Program-made: the position numbers and the translations under genes | DNA from: Hemileia vastatrix | Lineage: Eukaryota; Basidiomycota; Pucciniomycetes; Pucciniales; Zaghouaniaceae | NCBI GenBank assembly: GCA_030280995.1 | Contig: JASXTE010000002.1 | Location: 43,739,683-43,803,682, forward strand | Reading direction: 5' to 3' | DNA length: 64,000 nt | Part shown: positions 1 through 64,000 of the stretch, piece by piece | Layout: each line of letters opens with the position of its first letter | Position numbering within the stretch: position 1 is the stretch's first letter | The notes under the pieces: model-generated | Told to the model about the DNA's origin: nothing | What the model saw: only the letters and a program-made list of their open reading frames with translations | Databases searched by the model: none

Positions 1-620
1 TTAGCTGGAGATCTTGTAATCAGAAATCTGTTGCTCTTTCAACCTCCAAATCTAATTACTATGTGATGACTGAATGTGGTCAAGATCTGCTTTTTACAAA
101 AGAATTGTTTAACAATTTTTCTATTCCTCTCAATAAATGAATCCTCATGGGAGATAATCAAGGCAGAATCAACTTGGCACTTGATCCTCTATATCAAAAT
201 TTCACTAGGCACACTAGTGCCAGAGTGTGTTGTTTGTGTGAAAAAGTTAAAAATTTTGAATTCTCTATTAATTACACCCCTTCAACTCAAATAATTTCCC
301 ATGTTTTAACCCAATCTTTTCCTATACCCAAACATCTTGAATTCTTAAACTTACTGAACCTCTTGCCATTGTTGTCTTGAGAACAGTAGGCTTTTAAGAT
401 TATGCTATCTCATAGATCTTTCAAAATTATATGTTCATACTGATATGCCTTTATATATATAAATATATTTATATACATTTCCTAAACTAACATGATGATA
501 TCACATAGAGAATATATGGGTGACGAAACTAATACTTTTTTCCTCACCCAGTTTCTTTTCTCTTATTTATTTTAATTATCATTATATTTATTAATTTATC
601 TCTTTTCCTGTCCCTTAAGT
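1..620. other. AT-rich stretch without a gene
   Basis: Only short unconserved open frames are present, and none shows a domain, signal peptide or convincing codon bias. I see nothing functional here. It lies just beyond the 3' side of a decayed minus-strand gypsy fragment and may be more degraded transposon sequence. Confidence 0.5.
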
Positions 621-623
621 CTT

Positions 624-820
624 CTGTCCTTTATTTGTCTCCTTTTGTCCTTGCGTCCTTGCCATCTAATCGTGTCCTAAAGCCTTAATTACCTGGTGCT
701 GAACCTTATCAGGTAATCTTTTTTCTGTCCTCTATTTGTCTCCTATTGTCCTTGTGTCCTTGCTGTCCAATTGTGTCCTAAAATCCTTACTTAAATGGTG
801 CTGAATCTTATCACTGGGCT
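624..820. repeat. Two-copy tandem repeat, period about 101 bp
   Basis: A pyrimidine-rich unit beginning CTGTCCT(T/C)TATTTGTCTCC starts at 624 and again at 725. Both copies run through GTGTCCTAAA to TGGTGCTGAA(C/T)CTTATCA. The copies differ at scattered positions, so the duplication is not recent. It abuts the end of the decayed RT region that follows on the minus strand. Confidence 0.7.
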
Positions 821-2510
821 TCCCTTAAGAGCTCCAAACAGTCCTTTACATGTATCTGGTGTTCCTCCCTTGATCTAATGTAAATCAGGATGTTTTCCAG
901 GTATACTGCTACATCTATTCATATTCTTTCTCTAAAGATGCTGTTGGTGAAGTTTTGGAAAGTTGAACATGCATTATATGAACCAAATGGTATTACCAAC
1001 CATTTAAAATGACCAAATTTAGTGCAGATTTCAAGTTTGTGTTCATCACCTTTTTTTACATGGATTTTGTGGTAACCTGCCCTAATATTTTGAGATGTGA
1101 AGATCTCTGAACCTTGAAGACTTTCAACTATCTCAATAGTCAAAGGAAGGGAATATATGCTCTTTAAAATAAGTGCATTTAAACTTCTGAAATCTATGCA
1201 AGGTCTTAGTGAACCTTCCTTTTTTCCTGAAAAGATCACAGGGGATTCCCAAGGAAATTTTGATTCTCTTATGCAAGGTGGCCCAATTTTTTTTTATTTC
1301 TTTGTAAAAACTTGTTAGAAATAAAACAGCCTGTGGCCCCACAGTTCAGTAGGGCTTTTACACTTTTTGTGGTGTCAATGGTCATTAAAGAAAAGTCCAG
1401 TATAATATGATTATGATTTAATTTGAGTGGCTGACATGCTTATAATTCTTCTACTTAAATTCCCCTTATTATTTCCCTCTAATATGCTCAAGTAGGGAAC
1501 AACCTTTACTCCTGAGTGCTGTCTTTTACCTGTGCTTTACCTGTGCTACCTTCCACCTCACTAACTTTGATTTTCCCCCTACACTCCCTTGCTAGATGAC
1601 CACCACTCCCACTATAGATGCACAGCCCTCTGCTCATACACCTCTGGTACTCCTCATCAGATAACCTCCTCTTCCCACTAGCGCCGCATGCATTGACTGC
1701 ATCAATTTCCATGGTGTTTGGATCCCTGGCATTGTTTCTGCTTTATTAGGCTTAGTTGCACCACTGAAAAGTGCCACTCCAACTATCCATTCACTGATGT
1801 GTAAATTTGCTATCAATTTGTATTTCCAGTTCCATGAACTCTTGGAGGGAGGTTGGCCAAGTGTGACTGATTAGGGTGCTCCTGATTTTTTGCAAGAGCT
1901 CATTTTGAAAGTGAAACATGAGTTCTCCTTCTCCCCATGTTGTAACATATCTGCCATGGCCCCAGAGCTCTGACACATACTTGGGAACAGAGTTTTTCTG
2001 TCATAACTGGTTGAGAGCATGCTCTGATATTGTGGCAACATTGGGGTCACCAAAGGATAATTCAAATTCAGCCATGAAATGAAAAAAATCTGTTTCCAAC
2101 TTGCCATTTCCAAGGAGTTCCTTTGTATGTTGCCTTGACCAGCGTGCCACCTCATCACTGAGGTACAAGATGGTTAACCCAATTTTTGATTGCTTATCTG
2201 GAAACTGATGACTGTTGAGAAGGACATAAAGGTTTACCTGTGATGCATACTGATACACCTGGGGGCCTCACTTTCCATTGAAGATTGCTGGGACTGAAAT
2301 CTTTGGGCCTTTAACAAGTGATGCTGGTGTTGTAGGTGGTGCCTGTCCCTCAGCTTCAGCAGTGTCCAGTTATGCTTCCATGGGACCATGATATGAGGTC
2401 TTTTCCTACACTAGATGTTCCATGAGTCTGGTGTTTTATTCTTGCAAGTGTTCCATTTGCTCTTGCATTGCAGTGAGGATTATTGCCTCAGGTTGACCTA
2501 AGCAGTTCAT
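820..2510 (-). pseudogene. Decayed gypsy-type retroelement fragment (gag, zinc knuckle, RT)
   Basis: Read on the minus strand, a gag-like frame starts at an ATG at 2510 and runs with stops and shifts to about 1510. It includes a capsid-like segment (DEVARWSRQHTKELLG) and a zinc knuckle near 1590-1650. In the knuckle the second cysteine has become serine (CIYSGSGGHLAREC). RT blocks follow at 919-1239 (SLRPCIDFRSLN, then PFGSYNACSTFQNF). The catalytic box continues to about 860 but reads YLEN instead of YLDD. Protease is missing or unrecognisable, and gag to RT is too short for an intact element. This is a Ty3/gypsy relic of a family different from A and B. No LTR was identified for it. Confidence 0.75.
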
Positions 2511-2589
2511 TGTTCTTCAGTAGTGCACCAATTAAGATTGGACAAGATTTTAAGACCTAAGAAGGTGGACTACTACTGGTTCTAATGCT

Positions 2590-2645
2590 AGCCTGAGATG
2601 GGACTGACTATGCTGAGTACAGCAGTGAGACTAACTAAGACTGAC
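2590..2645. repeat. Minisatellite-like unit at the A1 insertion site
   Basis: GGGACTGACTATGCTGAGTACAG and the following AGTGAGACTA recur, slightly changed, on the far side of element A1 at 20559-20592. A looser copy lies at 20521-20558. Rejoining the flanks across A1 gives about three tandem units of roughly 40 bp, so A1 inserted into a short tandem repeat. Confidence 0.55.
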
Positions 2646-3454
2646 TGTCAGCCAGGCTACTAGACTTATCCAGTAAAATAATTAATTGTCTTACTGAGAT
2701 GAAGCCACACCATTTTTTTAATTCATATTAATAATTAATTATCTATTATTTACTTATGTATTACTTACAATTAACTAGCTAAGTACAAGAAGTAAATTTA
2801 TTAATTAATAAAAACTAATAAATGTCCCGTATATTTTTACTCCCTAACACCGTGCTCAAAAATAAAGTTGTAAAGGGAATTAAAATATTATTAAAATATT
2901 AAAAATTTAAAAAATTCAAATTTCTTTATTAAGAAATTTAAAATTCAGTAAAAATAATATTTTAAATCAAATTTTCTATACTATGTGTGACAATCTAAGG
3001 GAACTCAAGATTTATATCAAATAAATATGATACCTTTTATTGACGCATCATTTTAGTATATCTTTTTTATATTCACATACTCTCTTTTCACTAAGTTTTT
3101 TCTCTCACACTCTCTTATTGGATTTTGTTAACTCCGTGTGTTATCTCTCACCTTTTGCCTATAAAAGGCCCTCTCCTTTTGTACTTTTTAGATTCATTCT
3201 TTTTTACTTACCATTTTTATAATATATCTATTAGATACAATACTTATTACTATTTTTAATAAGTTTAGTATTTACTTTACCGTAATTCTAAAATATAAAT
3301 CATAATAATATTTTAAACCCTTACCTCTTATATATTGAGTAAATTAATCAAAAAGAAATAAAACTATGTACCTTGACTTTAAAAGTCCAATATTCCACTT
3401 AAACACCCCGTTGGATCTCCAATTGAATCTTCTAGACCAAAAGACCCATAGACA
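2646..3454 (+). repeat. 5' LTR of A1 (809 bp)
   Basis: The sequence pairs with 19712-20520 in order and length. A TATA-like box (CCTATAAAAGG) lies at 3160-3166, followed by a T-rich segment that probably holds the transcript start. Two bases after the LTR, at 3457, the sequence reads TGGGACCC. It starts with the TGG expected of a tRNA-type primer binding site, but the tRNA was not identified. Confidence 0.85.
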
Positions 3455-3879
3455 GTTGGGACCCTTTCTAAATTGTCAACAGCGCATTGATAACTTGAGG
3501 CTGGAGAACAAGGGACCTTCGATATTGAGGTACCTATAGGGACAAGTGGACAATGAAAAGCACAAATGTCTTCAGTCACATGACTTATTTCCTTTCTGCG
3601 AATGGGAATCAAACCACGCTCCAAAAATTAAGCTTATATATTGAAAATAGTCATATATATTTGTGGTAATTTTATTGATTACTATTTGTGGGTCACTTTG
3701 CACTTTTCATAGTTTATGTATTTCTTTTTACTCAGCACTCTGTAAGTGGCATTAATTTGCTCATTTTACTGGGGGAAGTGTCTGGTAAATTAGAATTTTT
3801 ATTTTCCTAGTTGACAAAGATAGAACTATTTTGTTCTTAGTCCTAGAAGTGATAAAAATTAAATTAATTATATTTTTTT

Positions 3880-4230
3880 TAATTATTTCAGTTGAATTTT
3901 GTCCTGATAATTAGAATTTTATATTATTGTTTCAGTTGAAAAATTGACCTGGAAGTAAATTAATTATATCAAATTATTTCAGTTGAAAATAAGTCCTGGT
4001 AATTAAAATTATTTCAGTTTACAATAAGTCCTGGTAATTAAATTATTTTCAGTTGACATTAAGTCCTGGTAATTAAATTTCTTCAGTTTATCTTAATCCT
4101 GATAATTATCAAAATTTAAATTGTTAATTAAAAATCAATTTTATTACATCAGTTGATTTCTTTTAATCCTGGTTATAAAATTATTTTGAATCAATAAAAT
4201 TGTGATTATTATTTCAGTTGATTTTTGTCC
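3880..4230 (+). repeat. Tandem leader repeats of A1 (TTTCAGTTGA...AGTCCTGGTAATT)
   Basis: About eight degenerate copies of a motif (T)TTCAGTT(G/T)A-n-(A)GTCCTG(A/G)TAATT begin near 3889, 3933, 3980, 4015, 4050, 4084, 4150 and 4214. They lie between the 5' LTR and the first gag frame. The same motif, more regularly spaced at about 43 bp, occupies the same place in A2 (40975-41230). That makes it part of the element and not chance low complexity. Confidence 0.75.
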
Positions 4231-4379
4231 TGAAAATTTTTATATTTTAATTTATTATTATTATTTTTCTTTTAATAAAGCAAAAATAAAACTAATATAT
4301 CTTAATATTTCCTTCCCTCAGTTCAAGTTAAAATTACAATATTACTGATCAAGGTGCTTCTGCTGGCTGTGATGAGGAA

Positions 4380-4932
4380 TTGGATTTAATTGATTATGAT
4401 GAAGCTACTTCTGTAAGTTCTCCCTTGACTACGAAATTGGCTCAAATTAATCAATTATTGGACCAATCAGGATGTGGAAATGGAGGAAGTGGAAATACTA
4501 GTGGAGACAAATTCTCAGGAACAAAAGCCCTCCATCAACCCCCCAGAAGGACTTCCAAAAGGCTTCAAAATAAAAAATATGCCATTACCTCAGCAAGTAA
4601 AGAATCTCTCCACCCACATAAAGGAACTGAGGACAGAGAACTTAAGACTGAGAGCAAGAACAGACTCACTAGATGAAAAGGTAAGAAAAATAGATGCCTT
4701 TCTTCAAGAGAAGAGGAGAAATCTTCCCCCCAGGGATCTTCCACAATTGGCTCCCCAGCAACCAGAAAAGGTGGAAGTATCAAAGTGGCAGTGGGATTGG
4801 TTAAACACCCAGTGGGATTATTTTTCTCAACATCAGCAGCCTCAAATGTCTCAGGCAGGTCCGTCAAGACCCAGTAAATTCAACCCCACACCTCCTCACC
4901 CTTATCAAGGAGGCAGAAAAAGAAAAAAATAA
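4380..4932 (+). pseudogene. A1 first gag-region frames (two overlapping frames)
   Basis: One frame starts around LDLIDYDEATSVSSPLTTK and stays open to 4676. A second frame, shifted by +1, begins at an ATG at 4480 and runs to 4932. The second frame encodes a charged, probably coiled-coil protein (NLSTHIKELRTENLRLRART) followed by a Pro/Gln-rich basic tail. The A2 copy has the same two-frame layout (41328-41891 and 41464-41949). The coiled-coil frame looks like the real product. Whether the first frame is joined to it by splicing, frameshifting or reinitiation cannot be decided here. Confidence 0.6.
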
Positions 4933-4953
4933 TATTCAGATCTTTCCCAAGCC

Positions 4954-7133
4954 TTGGTAAGCCCCTCTATTGAATCTCAAGTACCATTTCTTGTTGCTGA
5001 TTCAGTTCCTTCAGGTAATTCTGGAAGAGGAGATGAAACTGTGAGACCAGTAGAGGCTGATAAGAGTAGACAAATCACTCAAAATTCTAATGTATCTAAT
5101 CCTTTAGTTTTAATTGCTACCTCAATGATAAATCCTGATATGGCTATTATTGATGAAACACTTGATCCTGAGTTTTATGAGAATCTGGAAAGTTACTCTG
5201 TTTCTTTATTGAGAAACACTCCAGATGTAGCAAAAATTAATGATGAATATTTGAGAGATATTATTGCTAAACAAAATTGTATAATGAACAACATGCAATT
5301 GACTCAGAAATATAATAGTTTTTTAAATGAACAGGGTTATCAAGCATTGAGCAGTGAGTTACAGAGAGTTTCTGATGATTTTTCTCATTACAAAGTAACT
5401 CATGAAAAGAAATTTGCTTTATGGAAAAATATCAAGAATGATTTGTCTAAATTAAAAGATATTGTGTCCATCTGTTTCCAGGAGCTAGAGGGACACAAGA
5501 TGAACTTAGAAAGATTGAGTAACAATTATTCATCTTTACAAAATAAGAATCAATTATCTTTTGCAACCATCAATGAGAATTTATCTGGTAATCCAAGAGT
5601 AAAAATAGGTTAACAACCATTGAGGAGAAATTGAATTCATTGTTATATAATCAAAAGTTTTATGAAATTTCTTTGAAAGAACCTGTTGAGAAGGATACCC
5701 CAATTTTACCTGTTCTTAGACCATCCAAAGAAAAATTAGTTCCAGAAATACCTGTTGATATCACTCAGTTTCCATCAAAAATTGATGATGTACCTGGATC
5801 ATCCAAAGAATGATTAAACAATGAAATTACTTCCCAATTGGAGAAGTTAAAGCTCCTTCTCACTCAAAGACAAGCTTATAATAAGAAGACTACTTCAAAT
5901 CAAAAGAATTGGCCAAAACTTGACCAGTATCCAACATTTGATGGTGATTCTTCTTCTTATTGGCAGCAATTAATTTGCAGAATTGATAATCTAAAAAATT
6001 CTTACAAACTCCCAGATGAGTAAATTGTGTCTAAGTTAATTTCTTTGTTTACCAATGTAGCCCTAATGTGGTATGAATCTGTTCTCTTCGATAGGAATGA
6101 CTACTCATGGGAAGATTGGAAGAAATAGATTAAAGCAAAATTTGGTGGCTCCAAGTTTAGGATGGCTCAACAAAGGCAGTATGAGGAAACTAGATATAGC
6201 TCTACTACTGATTAACATATTGAGTTCTTAATGAAACTTGTTAAAATCTTGAGGGAAATGGACCCAAATATGGAGTTTGAGTTATGGAATGACAGGATCC
6301 TTTATAGATTACCAATGTCTTTGAGAGACTTGATTGTGGCTAGGACTTAGTTCTCCATATAACCTTCTTTTTTCATTAATACTTGTAATGATATCCTTCT
6401 AAAAAATAAGTATGATTCCAGAAGATTCATTCCTAGAAACCCTTTGGAGAAACCCTCCACTTACCAACATAAACCTCTGTAAAAGGTTGGTAAACCTTCT
6501 TCCCCTGTTGCACCTAAAAAGTATGCAACAAACACTTGCTTTAAGTGCAACAAGCCTTGGCAGAAAGGCTATGTTTGTGACAAGAAGATAAATCTTGGGA
6601 AACAAACAGAGGAGCATGCTGATGACACAATAGCACTGGATAATACTTCAAGTGATTGTGCCAGCAATATTTCATATGAATCTCAACAAGAAATTTTGAT
6701 GCTGGAAGATGATATTCATTATTTAAATACTATTGATATTGATAATAATGCTTTATCTACAGTTGAGGATGCTGAGATCATAAAGAACATTGAGGATAGC
6801 TCAACTGTTATTGCCCCTCTCAAGGCACCAGTCTTGATTAATGGAACCAGCATTGAAGTTGTTCTGGATTCTGGAGCTGGAGGAAGTGTAGTATCTGAAA
6901 AAGCACTTGCTTCAGTGGATCAAGACGATAAATCAAAACTGATGCCTATCATTTCTGAAAATTGGAGAGGTTATGACTCTGTTTTTTCCCCCATTGGTAA
7001 TTACAAAGCCACAGTGTTTTTTAAATATAACCATGGTTTTGTAAGAGCTATTTGTGATTTTTTTGTCATTAAAAATGATAACTTAAGCAGTTTGTTTATT
7101 ATAGGAAATGATATTTTAACCAAGTATGGCTAA
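4954..7133 (+). pseudogene. A1 gag (capsid, zinc knuckle) and protease, broken
   Basis: 4954-5613 is a helical gag segment. From about 5838 a capsid-like domain follows (WPKLDQYPTFDGDSSSYWQQ) with in-frame stops near 6021, 6127, 6213 and later. A knuckle near 6534-6590 reads CFKCNKPWQKGYVC. It keeps three cysteines but has Gln where the usual His sits. 6696-7133 carries an aspartic protease (VVLDSGAGGSVVSEKAL, flap-like FIIGNDILTKYG). The order and spacing match A2. The number of stops rules out a functional polyprotein from this copy. Confidence 0.8.
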
Positions 7134-7136
7134 AAA

Positions 7137-7706
7137 TTGGATCCTTCAAACCAATGTTTCACAATGGGGATGAATGGGAAGAGAAAATTTAAGATTTCCT
7201 CCCCAAAAAAATTATTAAAACCAGAATTGAACACATGTAATTCTGTGGTTCAATATAAAGGAAGATCTACAAAAGAAATGCATGCCCTTATGTCTGAAAT
7301 CGACAATGCTTCTTTTGGAGAACAACTTTCTGGTGAGGATAAATATTCCATCATTAAATTGATAAAATCTTTTCCTATGGCCTTTGCTCATGGGTCAAAT
7401 GAACTAGGATTAGTTAAAGAAGAAATGAAACTTTCATTATCTTGTCCATTAACTGAAATACCACCTAGTTTAAAGAAGAAGCCTTATCCTGCTTCTCCCA
7501 CAAAAAGAAAAGATATTGAAGACAATATCTCTACCCTTTTAAAAATGAATATTATTGAAAAGGTAGTTGAAACACCTAAATATTGTGTTATCTCACCTGT
7601 CCTTATTTCTTATGAGAAAGATAAAGCCAGTTTATGTGGTGATTATAGAGCATTAAATACTTATATTGTTGATGATATCTATCCTTTACCTAGAATTGGC
7701 TCTATA
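7137..7706 (+). pseudogene. A1 reverse transcriptase, N-terminal part
   Basis: The frame carries the RT lead-in (KKKPYPASPTKRKDIEDNIS), the VISPVLISYEKDKASLCGDYR block and RALNTY...DDIYPLPRIGS. Homology stops at 7706, exactly at the edge of a TIR element. It resumes at 17008 in the same frame once one TA duplicate is removed (GSI then HATLQG). The break is therefore an insertion and not a deletion. Confidence 0.85.
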
Positions 7707-8563
7707 CAGTGGCCTGACTGAAATTTTCACCTGGTGCATGCATAATCCAGGTTATCGGCCTTTGTTTTTTTCTTCCTAACACCACCACCATCACTACTCA
7801 CACCTCAAAATCATACTAATTTTATGATTTACTTTTAACACTTTGTTAATTTTTCCTTTCTTTCTCTTTTCTTGCCAAACTGACTCATTAATCTCTTATC
7901 CAATATTTACCTTTTTTTCTGGTTTTCACTCAAACTACAACAGGGTCCTCAGCTTGCAAACGACATCTCATCCATGAAATGAAGATCACAATATTTAAAC
8001 CATTTACATACTATTCCAATTAATACACAATCTGTGCTCCTGGCACAATCCAATCACATTATTCAAGCCTTTTTTCAAACACATGAAAACACCTCAAAAA
8101 TATAGTTTTGTAATTTTATCACCCAATGACAGTTCCTGCTATGTTTAATGCCTTTAAATAGGCTTGGAATGGATTTTCCAACCATATTTTGAAAACTTGA
8201 TTGCATCTTTTCTTTCAAAGGTGCAAGTTGCCAGTGAAACAAACAGTAAAGCTATGTCTTGGTGATGCTTTTTTTGCTCAATTTTGTTCACTTTTCACCA
8301 ATCTTTTTTGCTCAATTCTCATACCAACCTCATCCCTTTCATTAAGGAAAAAGATAGACTTGTCAACTTGCTCTTTGTCACTTTCAATAATGATGTTTCT
8401 TCAAAAAATGTAATATTTCTATGAATTGGTGTCTGGCTGAGTTTATTTTGTGACAGTCCTATTCTGCATAGTCATATGAGTTAGAAATGTACAAGCTCAT
8501 GTCTGTAGAGTGAATATTAAGGGATTTATGAGGAAAAAAAACAGGTGGAAATTATTGTCCGGC

Positions 8564-9339
8564 TGTCACACGCCACGTGACACTCGAAGCGAAATTAACT
8601 CAATAAATCAATAATATCGAGTCCTAAATCTATACTCGAAGCGCAGAAAGCAATTCTCCATAGCAACTGCGATTTTCCTTTGTGTACTGCTATTTAACTG
8701 CGCTAGCCTAAACTCTAAATCTAAATTAGTCAATCTCCCAATAGGGTACCTTAGTCCTTTTCAATAAGCGACGCACAGCGCTAGGATCAACGAAATAGTA
8801 TAGTAGTAGTTTTTTTTTCATTAAAGTTGTTAATTAATTAAGAGGGACAAATTGAGCATGAACGGATATTTAGTAGAGAGGGTCTAAGTGTATGTTAGTA
8901 ATGGTCAATGGAACGGGAATGCTGTGATGGAAGGGAGGTCAATGCGAGGAGGAACAAAGGATATAAAAGGAGTTGAGTATTTGGTTCAATATTCCTTAGA
9001 ATTAAATTATAATATCGTATTTACATTAATAGTGGTAAAAAACTTAAAAGTTAAATCATTGTTATTGTATCTTTCTTTTACCTTCTCAAATATTCATTTC
9101 TAAATCCTAAAATTTTGATTATTGAGTTTCCAACCCTTCGTGAGATTTTAAGAATTATTATTACCTTGGAACTAGTTTATAATTCTTCTCAATCAAACCT
9201 CGAACCTATAGCTATTACTTCGAGTGACCTCCGAATCATTTCCTCGAATCATTCCTCTGTGCTTCAAAGAAGTTTCTAAAAATCCCTCATCTCACTTACA
9301 GGAACATCCTCAACCTTGTGCGTAGGTCGTCCGGTGACA
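8564..9339 (+). repeat. 5' LTR of gypsy B (776 bp)
   Basis: It aligns along its whole length with 16222-16997 without gaps. Eleven substitutions were found by eye, nine of them at CpG/TpG/CpA positions. The LTR holds a TATA box at 8962-8968 and the predicted transcript start near 8998, so U3 is about 434 bp and R-U5 about 342 bp. Confidence 0.95.
8962..8968 (+). promoter_or_regulatory. TATA box of gypsy B genomic transcript
   Basis: GATATAAAAGG is a good TATA box. The 14-nt segment AGAATTAAATTATA, complementary to the primer site, begins 30-36 nt downstream at 8998. That is where the transcript 5' end should be if the element self-primes. The same box is present in the 3' LTR. Confidence 0.7.
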
Positions 9340-9340
9340 G

Positions 9341-9354
9341 TATAATTTAATTCT
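9341..9354 (+). promoter_or_regulatory. Putative self-priming primer binding site
   Basis: TATAATTTAATTCT starts one base after the 5' LTR and is a perfect reverse complement of 8998-9011 in the LTR. No TGG-type tRNA primer site is present here. Tf1 and other sushi-type elements prime reverse transcription with the 5' end of their own mRNA, and gag/pol place B in that lineage. The assignment rests on complementarity and position; the actual transcript start is not known. Confidence 0.7.
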
Positions 9355-9411
9355 CTGTAGTTCTCATTCTTTGCACTACTACGTCTTTTTAGGTGCTTCT
9401 AAAATTTTAAA

Positions 9412-10599
9412 ATGGCACCTGTTCAACGCACTCCTCCTATTGGCGCTACTACTAGAGCTCGCACTAGAGGCAGGCCAACAGCCACAAGGTCTGTTTCTCG
9501 CACTCACTCTTTGGAACCACTCGACCTTAGGGAACGGCAACATTCAGTTCAATCTGTAGAAGACATTCCACAAGATTTTGAGGATTCTAGTGATGAAGAA
9601 GAAGGAGAGGATACAATGCATGAGGCACCATCCGCCCCTGCCAATCACCCTTCTGGCCAATCCTCAGAACCGGGACCATCTAACTCTCTGGAAGATTTCA
9701 TGAGACTTTTTATGAAAACCCTTTCAAATCCAACGTCTTCAGAGGGATCTAAGTTCAAAACTCCTTCTATGAAATCTCCTGACAAATTCGACGGAGATCA
9801 CCCCGACAGATTGCGACCCTTCTTGCAAACCTGCAAGCTACTGTTCCATAATGACCCTCAAACCTTTAACAGCGACCGAGAAAAGGTTGTTTACGCTTCT
9901 TCATTCCTAGCTGGGAAAGCAGCAAGATGGTTCGAACCTTATCTACTCATGCTTTCTTCGACAGAAACCCACTTACTTATCAATAATTGGGAAAAGTTTG
10001 AAGACCAACTTTTTACGTTGTTTGGGGACCCTAATGAAACGGACAATGCAGAAATTGAACTTGATTTTCTTCGCATGAGTGATAATGGTAAAGCCTCTGA
10101 ATATATCTCGAACTTCAGAGCACTTCAAACTCAAGTAGGTTGGAATGATGCTGCCCTTAAGTATCATTTCAGGAAAGGACTTCCTTCGAGGATTCTGGAT
10201 CAATTAAATCTTCACCGTCAGAAGATGACTACTTTAACGGATTTAATGGATCCAACCCTCGAGCTTGACGGCGTTTATCAAGGAGGACTTCAACATCGTC
10301 GATATGCCAACAAATCTCAAGGCCTAAATTTTAAATCGGGACCTTCTTCACACCCACGACCAAATCAATCCTCCTTGACTCAATCCAAACCCAATAAGGG
10401 AAAGGATAAACCTCGACCAAAAGGCTCGACCCCAGGCGATATCAGCAAAGTAATGGATCCTAAAGGGGAACTTAAAGAAGCTGAGAGGAAGAGAAGAGCA
10501 GATAATGGGTTATGTATGTATTGTGGGGGTAAGCACAAGTTGGAAGACTTTGTAAAGTTGAAGGAAAGAGAAGGTACTAGTTCGAAGTCAAAAAACTAG
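9412..10599 (+). CDS. Gypsy B gag polyprotein
   Basis: 395 aa from the ATG at 9412. The N-terminus is basic and disordered (RARTRGRPTATRS), followed by an acidic stretch near 60-75. A capsid-type retrotransposon gag domain spans about 115-285 (FKTPSMKSPDKFDG, AARWFEPYL, FRKGLPSRILDQL). A Lys-rich linker and a C-terminal zinc knuckle complete it. Gag forms the particle that packages element RNA. The knuckle reads CMYCGGKHKLEDF: C368, C371 and H375 are kept but the last ligand is F380 instead of Cys, so zinc binding is probably lost in this copy. The stop TAG at 10597 follows directly on an A AAA AAC heptamer, and pol lies in the -1 frame. Confidence 0.9.
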   Translation: MAPVQRTPPIGATTRARTRGRPTATRSVSRTHSLEPLDLRERQHSVQSVEDIPQDFEDSSDEEEGEDTMHEAPSAPANHPSGQSSEPGPSNSLEDFMRLFMKTLSNPTSSEGSKFKTPSMKSPDKFDGDHPDRLRPFLQTCKLLFHNDPQTFNSDREKVVYASSFLAGKAARWFEPYLLMLSSTETHLLINNWEKFEDQLFTLFGDPNETDNAEIELDFLRMSDNGKASEYISNFRALQTQVGWNDAALKYHFRKGLPSRILDQLNLHRQKMTTLTDLMDPTLELDGVYQGGLQHRRYANKSQGLNFKSGPSSHPRPNQSSLTQSKPNKGKDKPRPKGSTPGDISKVMDPKGELKEAERKRRADNGLCMYCGGKHKLEDFVKLKEREGTSSKSKN

Positions 10600-10651
10600 T
10601 AGATAGTTTACTTGTGTGCAAAGCAAACTATCTTATCTCTCCCAGTGCACA
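10590..10651 (+). promoter_or_regulatory. Predicted -1 ribosomal frameshift site with pseudoknot
   Basis: The heptamer A AAA AAC (10590-10596) is phased as the last two sense codons of gag (AAA AAC) before TAG. After a 4-nt spacer, AGATAGTTT (10601-10609) pairs perfectly with AAACTATCT (10625-10633). Loop bases TGTGCA (10615-10620) pair with TGCACA (10646-10651), giving an H-type pseudoknot. The -1 frame is open from the heptamer (CTA GTA GAT) through protease and RT. Heptamer, stop context, spacer, fold and frame all agree; function is inferred. Confidence 0.75.
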
Positions 10652-12569
10652 GAACCTCCATGTCTTAAGGACTGGAGTTGCCTTAAACCGCTTGAGATTC
10701 ATTCTTTTTAAGGAGGATATCCCCTTCAGTTGTCTTATAGACTCTGGAGCTTCAATTTCTTTTGTTAGTTTATCTTTTGCCGAGAAGCTTCAACTAACAT
10801 TTACAGATATCGATCAAACTCCCATCTATTTGGTCGAATCAGAGGAACCCAAATATTGGGTAAGTAAGAAAGTTTTATGGGTTTTCAACTTTCCAAATTT
10901 TCCCCCCTTCAAGTGGGAATTATCAGTCTTGGACGCCCCAAGGATGGACGATACCATTCTTGGCCATGACTTTTTAACGCATTGGAATCCCGAAATTGAT
11001 CGGACTAGGGGATTGATCACCCCACGCTCTAAGTATATTTCTGATTCTTCAATGCAGTTCAATAGGGAGTTAAACAACCCGCCTGACAATGTCCTGCTAG
11101 AGGACAAATATCTGCCAGATGACTTGCAAGCATCTGTACCTTCTTTAAATGAGCAATTGGCTAACCCTTCTAGCTCGATGACTTCACTCGAAGAGGATTT
11201 AAATTGCCTCGAAGTAATCGAATTATGCTCTCTCAATACAAGTATCCCCTCAACAGATTCTCTCAAAGATGAAGAGGACGACCAAATAAACGTTGAAGCC
11301 ATCAAATCAACTCTACCGGAAATCTACCACGATTTCCTCGATGTTTTCTCAATCCGCAAGGCCGATAAGTTACCACCTCATCGACCCTATGACCATCAAA
11401 TAGAGTTAATAGGCCCAGTACCTCCGGCAGGTCCTGTCTATTCTTTATTGAAGAATGAATCTCAAGTTCTTTGAGACTACATTGCAGAGAATGTAGCCAA
11501 AGGTTTCATCAGAGCCAGTAAATCTCCAACCGGCTCCCCTGTCCTCTTTGTAAAAAAGAAGGACGGTAGTCTTAGGTTGTGTGTTGACTATAGAAAGCTC
11601 AACACAGTCACAAAGAAGAATGCATATCCTGTTCCTCCTATGTCATTACTTCTTACCCTTTTCAATGGTGCTAATTTCTTTTCTAAAATTGATCTTAGAG
11701 GTGCTTACAATCTTATTCGCATTGCAGAAGGTCATGAACCACTGACTGCAATGCGCACTAGATTTGGTAGTTTTGAATATTTAGTTATGCCTTTTGGATT
11801 ATGTAACGCACCTTCAACTTTTCAAACTTTTGTTAATGATATCTTTCAAGATGTTGTTGAACAATTTGTAGTCGTCTATTTAGGTGATATTTTAATATTC
11901 TCGAAAACACTGGATGAACATATTCATCATGTTCGACAGGTCCTAAATCGTCTTCAAGATCATGGTCTCTACGCCAAGCATAATAAATGCGAATTCCACC
12001 TCAAATCAATTGATTTTTTGGGTTTTACGTTGTCCACTGACGGTTTAGTCATGGATGACAAAAAAGTCCAGAAAATCCTGGAATGGCCTGAGCCCAAAAA
12101 CATTAAATCACTCCAAGGATTTTTGGGTTTTGCAAACTTCTATAGAAGATTTATTAAAGATTACTCTAAAACTATTTCCAATATTACTTCTCTTCTTAGA
12201 AAAGATATTCCTTTTGTTTTTACTTCTACAGCACGAAAGGAATTCGAAGCACTAAAAACGGCGTTCACCACAGCCCCAATTCTTTGGCATTTTGATCCTT
12301 CGGCCTTGACAATAGTTGAGACAGATGCGAGCGATTATGCTATTGCAGGGGTCATCTCCCAATTAAATCCTGAAACAAATTTGTTTCATCCTGTTTCTTT
12401 TGAGTCACGCAAACTCATAGCCGCGGAATTAAATTATGAAATTCATGACAAAGAGCTTTTAGCTATTATCCATTGTCTTAAAAAATGGCGTTCTTTTCTT
12501 CTCAGCCTAGATAGTCCTTTTTCAAATTTTAACAGATCACAATGCTTTGAAATACTTCATGTCTTCTAA
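10596..12569 (+). pseudogene. Gypsy B pol: protease, RT and most of RNase H
   Basis: Entered by -1 frameshift from gag. The aspartic protease has LIDSGASISFVS near 10735-10770. RT runs from about 11400: [40 protein letters not shown]. RNase H begins with [12 protein letters not shown] near 12315. Three lesions disable it. A TGA at 11472-11474 interrupts the RT lead-in at a place that could be a decayed CGA codon. The catalytic box reads YLGD, with Gly at 11883-11885 in place of the first Asp. An extra T in the T5 run at 12518-12522 shifts the frame in RNase H, giving a false stop at 12567. The rest of pol continues in the next frame. Confidence 0.9.
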
Positions 12570-14247
12570 AGTGTTAACCAGGCGTCAAGCCAGGTGGGCT
12601 GAATTTTTGTCTGAATTTTCTTTCTCTATTTCCTATCGCCCAGGAAAAAACTGCATTGTCCCAGATATCTTGTCACGTCGGGACGACGTTTACCCACAGC
12701 GGGGGGACGCATTTGCTGACAAGAACACAGCAAATGTGCAATCAATCTTCAACGAATCAATGTTAACGACTCATCAACTTAATTCGATGACAATTCAATC
12801 TTTTCGAAATCCACTATCCAACATCCTCGAAGCTCAGTCGAAGGACGATTATTGTTTAGGGTTAAAAGACAAAATACTCTTGAAGAAAGGGGCCAAAAGA
12901 TTTAGTATTGAATCAGGTCTATTAGTCTTCGAAGGTAGAGTAGTCATACCTGACAACAATGAGATAAAATTATGGATTTTCAATAGTCGACATGATTCTC
13001 CGTTAGCTGGTCATTTTGGGGTTGATAAAACCTACCAGTTAATAGCGAGGGATTTCTTCTGGCCAGGTATGACCAAGGAAATCAAGGCCTATATAAAAGC
13101 TTGTTACGAATGTAATAGGAATAAGGCTCCCCGTCACCGGAAGCATGGGTTGCTTCAACCACTTCCTATTCCCTCTAAACCTTGGGAATCTTTATCAATG
13201 GATTTCATTTCTCAACTTCCTATTTCTAATGATTTTGATGCTATATTAGTAATAGTAGATAGATTTTCAAAAATGTCTATTTTTATTAAAACCACTACTA
13301 CTGCTACAGCAGAAGATTTGTCAAAATTGTTTTTAGAATATGTATTTTCTAAACACGGCTTACCAAATGATATTATTTCAGATAGAGGCTCATTGTTTGT
13401 ATCCACATTCTGGACCCAACTGTGTCGACAACTCAATATCACGAGGAATCTCTCCACAGCCTATCACCCTGAAACCGATGGTCAAACAGAAAGAGTTAAC
13501 CAAATCCTCGAACAATATCTTCGAATGTATGTTAGTTACCAACAAGACGATTGGACCACATGGCTACCATTGGCCGAATTTGCTTATAATAACTCGACTC
13601 ATTCTTTGACACGACAATCTCCCTTTGAAACCATTTATGGACGACATCCTCGGTTCAACTCAATTCATGTAGGAACTAATCATCCTGCGGAACATTATCT
13701 TCGAACTATATCACGACTCCAAGAAGAACTTAAAACAAATTTGGAATCAGCGATTCGAAGATACAAGGAACAGGCCGACAAACATCGACAATCTGCTCCT
13801 TCCTTTAAACCAGGCGACAAAGTATGGCTCGATGCACGAAACATCCGAACAACAAGACCATCAAAGAAACTGGCTGAAAAGCGCTTGGGACCGTTCAAAA
13901 TCGACTCTGAAGTCTCTAAAACTGCATTTCGACTCAAGTTACCTCCTAAATGGCAGGCGATTCACCCTGTTTTCCATGTATCTCTCCTGGAACTGGCTCA
14001 AGAAATATACCTGGGCAAGAACCAACCCCCTCCGGAACTGGTCGCAGTAGAAGATCATCTAGAGTGGGAAGTAAGTCGTATCCTTGATTCAAGAATACGC
14101 AAGGGGAAACTTCAATACCTCGTGGAATGGGAAGGCTTCCTCAATGACTCAGACAAAACATCCTGGGAACCAGCCATCAATGTTTCTAACGCTCCTGAAC
14201 TCCTAAAATCTTTTCATGCGAAATATCCTTTAAAACCAAAACCTTAA
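12523..14247 (+). CDS. Gypsy B pol: end of RNase H, integrase and chromodomain
   Basis: The frame resumes after the one-base shift with [12 protein letters not shown], the end of RNase H; the ATG at 12547 is probably not a true start. It runs 566 codons from there. The integrase has an HHCC finger ([15 protein letters not shown] ... [10 protein letters not shown] near residues 140-195). Its DDE core is intact, with Asp in SMDFISQLP, Asp in IISDRGSLF and Glu in [11 protein letters not shown]-terminal chromodomain covers roughly 495-555 ([20 protein letters not shown], then [10 protein letters not shown]). In this lineage the chromodomain tethers integrase to modified histones. The integrase part could still be functional in trans. 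Confidence 0.92.
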
Positions 14248-15161
14248 AATTTCTTTACTTAAATTTTTTTTTTTTCTTTCTTTCTTTAAAATCTAAAACA
14301 CCTCTTAAATTTCTTAGCCTTGTTTTCTTTTTTCTCTCTTCTTTTTTCTTCCTTCTCCTTCTATAAATTTCCTCCAAAACCAACTAAAAATAAAATCAAA
14401 AATAAAATTAAATACAATAAAATGCAATAAAAAAAATCAAAATTAAAATTAAATAAAATTAAATTAAATTAAATAAAATAAAATAAAATAGAATAAACAT
14501 AAATAATAAAATAAAATAAAAAACTCATAAATCTCTCAAAATATTTTCTTTCTTTTCTTCTTCAATTCTTTAAATACATTCTTTTCTTAAATTTAAAATT
14601 CTCTTCAAAAATTTCTCTTTCAAAAAATTTATTCTCTCTTTTAAAGACTTTCTTTCCTTCGAATCATCAAATCCTGTATGGCACGACCATTTCCTTGAAC
14701 TTAACTTCAACCCCTGAATCTCCCTATAATAATTCTTCGAAACAAATAAATCTTCTTTTCAAACTCTCTTAAATTCTACACTTTGTTTTTTTTCTTTTCT
14801 TTCTCCTCTTTTTCAAACTAAAAAAAAAAAAAAAAAAAAAATTAAAATCCTCAATTTAACAAACTCATCTCAATCACAATACCGTTTCTTTTTCTCTCTC
14901 TTTTCTTACATAAAAATTTTCCTTTTAAAAACACTAAAACTTCCTTCAATTAAAACAACCTTTTTTCTTTCTTTAAAATTCTTCTTTCAAATTCTAAAAT
15001 TTTTTATTTAAAACTTCTTTTTTCTTTTTTTTTTCTCTTCTTTTTCTCTCTCTCAAATCTTGTAAAAAACATTCACCTACAATAAAAAAAAATAATACTA
15101 ATAATAAAATAAAACTAAAATACATTTTTTTTCTTCTACTTCTTTCCATCTCCTTTTCATT
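14248..15161 (+). other. A/T-rich low-complexity 3' region of gypsy B
   Basis: About 0.9 kb between the pol stop and the end of the antisense ORF has no gene. It consists of pyrimidine-rich runs, AAATTAAATAAAAT-type repeats (14390-14530) and an A run of about 20 at 14820. It probably holds the 3' ends of both convergent transcripts, pol from the left and the antisense gene from the right. Confidence 0.6.
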
Positions 15162-16113
15162 TCAAATTTTTTCTTTTAATTTTTCTCGAACCAATCTTTT
15201 CATTTTCTCCAAAACTACCCTTATCTCCTTCCTGCATTTATCAAATACCTCCTCCTCTCCTACTGGAACCACCTCTCCAATCTCCAAGAGCTCCTCCGCC
15301 ACGTCGAAGGAAGCAGCGTCAATAATAGCGTCAACCTCCCCACATAGTTCTTCCGCAAACCTTACTCGTCGACCTTGACGAGGTTTCTTCGACCACACCT
15401 GGTCCAGGGTGTCTTCGGGCTCTTCAACTACTTCCGTGGCTGGAGGGTTTGCCTCAGTTGGTATAACCGGTGCAGGCTCCGCAATCGGCTCTTCCGGGTT
15501 ATTCGATGTCTAAAACAAGACTCATCAGTAACTTCATCCTTGAAATAAAACAATTAAAACTTACCTCGAAGATGGGATCAGGCTCCAGAAATAACCTGGG
15601 CGCCACTTCGACTTCTACCTCTCTCTCTTCCTCATCGTCCTTGATGACCACCCGACGTTTCTTGGGTGCCCGCCCTGGAACAGGGACTTCATCTTCATCC
15701 TCCTCCACCAATTCATCGACCTCTTCCTTGACACCTTGCTTCGAACTCGTGGCCTGGGTTACCCAGGTTGAGATCTTGTTGTTCATCTCCTTATCATTTT
15801 CCCCCACCGATTGTTCATCTTTGATCGAGACATCCCAAATGTCTTCGACCACCTCTTTGGTCTTCGGAACTACCCAAAATTTTGTTTTTGTAAATCGTTT
15901 TTCGATTTCCGCGTTCTTCGTCAACGCATCGCACGCCACTCGCCGCCAACGGCAAAACTCCCATTTCTGGAAAGGGCCTCGAGTCGCCGTACTTTCGACA
16001 CAGAAATATTCCATGCTTTCACAAGCCGTGCAAGTCTGTGAAAACTGTCGTGTGATTATTCCCCCATCCGCTTTAGGGTGTGGAGGCGTGGGTGTGGGAG
16101 TAGGGCAGTTCAT
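15162..16113 (-). CDS. Antisense spliced ORF inside gypsy B, unknown function
   Basis: Exon 1 is 16113-15565, starting at an ATG at 16113. Exon 2 is 15509-15162. The 55-nt intron (15564-15510) has a perfect GTAAGT donor and a TTTTAG acceptor in phase 0. Joining gives 298 codons, with exon 2 in the same frame as the downstream open frame ending TGA at 15162. A Cys cluster lies at C28-x2-C31-x6-C38-x15-C54-x6-C61. An acidic run covers 134-142, a nuclear-localisation-like APKKRRVV lies at 149-156, and the C-terminus is charged and helical. I do not recognise the family; it could be a nuclear zinc-binding protein. It lies between pol and the 3' LTR, on the opposite strand. An intron here is not recognised in the sense genomic RNA and so would survive retrotransposition. 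Confidence 0.75.
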
Positions 16114-16202
16114 TATAAAATAAATAATTGAGAGATGAGGGAAAAAGTATTAGACAAGGGAAATTAGTGTGGGAAGATGGTTCAAGCTCAACGGAGTTCG
16201 CG

Positions 16203-16211
16203 TTTTTTATA
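16203..16211 (-). promoter_or_regulatory. TATA-like box for the antisense ORF
   Basis: On the minus strand the sequence reads GGGTATAAAAAACG. It lies about 90 nt upstream of the antisense ATG at 16113 and 11 bp inside the 3' LTR boundary. It occupies the place where a sense-strand polypurine tract would normally abut the 3' LTR. A transcript starting about 30 nt downstream would have a 5' UTR of about 60 nt. Confidence 0.55.
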
Positions 16212-16221
16212 CCCGGGTATC

Positions 16222-16997
16222 TGTCACGCACCACGTGACACTCGAAGCGAAATTAACTCAATAAATCAATAATATTGAGTCCTAAATCTATACTCGAAGC
16301 GCAGAAAGCAATTCTCCATAGCAACTGCGATTTTCCTTTGTGTACTGCTATTTAACTGCGCTAGCCTAAACTCTAAATCTAAATTAGTCAATCTCCCAAT
16401 AGGGTACCTTAGTCCTTTTCAATAAGCGACGCACAGCGCTAGGATCAACGAAATAGTATAGTAGTAGTTTTTTTTTCATTAAAGTTGTTAATTAATTAAG
16501 AGGGACAAATTGAGAATGAACGGATATTTAGTAGAGAGGGTCTAAGTGTATGTTAGTAATGGTCAATGGAACGGGAATGCTGTGATGGAAGGGAGGTCAA
16601 TGCGAGGAGGAACAAAGGATATAAAAGGAGTTGAGTATTTGGTTCGATATTCCTTAGAATTAAATTATAATATCGTATTTACATTAATAGTGGTAAAAAA
16701 CTTAAAAGTTAAATCATTGTTATTGTATCTTTCTTTTACCTTCTCAAATATTCATTTCTAAATCCTAAAATTTTGATTATTGAGTTTCCAACCCTTCGTG
16801 AGATTTTAAGAATTATTATTACCTTGGAAATAGTTTATAATTCTTCTCAATCGAACCTCGAACCTATAGCTATTACTTCGAGTGACCTCCGAATCATTTC
16901 CTCAAATCATTCCTCTGTGCTTCGAAGAAGTTTCTAAAAATCCCTCATCTCACTTACAGGAACATCCTCGACCTTGTGCGTAGGTCATCCGGTGACA
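16222..16997 (+). repeat. 3' LTR of gypsy B (776 bp)
   Basis: It matches the 5' LTR end to end and is followed by the target duplication CCGGC (16998-17002). The bases just upstream (CCCGGGTATC) are not a polypurine tract. The nearest purine-rich run is at about 16130-16148. Confidence 0.95.
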
Positions 16998-17007
16998 CCG
17001 GCCACTG

Positions 17008-18205
17008 TACATGCTACCTTACAAGGTGCTAAATATATCAGCTGTCTGGATGGTAACAAGGGATATCACCAGGTACCTGTTTAGAATAATTCCCAGAATT
17101 TTCTGATGATTGCTACTCATATGGGTATTTATAAGTATGTTAGGATGCCATTGGCCTTAAAAATTCCCCTTCATTTTTTCAAAAAGTTATGGATAACACA
17201 TTCCATCAAGAGATAATTGAAGGATGGCTGATGTTTTACATTGATGATATCATTATATTCTCAAAAACATTTGAGGACCATCTTAACCACCAGTGTAAAG
17301 TGTTCCACAAAATGGATGAAATAAATATGACACTTGCTTTGAAGAAATTTAAATTTGGTTTTCATTCTTGAAAAGTACTTGGTCATGTTGTTTCAGGGTT
17401 ACAGATATGTGTTGACCAAAACAAAGTGGCAGCCATACAACAGGTGAAGGCTCCTACCACAGTTAGAGAGCTCTAGAGTTTTTTGGGAGTGTGTGGATAC
17501 TATAGAAAGTATATTAGAAGTTACCAAGTCATAGCTTTACCCCTTACCCAATTGACTAGAAAGGATGTTGCTTTTGTCTGGAATAATGAAAGACAGAGAG
17601 CTTTTGACACTATGAAACACTGTTTGATGTCAGCACCAATTATTGCTTTACCTGACTTTTATCAACCATTTGTTTTGTACACTGATGCCAGTTTTATTGG
17701 TCTTGGTGCTGCCCTCCATCAAAAACAAGGGATGAATGATAAAGTATCAGAAGTAGTAATTTTTTATATTTCAAGAATCTAGAGAAATAGTGAATTGAAA
17801 TATGGTGCCACTCAGCTTGAATGTTTATCCATAGTGTGGGCTCTAGAAAAGCTACATTATTACCTAGATGACCAGAAATTTGAACTTGTCACTAACTGAA
17901 GTGCAGTTAAATCCCTTTTAAACTTGAAAGCACCTAACAGACATATGTTCAGATGGCAGTTAGCTGTTCAGGAATACAGAGGGAGAATGAAAATTATTCA
18001 TAGGGCTGGTATTGTTCAATCAAATGTGGATATGTTATCTAGGTTACCTTTACCAAATAATGACTCTAATCCTGTGTATGATCCTGAGGATGAAATTATT
18101 CATATACATGGGATATATGTGGTTGATATGGAGGAAGAGCTATTACAGCTTATTCTGGATTCATATGATAAGGACACTGACTTAAAAAAGTTATGCACCA
18201 TATAA
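17008..18205 (+). pseudogene. A1 RT (C-terminal part) and RNase H, broken
   Basis: Homology to A pol resumes directly after the TIR element. The RT catalytic box YIDD is intact at 17237-17248. The connection domain follows (VCGYYRKYIRSYQVIALPLT), then RNase H (LYTDASFIGLGAALHQKQG) and the tether before integrase (AGIVQSNVDMLSRLPLP). Stops occur near 17082, 17369, 17474, 17780, 17897 and 18203. A2 holds the same region at 44700-45980. Confidence 0.85.
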
Positions 18206-18324
18206 ATGATCCAAAGAATGCTTCAATTCAAGCATTAATTAAAACCCTTTCACCAAAGTACCAAAAGGCTTTGGAAAAAGGTAAATTTTTACTTGATGAA
18301 GGATATCTATAATATAGAAGAAAG

Positions 18325-19677
18325 TTGAGTAATGTCATTGTTATTCCTCCTTCTATGAAAGAAATCATCTTGAAAATTTGTCATGATGACATATTAGCTG
18401 GACATTTTGATCTTGAAAAAACAATGATCAGAATTATAAACACTTCTTGGTGGGTTAATATGTATGAAGACACCAAATTATATGTTGAATCTTTTGATTC
18501 TTGCCAAAAATCAAAAATATTGACTGGTAAAAGAGCTGGATTAATGCAACATATTGAACCTCCTGATGCACCATGGCAGATAATAAACATGGTTTTTGTA
18601 ATAGGATTTCCCATTGCTGGAAAAGACATTTATAACTCTTGTTGGGTTATTGTAGACAGATTCACAAAAATGTGTAAATTTATCCCTACTCACAAGGATG
18701 TTTCCACTAAAGAATTAGCTTTCTTATGGAGGTCTCATATGTTTAATACTGCTGGTTTTCCTAAAGCCATAATCTCTGACAGAGACCCTAAATTTACTTC
18801 TGAATTTTGGATGTCTCTTATGGATTTTTGTGGTTGTAATCTGGAACTTTCTACTGCCCATCACCCTCAGACTGATGGATTAGCTAAAAGAATGATTCAG
18901 ACTCTAGAGGACATGATAAGAAGGTATTGTGCCTTTGGCCTTGAGTATAAAGACAATGACAGATTCACTCATGATTGGGTTACCTTACTTCCTGGGTTGG
19001 AATTTGCTTATAATAGCACTGTTCATTCTGTTACTCAAAGAAAGCCTTTTGAGCTCTGTCTTGGATATGTTCCAAATACTCCTGCCCAAATTCTTAAAAA
19101 TAAAATACCTATATTGGATTTACATCCTAGTGTAAAGTCTTTTCTTCAAATGCAACAACTATGCAGAAATCATGCTCAACATTGTATTGAAAAATCATTT
19201 GAATATGAGAAGAAGAGATGGGACAAATCCCATAAAGAATACACTTTTAAAAAGGGTGATGAAGTGTTGATTTCTACAGTCCACTTCAATTTACAAGGTA
19301 ATAACAAATTGAAAGACCCATTTGTTGGTCCATTTTTTGTCAGAAGAATGATTGGAGATAATGCAATTGAAGTTATTTTGTATTCTCCATATGACAGAAA
19401 ACATCATGTTTTTCCAATATCTCTTTTGAAACCTTACACATCCAATAGTGATTTATTTCCAAAAAGGAGGGGAACACCAAAGAAAACCCCAAATGAAATC
19501 ACTGAAACAGCAGAAATTGAAAAAATTCTGAATGACAGAATAGTCACTGCTGAAAAAGGTACAGAATATTTATTGAGATTCAAGAATAAATCATCTGAAT
19601 ATAATTCTTGGATACCTGGGAAGGAGATATCTAATCTTCCTACTCTACTAAAGAAGTATAAAAAGAAAAAATCATAG
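18325..19677 (+). pseudogene. A1 integrase and chromodomain, open but with lost catalytic residues
   Basis: This is the longest uninterrupted A1 frame (about 450 codons). The HHCC finger (ICHDDILAGHFDLEK ... SFDSCQKSK) is followed by the core. The first catalytic Asp, expected in the block before GFP, is replaced (NMVFVIGFP), and the Glu block reads DGLAKRMIQT, with Lys for Glu. The middle Asp (ISDRDPKFTS) remains. A chromodomain-like tail ends the protein (EIEKILNDRIVTAEKGTEYL, then SWIPGKEIS). It is therefore inactive despite the open frame. It ends 34 bp before the 3' LTR. Confidence 0.85.
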
Positions 19678-19711
19678 CATTTTTTTTATTTTTTTTTTTA
19701 GAGTGAGGGAG

Positions 19712-20520
19712 TGTCAGCCAGGCTACTAGACTTATCCAGTAAATAATTAATTATCTTACTGAGATGAAGCCACACCTTTTTTTTTAATTCTTATTAATAA
19801 TTAATTATCTATTATTTACTTATTTATTACTTACAATTAACTAGCTAAGTACAAGAAGTAAATTTATTAATTAATAAAAACTAATAAATGTCCCGTATAT
19901 TTTTACTCCCTAACACCGTGCTCAAAAATATAGTTGAAAAGGGAATAAAAATATTATTAAAATATTAAAAATCTAAAAAATTCAAATTTCTTTATTAAGA
20001 AATTTAAAATTCAGTTAAAATAACATTTCAAATCAAATGTTCTATACTCAATGTGACAATCTAAGGGAACTCAAGATTTATATCAAATAAATATGCTACC
20101 TTTTATTGATGCATCATTTTAGTATATCTTTTTTATATTCACATACTCTCTTTTCACTAAGTTTTTTCTCTCTCACTCTCTTTTTGGATGTTGTTAACTC
20201 TGTGTGTTATCTCTCACCTTTTGCCTATAAAAGGCCCTCTCCTTTTTTACTTTTTAGATTCATTCTTTTTTACTTATCATTTTTATAATATATCTATTAG
20301 ATACAATACTTATTACTATTTTTTATAAGTTTAGTATTTACTTTACCGTAATTCTAAAATATAAATCATAATAATATTTTAAACCCTTACCTCTTATATA
20401 TTGAGTAAATTAATCAAAAAGAAATAAAACTACGTGCCTTGACTTTAAAAGTCCAATATTCCACTTAAACGCCCTGTTGGACCTCCAATTGAACCTTCTA
20501 GACCAAAAGACCCATTGAAA
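19712..20520 (+). repeat. 3' LTR of A1 (809 bp)
   Basis: The same length and order as 2646-3454, preceded by GAGTGAGGGAG, a purine tract fitting a polypurine primer. More point differences from its partner are visible than between the B LTRs, fitting an older insertion. The 5-bp duplication CTGAC follows. Confidence 0.9.
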
Positions 20521-20525
20521 CTGAC

Positions 20526-22022
20526 TATGTTGAGACTATCAACAGTGAGGGAAGCTGGGACTGACTATGCTGGATATAGCAGTGAGACTAGAGAGTAATT
20601 AGATTACTAGATAAGTTGTCTGATGAGGAGTGCTCCACCTCGCTTGCCCCATATAACCCCCTTATGCAATATTCCCTCTTTGGCCTCTCACAATGCATAG
20701 TGCCTATAGCGCTCCTCCTCCTCGCCTCTCAACCAAATCCTAACATAATTGCAACTTTTACTGGATGTCCATGAAGGCATACATTCAGCGCTATGAAAGA
20801 TACTGCATAGGGTGGTTGAATATGGAAATTCATTATGACATGAACCAAGTAACATGCAATTATATAGTTATTTTTTACCAACACAGAGGTAGATCTCCTT
20901 AGTGACTACTGAGTAACTGCTCAGTAAGTTAACATTAATTCCTCAGTAAATTTTTGGTTACAAATCAGAAAGGATTCAGAAGGGTTTCACTTAGAGCTAA
21001 TTGTAAGAGCTCAGTCTGATTTCCATCTGAGTAACAACTGCAGACTTGCTAGAAAGTCTCACCCCAAATATTTCGTGGTGAAATGTCTTATTGAGAACCA
21101 AGAAAAACCTATTTATATGATACTTAAAGGTAAGCCTGTAGCTGTGTTTTTGCTTCAAGAAAATGATTTTACTTAATGACAGATTTCTAACTTTGATACC
21201 CCCTAAAATTTGGTATATCCCACTTTTGGTGTAATGCCGGTGGGGAGACAGAGTCGTGGAGGACTTGCTGATGTCAAATTTTAAGCTTTCTGTCAAGTTT
21301 ATTTTTTTTTATTTTTTTTATTTTTTTATTTTATTTTTTTAATTTTGTTGCTAAATGGTTGTAAGACTTCTTATATTTGATGTAACATCCTTGAAAACTT
21401 TCATTCCTTCTCACTTCTCCATAATTTTACTATTCTTCACGAACCAGAACAAGATGATTCTCTCATCAAAAAAATGAGTTGGCACCTTCTAGCACACGCC
21501 CGTCCTTAAAACTCAATTATGTGTGACACCCAGTTCAACTTCAATTTCAACATCACACACACACTAGTATGCCCTGTAGCAGATGAAACTTGCTGTGCTG
21601 CAATTACCAAACTTCAAGTTTTTTTTTCAAGATTGACAGAAACATTATACTAGAGTTAAAACTAAGCTCAATTTACAAAAGTCAAGATTTATCACACTTT
21701 AACAGAGGGCTATAAGATCACCGTCTTGTTGATTTTTTAAATTTTTATTTCCACTGTTAGAGAGGAGAGCAAAAGCCTTGACACTGTGCGGTGTCACTAT
21801 GTCGGGTACTCCATAAGACCTAATAAAAGACCGATTTCAAGTCACGTGCGAGACAGGCGGCCAACTAGGCGGCTTGTGTTTTACCGACATCGCCAGGTTT
21901 TTTCACTGGGTGCTTGATAGCGGAACAAACAGAAAAGTAACTTGCAATTAGACCACCCGGTCCCCTGTGGAAAGATAACAAGTATCACAGTCCGGCAGGT
22001 TGAAAGTGCGTTCGGGAAGTCG
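20526..22022. other. Intergenic region upstream of GTP cyclohydrolase I
   Basis: No convincing gene is present. It holds the far part of the minisatellite (to about 20600). A segment at 20875-20900 ends CAACACAGAGGTAGATCTCC before TTA and resembles one end of the MITE at 58748-59547. At 21184-21205 there is a 22-bp sequence found again, inverted, at 57640-57661. The last 200 bp are less A/T-rich (CACGTGCGAGACAGGCGG) and probably form the promoter and 5' UTR of the next gene. Confidence 0.5.
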
Positions 22023-22913
22023 ATGGATTTATCTACAGCGGAAGAGCATCTAGGTATAAAAGATGTGGCATCTGACATATCCTCCTCAAGTTCGATGGTG
22101 TTAAATGAGGAAACTGGACAAAGCATGATCACAGGACGACGCTTACCCTTCACACCAGCCCTCAGCGATTGTGGGGAGCCAATACCGTCGCAGATACCTT
22201 CTTTAATGGAGAATGGATTAGGATGGCCTAGTAAAGGAACTCTGGCTAGATTAGCTGAAGGTGACAGGCTCAAGGCAGACGAGAAAGAAAAAACAGAAAC
22301 GGCGCGAGTCGAAAGATTGTCAGCAGCTGTGCGAGAAATTCTAGAATGTATTGGGGAAGATCCCGAGCGGGAAGGATTATTGCGAACACCAGAACGATAT
22401 GCCAAGGCGTTGTTGTGGATGACCAAAGGCTACGCTGAGCGATTACCTGATGTGATTGGATCAGCAGTTTTTAATGAGGATCACAAAGAAATGGTAATTG
22501 TGAAAGATATAGACATCTTCAGTCTTTGCGAGCACCATCTGGTTCCATTTACGGGCAAGGTGTCCATAGGATACATACCCGATAAGCAAGTACTTGGTCT
22601 TAGCAAGCTAGCACGCATTGCAGAAACTTACAGTCGACGTCTGCAAGTTCAAGAACGCTTAACAAATCAAATAGCTCGCACGGTCCAGGAAGCTATTTCG
22701 CCCCTGGGTGTTGGGGTGGTTGTTGAATGTACACACATGTGTATGACGATGCGGGGTGTACAGAAACCAGGGGCGCTGACTGTGACTAGTGCAATGCTTG
22801 GGTGTTTTCGAACCAAGGATCGGACTAGGGCTGAGTTCCTCAATTTACTCAGGTTAGTTGAACTGATTGAGCATGGATCAATTGCTGGTCATGGCCGGTG
22901 GATTGGTGTTTGA
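22023..22913 (+). CDS. GTP cyclohydrolase I
   Basis: 296 aa from the first credible ATG at 22023; the open frame extends upstream but without ATG. The enzyme converts GTP to dihydroneopterin triphosphate, the entry step of fungal folate (and pterin) synthesis, as a cytosolic decamer. Residues 1-90 are a low-complexity N-terminal extension typical of eukaryotic members. The catalytic domain runs from about 95 ([20 protein letters not shown]) to 277. Zinc ligands are C169 and H172 in CEHHLVPF and C240 in [10 protein letters not shown]. The domain normally ends near FLNLLR (272-277). The following 19 residues start at a GTTAGT that could be an intron donor, so the C-terminus may be longer or different in the mature mRNA. 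A single exon otherwise fits. Confidence 0.93.
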
Positions 22914-23489
22914 TGACTGAGAGGGTTGACATGGATTTTTGTGTTTGTGTTTGTTTTTGTTTTCTATATCAACTCCGACTCATGGCGATAATAATCAGAA
23001 ATCATCATAGCAGATAACTGGATCGTGCTTTCTAAAAAACTCGGGCGATTATTTTGATGTTCACTTGTAGCTAAATGATGAGCATCCAGGGATTTGTTTG
23101 GATCCTCCATAATTAATTTGAATTGAATATAGCATTTGTTCGTTCATATTTATGTTTCTCAATATATCATCAAGAATAATTTGCATATGTCAAACCATAC
23201 TGTAATATACAATATTAATTTCATTCAGCACGCATTTTGGATGGATGTTGATTGTGGTAGAAAGATGTGGGAATGGATGCTTAATTGAGTGTGTGGAGTG
23301 GGGGTTGGGAGGTGCATGTGATTGAGTACCGCATATTGCATAATGTTGCATAGATCGATGAATCCAAAGTGTACATCGCTTGTGATGTTGGGGGTTTTGT
23401 TTCAGCCTCACTCCAACACTTTTTATATCAGTGGCTCATCTCAAGGAGATCAGGAACCATTCTTTTCTAAAGGCACTTTCTATCAAGCC
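22914..23489. other. Spacer between GTP cyclohydrolase I and the zinc-finger gene
   Basis: AT-rich, with no independent gene. From 23406 the frame of the zinc-finger gene is open upstream of its chosen ATG. A strong acceptor (TTTTGTTTCAG, ending 23405) suggests an additional upstream exon or a 5' UTR intron that I could not place. Confidence 0.5.
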
Positions 23490-24654
23490 ATGCCCTTGAA
23501 CACCAACAAGTCAGACATCCCCAGGTTTGTTAATCAAAAATCCTGGTTCAAGTGGAATTTTACTAAGCATTCATATTGATCTGTTTTTCATATTCATAAC
23601 AATCTATCCACTTAACTTTTAATGTCAACACTTGGTTGTGACATCCTTATCGTCACCGGTCACATCAAAGACCTTATAAGTGTCCGGTATGTGACCGTGC
23701 ATTCTATCGTCTTGAGCATCAAACTCGTCATGTTAGAACTCATACCGGAGAAAAACCTCATCGATGCTCTCACATGGGCTGTGAAAAAACATTTTCCCGC
23801 TCTGATGAACTCACCCGCCATGCTCGTACTCATGCTCATCCCGCTCCAAGAAGACGTCTAAGAGCAAAGGTTCGCCTTAAGTCCATATTCAAAATTCAAT
23901 ATCAAACTACTTACTGATGATGCCATGGTTCTAATTTTTGAATCTTTGTTGGCATTATTTATGTATAATAATAATCTCTATTTTAATCCTCACTTGATGA
24001 TCGACATCTCTCTCATTTCAGACCACAGAATCTAATGCACAAAACCATCCTCAAAAAGCTTTCCCACCTTATGAATCATCCTTAAATTCACCCGTCTCTA
24101 CCCATTCTGATCTCAGTGAGGCAGACTCAGCTCACATCCCACCCCTTCTCTCTCTTTCTCTCGCCTCTCCGCCTTATCACTTTCACAATTTTCACAATAA
24201 TCAGGCTTCTACCTTTGACCTCAATTCTCGAACGTTACCATGCCTTTCTCATCTTATCCGCCAGCCCCCTCCTCCTACATCATGCTCAACTTCTCGTTAC
24301 TTCCCCTCTCGCTCTGCTCCCCCCTCCAGGGTCAATTCCCCCCCTCCTCCAACTTTAAATTCGCCAGGGTCATCCTTTCATTCTCTTCCACTCGCCCTTT
24401 CTTCTTCACTGCCCTCTTCAGCTCGCTCATCATATTCTTCTCTTCCATCTCTCGCCGACTCATTTATTTCGCCCCCTCTTTCATCATCATCTAATTCTTC
24501 TTCTCTTTCAAGCCGGAGAATGGGCCCTTTTGGCCTTCAGATGACACCCATTGGTCAAGCTGCCCCACTATACAACAACTCATCATTTCCACCAACTGAA
24601 CCTCACATGAACCCTTCTCAATCTTCTATGTCTTCTTTACAAAATAATATGTAG
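23490..24654 (+). CDS. CreA/Mig1-type C2H2 zinc-finger transcription factor (three exons)
   Basis: Proposed exons are 23490-23524, 23671-23869 and 24022-24654, giving 288 aa. Introns 23525-23670 (GTTTGT...AAAG) and 23870-24021 (GTTCGC...TTTCAG) keep frame. Two C2H2 fingers lie at residues 16-36 (C16, C19, H32, H36) and 44-66 (C44, C49, H62, H66), joined by TGEKP. Finger 1 has the YRLEHQTRH helix and finger 2 SRSDELTRH, the signature of CreA/Mig1 glucose repressors that bind GC-rich promoter boxes. The C-terminal half is Ser/Pro-rich. [15 protein letters not shown] may be a conserved regulatory motif. The first finger is preceded by IPRPYKCP, as in the family. The true start may lie further upstream, since the acceptor at 23405 is strong. 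Confidence 0.82.
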
Positions 24655-26213
24655 TTATGGCTCTTATCTCCATTTTGTTTATATCTTGTGTTTAGCTGCT
24701 TGATCATGGACTTTTGATTTTATTTACATAGAGATCTTTTCCTTTTTTAAAAGATTTTCAATTTTGCCTCCTATAGAATTTTCCAACATCTTCTCCACTT
24801 TGCTATACATATACATACACATATACACATATACATACATATATTGATAGATAGATAGATTAATCGCCCGGAAGATGAAAGGAAAAGCTTAACATGTATT
24901 TAGTTTCCTTGTTGGGGTTCTATTTTTGAACTTTTTTTTTGTTCTTATCATTTAACATATCATTCCATTTATTTCAAAATACCATTTTTTATTTCATTTT
25001 TTGTCATCCTGATATTGTGAGGGTAGGTTATTGCTTATGATGTTTGATTAGTACTAAATAGAATTCCTGTGAACGTATACATGCTTTATTGTTTTTTAGG
25101 TTTGTGATATATACTAATCAATAATGTTGTTAAATTTTCTCATATAGAGTTTTTGACCATGCATATAAATAGAATAAAATAAAATAAAATAAATAATGGG
25201 CATTGGCTATCTACTATCTCTGTTGAGATCAAAGAAGTTTTTTTTTGCTTTGATTACTCATAAGTGAAATGATCCGCTAAAACTTAAAGGCTTGTTCCAA
25301 AATAACTGAGGTGATGAAAACAACATGTGTGAGTATAGTTTAAAGCCCGGACAACAACAATGTCACAATACATATGAAGATAAAAATATCCGGATGACAA
25401 TGACAGCCAAATCATGATAAATTAATGAGAAATATATTGAAAAACATTTCAAGGATTCAAAAATGATCAAAAATAATTTAATTGAAACTAATGTGAGACG
25501 TCATAAGGAATTAAAATAATCTTAATATTTTTGATATTTTGTAACCTTTTTTTTTTTTTTTCTTACTAGATCTCCTCTTTTTTTCACATTTATTTATTTT
25601 TTCTCAAAAATAAGCCTGAGATGTTTTGGAGAATGAGTTATATTGACTTTGAATTTTTTTTTAAAATGAAGTATAGATGTTAAACGAAAGTATTAAAAGA
25701 GTATTTGTATGTTTCGTTGTGTTGGTCAGTTTGAATTTCTTTGCGGGGTCATGGGTAAAAGTAAATTTATTAGCTAGATGATTCGGGGAAAACCAAATTG
25801 AGGTTTTATGTAGCTGACCTGTGGTTTCAAGAAAAATGAAGACTAAAATAACAGCTATTTTGGCGTGCCTTTTTCTACTTGGCAGCCAAGTTACAAACTA
25901 TTCATCTCTATGAATCACTTCAAATTTTGATTTAACATGTCAATGATAAGCTAAAGCTTCACCATGAGTACCATCTCAACAGTTGAAGATAGATTACTTA
26001 CGGCTCTAAGAGCATAAGTTTAAAAAAAGATGTTTTATGTAGCACTAAAAGTAAAAACAAGTGATGGATTTGGCAAGTTTTTTTTTTGTGTCAAGATTAT
26101 AAATAATGCACACACCATCCCAGTTCATCAAACGAAAGAAAAAACAATCTCCTTGAGAGTTAAATCTAAAGTTATACTTTGACTAAACTTGATCTATAGA
26201 TATTTTTTTAATA
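24655..26213. other. AT-rich intergenic region
   Basis: No gene is supported. It contains an ATACATA/CATATA microsatellite and GATA repeats at about 24805-24860 and an (AAAAT)-type run at 25172-25190. The last 100 bp should include the promoter of the secreted repeat protein. Confidence 0.5.
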
Positions 26214-28774
26214 ATGCCTTATAATCTCCATCGGATAATTATTCTCGCTAAAATTATAAGCTTGATTGTTTCTGCACCACCTCCAGATCCATCACCTTAT
26301 CACCCAACTGGCTGGACAAGTACTCCAATCAGTCACCTTGAGGCTGATGCTTCCCTTGATGGATCACTTTCAAGGCAGGAACTTAATCAACATGAAGAAG
26401 CTTACAAATACCATCCTTATTACTATTATCAAGGTAAGACATAGTATGTGGTCAAAAATAATCAGACAAAAGAAATAAGTTATACTAATACATTCTATTG
26501 ACTTGTTTTGCGAATGAAATCATGAACCACTCTATTCTACTTTTTTTAACTCCTTTTGACTCGATCAACATGATCTATACCGTGGGCCAATTCCCGTGTC
26601 TAACTCTTTTGGATACAGGCCCTATCACGCAGACAAGACAAAATTTGAATTACATTGGAAAAACAAAAGAAATGACTATACATACTGATACTTTGTATTA
26701 TTATTGAATTCTTCAAATAAAATTGTGGATTGCTTTACTCCCATTTGAATAGATCATTATAGTCCACACCACAGGCCAATTCCTGCGTCTAGCTCTTCTG
26801 GATACTGGTCTCATTATGCAGGCAAGGCATGCTTTATATTACATTAGAAGAAGAAGAAAAACGACTATATATACTGATACTTGACATTATTATTGTATTT
26901 GAATTAATTTATTCCTGTTTGACTAGATCAATATAGTCCTTACTACTGGCCAATGTCTATGCCTAGCTCTTATAACAACAGATATCATTTTGTGCCGGCA
27001 AACGTGCCTAGTTTCAACCCCCAACCGCCTTATCCGCCATTTTATCCAGTGTCTTATCATCCAGTGTATCCTAGTTTCCATCCAATACAAGACTCCCCCT
27101 TCCAAAACCAAAGGTATGAAATTGAGAATCTCCGGCCTGCTGACTCGCACAATCCATGGTTCTATGAACCGTCACTATCAGGAGGTTCCAAGACACCACT
27201 TGACTCTTCTATAGGCTACTCAAAATCAAGAACTGAGAAAAATCTGGCTTCTGTGCCGCCAATCTATCCACTATTTTTCGGACATCCAAGTCAAGGTGAT
27301 TGTGGAAAAACATCTGATGTTTACACAAACAACCAAATCACTACAAGCAAGGGCAAGCTGTGACCATTTTCATTGTCATACATGTTGCTTTCTGAAGATT
27401 CATATCACCATGAATTTGATTCTTCCTAAGGTTCTTCAAGAGACTACCAAATGGATGGAGATGAAAAAGCACCGACTTCCACTTCACCTTTTCATACACT
27501 GTCTCACGAACATGGAGTAGATAGTGATGACGACACTGCTTATAGCTCCTTCTTGGAGGACCAAATGGCAGGAACTGAAAACTCATCACCTTTGCCTTTA
27601 TCTTCTAACCTGATCTCTCCGAAATTTCAGAAACCCAATCAGTTTGATACAATGCAAGTCTCTTCCATTAGTGAAGACATGCCACATTCTCCCCACAAGC
27701 AGCCCAAGTTTGAACAGTTAGTTGAACCACCATTGCAAGAAGATTCGCGATCCAAGAAACTATTTCCTTTGACAGAAAACGCCTCCAATGACGAAAAACA
27801 AGATGAAATTGGATCTACATCTCAACCTCAATTGTTGAACCCATCATTGTCAAGTGCAGATGAATCCATGTCTCATACTCCCCACAAGTGGCTTAAGCTT
27901 GAACACTCAGTTGAACCACCATTGGAAGAAGATTCGAAATGCAAGCAAGTATTTCCTTTGACAGAAAATGACTCTTCAAGGACGAAAGACAAGATAAGAT
28001 TCAATCTACATTTCAACCCCAGTTGTTAAACCCATCATTGTCAAGTGCAGATGAATCCAGCCAGAATTCTGCTTAAGCACAAACCTTACGTCATAAGTCA
28101 CCTGTAACGATGGACAATTTTTTTTCAGTAGCACTCCTTCATTATTTAAAGAGATACTTTACTCGTCCGATATAAAGTCAGGGAGTCAGAAATATTTTAT
28201 TGAGCAGCTTAGAGCACAAGATGACACAAGAAGTTACGCAAAGGATAAACTCGACGCATATCAAAATAGTGAAAAAGAATATTATGCCCTCCTGCAAGGA
28301 GTACACCCACCAATGAAAATAAAACTATCTATTGCTCTTAGGAAATATGAAATTAGTTGTGAAAAATTATTTAAATTTGTTGAAAATTATCAAGCACAAT
28401 ACGTTGAATTGATCTTGAACTTTGGAAATAAAGACAAATTCTGGAAATTCATACAAGATCTCAAAGGAAAAGTGGATAAGTTCCCTCAAGTAATGTCGGA
28501 GGTTGTCCAGAATATTTGTCAATTAGATATGCTACTTAATGTATTGGGAATGACAGGCAAACAAATTGAACAACTCAAGGATGGATTTTCTCTAACCTCT
28601 AGACAAAATGATGTTCATCGTAGTTTGGGGGCATACGAGAAGGATGAAAGTTTGAAGGAATTGGAAGACAAAAAGCTTGAGGCAACGGAATCACTTTCAA
28701 AAAATTTCATGGAACCAACTTTTGATAAATCCCAATATTATATGCTGTTTGATTACATGAAAAACAAACCATAA
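26214..28774 (+). CDS. Secreted repeat-containing protein of unknown function (multi-exon, possibly decaying)
   Basis: Exon 1 (26214-26433) starts at an ATG and encodes a signal peptide (hydrophobic core IIILAKIISLIVSA) followed by Pro/Tyr-rich sequence. It ends at a GTAAGA donor. A 69-nt exon unit occurs three times in tandem, at 26564, 26753 and 26927. The last is fused to exon 26927-27295, which is phase-compatible with exon 1. Intron 27296-27430 (GTGATT...CCTAAG) leads to an exon starting 27431. That exon encodes two copies of a repeat (SPHKQPKFEQLVEPPL, then TPHKWLKLEHSVEPPL). A one-base difference in the second copy shifts the frame near 27975. A final exon from 28129 (after TTTTTTTTCAG) to 28774 encodes a Lys/Glu-rich helical domain. 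The join before this last exon is unresolved. It could be a rust effector-like protein; no known domain was recognised. Confidence 0.6.
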
Positions 28775-30805
28775 AATTTATCAAATTGTAAGTTATATTT
28801 ATTCTGGAACACTTTTATAGAAAGATAGCTGATATAATGTGTTAAAATTTGGTGAAGCATAAGTCCTCAGAATCCTGATCCTTACAACTCTCACAGAAAG
28901 ATAGTGCAAGCTGGTAAGTCCTATCGAACCAACAACAGTTAAACATATTCTCAAAGTCATTATTTTTTATTATAAAAATAACAAAATAATTAGAATGCAA
29001 CCTGAGTTTGTAAAGCTTAAATATTTAATATATCAATCCGTGGGCCCATAAAAAAGCTAATATGTTTAGATAATATCTCAATATATAGCAAGTCCAGTAA
29101 TCTTAAAACCTTCTTGACTAGGACTATGTAATTGACATTTGTTTCCTCCACTTTGAATGTCGTAAGGGGGACTTGCCATACTAAGGATTTTTTCAACTGG
29201 ATATACCATTAAATTTTAAGATTTATCTACTATGGCTCTCTTGCTTAATAGCTTCTATAGCTGCAAAAACTTTTCTAGTCATATGAATGTATGCCATAAG
29301 TTGTACTATTACTTTTTTACTTTTCTAGTGCACTTTAAGCTTGCTGTACATTCATCATCAACATAACATTTTACTTGAATCTAAAAGCATTTGATTCACT
29401 ATCCTATTACTCTTTACTTCTACCTTGGTTCTTCATTCTAAATCAAACAAGTTTAGCATCATCACTATTTGAAAAAATTAAAACACTTATTTCCATAGAT
29501 TGATTTATTAAACCCTTTTTTACACAATTCACAATCATCTAATTTTTTTTTATACTGTAGATAAATGCATAATTTCCTCCTTGCGCAGTTCTGATTTTCC
29601 TCTCTCAACTTTTCAATCTATTTTTGTCTCTTTCTTGATTTTTCCTAATAATCCCTTTGTTTTATTCAACACTTTATCAAGGAAAACGTAGCTTAAATCT
29701 AGACTCTTTGTTTTTTTGAAATACAACAGCAAGAGATAGATGTAAACAGTATGCTTGAACCAATACAAGTTTTTTTATAGTTCTGATTGATGAAATAAGG
29801 CTGAAGATAAAAAGGATGAGTTTTAAAGGTAGAGTGAGAACATAATTGTCATATATATACAATTGAAGGGGGACTTGCTAGTCAATCTCCTGGATCTTCA
29901 CTTGTTAGACTAATTATCCAACCATTCATTGAACACAGTTTGAGCTTGGTTGACTTCAAAGGCTTACAAAGATGAAAAAAAAAAAAAAAAAAAAAAGTGT
30001 CTGACCATCTTCCAATTGTCTTCCAACCGGCTCCAAAGTGAGCCCAAATTGAGTTCGATGGAGAGACTTGCTAGCAAGTTCCTTTTATTCCCCCCTTGGT
30101 TTACATCCTTTCTTCTGTTTCAAGTTTTTGTTGATATAAACAAACGATTTTCCTATTTTGCATATTGCTAATCATTTGAATCCATACATTGCTTACACAT
30201 CCTGCAAACAGTGGACGATTACAAAACCTCCTACTCATCAGGATTGACCCTTGATTTGAAATACCCTTGACTTCACTGCCAAAAAACTCCAAAACCTCCC
30301 CAAAAACTCGGCTTTTAAAAACAGGGGTAAGCTCGTCGATGGGAGATTTCTGGTAATCTTCCCTTATTTTCACTCAGTGTTACCCTGAAGGCATTATATC
30401 TATATATCTATATATATAAAAGAATTAGTGCACTAACTTCCTAAAAAAATAGTAAATTCGGCCGCTAACCTAATTGACCCCGACTGATTCCACATTGAAT
30501 ACTCGGGGCTGCGCGTCGCTAGATGCAGCAGCCCCAACAGCAATTCTCATTTCACAACCACTCATTCCACTAAAAACCTGAGATTGTAAGATATATCTAT
30601 CATGCGAGGTGCGTGCCTGCTGACCGTTTGCTACGCAGACGGGCAGAAGGCTCGTTCTAATAAAATAAAATAAAATAAAAAATAAAAAACACACATTCTT
30701 TCATAAGTTTGTAACTATTTATAAAAGTATAATGAATACGCCACACTGTATGCGGACAAAGTGAATAATATGATCGATACATAGTCCTCGCTGGTGATTT
30801 TTTGG
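28775..30805. other. Intergenic region upstream of the pseudouridine synthase
   Basis: No gene is supported over about 2 kb. Only short chance frames, a run of about 23 A at 29973 and an (AAAAT) repeat near 30660-30685 are visible. The last 50 bp before the gene have higher GC and probably carry its promoter. Confidence 0.5.
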
Positions 30806-32347
30806 ATGCTCCGACGAGCGACGACAGCGATCACGCGCCACATGGAAACAATCGAGGACCTTCTACGGCAAATTTCAGTCCTGCAGCAACGTGTGGCTCA
30901 ACTGGAAAACAAGCAACTCCTACAAAATGACCAAGTCTCCTCAGCAGCGGACAAAAAACTCGTAACAGATCATATTACAACAGATTTTTACCCTCAACGA
31001 AAGATTGCACTTGTCCTCAATTACGCAGGCTGGCAGCATGGGGGAATGTCTTGGCAGCGCGAGATAGGAAGTCGTAGCACTGTTGAGGAAGAACTGTTTG
31101 CCGCCTTATTACGCGCACATCTTGTGCCAATGGGTAACGGAGTACCGGAGACGGAGCGCCGGCGGGCACTGGCTGGCGACCGCTGGCGAGATGCCGTAGA
31201 TCTTCAGCACTGGCAATTCTCGCGCGCCGGCCGCACCGATGCCGGTGTCAGCGCCGCCGGTCAGGTGGTCAGTCTCAAAGTCCGCTCTAAAAAAATACGA
31301 GACGCGTCTCCGTCTTCATCGTCGGTTCTTCTTGATGATGATGAACTCAATTATCCATCCATTCTCAATTCATTTCTTCCTCCTTCCGTCCGCGTACTGG
31401 GATGGTCTCCCGTAGCTGACAGCTTTGACGCCAGATTTGATTGTCGGGCTCGGCATTATAAGTATTTCTTTTCTCGCGAAGAGTCTCCACAAAACCCACT
31501 TGATATAGATCTCATGAAAGATGCCGCTCACCGTCTTGTGGGTGAACATGATTTTCGAAATCTCTGCAAGCTTGACAAGTCTAAGCAAATCACAAACTTC
31601 AAGCGGGTTGTTTTTGAAGCCTACATTGACCCAGTGGTTGATGATTCATCACATCATTCCTGCCATGACCTCTTTGTATTCAATTTAGTGGGATCAGCCT
31701 TTCTTTACAACCAAGTTCGACAGATCATGACTGTCTTATTTCTTGTTGGTGCCCGTTTGGAAAAACCCACTATTATTGATGCTTTGCTGTACACTAATCA
31801 GGAGGCTGCTCGGCCACTTGACCTGGACCCTACTCTAGGTTACACTGACTGCAAGCCGGAAATGGCTCTGGCAAGTGAGCTTCCTCTTGTTCTCTGGAAA
31901 TGTAGATACGATGAAGGTACTTTCCAATGGCAAAAACTTATTGCACCTGATAAGGATTCTTCTTCTGTTCCCACAGTTCATTCGCGTCATATTTCTCAAA
32001 TGCGCACTGAGTGGTTACAGCATCGTTTCAAATCCATCATAACATTTCATCATCTTCTTAGTACTGCAGCAACACCACGAAAATCTCATACTGATGGCGC
32101 CAATCAGTCTGAAGTTACCATAACTAATGCAGATACTATGAAAAAACAAAAAATTGGGATATACCTAGGTGGCGGTCAAGTCCAGTGGACTCGGTCGTAT
32201 ACACCTATCATGGCTCGAAGAAGATCCCTCTCTTATGAAGAAAGTAATGCTAACTGGCTCAAAGGTAAAGGCGCAAGGAAAATAAAATCAAGTCATGTTG
32301 AAAATGCAATCCATCCTAATGTGCATTCTTCAAATAGTGAAAATTAA
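30806..32347 (+). CDS. PUS3: tRNA pseudouridine38/39 synthase (DEG1/PUS3 family)
   Basis: 513 aa from the ATG at 30806; an alternative ATG at 30842 gives 501 aa. The enzyme isomerises U38 and U39 in the anticodon arm of tRNAs. The N-terminus has a short coiled coil (METIEDLLRQISVLQQRVAQ) usual for PUS3. The catalytic Asp is D145 in SRAGRTDAGVSAAGQ. Other family blocks are ARFDCRARHYKYFFS, DFRNLCKLDKSKQITNFKR and GSAFLYNQVRQIM. The longer start adds MLRRATTAITRH, basic and Asp/Glu-free, which could be a mitochondrial targeting sequence. DEG1 acts in the nucleus, cytoplasm and mitochondria, so both starts may be used. Residues after about 400 form a low-complexity tail. The gene is intronless and less A/T-rich than its surroundings. 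A GGGGT repeat lies about 180 nt after the stop. Confidence 0.93.
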   Translation: MLRRATTAITRHMETIEDLLRQISVLQQRVAQLENKQLLQNDQVSSAADKKLVTDHITTDFYPQRKIALVLNYAGWQHGGMSWQREIGSRSTVEEELFAALLRAHLVPMGNGVPETERRRALAGDRWRDAVDLQHWQFSRAGRTDAGVSAAGQVVSLKVRSKKIRDASPSSSSVLLDDDELNYPSILNSFLPPSVRVLGWSPVADSFDARFDCRARHYKYFFSREESPQNPLDIDLMKDAAHRLVGEHDFRNLCKLDKSKQITNFKRVVFEAYIDPVVDDSSHHSCHDLFVFNLVGSAFLYNQVRQIMTVLFLVGARLEKPTIIDALLYTNQEAARPLDLDPTLGYTDCKPEMALASELPLVLWKCRYDEGTFQWQKLIAPDKDSSSVPTVHSRHISQMRTEWLQHRFKSIITFHHLLSTAATPRKSHTDGANQSEVTITNADTMKKQKIGIYLGGGQVQWTRSYTPIMARRRSLSYEESNANWLKGKGARKIKSSHVENAIHPNVHSSNSEN

Positions 32348-33299
32348 GAAAGAGAGAGAGAGAGACAAAGAGTTTGAGTAGTCATTATGGAAGACAGTTT
32401 TTTTTTTTTTTTTTTTTTTGCCCCTCCCTAGTTTCAAATTGAGTTTGATTGCGCGGCAAGCCTTTTTTTTTTCTTTTTTTTTTTTCTACAGTTCAAGCAA
32501 AAAATAAAAAGATAAGAAACTGGAAGGGGGGTGGGGTGGGGTGGGGTGGGGTGGGGTGGGGTGGGGTGTTGGAAGAAGCTGATATTGTTGATTGCAAGCA
32601 ATAAATATCAAACTATTGATTTTTTTTTTTTCTTTTCTTTTGATTTTATTGAATACTATAATCCGAACAATGATATATCTATTTAGTAGTCTCTACACTT
32701 AGTACAAGAAAACCTCTCAAGAAAATAAAATTCTACAGAAAGAGTCTTTATCTTATATGCCCTTCTTTCTAGTATTTTTTTTATGTACATACATTATATT
32801 TTATGAAATATGATGATGATTGATGTATGTTGCGACAAAATGGATACAGTTTATCATACTAAAAGGGCAAAGGTAAAAACTGCAATAATGCTTACTTGCC
32901 TAATTTTTTTAAAACAACCATGTTATCACATTGTTATACCTTCATGACACCAGAGCATGGTGGCATATGTACATTAGCTCATAGATAAAACAAATACTTC
33001 AAAACTATATATAATAAAAAATAGAGATTGACAGAGGGAACCAACGCAATACACATAAAAACATTTAATGAGTGTGCGCAGCTACGACACGTAAAAAAAT
33101 AAAATAAATATGTAAAGAAATAAAAGTACTTTGTAAAATAAAATCTAGAGAATACTACAGAGTGATATAAATAAACAACTTAAGTAGGCAAAAATGCTTG
33201 CGTATGAAATTAGAAACATCAGAAATGAAACAAATGATTTTAGATAATAAATGAGCAGGAAAAAAAAAGGGGGGGGAGAGGGAAATATAATATCATACA
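32348..33299. other. Convergent intergenic region with homopolymer and G-rich repeats
   Basis: Lies between the convergent PUS3 and LRR genes. It holds GA repeats (32349-32366), a T run near 32398-32420, T-rich tracts and the GGGGT repeat, then AT-rich sequence. No gene is supported. It should contain both polyadenylation regions. Confidence 0.55.
32528..32569 (+). repeat. (GGGGT)n pentanucleotide repeat, about eight units
   Basis: An uninterrupted run of GGGGT units on the plus strand, about 180 nt downstream of the PUS3 stop codon. If transcribed as 3' UTR it would be the G-rich strand, with the spacing needed for G-quadruplex folding. It stands out against the AT-rich surroundings. Confidence 0.9.
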
Positions 33300-34634
33300 T
33301 TATTCGTGGGCCAGATTGATTTTATTTAAACATTGGGCTAAACAAGTACTTGAGCAAGTCATCCATTTGACCGGTAAAAGTTCACCTCGATGCGCTGTCG
33401 AAGACGAAGATGAATCATCAGCAGCCACTCTAACCCACTCCACTTTTTGAGTAGCACATTTCAAGAACCAAGTCGTACAATTCGAATTTGCACAAGGACA
33501 AAACCCATCAGGATAATGTGGGTCACCAAAGAGCTTTTCCCAATTAGATAGAGGTAAATATTGGAGAGAGCTCATCAAAGTTGTTTTAGGCACTATTCCT
33601 TCGACAAAACAACTTCGTAGTTGCCTTAGACAACTTTCAAATAAGGAGGGTACAGCGTTGTGGTGGATCAAGACGCGGTTTTTGTCTGTTAGCGTAGGAG
33701 CTTCCAGCCAAGGATTTCCTGAAACCTTCAAGAATTTCAATTTGAGATTCATTATTTGACTAGGAAGCCATTGAAGAAGATTGTTGCTTAGGTTAAGATC
33801 TACGAGATTGACAAGTTGAGAGATTTGATGGGGAATGTATTCGAGGTTGTTTCCTCGAAGTGAAAGTGATCGAAGGGTGTGCACGAAAAAGAGATTGTGA
33901 AGTGATGCGCTTGCAAGCAGGTTGTTGCTTAGAATGAGGACGATTGCAGAAGAAGGGGAGGAAAAAGTCGTCGGGCAATCGATAGGAAGGGTGTGAGATT
34001 TTGGCCCGGCTATCGACTCGAGATGGGAAGAAGATGAGGGTGGAGAAGAAATGGACAGGTTCGCCAGACAGTTGAGTTGAACAACACATTGTGGGATTCT
34101 GGCAATCGACAGATTCCTGAAGTCACGACCTAGGCCAGGATCAGAAAATAACCAAATACAGAAACTCACACCCGGCTGATCAATTGCGCGGATATGAGTG
34201 GAGATGGAGATTAGAGAGGTAAGGGGCTCTTACGACAAGTCAACTAGATCCCTGCCACACTTGATCGCATCCGCCAGAGCCGCTGAGAATATAGAATCTG
34301 ACTGGGCAAAAATGCGCTGCTCATCGGATGACTCAACCTCAACGTGTGATCCAAGGCTAGTGGTGTATGCGGTGGGGAAAAAAGTCTCAAAAGAGAGCCG
34401 TTTGCGAAGTTCCCTATCGCTCTCACCTGCCAGACGGGGACAGAAAGCCACAGGACATGGAGACAACGGATGGACCGGAGTGTGCCGGGACTGATAAACG
34501 TCGGACGAAAAAAGAGGCAGTTTCCCGGGTGGGGCCTTGAAAGAAGCAGAAAATGGATGAAAGGCGCTTCCAAAAGAGAGAGATGGATGGGAGGAGACCA
34601 AAGGTGAGTGGATGGGATCAACTTGAGCTGCCAT
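33300..34634 (-). CDS. Leucine-rich repeat protein (two exons)
   Basis: Exon 1 is 34634-34234, from an ATG at 34634. Exon 2 is 34116-33300. The 117-nt intron 34233-34117 has a GTAAGA donor, a CTGAT branch-like motif and a TTCAG acceptor. The join restores frame and reads DLVDLSNLSIARIPQ, a proper LRR. The product is 405 aa. Residues 1-125 are low-complexity and Ser/Pro-rich. LRRs cover about 128-290 (ILSNNLL, SLSLRGNNLEYIPHQISQL, DLNLSNNLLQWLPSQI, KVSGNPW). The C-terminus has a conserved-looking Cys/Trp-containing part (DGFCPCANSNCTTWF). This resembles a family of fungal cytosolic LRR proteins of uncertain role, probably protein-protein scaffolds. The gene converges on PUS3. Confidence 0.88.
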
Positions 34635-34643
34635 AGGGGAATG

Positions 34644-34676
<33 letters not shown>
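34644..34676 (-). promoter_or_regulatory. Poly(dA:dT) tract 9 bp upstream of the LRR start codon
   Basis: A run of 33 A on the plus strand (T on the coding strand) ends 9 bp before the ATG of the LRR gene. Long poly(dA:dT) tracts in fungal promoters exclude nucleosomes and help set transcription start. Its closeness to the ATG implies a very short or T-rich 5' UTR. Function is inferred. Confidence 0.45.
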
Positions 34677-34679
<3 letters not shown>

Positions 34680-35604
34680 AAAGGGATAAGAAAGAAGTTT
34701 ATATCTTTAGTAAGAAACAAGCTGAAAAGTTGAGGAAACGGTGGCTCATTCATTAAGTAGAAAAACAAACAGAAATGATTAAAGACAAAAACAACGAGAA
34801 TGGCAAATACAAAGACCAAGACGACAAATAAATAAGATATTAATTTTCGAAAATAGCAAAATAACAAGCACTCAGTGCGTTACCGTCAATCCTCTCTCTT
34901 CATTGTTCTCAACTGATGCCCGGGATACCAAGGCAAGATTAACCTCCAACTGCCTTTCCCGCAGCGCACCTGTCGAGCACACAGGAACCAAACATCACTT
35001 TTTTATTTTTATTGTTTTACGCACATTTTTATTTTTTATGTTGATTGTTTAATTGCCCCAAGGATATGATACGGTCGCTCAATCGTCATACCTATCGCAT
35101 ACCAAGTGTGTCCACACGTAGACACCGAAAACATCATTTGTGGCGATAGATGATTTTCCATTTGAAGACGAAGCTTTGAAAAGTTGGGATTGATACAGCT
35201 TTAAGGATAAAGATATGAAACTTGACACGATCATATACCGTGCCCGAGTAAGATGCTCTCATCACCACTACCTTTTCTTATAACTCTTAAACAGCCACTT
35301 AGAATTCATTGCAAACGCTTGAGGATCAGCTTATTGCACCTATTGTTGGCTTTTAGGTATAGGAGGAGGCTGTTAAGTAAATGTAATTGAACATGGTTTT
35401 ACAGGGTTGATGTTGGACCAGGATGATAACTTGAGGCTCTTTCACTACCAGGCATTTTTATTATGCGGCGGGGAATAAGAATTCTTTAACAAATAATTAA
35501 TGGATACATTAAGAATCAGATTAAACTTTTACTTCCCCCAGCTACTATAGATAATTATTAAATAAATGTTAATCAATCATAACATATTTTTTATGCAACT
35601 GTTA
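34677..35604. other. Intergenic region between the host gene island and the MITE/LINE cluster
   Basis: No gene is supported. Open frames reading back through 34244-34867 are shadows of LRR exon 1. The segment 34860-35110 has mixed composition and may contain LRR promoter elements. Confidence 0.5.
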
Positions 35605-35772
35605 CTGCTAATTGCAAATTGCTTGCGGTTATCAAAAAAAAAATTACCCCCACCGCCCCCCAAAATGTGCTTGGATGTGCAAGGTCAGCTGACATGCAAG
35701 CACATTTTGGCAGGGGAAGAGTGGGTATTTTTTTTTTTTTTTGAAAAACCGCAAGCGTCTCTGAATTGGCAG
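35605..35772. mobile_element. Fold-back MITE, 168 bp, TA-flanked
   Basis: The termini CTGC(T/C)AATT are inverted, and a long inner inverted repeat pairs GCTTGCGGTT with AACCGCAAGC and AATGTGCTTG with CAAGCACATT around a loop near 35680. Almost the whole element can fold into one hairpin. TA lies on both sides (35603-35604 and 35773-35774). Open frames crossing it are artefacts of the repeat. Confidence 0.75.
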
Positions 35773-35798
35773 TATGTACATACATCCTGTGGCATATA

Positions 35799-35920
35799 CA
35801 GCTATTTGGGAAAACCTTGCTCTTTTGTTGCCCCTCATCCCCTGCCAAAAGCGGCTTAAATTCATGTTTTTGGCGGGGAGTGGAAGGCAAAAACACAGCA
35901 AGCTTTTTCCCAAATAGCTG
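35799..35920 (+). mobile_element. Short MITE, copy 1 (122 bp, TA-flanked)
   Basis: It starts CAGCTATTTGGGAAAA and ends TTTTTCCCAAATAGCTG, with perfect inversion of the first 12 bases and good inversion over about 27. TA flanks both ends. A near-identical copy in the opposite orientation lies at 57744-57864. CAG termini with TA suggest a Tc1/mariner-derived family. A LINE has inserted right after its 3' end. Confidence 0.8.
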
Positions 35921-35925
35921 TATAT

Positions 35926-37997
35926 CACCAGATTGGCTGCCTTGCTACACCCCCTCCCTATTCCACGCAACTTAACTAACCTGATTATCGACTCATTAGA
36001 GGGACGCAAAACAAGCATCTCTTTTTCCTCTTACAAGTCACCCTCATGCTTCTTCCCAAAGGGACTTCCACAAGGATCCCCCTTATCACCAATCCTATAT
36101 GTACTTACCAATACTGACTTGCTTTCCCTCCCAACTCTGAGTAGGTATTCACTAGCACTAGGATATATAGATGAGGTCATATATCTCACAGCAAATGAAG
36201 ACCCAAAAGAGGTGGTGCGCTCCCTCTCAGCCCTTGGCTCAGAAGCAGTGGCATGGGGTTCTAAACATGCCATGGTCTTTGACTTTTCAAAGACCAAATG
36301 GCTACTTCTCACTAAACAAAAACAACTCACATCCTCCCTCTTGACACTGCCTTTCAATGGCCTTAACCTTAATCCTTCCCTGTTTTTAAAATAGCTAGGC
36401 ATCCTCATTGACCCAGCCCTCTTGTTCAATCCTAAGGGGAATAGATTAGTTGCTACTGGACTCAAATCAGTGGCAGCTATTCATAGACTGACATCATCAG
36501 GGTGGGGTATACCCCTAAAACAATATAAAATACTAATATCTTCTCTTATTCACTCAGGAATGGATTATGCTGCCATCATATGGCACAACCCAAAGAAAGC
36601 ATCATGGACTGAGAGACTCCTTCAAGTAGTTGACAACAAATCCTACAGAAGAGCTCTAGGCTGTTTTCACTCCACCCCAGTCCAGCTTCTCCTGCATGAC
36701 TCACAATCCCTAACTTGTAAAATGCATTTAGGATCTTGTAGTCAACAGGGTCTGGGCAACATTTCTTACAATCCCTTTCTCAAACCCCATGGCCCACTTG
36801 GCCAAAGATCTAATATCAATATCTCCACCAACTACACATATTAGCTAAGTCCCATTTGTCTCCCCCTCCTTTCCCCTCTCTACTCTTGACATTAAAAACC
36901 CATTACTCTTGCCCCCTTCCCCCCCCCCCCCCCCTATGTTCAAAACATTCATAGGGAACACAAAAGAGGAAGCATGAAATGAAATATCCTCTCTCCTTTC
37001 TTCTACTTTACCCTACTCATATTATTTATACACTGATGAATCTAAGTCACCAGCTGGCTCTTTTGTGGCTGCTTTTGACCCAGGCCAACAGTTACTATTT
37101 GTCTCTAGACTAGGCAATCTGCAACTTTACTCAGTTTTTGCAACAGAGTTGTGTGGTGTCCTACTAGGGCTCTTACTATTCATTGAAAACCCCTTACCCT
37201 TGACATACCCCTCATTCACCTTACTGGAAATCAATCTGTAAACAAGGTCTTTTCTAGCACAGTTCCCAATACCTCCAATGCTATTTTAACCATGGCAATT
37301 ATTAAAGCAGTTAACCTACTATAGAATGACAACCCAAACCAAAAATTAATAATAAGATGGTGCGCTGTACAAAAGGGCATCAATGGTAATGAAATTGTTG
37401 GTGGGCAGGAAAATTATTCTCACCCAATGGCAAACACAGCTGAGTCTATCCTTAAATTTCTTCCTCCCCCTCCCTCTTCCTCCTCATTGAAAATGCACAT
37501 AAATTCCTGCTCAAAAGCTCTCCTCCTCCCCCCCTCCAGAGATATGCTCAGGAAATTTAAAATGTGTTTTGACTCCTTTCACATTTTCAAAGTGTTAACA
37601 GAGCTTACACAGACTCAAGCCACAGAATTTGAGCAATGCTGCTCAGGGCACTCCCCTCTGAAGCATTACTTATGTTGTTTTAAAGCTGTACTTCGCTTTT
37701 GCACAGAACATTCAGAGGCATGCAGTTCACTATATTCTGCTTCCAAACACCACAAAATCTCATTTTCCACTTCCTCATTACTCTCTCCATCTAAAATTAC
37801 CAAATTTGTTTCCCAGTTTCTCATTAATGCTAATAGATTTCCCAATAGTTTCCCATCACCTGAACCTCTCTAACTAGTCTTATAATACTTTATTGCACTT
37901 AGTCTTCTACTAATTTCATTCTTCTATCCCTCTTTGTAGTTAGCCATAGCCCCTTCAAGCTCCATGCTGAGTGAGATTTAATGAAATAAATAAATAA
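35926..37997 (+). pseudogene. 5'-truncated LINE (Tad/I-like): RT end, RNase H, C-terminal domain
   Basis: The 14-bp duplication AAATAGCTGTATAT flanks it (35912-35925 and 37998-38011), and the 3' end is TGAAATAAATAAATAAAAA, a LINE-type tail. The first frame has the RT block GLPQGSPLSPILYVL and a damaged catalytic box (LGYIDEVIY). The RT thumb follows at 36422-36840 (GMDYAAIIWHNPKK). RNase H is visible in pieces near 37020-37160 (LYTDESKSPAGSF) and 37355-37430 (RWCAVQKGINGNE). The C-terminal domain with a remnant of the Cys/His motif runs to 37873. Several stops and shifts are present. The truncation is at the 5' side, as expected for target-primed reverse transcription. Confidence 0.85.
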
Positions 37998-38011
37998 AAA
38001 TAGCTGTATAT

Positions 38012-39427
38012 AACAGAAAATTTAAGTTGTGTCTAGCTGTATTCACAAAGCACCCCCCCAAAAAAAAACACACACACACATATCAGAATAGAAGATATAG
38101 GTTGATTAACTAAAAATTTATTCTATTTCACAAGCTAATAGCCATACTTACAAAATGTACAAGGTGAGAAAGAAGTTTCCAATTTACTGAGCTGGGAATT
38201 ATGATTCATCTTGAGGCCAGATGCTAATTCTTGCATGTCATAACTGAAAAGGATAAAAAAAAACAGTGAGTTCACATCTAGTCAAACTCACAAAATAAAT
38301 TGTTTCAATTTAATTTATGCTCACTACTAGACATTTACTTGGTTTTTTCTGTAGTCTTTGTTAGAAGTCTGATGTAGGCAGTCTTTACAGAATGTGAGTC
38401 CAAAAATGCTTCTGCCCCCAAAAACATTTGGGGATGGAGAAAACAGTATAGTAAGAGAATTTAGATTGGTGAGTAATTTAAGACTAGTTTCTTCTTCTAA
38501 TAAACACTATGAAAAATAAAAGTTTTGATTTTAGCTGAATGTTTCAGTTTTCCAAGTCTGGAGATGAGCTTCTTGAAGGAGAAAATGCAAAAACACTTTT
38601 TTTTTGTGAGCTCAAAAAATCAAATACAATAATACTTAGTTATCTTATATGCAAGCTTGCCAGTATGAAATCATCTTGTTGTATATTTCATTCTGAAATT
38701 ACCAAAAATTCAGAGTTATATGGCTATGAATTTCATGCATTAAATGACACAGGGTGCTTTGTTCAAATGTATTTGTTATGTCACATGGCTAACTATTTTG
38801 TAAAAGCATCTACAAATACTACTAAAGATTAGCTTGGTACACTGGGTGGATAAGAGTTTTAACCTGTTGACTGCATATTTTCCCTTACAATGCCATTTTC
38901 ATTAATTCAAAGTACCAATAACACTGATTTTTGAACCTCAAGGCTACATAATAGTGTTTTTTTTGTCTTACATAGTTTTATAATAACAAATTTTGTCTTT
39001 TATTTCTTCAAACTGACAATTTAATTATCAATTAGACTCTTACCTCCTTTTTTTTTTTAGTTTTTTGCTCCTCATATGGCCCAAAATTAAGCTGTCAAGA
39101 AGCACCACACCACTGAAAAAAAAAGCTAAAATGATTGACATGTCACTTCATGGTGAAAACCACAATTAAATGGCACAATCTTTTGAGACTTCTCATTCCA
39201 CTGTGCATCATATCACATGTATATTAGAAGCTTTTGATTGCTCTGGCCACCCATTCAAGACATTCAATTGTGAAATTTACAAAATCCCCTATGACCTGAT
39301 AAATAAAATGAAGATCAACTTTGAATGAAGTTTTTGACTCACTCACCACCGAGATTTCTACTTGGACCCTTTACAGTTGCACTAATGTTCATAGTTTCCA
39401 TAGTTTTGTGGTTTTCAAGAAGGTATT
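38012..39427. other. AT-rich region with doubtful small ORFs
   Basis: An ATG-started 97-codon frame at 38539-38832 has no recognisable motif and atypical composition; I do not call it a gene. A possible transposase scrap near 39170 is listed separately. Otherwise I see nothing but AT-rich DNA. Confidence 0.4.
39170..39328 (+). pseudogene. Possible Tc1/mariner transposase helix-turn-helix scrap
   Basis: A 52-codon frame starts MAQSFETSHSTVHHITCILE. It resembles the second helix-turn-helix of Tc1-type transposases, where a FxxSxSTVxxI pattern is common. There is no DDE domain and no TIRs were located, so this is only a weak suggestion. Confidence 0.3.
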
Positions 39428-40929
39428 TGTCAGGCTATGATCAACTAAAAGGATGTGAAACTAGCTTGATAAGTCTTTTTCTAGAAGATTTAAATGGTCC
39501 TATATGAATACTGTAGTATAAATCCAATAAGCAGTAAAATATAATTCAGAATAAGGGTTTCAGTAATATAATTCTCACTATTTTTATATGTGGCTTACAA
39601 TCTTTTTAGTTGGTAGAAAAAAAGATTTTAATAATTCAGATAATATTAAAAAGTCTTATAAAAGTACTAATTGATATGTATTGTAATTTATTTGGTTATA
39701 TTGGTAAATTGAAAATGATAAGGAATGCAGAAAACAAGACCCAAAAACCTCATTCTTTTATACACACTAAGTTCCCCAATAAATCCTTTGATGTACCATC
39801 CAATACAATGTTAATGATGCCTCAAACAACTAATAGACCTCTTCATCAACACCCCTAGTGACCCATAACATAATTAGACAATCAACAACCACTAAAATCC
39901 TATTAATAATAAGGGAGATCCATCAAAATTAAAGAAAAGACAAAAAGAGAGTATATGTGTGAAAAATAATGATATAAAAGACTAAAGAAGACTTTTTAAG
40001 GTTAATTATAGCTTAATAATAAGGGGAATCTACTGTAGAAATGGAGGGGCTAATCCTGACATTATACTACGTGAAATTCCCATCCAAAAATAACCAATAT
40101 TGACTGAGAAATCACCCAAAAACTTAAAAAAGAGCGTGAGATGTGGGGTAACTACATGCAGTCCTTGGCAGGCGCTTGCACAGGTAAATACTTGACTAAA
40201 TTTAGGCAAATTTAAGCGTGGTGATGAAATAAGGTGCCAAGAGTGAGGTTATTAATGAAATTAGTGCATATAAACAAGGTCAATGCACTATTAATTAAGC
40301 TAGGACACTAAATAAGCGCCTGTTGCCTATTTTAGTGTGTTTCCCCACAGTGGGCGTAGAATGTGGGGTAATTATAGTGTGACAAAGCTAACTTTGATAA
40401 AAATGAAGCTATTCACACGGGAAAAAAAGCAGGCAGTATGTGGCCAGTACACAGAAGCCATTTCTGGCATAAAAAACACCAAATTTGAAAAGTGTTATTT
40501 TTATGCATTTAAATAGCCAAATCAATAGCTCTAACTAAGAAAAATTGATCTGTCAAAGCGCATTTTTAATATTTTTAAATTTATAGCGCATATAGTCAAC
40601 TTTTAAGTGAAATAAAGCACATTTCTTGTTTTTTGTGTAAAACAATGAATATAACAGCTTTAAGTGTACTTAAAAATTATGTAGCCTTATACTTAAGGTT
40701 CTTAAGATTACCCTAAAATATTACAACTTAATATTAAGTACATAAGACCTATAAAAGGTGGATATATGCGTGTATATAAGGTGTTATAATGGCATATTTT
40801 GCATATTATCATAATTTTACTTATGTATACTGTTTGTGTACTCTCAATTATTGTTCCCCTGTATAGTTCATGTGGTTAACATAACTTATAAGCACTTTTT
40901 ACTCAGTCCTGGGAATATACAGGCTGACA
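39428..40929 (-). repeat. Family C LTR, minus orientation (about 1502 bp)
   Basis: It is the reverse complement of the solo LTR at 61512-63011, from its terminal TGTCAGCCTG (plus-strand end at 40929) to the other end at 39428. The TATA box of the family is recognisable in reverse near 39755. The flanks differ (GTATT against ATCTT), so there is no target duplication. It directly abuts the leader of element A2, which lies on the other strand. Confidence 0.8.
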
Positions 40930-40974
40930 ATCTTAGTAAATAAATTGATTAAAAATTGTATTAATTAATTAATT

Positions 40975-41230
40975 CAGTTGATTTTAGTCCTGATAAATTG
41001 ATATATTTTCATTGTTTCAGTTGATAAGTAGTCCTGGAAATTGATAATAAATTAATTGTTTCAGTTAATTTTAGTCCTGATAATTGATACATTTTCATTA
41101 TTTCAGTTGATTAGTAATCCTGGTTATTGATAGTATATTAATTATTTCAGTTGATTTTTGGTCCTGATAATTGATATATTTTCATTATTTCAGTTGATTA
41201 GTAGTCCTGGTAAATGATAATAAACTTCAA
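40975..41230 (+). repeat. Leader tandem repeats of A2, period about 43 bp
   Basis: Six copies of TTTCAGTTGATTAGTAGTCC-like units begin near 40975, 41018, 41061, 41103, 41148 and 41190. Each ends in TG(A/G)TAATTGATA. The spacing is very regular (42-45 bp), unlike the looser A1 array. They precede the first ATG of gag by about 100 bp. Confidence 0.85.
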
Positions 41231-41327
41231 ATATTTTTATTTTATCTCTTATTTTTTTTAAAAAAAAGAATAATAGCTGAAAAAATATTAATATTTTTTC
41301 TTTCCCTCAGCTCAGGTTATACAAACA

Positions 41328-41949
41328 ATGGCTGAATTAAATGTTTCTACTGCCCATGATGAGGAATTGGACCTTATTGATTATGATGCAAGTTCTGTAA
41401 GCTCTCCTTTGACTACAAAAGTTTCTCAAATTAATCAATTAGTAAACCAAACAGGATGTAGAAATGCAAGAGGTGGAAATAAAGAAGGAAAATACTCCCC
41501 TGGACTCCAAGTCCCAGGTACCCTTCCCAGAAGAGCTTCCAAAAGGCTTAAAAATAAAAAAAATTCCAGTTCAACAACAGATAAACAACCTGTCAACTCA
41601 CATCAAGAAGTTGAAGTCAGAGAACCTCAAAATAAGGGCAAAGGTAGAGTTCTTAGAAGAAAAAATAAGAAGCATGGAAAATTTTCTTCAAGAGAAGAGG
41701 AAACATCCAAAGGGAGAAAAATCCCTTCCACAGTTGGCTCCTCAACAACAAGAAAAAGTCGAAGTGTCAAAATGGAAATGGGAATGGCTGAACACCCAAT
41801 GGGACTCTGTCCAGGCTCAGAAAATGCAGCAGGCTTCTCAAGCAGGACCCTCAAGGCACCAAAATTTCAATCCCACCCCTCCTCATCTTAACCAAGGAGG
41901 TAAAAGAAAGAAAAAAAATCATCTTCAAATTATGAAAAAACCATGGTAA
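41328..41949 (+). CDS. A2 gag-region overlapping frames
   Basis: Frame 1 starts at an ATG at 41328 (MAELNVSTAHDEELDLIDYD) and stays open to 41891. Frame 2, +1 relative to it, starts at an ATG at 41464 and ends at 41949. Frame 2 has a coiled-coil segment (NLSTHIKKLKSENLKIRAKV) and the block VSKWKWEWLNTQWD also found in A1. The two frames overlap by 428 nt. Frame 2 is the better protein candidate; frame 1 may supply the N-terminus by an unidentified joining event. Confidence 0.55.
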
Positions 41950-42030
41950 TTCCCTTCCATTGAATCTCAAGTTCCTTTCCTTGTTACTGACTCAGTTCCT
42001 TCAGGTAACTCTGGGATTGCAGATAACACT

Positions 42031-43928
42031 TTGAGACCAGGAGAAGCTAGTTATAGTAGAAAAACTAATCAATTTTCTAGTCTTGTAAATACTCCTTTAG
42101 TGTTAATTGCTACTTCAATGATAAATCCAGAGATGGCTATTATAGATGAATCAATTGATCATGAAGTTTATAAGACTCTTGAAAATTACTCTATCACTCT
42201 CCTGAAAAATTCTCCTGATGTAGAAACTATTAATGATCAATATTTGAGAGACACAATCACAAAACAAAATCAGATAATGAATAACTTAAAATTGACCAAA
42301 AATTTTTTTAGCTTGTTAGCTGAACCAGGTCACCAAGCATTGAAAGGTGAGTTGAATAGCATATCTGATAAATTGTTTAGGTACAAAGAAAATTTTGAAA
42401 AGAAATTTGCTTTGTGGAAAAATATTAAGAATTATCTATTCAAAATTCAAGAGACTATGCCTATCTGTTGCCCAGAACTAGAAGGTCAGAAATTAAATTT
42501 GAAAAAGTTAAATGACCATTATTCATCACTACAAAATAAGAATCAATTATCTTTTGCAACCATCAATGAAACATTAACCAGTATTGCAAGGATGAAAAAT
42601 AGGTTAAAAAACATTGAGAAACAATTGAATTCATTGTTATTTGACCAAAAATACTCTGTCACTTCTGAGAAGGAAATTGTTGTACGGGCTACTCCACATG
42701 TACCTGAGCCAAGCTCCTCTAGAGAAGAATCACTACAAGAGAAACCTGTAGATAGTTCTGAGTTTCCATCAAAAATTGATGATGCACCCTGTTCATCTGA
42801 AAATGTGTTAAATAATTAGATTAAATCTCAATTAGAGAAATTGAAACTTATTCTTACAAAGAAACAAGTAAACAAGAAGGAGACTACCTCAAATCAGAAA
42901 AATTGGCCCAAACTTGATCAACATCTAACATTTGATGGAGATTCTTCCTCTGACTGGAAGCAATTCACCTGAAAGATTGATAATCTTAAGAATTCTTATA
43001 AACTACCAGATGAAGAAATTTTGTCAAAATGAATTTCTTTGTTTTCCAATGTTTCCCTCATGTGGTATGAATCTGTCCTTTTGGATAATAATGATTACTC
43101 TTGGGAGGAGTGGAAAAAAATAATCAAAGCACAATAAGTGGTGGTTCAAAGTTTAGGTTAGCCCAACAAAGGAAGTATGAGGAGTCTAGATATAGCTCAT
43201 CCTCTACAGAAAAACCTATTGAGTTCCTGATGAAACTAGTAAAAATCTTGAAAGCAATGGATCCAAAAATGGATTATGAACTCTGGAAGGACAGGATCCT
43301 TTATAAATTTCCAATGTCTTTGAGAGACTTAATTGTTGCAAGAACTGAATTCTCCAGGGAGCCTTCTTCCTTTATTAATACTTGTAATGACTTTCTTTTA
43401 AATAACATCTATGAATATAGGAATTTCTTCCCAAGACTTTCAGTAGAGAAACCCTCCAACTACCAACAAAAACTTCCTGAAAAGGTTGGTAAACCCTCTG
43501 CCCCTGTTGCACCTAAAAAAACATGCAACAAACACTTGCTTTAAATGCAGCAAGCCTTGGAAGAAAGGCAATGTGTGTGACAAGAAAATTAACCTTGTTG
43601 AACAAACAGAGGAGCCTAATTATGACACAGTTGCACTATATGATACTTCAAGTGATTGTGCCAGAAACATTTCTAATGACTCTAACCAGGAAATCTTGAT
43701 GCTGGAGGAAGATATTCAATATTTAAAAAATATTGACATTGATAACAATGATTTTTCCACAGTTAAAGATGCTGAAATTATAAGAAATCTTAAGGACACC
43801 TCAATTATTATTTTCCCTCTCAAGGCACATATTGTGATTAATGGAAATAACATTGAGGTTGTTTTGGACTCTGGTGCTGGAGGAAGTGTTGTATCTGAAA
43901 AAGCACTTGCTTCAGTTGATCAGGATTA
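42031..43928 (+). pseudogene. A2 gag, zinc knuckle and protease, broken
   Basis: 42031-42819 is the helical gag segment (TSMINPEMAIIDESIDHEVY). The capsid region follows with stops near 42972 and 43032 and frame changes. The knuckle near 43541-43590 reads CFKCSKPWKKGNVC, with Lys in the His position, as A1 has Gln. The protease has VVLDSGAGGSVVSEKALASV and then a stop at 43927. Confidence 0.8.
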
Positions 43929-44276
43929 AAAACTAAAAATTATTCCTATCACCTCTGAAAATTGGAGACGTTATGGCTCTGTTTTGTCCCCCATTGGTAA
44001 ATAAAAAGCTACAGTATTTTTTAAATATAACCATGGCTTTGTAAGAGCTATGTGTGACTTTGTAGTTATGAAAAATGATAACCTAAGCAATTGGTTCATT
44101 GTGGGAAATGATATATTAACCAAATATGGAATTAAGCTTGATCCCTCAAACCAATGCTTCACAATGGGGTTGAATGGGAAGAGAAAATTTAAAATTTCCT
44201 CCCAAAAATATTATTAACACCAAGATGGAACACATTTCTTTCTGTAGTTCAATATAAAGGAAGATCTACAAAAGAA

Positions 44277-45980
44277 ATGCCTGCCCTTCTGTCTGAAATT
44301 GACACATCTTCTTTTGGAGAACAACTTTCTGGTGAGGAACATTTTTCCATTATTCATTTGATAAAAACTTTTCCTATGTCCTTTGCTCATGAGTCACATG
44401 AATTAGGATTGGTAAACAAAGAAATGAAGCTTTCATTATCTTTCCCATTAACTGAAATACTACCTATTTTAGAGAAGAAGCCTTATCCTGCTTCACCCAC
44501 AAAGAGAAAAGATATTGAAGACAATATCTCTACCCTTTTAAAAATGAATATTATTGAAAAGGTAGTTGAAAGACTTAATCATTTTGTTATATCACCTGTT
44601 TTAATTTCTTATGAGAAAGATAAATCTAGGTTATGTGGTGATTATAGAGCATTAAATACTTATACTGTAGATGATATCTATCCTTTACCCAGAATTAGCT
44701 CTACCCATGCCACCTTACAAGGTGTTAAATATGTCATCTGTTTAGATGATAATAAGGGATATCAGCAGGTACCTGTTGAGAAGAATTCAAATTTTTTTCA
44801 AATGATTGATACTCATATGGGTATATATAAGTATATTATGATGCCATTTAGCCCCAAAAAAACCCCTTCAGTTTTTCAGAAAGTTATGGATAACAAATTC
44901 CATCAAGAAATAATTTAAGGATGGCTAATGGTTTAAACTGATGATATCATCATATTCTTCAAGAAATTCAAGGACAAACTTATCCACCTATGTAAAGTGT
45001 TACATAAAATGGATGAGATAAATACGATACTTTCTTTGAAGAAAATGCAAATTTGGTTTTCATTCTTTGAAAGTGCTTGGTCATGTTGCCCCAGGATTAC
45101 AGATATGTGTTGACCAGAAAAAAGTGGCAGCTATATGACAGGTAAAAGCTCCTACTACAGTTAGAGAGCTCCAAAATTTTTGGGAATGTGTGGTTACTAT
45201 AGACAATATATTAAAAACTATCAAGTCATAGAATTACCCCTCACCCAATTAACTAGGAAAGATGTTGCTTTTGTCTGGAACAGTTAAAGACAAAGAGCTT
45301 TTGACACTATGAAACAGTTTTTAATGTCAGCACCAATTCTTGCCTTGCCTGAGTTTACTCAACCATTTGTTTTGTACACTGATTCCAGTTTCATTGGTGT
45401 TTGTGCTGCTCTCCACCAAAAACAAGTTATGAATGAAAAAGTATCAGAAGAAGTAATTTTTTATATTTCAAGAACCCTAAGTAATAGTGAATTGAAATAT
45501 GGTGCCACTCAACTTGAGTGTTTGAAAGTTGTGTGGGCTCTGGAAAAACTACATTATTATCTGGATGACCAGAAATTTGAACTTGTCACTGACTGCAGTG
45601 CAGTAATGTCCCTCTTAAACTTAAAAACACCTAGCAGACACGTTTTCAGATGAAAGTTGGCTGTTCAGGAATACAGAGGAAGGATGACAATAACTCATAG
45701 GGTTGGTATTGTTCACTCAAATGTGGATATTTTATCAAGGTTACCTTTGCCAAATGATGACTATAATCCTGAATATTATCCTGAGGATGAAATAGTTCAC
45801 ATTCATGGGGTATATGTGGTTGATCTGGAGGAAGAGATATTAAAGCTTATTCTGGATTCATATGATAAAGATAGTGAATTAAAAAAGCTGTGTACTATAT
45901 TAAATGATACAAAGAATGCTTCAATTCAAGAGTTAACTAAAACCATTCCGCCAAAGTACCAAATTGCTTTGGAAAAATGA
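44277..45980 (+). pseudogene. A2 RT and RNase H, broken
   Basis: The RT lead-in and palm blocks (KKPYPASPTKRKDIEDNIS, KSRLCGDYRALNTYTVDDIY) are well kept to 44918. The catalytic box is destroyed: a TAA precedes TDD, so the Tyr-Ile of YIDD is lost (near 44935). RNase H is at 45309-45653 (LYTDSSFIGVCAALHQ) and the tether follows to 45980. A2 contains none of the insertion that splits A1, which allowed the A1 break point to be mapped. Confidence 0.85.
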
Positions 45981-46007
45981 AACTTTTTAATTGATGAAGG
46001 ATCCCTC

Positions 46008-48380
46008 TATTATAGAAGAAAATTAAGTAATGTTATTGTTATTCCTCCTTCTATGAAAGAAATAAACTTGAAAATTTGTCATGATGACATATTGGCAGGA
46101 CATTTTGATCTTGAAAAAACAATGATTAGAATTAAGAACACCGCTGTGGTCTTCCAACATTGGCAGGGGCCTTTGTTGTGTGATTTGGCGCTGTTTGTGC
46201 ACGTCTTAATTGACATCTGTTAAAGAATTGGGTATTTTTCTGGTTTTATTCCGTGGATATTGGGTCTGCGGGTATATGGATACTATCATTGGATAGCCCT
46301 GGTTTTTCTCTATATTTTATGTCTTGAAGACATTTTTCATATTCTGAGTTTTAAGGGGTCATTTCCTCATTTTTCATTTATAAAAGATTGCTGTTTAATT
46401 TTGTTTTTCGTGTTTTACGGGCTAACCTTAAGTCTTAGGGTTAAGTGCTTAGTACCATTGGATAGAGCTAATTTTTCTCTATATTTCATGTCCCAATGTT
46501 GTTATAGTGAAATTCCGTGTTTTAAAGGTTTTAGTAGTTGTAGCTAATTTTTCTAAGTAGATTAGTGGTTTTTATTGGTTTTCTGGCTTCAGGGAGGCCG
46601 GGCCGCTTCAGGCGGAATCTCCGACGTCGGGCCGCCTGCCCGCCTCTGTTTTAGGAGGTTGGGGAGCGCTTCTGGAGGGTTTTTATTCAATTTGGCTGGT
46701 ACAGGCGCCAAATTTGTTGGTGTGCATGGGCTCTTAGATAGTGATCTGTGTGTACATAGTGAATAAGACAGTTTGGGGAAACCTTAATCATCATACAACC
46801 ATCCGGAGGTGATATCATTGTTCCTCACTCAGTTTTCACTGTTTTCTGGCCACAATTGGCTGTGTTTGTTGCAAGTAATTTCTTCATTTAACTTAACTTT
46901 GGCAACTGTTTTCTCTGTTATAGTTTTGCAAGCTATAGAAAGTATTATTGCTGTCTCTGGTGTGGATTTGCAGCCTACATCAAGTATCTTTGCTGTCTCT
47001 GGTGTGGACTTTGTTCTGCATTTCAGTTCTTTGGTCTGGTAGTCTATCTGGTGACTACTTTCTTGGCTCATCAAGCAGTCAAGTGTGTTAAACAGGAGCT
47101 TTAGCAAAACAGGAACCAACTTACTTTAGCAAGTAAATCTCACTCTATTTTTCTAAAGGGACAGGGGATTTTCTCTCTGGTTTTTCTCCAACTCCCTTGG
47201 TCAAGGCCTATAGCTAGTACTATAGGATTGTCTACACTGCTTGGTGGGCTAATGTGTCTAAAGACACCAAACTATATGTTGTATCCTGTGATTCTTGCCA
47301 GAAATCAAAAATAATTAACTGGGAAAAGAGCTGTATTAATGCAACATATTTAATCTCCTGATGAACCATGGAAAATAATTAAAGTGGAATTTGTAACAGG
47401 ATTGCCAGTTTCTGGGAAAGACAGTTATAACTCTTGCTGGGTTATTTTGAACAGATTCACAAAAATGTGTAAATTAATCTCTACTCACAAAGATGTTTCC
47501 ACTAAAGAGTTAGCCTTCTTGTGGTGGGCTCATATTTTTAATACTGCTGGTTTCCAAAAGGCCATAATCTCTGACAGAGACTGTAAATTTACTTCTGAAT
47601 TTTGGATGTCTCTGATGGATGTTTGTGGTGGTGATCTGTAGCTTTCTACTTCCCATCATCCCCATACTGATGGATTAGCTGAAAGAATGATTCAGACTTT
47701 AGAGTACATGATAAGAAGGTATTGTGTCTTTAGCCTTGAGTACAAAGACAATGACAGATTCACTCATGATTGGGTTACCTTACTTCCTGGTTTTAAATTT
47801 TCTTATAATAGTACTGTCCATTCTGTTACTCAGAGAAAGCCTTTTTAGCTGTGGCTTGGATATGTTCCAAATAACCCTGCCCAAATTCTCAATAATAAAA
47901 TACCTAAATTGGATTTACATCCTGGTGTAAAATCATTTCTTCAAGTGCAACAACTTTTCAGAATTCATGCTAAAAAATGTATTGAAAAATCTTTTGAATA
48001 TGGGAAGAAGAGGTGGAAAAAATCCCTTAAAGAATACACTTTTAAGAAGGGTGATGAAGTACTTATATCTACAGTCCACTTCAATTTACAAGGTAATAAC
48101 AAATTAAAAGACCCATTTGTTGGTCCATTTGTTTTCAGAAGAATGGTTGGTGATAATGCAGTTGAAGTTATCCTGTAATTTCCATATGACAGGAAACATC
48201 CTGTTTTTCCAATATCTCTTTTGAAACCTTACACATACAATAGTGATTTATTTCCCAAAAGGAGGGGAAGACCAAAGAAAACCTCTAATGAAATCACCGA
48301 AACAGCAGAAATTGATAAAATTCTAAATGACAGAATTGTCACTGCTGAAAAAGGTACTGAATACTTAGTGAGATTCAACT
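46008..48380 (+). pseudogene. A2 integrase and partial chromodomain, interrupted
   Basis: The HHCC finger starts at about 46020 (ICHDDILAGHFDLEK) and is cut at 46141 by an insertion, resuming at 47238. The core keeps ISDRDCKFTSEFW and DGLAERMIQT (Glu present). The first Asp is Glu (KVEFVTGLP), and stops occur near 47640 and 47850. The C-terminal segment to 48178 (GDEVLISTVHFNLQGNNKLK) matches A1, and the chromodomain is truncated at 48378. Confidence 0.85.
46142..47233. mobile_element. 1.09-kb insertion of unknown class in A2 integrase
   Basis: Compared with A1, 1092 bp are inserted between AGAACAC and TGCTTGG, flanked by ACAC (46138-46141 and 47234-47237). It starts CGCTGTGGTC and ends GGATTGTCT, with no terminal inverted repeat and no poly-A tail. 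It has a GC-rich island (46590-46660), two copies of CATTGGATAG...TTTTTCTCTATAT (46288 and 46455) and two of TTGCTGTCTCTGGTGTGGA (46949 and 46990). No coding domain was recognised. Confidence 0.7.
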
Positions 48381-48384
48381 AGTC

Positions 48385-48804
48385 TTGAAAAATTTCAACT
48401 TTTATTTTAAAATCAATATCATCATCAATATTTCATCAAAAGACCTTTCTGTCCCGTGTGAGCATTGCGCCAAATACCAGGCTCCTTGTTTGATTTCTAA
48501 CCCTGGTCTTCCTGGAAGAACTTCCTGTGATCTTTGCAGGCTTAAGAAAATAAAGGGTAAATGTCCAATTATTCCTTCCAGAAATAAATTCTATACTATA
48601 CAAGAAACTCTTCCTGATCCTAATATTCCTAAAAAGATATTATCAAAAATTCCAACTTTCTTTTGTAATATAAATGCCAAAACAGTTTCTTCTTCTAATA
48701 ATCCTAATCCTGAGCTTCCATGTCCATCTCAAGATCCCAATCCTATTATTCCAGTTTCTCCATTCAGTTTTGCTGAAACATTATTTCCTGGCTCAAAAGT
48801 TTAG
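48385..48804 (+). pseudogene. Cysteine-rich zinc-binding-like ORF next to A2
   Basis: The frame is open for about 140 codons but lacks a good ATG. Near 48459-48560 it carries CEHCAKYQAPC, then after 12 residues CDLCRLKKIKGKC: two clusters C-x2-C-x6-C and C-x2-C-x8-C, with a basic stretch in the second. This resembles fungal DNA-binding Cys clusters and, loosely, the first cluster of the antisense protein of gypsy B. A Pro/Asn/Ser-rich tail follows. It begins where the A2 chromodomain is cut off, so it probably belongs to a different retroelement. Confidence 0.5.
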
Positions 48805-49230
48805 TATTTTAATTTTAAATTAATAATACTCCAACTAATTTCAAGTCCAACTCCTAGGCTATTGAAATCACCAATACAGATGACATTGGCCAGGTGCAGA
48901 ATGATTACATTAATAATTATCCTAAATTTCATAGATATCTCTTTCTTGACTTTTGTGATTATATGAAGCATAAATTTCTAACCTATTTTTAAGAAACTTC
49001 TGCTAATAATACTGAAGATTTAATGAAGAGATGAACTTTAACGTAAAGTTTTGATAATGACATTGAAAGATTCCAAAGATATTACTTATTTTGATTGTCT
49101 TTTCTTCTTTAAAAAATTAAATACTTTGATTCTTTTTATTCTTTTAGTGCTGATGATCATTAGTTTCTGGTTGATTTTAATTCTTTTAAATAGTCATATA
49201 ATTTTCATGATTTAAAATAAACAAATAATT
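48805..49230 (+). pseudogene. Degenerate continuation of the Cys-rich ORF
   Basis: Protein-like segments interrupted by stops follow (NDYINNYPKFHRYLFLDFCD, then FDNDIERFQRYYLF). They are in plus orientation with plausible composition. I cannot assign a domain. They may be the remainder of the same retroelement gene. Confidence 0.35.
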
Positions 49231-49737
49231 AACCGTATTTGCCTTGTGATGATTCCACTACTGAGAGCAAGGTTTGAATTACTTCAGACTCCCCTCTACC
49301 AGTCTCCATTGTTCTTCACAGCATGAGAGAGCAGGCCTCCCTAATGAGGCAAATACCTTTGATTCCATTCCCATTGGGCTTCCCCCTAAGCCAAATACTA
49401 TGATTCCATTCTTTCCATAAGGTCCCCTAAGCTTCCATCTAAATAGTCTACCAAAGAGACCCACTAAATCCAAATCCTATCCTTCTTCTATGATCCAGCA
49501 TCACAAAATTCAAATAAATTTCCAAACCTTTAAAGTCACTACAACTTTTACCATTAATCATAATTTTCCAGACATTTTTAGTACCTTTATATATTTAAAG
49601 GTTTAACAATTTGTATTAATAACCTTTTCAATCTTCATCTTCCTTTAATTTTAAATAACTCCATTTAATGACATCTCCATTGCCTAAAGTTGGTTGCACT
49701 ATTTCCATTAATGACTGAGTTGTCCAAATGAGTGAGT

Positions 49738-50850
49738 ACCAGTTTAAGTTCTGATGAAACAGTGATAAATAAAAAAGACTGAATTGAATATCCTCCTTGA
49801 TTAACATTTCCACCTAATATCCTTGAGATCCAAACTTTTGATTGATTGCCAATTTATAGTCTTGGTGGACAAAGTGAAAGTAATTTGCCAGTTTAAAGTC
49901 ATAGGGGACCAATGATTGACATTTTGATGTTTGTTTTCCAGTTTAAAGTCTTAGTTAACCAAATCCTATAGTTCATTTCCAGTTTTAGTTCATAGTGAAC
50001 CAAAGATTGAATTGATTGTATATAGTTGAATTTTTCTTCTTTAATATTCAGTTTTAAGTCTTGATGGACTAGAGGATCCCATAGCATTTGAAAATCTTCT
50101 TAAGTATTCAGTTTAAAGTCTTGAAGGACTAACAGATCCAAAAACGTAAATCCAAAAGTCTTGAAAATTATCCAGTTTAAGTCTTGGAGGACTAACAGTA
50201 TATCTTGTGACAGAATCCAACAGATACCATACTCCATTAGACCCTTTTCCCTGTAAAAAAATAGTAAAAAAGAATATAAATAAAATAAACTAAAATTATA
50301 AAGAAAATTTAAAATAAAAAAATATATTATTATTATTATTTTTTGATTGATATTATGAAATTTGTAAATTAAAATTTAAAAATTCATATATATACATATA
50401 AAATGTCCTAAAATTAAAAAAAAATTAATTTAATATATTTAAAATATTCCCCCCAGCCATTTGATGAGCCATACCCCTGACATCATACCCACATCCAAGT
50501 GCACCTTGTTTTGGGATACACAAAAAAGAAATTTAAAATAAAATAAAATAAATAAAAAAAATAACATAAATTAATTTTAATTTTTTTTAAAAAACATAAT
50601 AAAAAAAATAGAAGTGATCACTGGGTGGGCTCCCTCCAATTTGTAAAAATGATTGGTAACCACCAGTGATAATTATCTCTGAAATAATTATAAATTTACA
50701 ATTAAAATAAAATAAAATTCTAACATTAAAAAATTCAAAAATAAAATTTCATAAATCAAATATAAAACCTTAAAAATATCCTTGAATCTGGCTTCAAATG
50801 AGTGTAATTGCATGACATTGTGTTGATCCAGTTTAGAGTCTTAGTGGATT
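49738..50850 (+). repeat. Dispersed tandem motif CAGTTTAAAGTCTTGG(A/T)GGAC
   Basis: Copies begin near 49739, 49848, 49888, 49938, 49979, 50048, 50108 and 50172, with one more at 50829, spaced 40-110 bp. The core CAGTTT(A)AAGTC(T/C)T(G/A) resembles the leader-repeat core of family A (CAGTTTACAATAAGTCCTGG). No gene occupies this kilobase; the rest is AT-rich. Confidence 0.6.
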
Positions 50851-51205
50851 TCCTATGTAACAAAAACAAAGCCAGGATTCAAGTAGAAACAGGGAAACTA
50901 TGGTAATGAACATTGTGGGGTAGTTGTGTGTAGAGAAGCCAGCCCATCAATTCCCCCAAACTTGCCAATATTAACTTTAGAAGGTTCCCCTGTGAACACT
51001 CCTACCAAAAATAATTACACTCCATCATAACTCTTCACCATAAACATTCAACATTTGAATTTAATGATAAATAATTTTAGCAATAGTTTTTAGTTTATAC
51101 TCTCTTTTGCGGAGTAAATCTTCTTTAAACAATAATAACATAGTTTGTCCTCATTTTGGAGGAATCTTCATAAATGATGGTAGGTAGTTTATCCTCATTT
51201 TAAAG

Positions 51206-51910
51206 TTAGACTTTTGCACACCTGGTTCCCCTAGGATAGAACCATTTAAAATGATTGGCAGCTACCCTCTTCTTTAAAACAACTCCATCCAACTCTTCTA
51301 ACACATATGAGCCTCCAGATACCTGTTCTCTAACTCTGTATGGTTCATTCAAACTATCTGAAAACATTCTACCCCACTGACTTTCCAAACTTCTATTATA
51401 CACCAAAACCATATCTCTAGTTTTTAGTGGATTCTGTAACCTAAATACCAACCTCTTATCCCAATATCTGACTGACTGATTCCTAATATTCATCATTTTC
51501 AAATATGCCTTTTCTAGAGTTTCTTCTTTCTTTTCTAACTGAACCATTCTTGCACATAATACTTCTTCAGTAGTTTTGACTGTGCCCCAATCTACTCCAA
51601 GATATGATTCAGCCTCTAAATCAACTGGGAAAACCACTTACACTCTAAAAACTAGTTTTTATGGTGAATATCAAGTTGTCCCTTGGGCAGTGATTCTGTG
51701 AGAAAATAAAACTAATGGTAAATAGTGCCTCCACTTTTCAGCACTTGATTGACACATTTTAACAAAAACATCTTTGATCACTTGATTCCCCTTTCTATCA
51801 TTCCTTCAGCTTTGGGATAATATGGGGTTGCTACCCTAACCTTTGATTCAAATTTTTATATAGTATCATTAAACTCTGGCCCAAATTCAGAACCTCCATC
51901 AACAGTAACC
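51206..51910 (-). pseudogene. Gypsy integrase fragment (family D), minus strand
   Basis: On the minus strand from about 51905 the integrase core reads VTVDGGSEFGPEFNDTI, then ATPYYPKAEGMIERG, with stops. 51637-51206 is the open C-terminal part (YWDKRLVFRLQNPLKTRDMV, AANHFKWFYPRG). It differs from the integrases of A and B. The fragment is cut at its N-terminal side by the family A LTR at 51916. Confidence 0.8.
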
Positions 51911-51915
51911 AATTT

Positions 51916-52721
51916 TGTCAAGGGGTCTTTCAAGTCTAGAAGGTTTTCCAGGGAGGTCCAAGGGCGGCAACAATGGGTTTTAAGGATTCAAACTTGGGTG
52001 CGTATTTTTGTTATCTTTAAAGATTATTTACTCAATAATAAGAGGTAAAAAGATGGATTACTATTATAATTAAGGGTTTAGAATCACGGTTTAATGTAAA
52101 TACTAAAACAATAATAGATAACAATAAAGTAGATTATAAGTAGTTGTAATAAAGTGAGTAAGTAAGGAATGATCCGAAAAGTACAAAAAGTGAGGGCATT
52201 TTTATAGGCAAAAATGCGGGAAATAAAGCCATGGAGTTAACACCACCTAATACAAGGGTGTGAGAAGAAAACTGAATAAGAAAGAGTGTATATGAAATAA
52301 ATAAAAGATAAATTAATTGGTACATCAACAAGGGCATCATTTTCATTTGAAATAAAATTTGAGTTCCCTTGGACTGTCACAATTAATACAACACATTTGA
52401 TTTAAATATATTGATTTCACGGAAATCCAAATCTCTCAGTAAAATAATTTGATATTTTTAAGGATTTTATTATATTTTTATTATTTATTTTTATTCCCAC
52501 TCAACTGTATTATTGAGCACGGTGTTAGCGAGTAAAAATGTATGGGAAAATTACTTAAATTAATTATTTAAATTACTTAATATACTTAGCTAGTTAGTTG
52601 TAAGTAATACATAAGTAAATACTAAATGATTAATTATTAATAAGAATTTAAAAAAGGTGTGGCTTCATCTCAGTAAAGTAATTAATTATTTTACTGGGTA
52701 AGTCTAGTAGCCTGGCTGACA
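51916..52721 (-). repeat. Family A LTR, minus orientation (about 806 bp)
   Basis: The reverse complement of the A1 LTR, from TGTCA at 51916 to GGCTGACA ending 52721. Flanks are AATTT and CTAGA, so there is no target duplication and a simple solo-LTR origin is not supported. It sits against the family D integrase fragment. Confidence 0.85.
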
Positions 52722-55292
52722 CTAGAAATACAGCATAGAAATATTAGGTATATTTAGGGAATTGAGTCTCAATGTTTTCCCTGTGGCCTAAATCAATTTC
52801 TAGGTAAAGTACAGTCCCTGGAAATATTTCCTCAAGATCTTTCAAACATTTGATTGAACACAAAGTTTCCACTCAAATGATGTAATATTTTTAATATGAT
52901 AAATTTTAAGCCCTAGAATCATAATATCATATCTAAAATGAGGAATAATTACAATTTTTTGTGGTGCTGATTTTCATAAAAAAATGGAAATTTGAATTGA
53001 ATTCAAAAACTAGTGATTGACACAGACTGAGACTAGCACCATTGGAAAGAAGGGGTGAAATATAGTCATTTTAAAAGAAGAAATTATCCAAAAATATTTA
53101 AATTTGGTCAAGAAAATTGACTTTTTGTTTATCTGTTTTTTCAAAATTCAAAATCCAATACTTCCTAACTCATCATGATGGCATACTTTTTATTACATAC
53201 TCAACTTATATAACCAATATCTGAGCTGTATTGTGCTTGGAAGCCCGTTTTATTGATAGGTTAGATATAGGTTTACCATTGTGATAGAATTACTTGATAT
53301 CTAATGGCTCTGTATGCCATAATTTTTACTCATTGAATTACTATTGAAATTCCACTAATCAATCAATCATTTGCTTATATTAAATTAAATGCTCATCAAA
53401 TATCTGGTCAACTTGCTACACTTGTGCTCAGGTTGGCTCCACTTAGCACTTCCAACCTGTGATAAATTTTTTAGCTAAAAAAAATCAATATTTTATTTAA
53501 AAGTCTTACATGTTTTGCTACTTTTAGTGGATTTTTAGTGGAATAACCCATTAGCATAACAAATAAGATTGACCACATTTCAATTTTTTGACCAAAACTA
53601 AATATTTTTTAATAATTTTTCTTTGGAACATGACTATTTTACCCCCGTTTTCTAATAGTGCTATTTTCATTTCTCTACAATCACTAATTTTAAAGTTCAA
53701 AATTTCCAAGATTTTATGAACATCTTCCTTAAAAAAATATATGATTATTTTATATTTTTGAAATGATGTTATTAACATAGAGCTTAAAATTGGTCATAAA
53801 CTAGAGTTTAATTCATCCAAGAAATAAATTTGAGGTTAATTAAATTTTTGAAAAATCATGAGGACTTATTTAGAGGGGCCATATCTTTTTATTTTGTTTC
53901 AATATTTGTCAATTTTTTATTTTTTATTTTGTTTGCCACAAATTTATCCCCATAGGTTTGTAATGTGCTCATAGATAAATATCTTGTGCTAAATATTCAC
54001 AAGACTCTTTTATATTGTATTAAGGTTGGTAACACACTCATAGATAAAATATTTGTAATTAATATTAACAAGACTCTTTTATATTATTTTAAGGCTCCTC
54101 AGAGTTTTCAATCTTCTTAAAGTTTATATTCTCAAATCTTTTTTTTACAACTGGATAATACTTCCCTCCTGGCTCAGGATATTTAAATATTCTCCTTAAT
54201 AGAGTCAAGTTAAAGTTAGGAGGAAGTCTAGGATTTCTGGTAGAAGAATAATAATTACGATCATAACAGGCTGCACTAAAAACGCTTCGGAAACTTTTCC
54301 TTTGTTCTCCTATGATCTGTTCTCTCATTCTTTATTCTTAGCAAAAAATTTATATTTTTTTTAAACCTCTGATCATGTTATCACATTTGTTGGTGAGATA
54401 TTGTCTGGAGTGCATATTTTTGAAGATCACATATCTGGGTCTTAACACAGCAGCTTCTTCTCGTGTCAAAACCGAGTGTGTTTTGAATTGACTACAAATT
54501 TAGTGATAGAAGCCTGCTGGAGTAAGAACAGTTTTTATAGTGGTGAGGGCATTAAATTGGCGGTGAATTTTCTACATATTTGATGCCCTCCATCAGAAGA
54601 TTTATAGTAGAGACTTGAGTGAAATGCACAATTTTTAGCTGTGAATATAGTTTCAGGCCGCAGTAAAGTGCTATGTTTGTCGGAGTTGTGCATGTATGAT
54701 TTTTTGTGCGTGTGAATGCGCACAGTAATTTTTTTTTAATTTTTAAAATTTTCTTTACTCTTGGGATTTATTTTATTTATGTTTCCTGTTCTATCATGGA
54801 AACCCTTTCGATCTCTTCAACAAAAAAAAAAAAAAAACACCTCCCAAAATCAATAATACGTCCCTTCGTTTTTTTAAAAAAAAAATTCCCGAGTATCTTG
54901 TCTTATGGGTAATAATATAAGATATGTTATAGCTTTTTTGATCGGTGATTGATTTTCCTTTTTTTTTCATTAAAAAACATTAATCTTTTAGTTGTATTTT
55001 ACACTGACTTTATATAAATAATCTCTTCATTTTTTTATTTAACACAAATACCAGAGAGATGGGGACTTTTTTATTTTTTTATTTCTTTATTATCGTAGGA
55101 TCGCGTACCCAAGAAGGCATGAAACTTCTGCACTGGGTTTGAGCTCATAGACTAAGTACATGAAGTTGTGTAGATATAGGCGGCGAGAGGGGAAAAGAGA
55201 ATAGATATAAACCAATAAAAAAACGAGAAAGGGAAAGGGAAAGGAGAAAGAAAAAAGAAAGAAAAAAGAAATGAACTACTAAAAAGGGAGTA
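52722..55292. other. AT-rich region, no supported gene
   Basis: Long AT-rich DNA with many short frames. The only ATG-started frame of note is on the minus strand at 54328-54089 (79 codons, MREQIIGEQRKSFRSVFSAA). It is Arg/Tyr-rich and has no recognised domain. I cannot tell whether it is a small gene, an exon or chance. Confidence 0.4.
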
Positions 55293-55990
55293 CTACGTCA
55301 TCTGTGAAGAATTGTGAGTTAAACCAAGTTGTGATGGGTCAGAGCAGAAACGGCCAGAAGCTTTGGCGAAAGGGAGAAGGTGTGTAAAAAGTAAGTGGTT
55401 AGTAAGGAGAGTGCTGGAGGAAAAGGAAAGTTTCAGTTTTCTGACGTGTTCACGTAGGAAAGATCTCGGCCTAGAAAAGGCAGGACATACGGTGAGGAAA
55501 TGATGCACACTGTCTTTTGAACCCGTAAGACAGAAGGGAAATGCGGTTTCCTCAGCGCGATATATTCGAAATAAGTATACATTGAAGCCAAGATGGCTTG
55601 ATCTAAGTTGCATTAGAATTGAGTTATCATGGCGCGATAAAGATCGTCTGGCGAGGCTTTGGGTGATGGGATCGTAAAGACCTTTAAGGCGTTTGAGAAT
55701 AGGGTCAGGGGGTGGGCGAGTGAGTAGGTCTTTGGTGACTTTGCGGTGGATTTGTCTCGATGCTGATTTGGAGGAAGGGAAGTGTATTGGGCTGAAAAGG
55801 AGTGCGGTTTGGTAGTCGGAAGCCATTTGATTCGCCCAAAAATCCACGATTTCATTGCCTGGTATGCCCGAGTGACCCGGGCACCATTCAGCATAAAAAA
55901 GGGTGTGTGGTATTTGTCGGAGTAAGAAGGTAAGCTGGGCTCTGATGCGGAGGAGGAGATGTACACCTGGTGAGCTGGGGACTTCCTAAC
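55293..55990 (-). pseudogene. LINE 3' fragment (RNase H end and C-terminal domain)
   Basis: On the minus strand the RNase H block AEWCPGHSGIPGNEIVDFWA (near 55890-55830) is followed by a C-terminal domain. That domain has a Cys/His motif (FPFCLTGSKDSVHHFLTVC) ending at 55293. It is the same architecture as the LINE at 35926-37997 but less decayed and distinct in sequence. A PGHxGIxGNE RNase H and a terminal CCHC-like motif fit the Tad/I-type LINEs of fungi. No tail or target duplication was identified. Confidence 0.8.
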
Positions 55991-56648
55991 AAAGAAATTT
56001 GTCTATTGCAATGGAGTTTTTTTAGCTGGGCTCTTTCTCTCCGCATCTGAAGGACACTCCATAGCTATTTTTTAAAATACTGGCAGAAAAAAGAAATGTA
56101 TAGAGACGCTATGGTATGCTAATTCGAGATATTTGGTGTGGTCGCTCATCAAGATTACTGGGTAGGTCATATTAATGCAACAATTTAATTATTTGCTGGA
56201 CCAGGTCAGCGCCTGGAAGGGACCTGCTTTCTTCTCCACTCTACTTCATCAAGTTTTTTTTACATGCAGAGATAGATAATATGACTAATTTTTCATTCAT
56301 ATGGCAAACCAAGCGTTTTATGTAACCTCGTAGCACTACGGACAGAGTAAAAGCCATTTGGATAGAGAAAAAAAATGCTGTGAAAAAAGAGAAAATATGT
56401 TTGCGGCAAGAAAAGTGCACAAGATGAAATAATTCCCTATAAAACTGCCCTGTTTTACCTCCAAAAACTTTAGAACCCATCAATTTTTTTAGATTTTCTA
56501 AAAGAATATTCTGCTTCTCCACCCATCATCCTATTGTCAGTTTTGATATCATTTCCAATATCATTTTCATATAATCTAATACTCACCAAACTCTTTAATC
56601 TTAACCTTTTTTTCGGAAGGAATTGAATTGAAATTTAAAACAGCGACA
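55991..56648. other. Spacer upstream of the secreted cysteine-rich protein
   Basis: No gene is supported. The final 100 bp, with pyrimidine-rich stretches (CTTAACCTTTTTTTCGG), are a plausible fungal promoter/5' UTR. Confidence 0.45.
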
Positions 56649-57083
56649 ATGTTGTTCAAGATTCCAGTGCTTTTAATTCTTTCATGTTTTTTAGCGGCAA
56701 TTAATGGGGCAACCAATCAGTGTCCCGATGCGATTAGATGTTGCAAGACTTTTGCTTCACATAGCCCCTTAAGCCCGTCGTGTATTAGTAAATTCGAGAA
56801 ACATTGTAATACGATTTGTCGCCCGAAAGCGCTCCGCGCTCGCACGGTGGAGAAGGAGGAGATGACCTCGACGAGCTTTGTAAAGCGTGCCGATTCGGAC
56901 GATAGAGCTAGACGAGCAAACCTTGCAAGATGTTTAAAACAATGCCAAACAGGACAAATCCCTTGTAAATCAAACATCGTAGGCTCCGGTATTGAAGGGC
57001 TCAGGAAGATGTGCGAAACACTCTGCCATGAAGGTTATGCTAAAAAACCTAAAAAGGAAGATGAAGGCAAGTGCAAAGCTTAG
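56649..57083 (+). CDS. Small secreted cysteine-rich protein (candidate effector)
   Basis: 144 aa from the ATG at 56649; the frame extends upstream only through a TTG. A clear signal peptide (FKIPVLLILSCFLAAINGA) is followed by 12 cysteines in two groups of six. They are separated by a charged linker containing FVKRADSDDRARRA, with a KR site of the Kex2 type and further dibasic sites. The first group follows C-x5-CC-x12-C-x7-C-x3-C. The second follows C-x3-C-x6-C-x15-C-x3-C-x15-C. Even cysteine number, small size, secretion signal and a TE-rich setting fit a rust candidate effector or secreted peptide precursor. No known family is recognised. Intronless. Confidence 0.8.
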   Translation: MLFKIPVLLILSCFLAAINGATNQCPDAIRCCKTFASHSPLSPSCISKFEKHCNTICRPKALRARTVEKEEMTSTSFVKRADSDDRARRANLARCLKQCQTGQIPCKSNIVGSGIEGLRKMCETLCHEGYAKKPKKEDEGKCKA

Positions 57084-57743
57084 TGATTTTTTGAAGACAC
57101 TCTAAGAGGTGGTGTAGGGTGTGTAAACTTTTTGCATTTCGATCTTTTTTAAATAAAATTATTCATGGTATGATTTTTATTACATATTTCAAATTTCATA
57201 GCGCGCCGAATAACGGCAACTGGTAATGGCGAAATCATTCAATATAAAAAAGAAAAGAAAAAAGGGGGGGAAACATAAGAAAATGATGAAATAAAAAAAT
57301 GCGCGAGCTTTTAAGATATATTGAAATGATATTTGCTAGAGTTTATCTTTTTCTTCTATTATGATGGATGAATGCTCTTAAAATGAAATGCAATGGACAA
57401 TTTTTTATCAATTCACGTTGAAAATTACGTTAATTGAACCCTTGACAAAATAATACTTTCGTAAAAATCAAATCGCCTCAAATAAATGAACATAAGACAA
57501 ATACACACTTACAACTGCTGAAACTGAGAAATTACCTCAAATAAATATACACCGATTGAGCCTGTTAAATCATACTTTCAAGAGACAGATAATGATGGGA
57601 AGACTGTGCAAGCTCCGAGAAAATGAGAACGTGAAATAGTAGGGGGTATCAAAGTTAGAAAGTTGTAATTATTTATGTTGAGATCTGAATCCTCTAAGTT
57701 TCCACGTCTACCAAAATACGACATGTTAGATCATAATCTATTA
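57084..57743. other. Downstream region of the secreted-protein gene
   Basis: No gene is supported. It contains AATAAA-like signals just after the stop (AAATAAAATTATTC near 57150). At 57640-57661 lies the inverted copy of the 22-bp sequence at 21184-21205. Confidence 0.5.
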
Positions 57744-57864
57744 CAGCTGTTTGGGAAAAGCTTGCTGTGTTTTTGCCTTCCACTCCCCGCCAAAAACATG
57801 AGTTTAAGCCGCCTTTGGCGCGGGATAAGGGGCAAAATAAGAGCAAGGTTTTCCCAAATAGATG
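57744..57864 (-). mobile_element. Short MITE, copy 2 (121 bp, TA-flanked)
   Basis: Nearly identical to 35799-35920 but inverted. It starts CAGCTGTTTGGGAAAAG and ends TTTTCCCAAATAGATG, with TA at 57742-57743 and 57865-57866. One terminal base of the inverted repeat has changed (GATG for GCTG). Open frames over it are artefacts. Confidence 0.8.
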
Positions 57865-58005
57865 TATATTCCGCATTGTCTCTTTCTCAAATGAGTTTTT
57901 CTAAGTTAAACTACTAGTTATCTATACTTACAGTTAAAAGTTTCCTAATCATCATATTTAAGTTATTTCCGCTATAAAGTTAGGCTTCTTGGCCTATCTG
58001 AGTAG

Positions 58006-59759
58006 TGTCAGCCTGGATATTCCCAGGACTGAGTGGAAAGTACTTATAAATTATGTTAAACACATGTAGTATACATGGGAACACTAAATAAAGGTACACA
58101 AGTTGTATACATAAGTGAAATTTATGATAAAATACAATATATGCCATTATAACACCTTATATACATGCATATATCCACCTGTTATAAGTCTTATGTACTT
58201 AATATTAAGTTGGAATATGCCAGGGTAATCTCAAGGGCCTTAAATATAAGGCTACATAATTTTTAAGTAGACTTAAAGCTGTTGATTTCATTTTTTTATG
58301 TGAAAAACAAGAAATGTGCTTTAAATCACTTAAAAGTTGAATATATGCGCTATAAATTTAATAATATTAAAAATTTGCTTTGCCAGATCAATTTGTCTTA
58401 ATTAGGACTATTGATTTGGCTACTCAAATGCATAAAAATAAAATTTTCAAATTTGGTGTTTTTTTGTCAGAAATGGCTTCTGTGTACTGGCCACATACTA
58501 CCTGCATTTTTCCTGTGTGAATAGCTTCATTTTTAGCAAAGTTACCTTTTTCACACTATAATTACCCCACATTCTATGCCCACTGTGGAGAAACACACTA
58601 AAATAGGCAACAGGTGCTTATTTAGTGTCCTAATTTAATTAAAAGTGCATTGACCTCATTATATGCACTAATTTCATTTATAATCTCAAGATTGGTGCCA
58701 AAATCTCACTACCACACTTAAATTTGCCTAAATTAGTCAAGGATTTAGAGCATCTACCCTTGTTGCAGTAAATTTTCAGTAGATACTTGCATAATTGCTG
58801 CGTCCATAGTTACTGAAATGAGGTTTCACACCCTTGTATGCAGATCCAGTTAGCAAACACACAATGGGAAAATTTTGTCACCCTTGTGTTGACTTGCCCA
58901 TTCAGTAAACTCTACTTTTTTTTCTCACGTTCTCACTACTCATTTCACTCTCCTCAACTTTTCAGATGGAACAAATCATAATTGACAAATTTCTCACAAT
59001 GAAAGAAGATTTAATTGTACAGAGCTTCTTGGTGTAGAGACTGATGCCTTGCAGAACCAGGAAAAGATCTCTGATGCACTCGGAATCTACACTATATACT
59101 AATGGGTGACTAGCTAAGTACATAGTATGGTAACACCCTAACACTTGGTGGTTCCAATTAGGGGATTGCTTTTTTGTTGGATCAGACAAGTTGATCACTT
59201 TATATGGATTTGGGGGTTGTAGGGTGAGGTCAAAATGGGAGATTGTGTTAATAGGAAGTGTTGTGTAGTAACAGTTGTGAATTAAAATAAAAAATGTTTT
59301 GTTTCAATAAGTAGTGAAACATGAAAGTGTTCAGCAGCTAAAAGGTGGAGTGAAAAGAATTGGCTGGCAAAATATTAAATTACCGAATGAGGTCAAAAGG
59401 AGCTCAGTGACTTTAGTTGACAGGCTACAGTACATGCTGAATTCACTAGCTAATAGAGGTTTTTAACGAAACAAGGGTTAAGGTTCACATCAAAATGCAG
59501 TAAAATATGCATACCAAACCAATTTACCAACACGGAGGTAGATGCTCTTACCCATACAAGTGCTTGCCAAGGACTGCATTCAGTTACCCCACATCTCATG
59601 TCATTTTTTGGGTTTCTCAGTGGTTTCTCAGTCAATATTGGTCATTTTTGGGTGGGGATTTCACATAGGTTATTTTCATAATTAGCCCCATCATTCCAAC
59701 GGTTAATCCCCCTTAATATTGTGTAGTATTTAATGTTATTCTTTCTTTTTTTTGTCTTT
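58006..59759 (+). repeat. Family C LTR, 5' part, interrupted by a MITE
   Basis: It begins TGTCAGCCTGGATATTCCC and follows the solo LTR at 61512-63011 as far as about 59755, apart from the MITE at 58748-59547. After 59760 the similarity stops. The 3' part resumes at about 60962, so a second insertion lies between. Confidence 0.75.
58748..59547. mobile_element. PIF/Harbinger-like MITE, 800 bp, TTA duplication
   Basis: The termini GAGCATCTACC and GGTAGATGCTC are perfect 11-bp inverted repeats, extended imperfectly to GTAAATT/AATTTAC about 27 bp in. It is flanked by TTA on both sides (58745-58747 and 59548-59550). The uninterrupted family C LTRs show the empty site (GGATTTACC). A 3-bp TTA duplication and G-starting TIRs are typical of PIF/Harbinger. 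No transposase domain is visible. Confidence 0.8.
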
Positions 59760-60953
59760 TATTTTAAGATATTACATGCATTGTCAGTGTATGCTAGTAT
59801 CTAAGTGTGATTTAATAGTAAATATTAATGGTCCAACTACTTATTAATAAATGATTTAGTGATTAAACCTCACGGGAAGACTAATAAAATAGTTATGCTC
59901 AGTGTTAACTCACAAGATTTGGATTGGTGTGTGCTAGTGGTGGAAAATAGGTTAATAAAATATAGTTATAGCCAATATAAAGATAATATCAATTTGTAAA
60001 TGCTTTATAATATATTTATATATGATAATAATTGTGTTATTATGTTTATTTGAATTGTAGTAAGTAAGTGATGTCCAATAACCCGTCAAATCCTCCCTTA
60101 CTTATACCAATTCTACTGGAGTGCACAGACCTTCAATCCAGATGATTTCACCCCTCTCCCCAGAAATTACAGCACTGTGAGGGCCCATCACCTCCCCATG
60201 GCCTCCACTTCAAGCAGTTTCAACACCTACACCTCCAGTAGGGACCCTCCATCACAATTAATGTTATCATAAGCCCATACCATAAATAGAGAAAACAGAT
60301 GAAAGTGGATACCATAAAGAAGCAGGTGAAATAACTCATCCAAAAAGTATATAATGAAAGCCAAAGCATATAAAGAACCAAATCAACTGTCCAAGCACTC
60401 AATAACATCCCCAAGCATCTAAATTAACCCAGTAATCATATCCCAACCCATAAATCAGCAAAAATCCATCAAAGGAAGCAGATTAAGTTGTCCAAACTGG
60501 ATATATGTGCCTGAAAAAGGTGCATATGCTTTTGTAGCCATTGAGAGTCCATTGAATATGTCCATATGACCTAAAATAAGCAGAAAAATAAAGCTTATAG
60601 GCTTTTTAAAGGTTAAAACCCGCTTATAGACCTATATATACATAATACAACTACATATTTCATTTAATATAAGGTTTATGCATACATATAAGCTTTTTTA
60701 TGTCTATAATTACTTAATATCACTTAAGATAAGTATATTATGACTCCATTAGCACCTCAAAAAATATTATAGGGCTATGGATAAGCTATTTAAACTTATA
60801 TAAGTCATTTAACAGTGTAATAAATATATATAAGCATAATAAACATATAAATAAGTATTATAACCATAATTTTTACTTATAAACTTTATGCAATTAAGGT
60901 TATCTTATTTTAAGCATAAGAAATACTCAGCCCTTGGGATACCTAGACTGAGA
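59760..60953 (-). repeat. Related LTR-like insertion, minus orientation
   Basis: The right edge read on the minus strand (CTCAGTCTAGGTATCCCAAG) resembles the start of family C LTRs. Internal TTACTTAATATCACTTAAG matches their TACTTAATATTAAG segment. It separates the two parts of a family C LTR. Exact borders and a target duplication could not be fixed by eye. No gene is present. Confidence 0.45.
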
Positions 60954-60961
60954 TTCAGAAA

Positions 60962-61475
60962 CTCTCTTTTTTGCTTATTCTTTTATTTTGATGAATTATC
61001 CCTATTACTCTAGGATTTTGGTGGGTGACATCATTCTACATATGTTATTGGTAATTCTATATGTTTATGGACAGGTTTATAAGCTAGAAAAAGCTTTCAT
61101 TAGCTGTGTATAGGACTGTTAAATCAGGAGGATACATTAGAGAATTATTGGGTACAAAAGGAGGGGGTTTTGGTCTTATTTTCTACATTTTTTATTATTA
61201 CAATTTAAATATATAACGCATAAAATTACAATTTATATCAATAGTACTTTTAAAGACTTTGAATAGTGTTTGAGTTATTATATCTATTTTTCTACCAACT
61301 AAAAGATTGTAACCTATTTATAATTAGTGAGATTAAAATTAATGAGACCCTTCTATTGAGTTATATTTTACTAATTGATCAATTTTTACTACAGTATTCA
61401 TATAGGACCATTAAAACCTTCTATACAGTTGACTAATCAAGCTATTCACATCTCTTTACTTAAACTCAGCCTGAA
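60962..61475 (+). repeat. Family C LTR, 3' part
   Basis: It matches the second half of 61512-63011, including the TATA-like region (GGGTACAAAAGGAGG near 61150), TACTACAGTATTCATATAGG and the end CAGCCTGAAAA. It is probably the displaced end of the LTR that starts at 58006. Confidence 0.65.
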
Positions 61476-61511
61476 AATTGGGAAAACTTCCTCAAGACAT
61501 CTGTTGGTTAT

Positions 61512-63011
61512 TGTCAGCCTGTATATGCCCAGGACTAAGTAAAAAGTGCTTATAAGTTATGTTAAACACATGAACTGTACAGGGGAACAATAATTGAGAG
61601 TACACAAACAGTATACATAAGTAAAATTATGATAATATACAAAATATGCCATTATAACACCTTATATACACGCATATATCCACCTTTTATAGGTCTTATG
61701 TACTTAATATTAAGTTGGAATATGTTAGGGTAATCTTAAGAACCTTAATTATAAGGCTAAATAATTTTTAAGTACATTTAGAGCTGTTATATTCACTTTT
61801 TTACGCAAAAAACAAGAAATGCGTTTTATTTCACTTAAAAGTTGACTATATGCACTATAAAATTGAGAATATCAAAATTGCGCTTTGACAGATCAATTTG
61901 TCTCATTTAGGACTATTGATTTGGCTATTTAAATGCATAAAAATAACACTTTTCAAATTTGGTGTTTTTTATGCCAGAAATGGCTTCTGTGTACTGGCCA
62001 CATACTGCCTGCTTATTTCCCATGTGAATAGCTTCATTTTTAGCAAAGTTAGCTTTTTCACACTATAATTACCCCACATTCTATGCCCACTGTGGGGAAA
62101 CACACTAAAATAGGCAAGAGGCGCTTATTTAGTGTCCTAGCTTATTTAATAATGCATTGACCTTGTTCATATGCACTAATTTCATTAATAACCTCATTCT
62201 TGGCGTCTTATTTCATCACCACGCTTAAATTTGCCTAATTTTAGTCAAGGATTTACCTGTGCAAGCTCCTGCCAAGGACTGCATGTAGTTACCCCACATC
62301 TCACGCTCTTTTTTGAGTTTTTGGGTGGTTTCTCAGTCAATATTGGTTATTTTTGGATGGGAATTTCACGTAGTATAATGTCAGGATTAGCTCATTCATT
62401 TCTACAGTGAATCCCCCTTATTATTAAGCTATTATTAACCTTAAAAAGTCCCCTTTAGTCTTTTATATTATTTTTTTATACGCATATACTCTCTTTTTGT
62501 CTTTTTCTTAAATTTTGATGTATTTCCCTTGTTATTACAGGATTTTGACGGTTTTTACTCTTCTAAATATGTCATTGGTTACTGGGGATGTTGATGGGCA
62601 TGTCTATTAGTTGTTTTGAGGCGTCATTAACTGTGTATTGGATGGTACATCAAGGGAATCATTGGGAAACTCAGTGTGTATAAAAGGAGGAGGTTTTTGG
62701 GTCTTGTTTCTACATTCTTTATCATTACAATTTACACCATATAACCAAATCAATTACAATAAACATCAATTAGTACTTTTATAAGACTTTTTAGTAGTAT
62801 CTGAATTATTAAACTCTATTTTTATACCAACTAAAAAGATTGTAAGCCACATATAAAAATAGTGAGAATTATATTACTGAGACCTTTATTCTGAATTATA
62901 TTTTACTATTTGCTGGATTTATACTACAGTATTCATATAGGACCATTTAAATATTCTAGAGAAAGACTTATCAAGCTAGTTCACGTCCTTTTAGTTGATC
63001 TTAGCCTGAAA
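61512..63011 (+). repeat. Solo LTR, family C (1500 bp, TSD GTTAT)
   Basis: It starts TGTCAGCCTGTATATGCC and ends TTAGCCTGAAA. The target duplication is GTTAT at 61507-61511 and 63012-63016. A TATA box (GTGTATAAAAGGAGG) near 62680 is followed by a T-rich segment, in the same order as in the A LTRs. No internal region is attached. It arose by LTR-LTR recombination and serves as the reference copy for this family. Confidence 0.88.
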
Positions 63012-63598
63012 GTTATCTTCCAGTAAGTAAAAAATTCAAAAACAGGCTACAAGTAAATAAAATCCCTATAGAAATATTTGGATAATTAAAATAGGTTGGG
63101 GTCACTTATATAGTTATTTCAAAAAAAGAAGCCCTGTTATAAAATAAAAATTGTGATATTTAATCAACAATTTTAGCACTAACTGAACATAAAAATTGTT
63201 CTTAGTGGGAGTCTGTCAATAGACCAATTAATTTTGTAATCTTTGCAGATGAAAAAACAGATAATAAAAACTGATTAATAGATTCTTTCAACAGGACTTT
63301 TAATCCCTTTTTATTAGTTTGTAAAATTCATTAAATATTTAAAAAGAATATTACTGAAAAATTCCTTTTTTAAATATAAAAACATGGCTACATATTGTAT
63401 ACCAGTTAAATCAAGTTAACACATAAAATTATATTTGACTTTTGAAACTTAAAAATTAACTTAAAGCCTGCAAGTAAGAAATTAAATTGGCTTAAGTAGT
63501 GTGAAATAATACTGATAAAACTTATTTTTGAAGTTTTAATAACTCATATTTCATTTTTTTGATTTGAATTCCAAGTAAAAATGTGTGACAACATAGAT
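63012..63598. other. AT-rich sequence, no gene seen
   Basis: About 590 bp between two family C LTR copies. Nothing was recognised in it. Confidence 0.5.
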
Positions 63599-63722
63599 TG
63601 TCAGGCTGAGATCAAGTACAATAAAATGAAATAGCTTGAATAGTCAGTTGTCTAAAAGATTTTAATGGTACTATATGAGTACTGTAGTGCAAATATAATA
63701 AATATTAAAATATAACTCAATA
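63599..63722 (-). repeat. Family C LTR fragment, minus orientation
   Basis: It starts TGTCAGGCTGAGATCAAG, the reverse complement of the family C 3' end, and follows it through TACTATATGAGTACTGTAG to about 63722. There a TA|GGGGGTGTCAG boundary begins another element. Confidence 0.7.
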
Positions 63723-64000
63723 GGGGGTGTCAGTTCTGGCAAATCCGCACTTAACTTAAGTGCGGATTTCAAACCAAATCAGCACTTACAAATCAGCACT
63801 TAAATTTTGCAAAAAAGTCACTTATTTCAAAAAAGGGTGTCAGTTATGACCTCAAATCAGCACTTTTTTCCCGTTTTTTTTCACAACCACATTTTGGCCA
63901 CAAAACATCCCTTCCTTTCTTACCCCATCCCTGTCACATGTGAAACACTGACCTTCCTCGCTACCTACCCATCAATCCTCCGCACACACCCCTTCCTGAC
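63723..64000 (+). mobile_element. Start of a TIR/MITE-like element with a 29-bp palindrome, cut by the window edge
   Basis: It begins TA|GGGGGTGTCAGTT inside the family C fragment. Positions 63741-63769 form a perfect palindrome: AAATCCGCACTTAA, one C, and its complement. The opening motif GGTGTCAGTT recurs at 63837 before another AAATCAGCACTT. The other end lies outside the window. Confidence 0.5.

What the first reader, a model, noticed from the sequence alone, without database searches (positions are those of the whole stretch)
15162..16211. Spliced antisense gene carried inside a chromodomain LTR retrotransposon
Between pol and the 3' LTR of gypsy B, the minus strand holds a 298-codon ORF in two exons. 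The 55-nt intron has a perfect GTAAGT donor and a TTTTAG acceptor, and the join is phase 0, exactly in frame. A TATA-like box lies about 90 nt upstream of its ATG, where a polypurine tract is normally expected. The product has a C-x2-C-x6-C...C-x6-C cluster, an acidic stretch, a PKKRR nuclear signal and a charged helical C-terminus. An intron can persist in a retroelement only if it is invisible in the genomic sense RNA, as an antisense intron is. This suggests an accessory, possibly regulatory, protein expressed from the opposite strand, recalling antisense proteins of some plant and animal retroelements. I know of no such description for Tf1/sushi elements of fungi.
Basis: partly seen in the sequence, partly recalled or inferred. 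Interest (0 to 1): 0.88.

Follow-up and report, generated by a model that had tools for sequence, protein, structure and literature searches.

The report
Spliced antisense gene inside fungal retrotransposon
An abundant jumping gene in a large, probably rust-fungus genome carries a second, backwards-reading gene with its own intron, and the way its copies differ shows that the backwards protein has been kept by natural selection, so it very likely does something for the element.

Summary
Between pol and the 3' LTR of a chromodomain Ty3/Gypsy element (LTRs 8564-9339 and 16222-16997, duplication CCGGC), the minus strand holds a 298-codon gene: exon 16113-15565, 55-nt intron 15564-15510 (GTAAGT, TACTGAT, TTTTAG), exon 15509-15162. 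It is not private to this copy. In the 747.6-Mb genome 40 of 40 scored matches cover at least 912 of 914 query bases (3655 unscored first-look candidates), and 30 of 30 loci chosen by pol carry it, some seen only in part. Donor and acceptor are kept in 30 of 30 and 20 of 20 copies read (one copy in both sets). A divergent copy (L077) gives dN/dS 0.07-0.13 in exon 1 and 0.17-0.26 in exon 2, lowest of six frames in both. The window copy lacks a cysteine that 29 of 29 others keep; 27 of these have all six of a Zn2Cys6 spacing, but the Pfam match is below cut-off. Best reading: an element-encoded, probably nuclear zinc-binding accessory protein from an antisense promoter abutting the 3' LTR, working like HTLV HBZ. 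Coding is strongly supported; regulation is inferred; no RNA was available.

The parts
8564..9339 (+). 5' LTR (TGTCAC...GTGACA)
   Evidence: 777-nt ungapped match to the 3' LTR, 98.6% identical; its first base is a shared C outside TG
8559..8563 (.). target site duplication CCGGC, left
   Evidence: same 5 nt at 16998-17002
16998..17002 (.). target site duplication CCGGC, right
8962..8967 (+). sense TATAAA of the LTR promoter
   Evidence: 36 nt before the stretch complementary to the primer-binding site
9341..9354 (+). self-primer binding site, complementary over 14 nt to 8998-9011 in the LTR
   Evidence: 0 of 1000 mononucleotide-shuffled LTRs reach 14
9412..10599 (+). gag
   Evidence: Pfam Retrotrans_gag 5.3e-11
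10614..11474 (+). pol part 1, aspartic protease; ends at a stop in this copy
   Evidence: RVP_2 1.5e-6
11577..12569 (+). pol part 2, RT and RNase H; frame lost near its end in this copy
   Evidence: RVT_1 4.2e-31
12547..14247 (+). pol part 3, integrase and chromodomain
   Evidence: Integrase_H2C2, rve, SH3_Tf2-1, Chromo
14248..15161 (.). AT-rich (GC 0.21), pyrimidine-rich spacer; would be the 3' UTR of the antisense mRNA; AATAAA at 15008-15003 on the minus strand
   Evidence: 527 indel events in 29 copies
15162..15509 (-). antisense gene exon 2, including stop codon
   Evidence: dN/dS 0.17-0.26 against L077
15510..15564 (-). 55-nt intron, GC 0.27 against 0.51 and 0.49 in the exons
   Evidence: donor 30/30 and 20/20, acceptor YAG 30/30 and 20/20
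15565..16113 (-). antisense gene exon 1, with start codon, Zn2Cys6-like cluster (residues 28-61), acidic stretch and PKKRR
   Evidence: dN/dS 0.07-0.13 against L077
16114..16221 (-). antisense leader and core promoter: TATAAA at 16211-16206 and pyrimidine-rich leader; no polypurine tract next to the LTR
16222..16997 (+). 3' LTR

Best explanation
A real accessory gene of a high-copy Tf1/sushi-like chromovirus, encoded antisense to gag-pol between pol and the 3' LTR. Its own TATA promoter, directly abutting the 3' LTR, would drive a short antisense mRNA, whose intron is removed only in that orientation and so survives passage through the sense genomic RNA. The product would be a nuclear protein of 298 residues with a Zn2Cys6-like zinc cluster, an acidic middle and a charged end. 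Most likely it acts on the element's own transcription or chromatin, in the manner of HTLV HBZ. Shown by sequence comparison: presence in all copies looked at, conserved splice signals, purifying selection on the spliced antisense reading frame. Inferred: transcription, splicing, nuclear localisation, zinc and DNA binding, regulation.
For: Chance tests. Best codon score of six frames in both exons, and 3-base periodicity 5.0 and 6.5 against 0.1 in the spacer (periodicity does not tell frame or strand). Copies: 40 of 40 scored matches cover at least 912 of 914 query bases; antisense DNA in 30 of 30 pol-selected loci. Splice sites in 30 of 30 and 20 of 20. In 30 region-selected copies, private variants are neutral (30 synonymous of 114, 29.6 expected) while shared ones are not (31 of 63, 20.2 expected, P 0.003). 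L077: dS 0.38-0.48 and dN 0.03-0.05 in exon 1; 44 of 56 exon-1 differences from L018 at third codon positions. The cysteine missing in the window copy is present in 29 of 29 others.
Against: No RNA data. No homolog in 5.8 billion proteins at E up to 10, although Austropuccinia psidii pol relatives at about 50% are there. Pfam Zn_clus only 11.8-12.8 bits against a cut-off of 21 when the first 88 residues are scanned, and not listed at E up to 1 when the whole window protein is scanned; the first half-site is acidic, not basic. No CGG/CCG pairs 0-15 nt apart in the LTRs or leader, only overlapping CCGG. Both structure models are uninformative, pLDDT 35 and 41. Half of the pol-selected copies have a broken frame. 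Total nucleotide divergence of exon 1 among the 30 copies (0.025) is not below that of the pol end (0.022). In the 45-copy set, exon-1 variants shared by three or more copies are not significantly synonymous (20 of 49, 16.2 expected, P 0.15). The low dN/dS rests on one divergent copy.
Confidence: 0.6

Rival explanations
1. The protein is real and antisense-encoded but is not a transcription regulator: a nucleic-acid chaperone, packaging or integration cofactor, or a counter-silencing factor.
For: The cluster resembles Zn2Cys6 only by spacing; Pfam score below cut-off; no spaced CGG pairs in the LTRs; acidic protein, 66 acidic and 44 basic of 298 residues.
Against: Basic motif of nuclear-signal type kept in 26 of 30 copies; a gene on its own antisense promoter suits a factor made apart from the particle proteins (inference).
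Confidence: 0.3
2. The plus-strand 217-codon frame (15470-16123) is the gene and the antisense frame is its mirror.
For: It is open in the window; its third positions coincide with those of exon 1. It shows low dN/dS too (0.12-0.18 in exon 1). Over the exon-1 span, 21 of 30 copies have no stop in it, against 23 of 30 in the antisense frame. Its mirror frame shows the same excess of synonymous shared variants (33 of 63, 20.3 expected).
Against: It starts with GTG. Antisense dN/dS is lower in both exons in three of three comparisons, though by little in exon 2. The mirror signal changes plus frame between exon 2 and exon 1, because the intron is 55 nt; both the frame that mirrors exon 2 and the frame of the 217-codon ORF have stops in exon 2. 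Chance of an open mirror over exon 1: 0.04 if plus is the gene, 0.11 if minus is.
Confidence: 0.03
3. A passenger: a host gene fragment picked up by one active copy and amplified without function.
For: Additional ORFs acquired in a way similar to transduction are known in LTR elements, in one or a few copies (PMC11963269, passages).
Against: Present in 30 of 30 pol-selected loci; selection signal in shared variants and in L077; no homolog at E up to 10.
Confidence: 0.05
4. The antisense RNA, not the protein, is the product, for example to pair with the sense RNA.
For: Its place, between pol and LTR, lies within the sense RNA.
Against: Changes concentrate at third codon positions, which a non-coding RNA does not explain.
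Confidence: 0.02

Closest known systems
HBZ and the APH proteins of human T-lymphotropic viruses (PMC10186651, passages)
   Same: Antisense gene at the 3' end of a retroelement, promoter in the 3' LTR, spliced transcript (spliced and unspliced for HBZ), mostly nuclear product
   Different: HBZ is a bZIP protein and no sequence relation was found; here the promoter would lie just outside the LTR and the intron inside the coding sequence, and neither RNA nor localisation is shown
Antisense ORFs of plant Retand elements, with Grande and RIRE2 mentioned beside them (PMC11963269, passages)
   Same: Antisense ORF between pol and 3' LTR, in nearly all clusters, suspected DNA binding
   Different: Plant, non-chromovirus lineage for Retand; Transposase 28 domain; the word intron does not occur in the main text of that paper
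[quoted passage not shown]
   Same: Fungal chromodomain Gypsy elements are described, and the legend of Figure 3 lists such an ORF
   Different: The figure is not held: which elements bear the ORF, its orientation and any splicing were not visible
Tf1/sushi self-priming elements (recalled)
   Same: Chromodomain, Tf2-1-type SH3 domain, self-primer complementary to a stretch of the LTR
   Different: Extra antisense gene; no polypurine tract next to the 3' LTR

Membership tests
Ty3/Gypsy chromovirus, Tf1/sushi type | gag, protease, RT, RNase H, integrase, then chromodomain | tested here: met
Ty3/Gypsy chromovirus, Tf1/sushi type | self-priming: primer site complementary to the 5' part of the transcript (recalled) | tested here: met
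   14 nt, 9341-9354 against 8998-9011; 0 of 1000 mononucleotide shuffles. The transcript start itself is inferred from the TATA box.
Ty3/Gypsy chromovirus, Tf1/sushi type | polypurine tract directly 5' of the 3' LTR | tested here: not met
   nearest purine run of 8 or more is 57 nt away in the window copy; pyrimidine-rich junction with small variants in 30 of 30 aligned copies
Zn2Cys6 (Gal4-type) proteins | C-x2-C-x6-C-x(5-12)-C-x2-C-x6-8-C (recalled) | tested here: met
   27 of 29 other region-selected copies have Cys 28/31/38/51/54/61; the window copy has Trp at 51 and so does not
Zn2Cys6 (Gal4-type) proteins | Pfam Zn_clus above its curated cut-off | tested here: not met
   11.8-12.8 bits in 5 copies scanned, cut-off 21
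Zn2Cys6 (Gal4-type) proteins | binding to CGG triplets (recalled) | tested here: inconclusive
   no CGG/CCG pairs 0-15 nt apart in LTRs or leader, only overlapping CCGG; binding itself not testable
HBZ-like antisense retroviral genes | spliced antisense transcript from the 3' LTR side | not testable with these tools
   splice signals conserved; no RNA data
Retand-type antisense ORF | Transposase 28 domain (PF04195) | tested here: not met
   not among the hits at E up to 1 for the window protein

The most novel reading that the evidence does not exclude
A major retrotransposon family of a large, probably rust-fungus genome encodes its own spliced, antisense Zn2Cys6-like nuclear factor. The block made of spacer, antisense gene and LTR is exchanged between lineages as a module (L047/L077: pol 96-98% identical to B, downstream mostly 80-91%), and the antisense core promoter occupies the place of the usual polypurine tract, so plus-strand priming must differ too.
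Probability: 0.4. Interest if true: 0.88.

Novelty: new variant of a known kind. Interest (0 to 1): 0.8.

Why it matters
Antisense accessory genes are established in deltaretroviruses and known as ORFs in some plant Gypsy elements. A conserved, intron-containing one in a fungal chromovirus would extend the strategy to fungi. It would also show how a retroelement can keep an intron, and give a handle on the control of a family with thousands of candidate places in one very large genome.

Tried and rejected
Protein homologs: none at E 1e-3 or 10 among 1667 word-sharing candidates; PDB none; viral contigs none for pol or the antisense protein. A tblastn of the protein against the window found only itself and two chance-level hits, E 0.65 and 7. 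Single-sequence structure models were too poor for a fold search, so none was run. One search was a wrong slice (residues 2-38 only) and says nothing; it was redone. One search counted 19 of 30 intact because it ignores insertions; L024 has a 1-nt insertion, so the count used is 18 of 30. One search stopped on an index error after the dN/dS and variable-site part, and on a division by zero during the last exon-2 frame, so its stop count per copy never ran. In one search four of the 20 fetched pol-selected copies (L065, L066, L068, L069) were left out for truncation or indels, and L067 as a duplicate of L029, leaving 45 copies. For the other Gypsy elements of the window, only ORF lists and the tblastn above were looked at; no antisense gene was seen. 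The search for other Gypsy families with the gene (queries P0029 and PF00172 on the own genome) did not complete.

Full report
What is there. The element lies at 8564-16997, with LTRs beginning TGTCAC and ending GTGACA and a 5-nt duplication CCGGC on both sides. The LTR match is 777 nt at 98.6%. The Pfam order is gag, protease, RT/RNase H, integrase, Tf2-1-type SH3, chromodomain. Directly after the 5' LTR, 9341-9354 is complementary over 14 nt to 8998-9011 in the LTR, 36 nt after a sense TATAAA; 0 of 1000 mononucleotide-shuffled LTRs give as much. That is the self-priming layout of Tf1/sushi elements (recalled). The best named pol relatives are proteins of the rust Austropuccinia psidii, the first at 53%, and the best unnamed one is at 64% (best 120 of 5202 listed). 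The host species is named by no call; its genome is 747.6 Mb. That it is a rust is inferred.

The observation. On the minus strand, 16113-15565 and 15509-15162 join across a 55-nt intron into 298 codons and a stop. Exons have GC 0.51 and 0.49, the intron 0.27 and the spacer beyond 0.21. Both exons show 3-base periodicity (5.0 and 6.5, against 0.1 in the spacer), and the antisense frame has the best codon score of six in each exon, though all scores there are negative. None of 300 dinucleotide shuffles reached even 204 codons. Keeping exon 1 and shuffling the rest, 1 of 2000 reached 298; keeping the intron too, 10 of 2000. The intron has a TACTGAT branch-like motif, and a donor-branch-acceptor pattern of 41-141 nt occurs only twice in both strands of the window, the other inside RT.

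Copies. A DNA search of the own genome with 914 nt of the gene had 3655 first-look candidates; 40 were scored, all at 97% or more over at least 912 nt. Thirty were read (L001 is the window copy). ATG, GTAAGT and a YAG acceptor are in 30 of 30, the branch motif in 29 of 30, and the antisense TATA in 30 of 30; the frame is intact in 18 of 30. These copies were picked by similarity to the gene. For a view not biased by that I used the 30 loci returned for an A. psidii pol query (60 of 62557 candidates scored); all proved to be this family, 97-99% identical to B over integrase and chromodomain. The antisense DNA is in 30 of 30, in L060 only over 215 nt, and in most the locus ends inside the gene. 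Of these, 20 were fetched in full: donor, branch motif and YAG acceptor in 20 of 20, ATG in 18 of 20, TATAA in 18 of 20, intact 298 codons in 10 of 20; two have lost the 5' part. One copy is in both sets (L029 and L067), so 49 distinct copies were read.

Selection. In the 30 region-selected copies, pN/pS is 0.40 in the antisense spliced frame and 0.46-0.90 in the other five. Variants found in one copy look neutral: 30 synonymous of 114, 29.6 expected. Variants shared by copies, which passed through active elements, do not: 31 of 63 against 20.2, P 0.003 (0.004). By exon the shared counts are 22 of 48 (15.7 expected, P 0.03) and 9 of 15 (4.4, P 0.01). The plus mirror frame shows the same enrichment (33 of 63, 20.3 expected), because its third positions coincide with those of the antisense frame; this test alone does not tell the strands apart. 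With 15 pol-selected copies added (45 in all), private variants are also enriched (72 of 186, 48.7 expected), since older lineages enter; exon-2 variants shared by three or more are enriched (14 of 23, 7.1 expected), exon-1 ones not significantly (20 of 49, 16.2 expected, P 0.15). Total divergence of exon 1 among the 30 copies, 0.025, is no lower than that of the pol end, 0.022.

The decisive case is L077: 88.6% identical to the window copy, dS 0.38-0.48 and dN 0.03-0.05 in exon 1, dN/dS 0.07-0.13 in exon 1 and 0.17-0.26 in exon 2 over five comparisons. Of 56 exon-1 differences from L018, 44 are at third positions; in exon 2, 14 of 25. Intron and leader differ by 15 and 17%. L077 itself has a broken frame in exon 2. 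Over three comparisons, the antisense frame has the lowest ratio of all six frames in both exons; the plus mirror frame comes second with 0.12-0.18 and 0.20-0.31.

Which strand. The third positions of the 217-codon plus ORF coincide with those of exon 1, so mirror signal is expected. But the frame that mirrors exon 2 is a different one, with a stop, because the intron is 55 nt, and the 217-codon frame itself has stops in exon 2. The spliced antisense model explains both exons with one protein; no single plus frame does.

The protein. Residues 28-61 give C-x2-C-x6-C-x12-C-x2-C-x6-C in 27 of the 29 other region-selected copies; the window copy has Trp at residue 51, where 29 of 29 others have Cys. 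This is the spacing of Zn2Cys6 clusters (recalled). For the first 88 residues of five copies, Pfam's only hit at E up to 10 is Zn_clus, at 11.8-12.8 bits against a cut-off of 21; for the whole window protein it is not listed at E up to 1. I therefore call it Zn2Cys6-like, not a member. PKKRR is in 26 of 30 copies and PKKRW in 4. No relative was found among 5.8 billion proteins at E up to 10, within the search's need for shared 5-residue words.

Mosaic. L047, the pol locus of L077, is 96-98% identical to B up to the end of pol, then 80-91% through spacer, exon 2, intron and the part of exon 1 it holds; L077 continues at 81-91% to the start of the LTR. I read this as a recombinant with a breakpoint near the pol stop, so that the 3' block behaves as a module; it is one case.

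Mechanism. Shown: a protein-coding frame kept by selection, with conserved splice signals. Inferred: an antisense promoter by the 3' LTR makes a short mRNA; splicing is possible only in that sense, so the genomic RNA keeps the intron; the product returns to the nucleus and acts on element transcription or chromatin. HBZ is the closest working analogue: nuclear, spliced, made from the 3' LTR, lowering 5' LTR output (PMC10186651, passages). Retand shows the same position in plants (PMC11963269, passages). An additional ORF of unknown function is listed in a figure legend on fungal chromoviruses (PMC2864245, section 5), orientation not given.

Print status. Ten full-text searches listed no paper whose title or abstract start describes an antisense or spliced accessory gene in a fungal LTR element. 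Two listings were cut (20 of 33, 20 of 169), only passages of three papers and one section of one of them were seen, and most subscription journals are not held.

Noticed in passing
16164-16221: No polypurine tract abuts the 3' LTR; the pyrimidine-rich junction is kept, with small changes, in 30 of 30 aligned copies, so plus-strand priming of this family is unexplained.
   Followed up: partly
L047 and L077: Apparent recombinant: pol 96-98% identical to element B, downstream of the pol stop mostly 80-91%.
   Followed up: partly
14248-15161: Very AT-rich, pyrimidine-biased spacer (GC skew down to -0.95) with 527 indel events in 29 copies against 3 in both exons; the copies were picked by the gene, so the contrast is biased.
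   Followed up: partly
11474 and about 12550: pol of this copy is interrupted by a stop and a frame change; copies with a 1221-residue open frame exist.
   Followed up: no
17483-19677: Element B appears to sit inside another chromodomain Gypsy element; RNase H and integrase/chromodomain ORFs follow on its right side.
   Followed up: no
21942-22913 and 30794-32347: Host genes: GTP cyclohydrolase I and a tRNA pseudouridine synthase.
   Followed up: no
35933-36394: Fragment with a reverse transcriptase domain; type not determined.
   Followed up: no
56628-57083: Small cysteine-rich ORF with a hydrophobic start, no Pfam match at E up to 0.001; looks secreted by eye.
   Followed up: no
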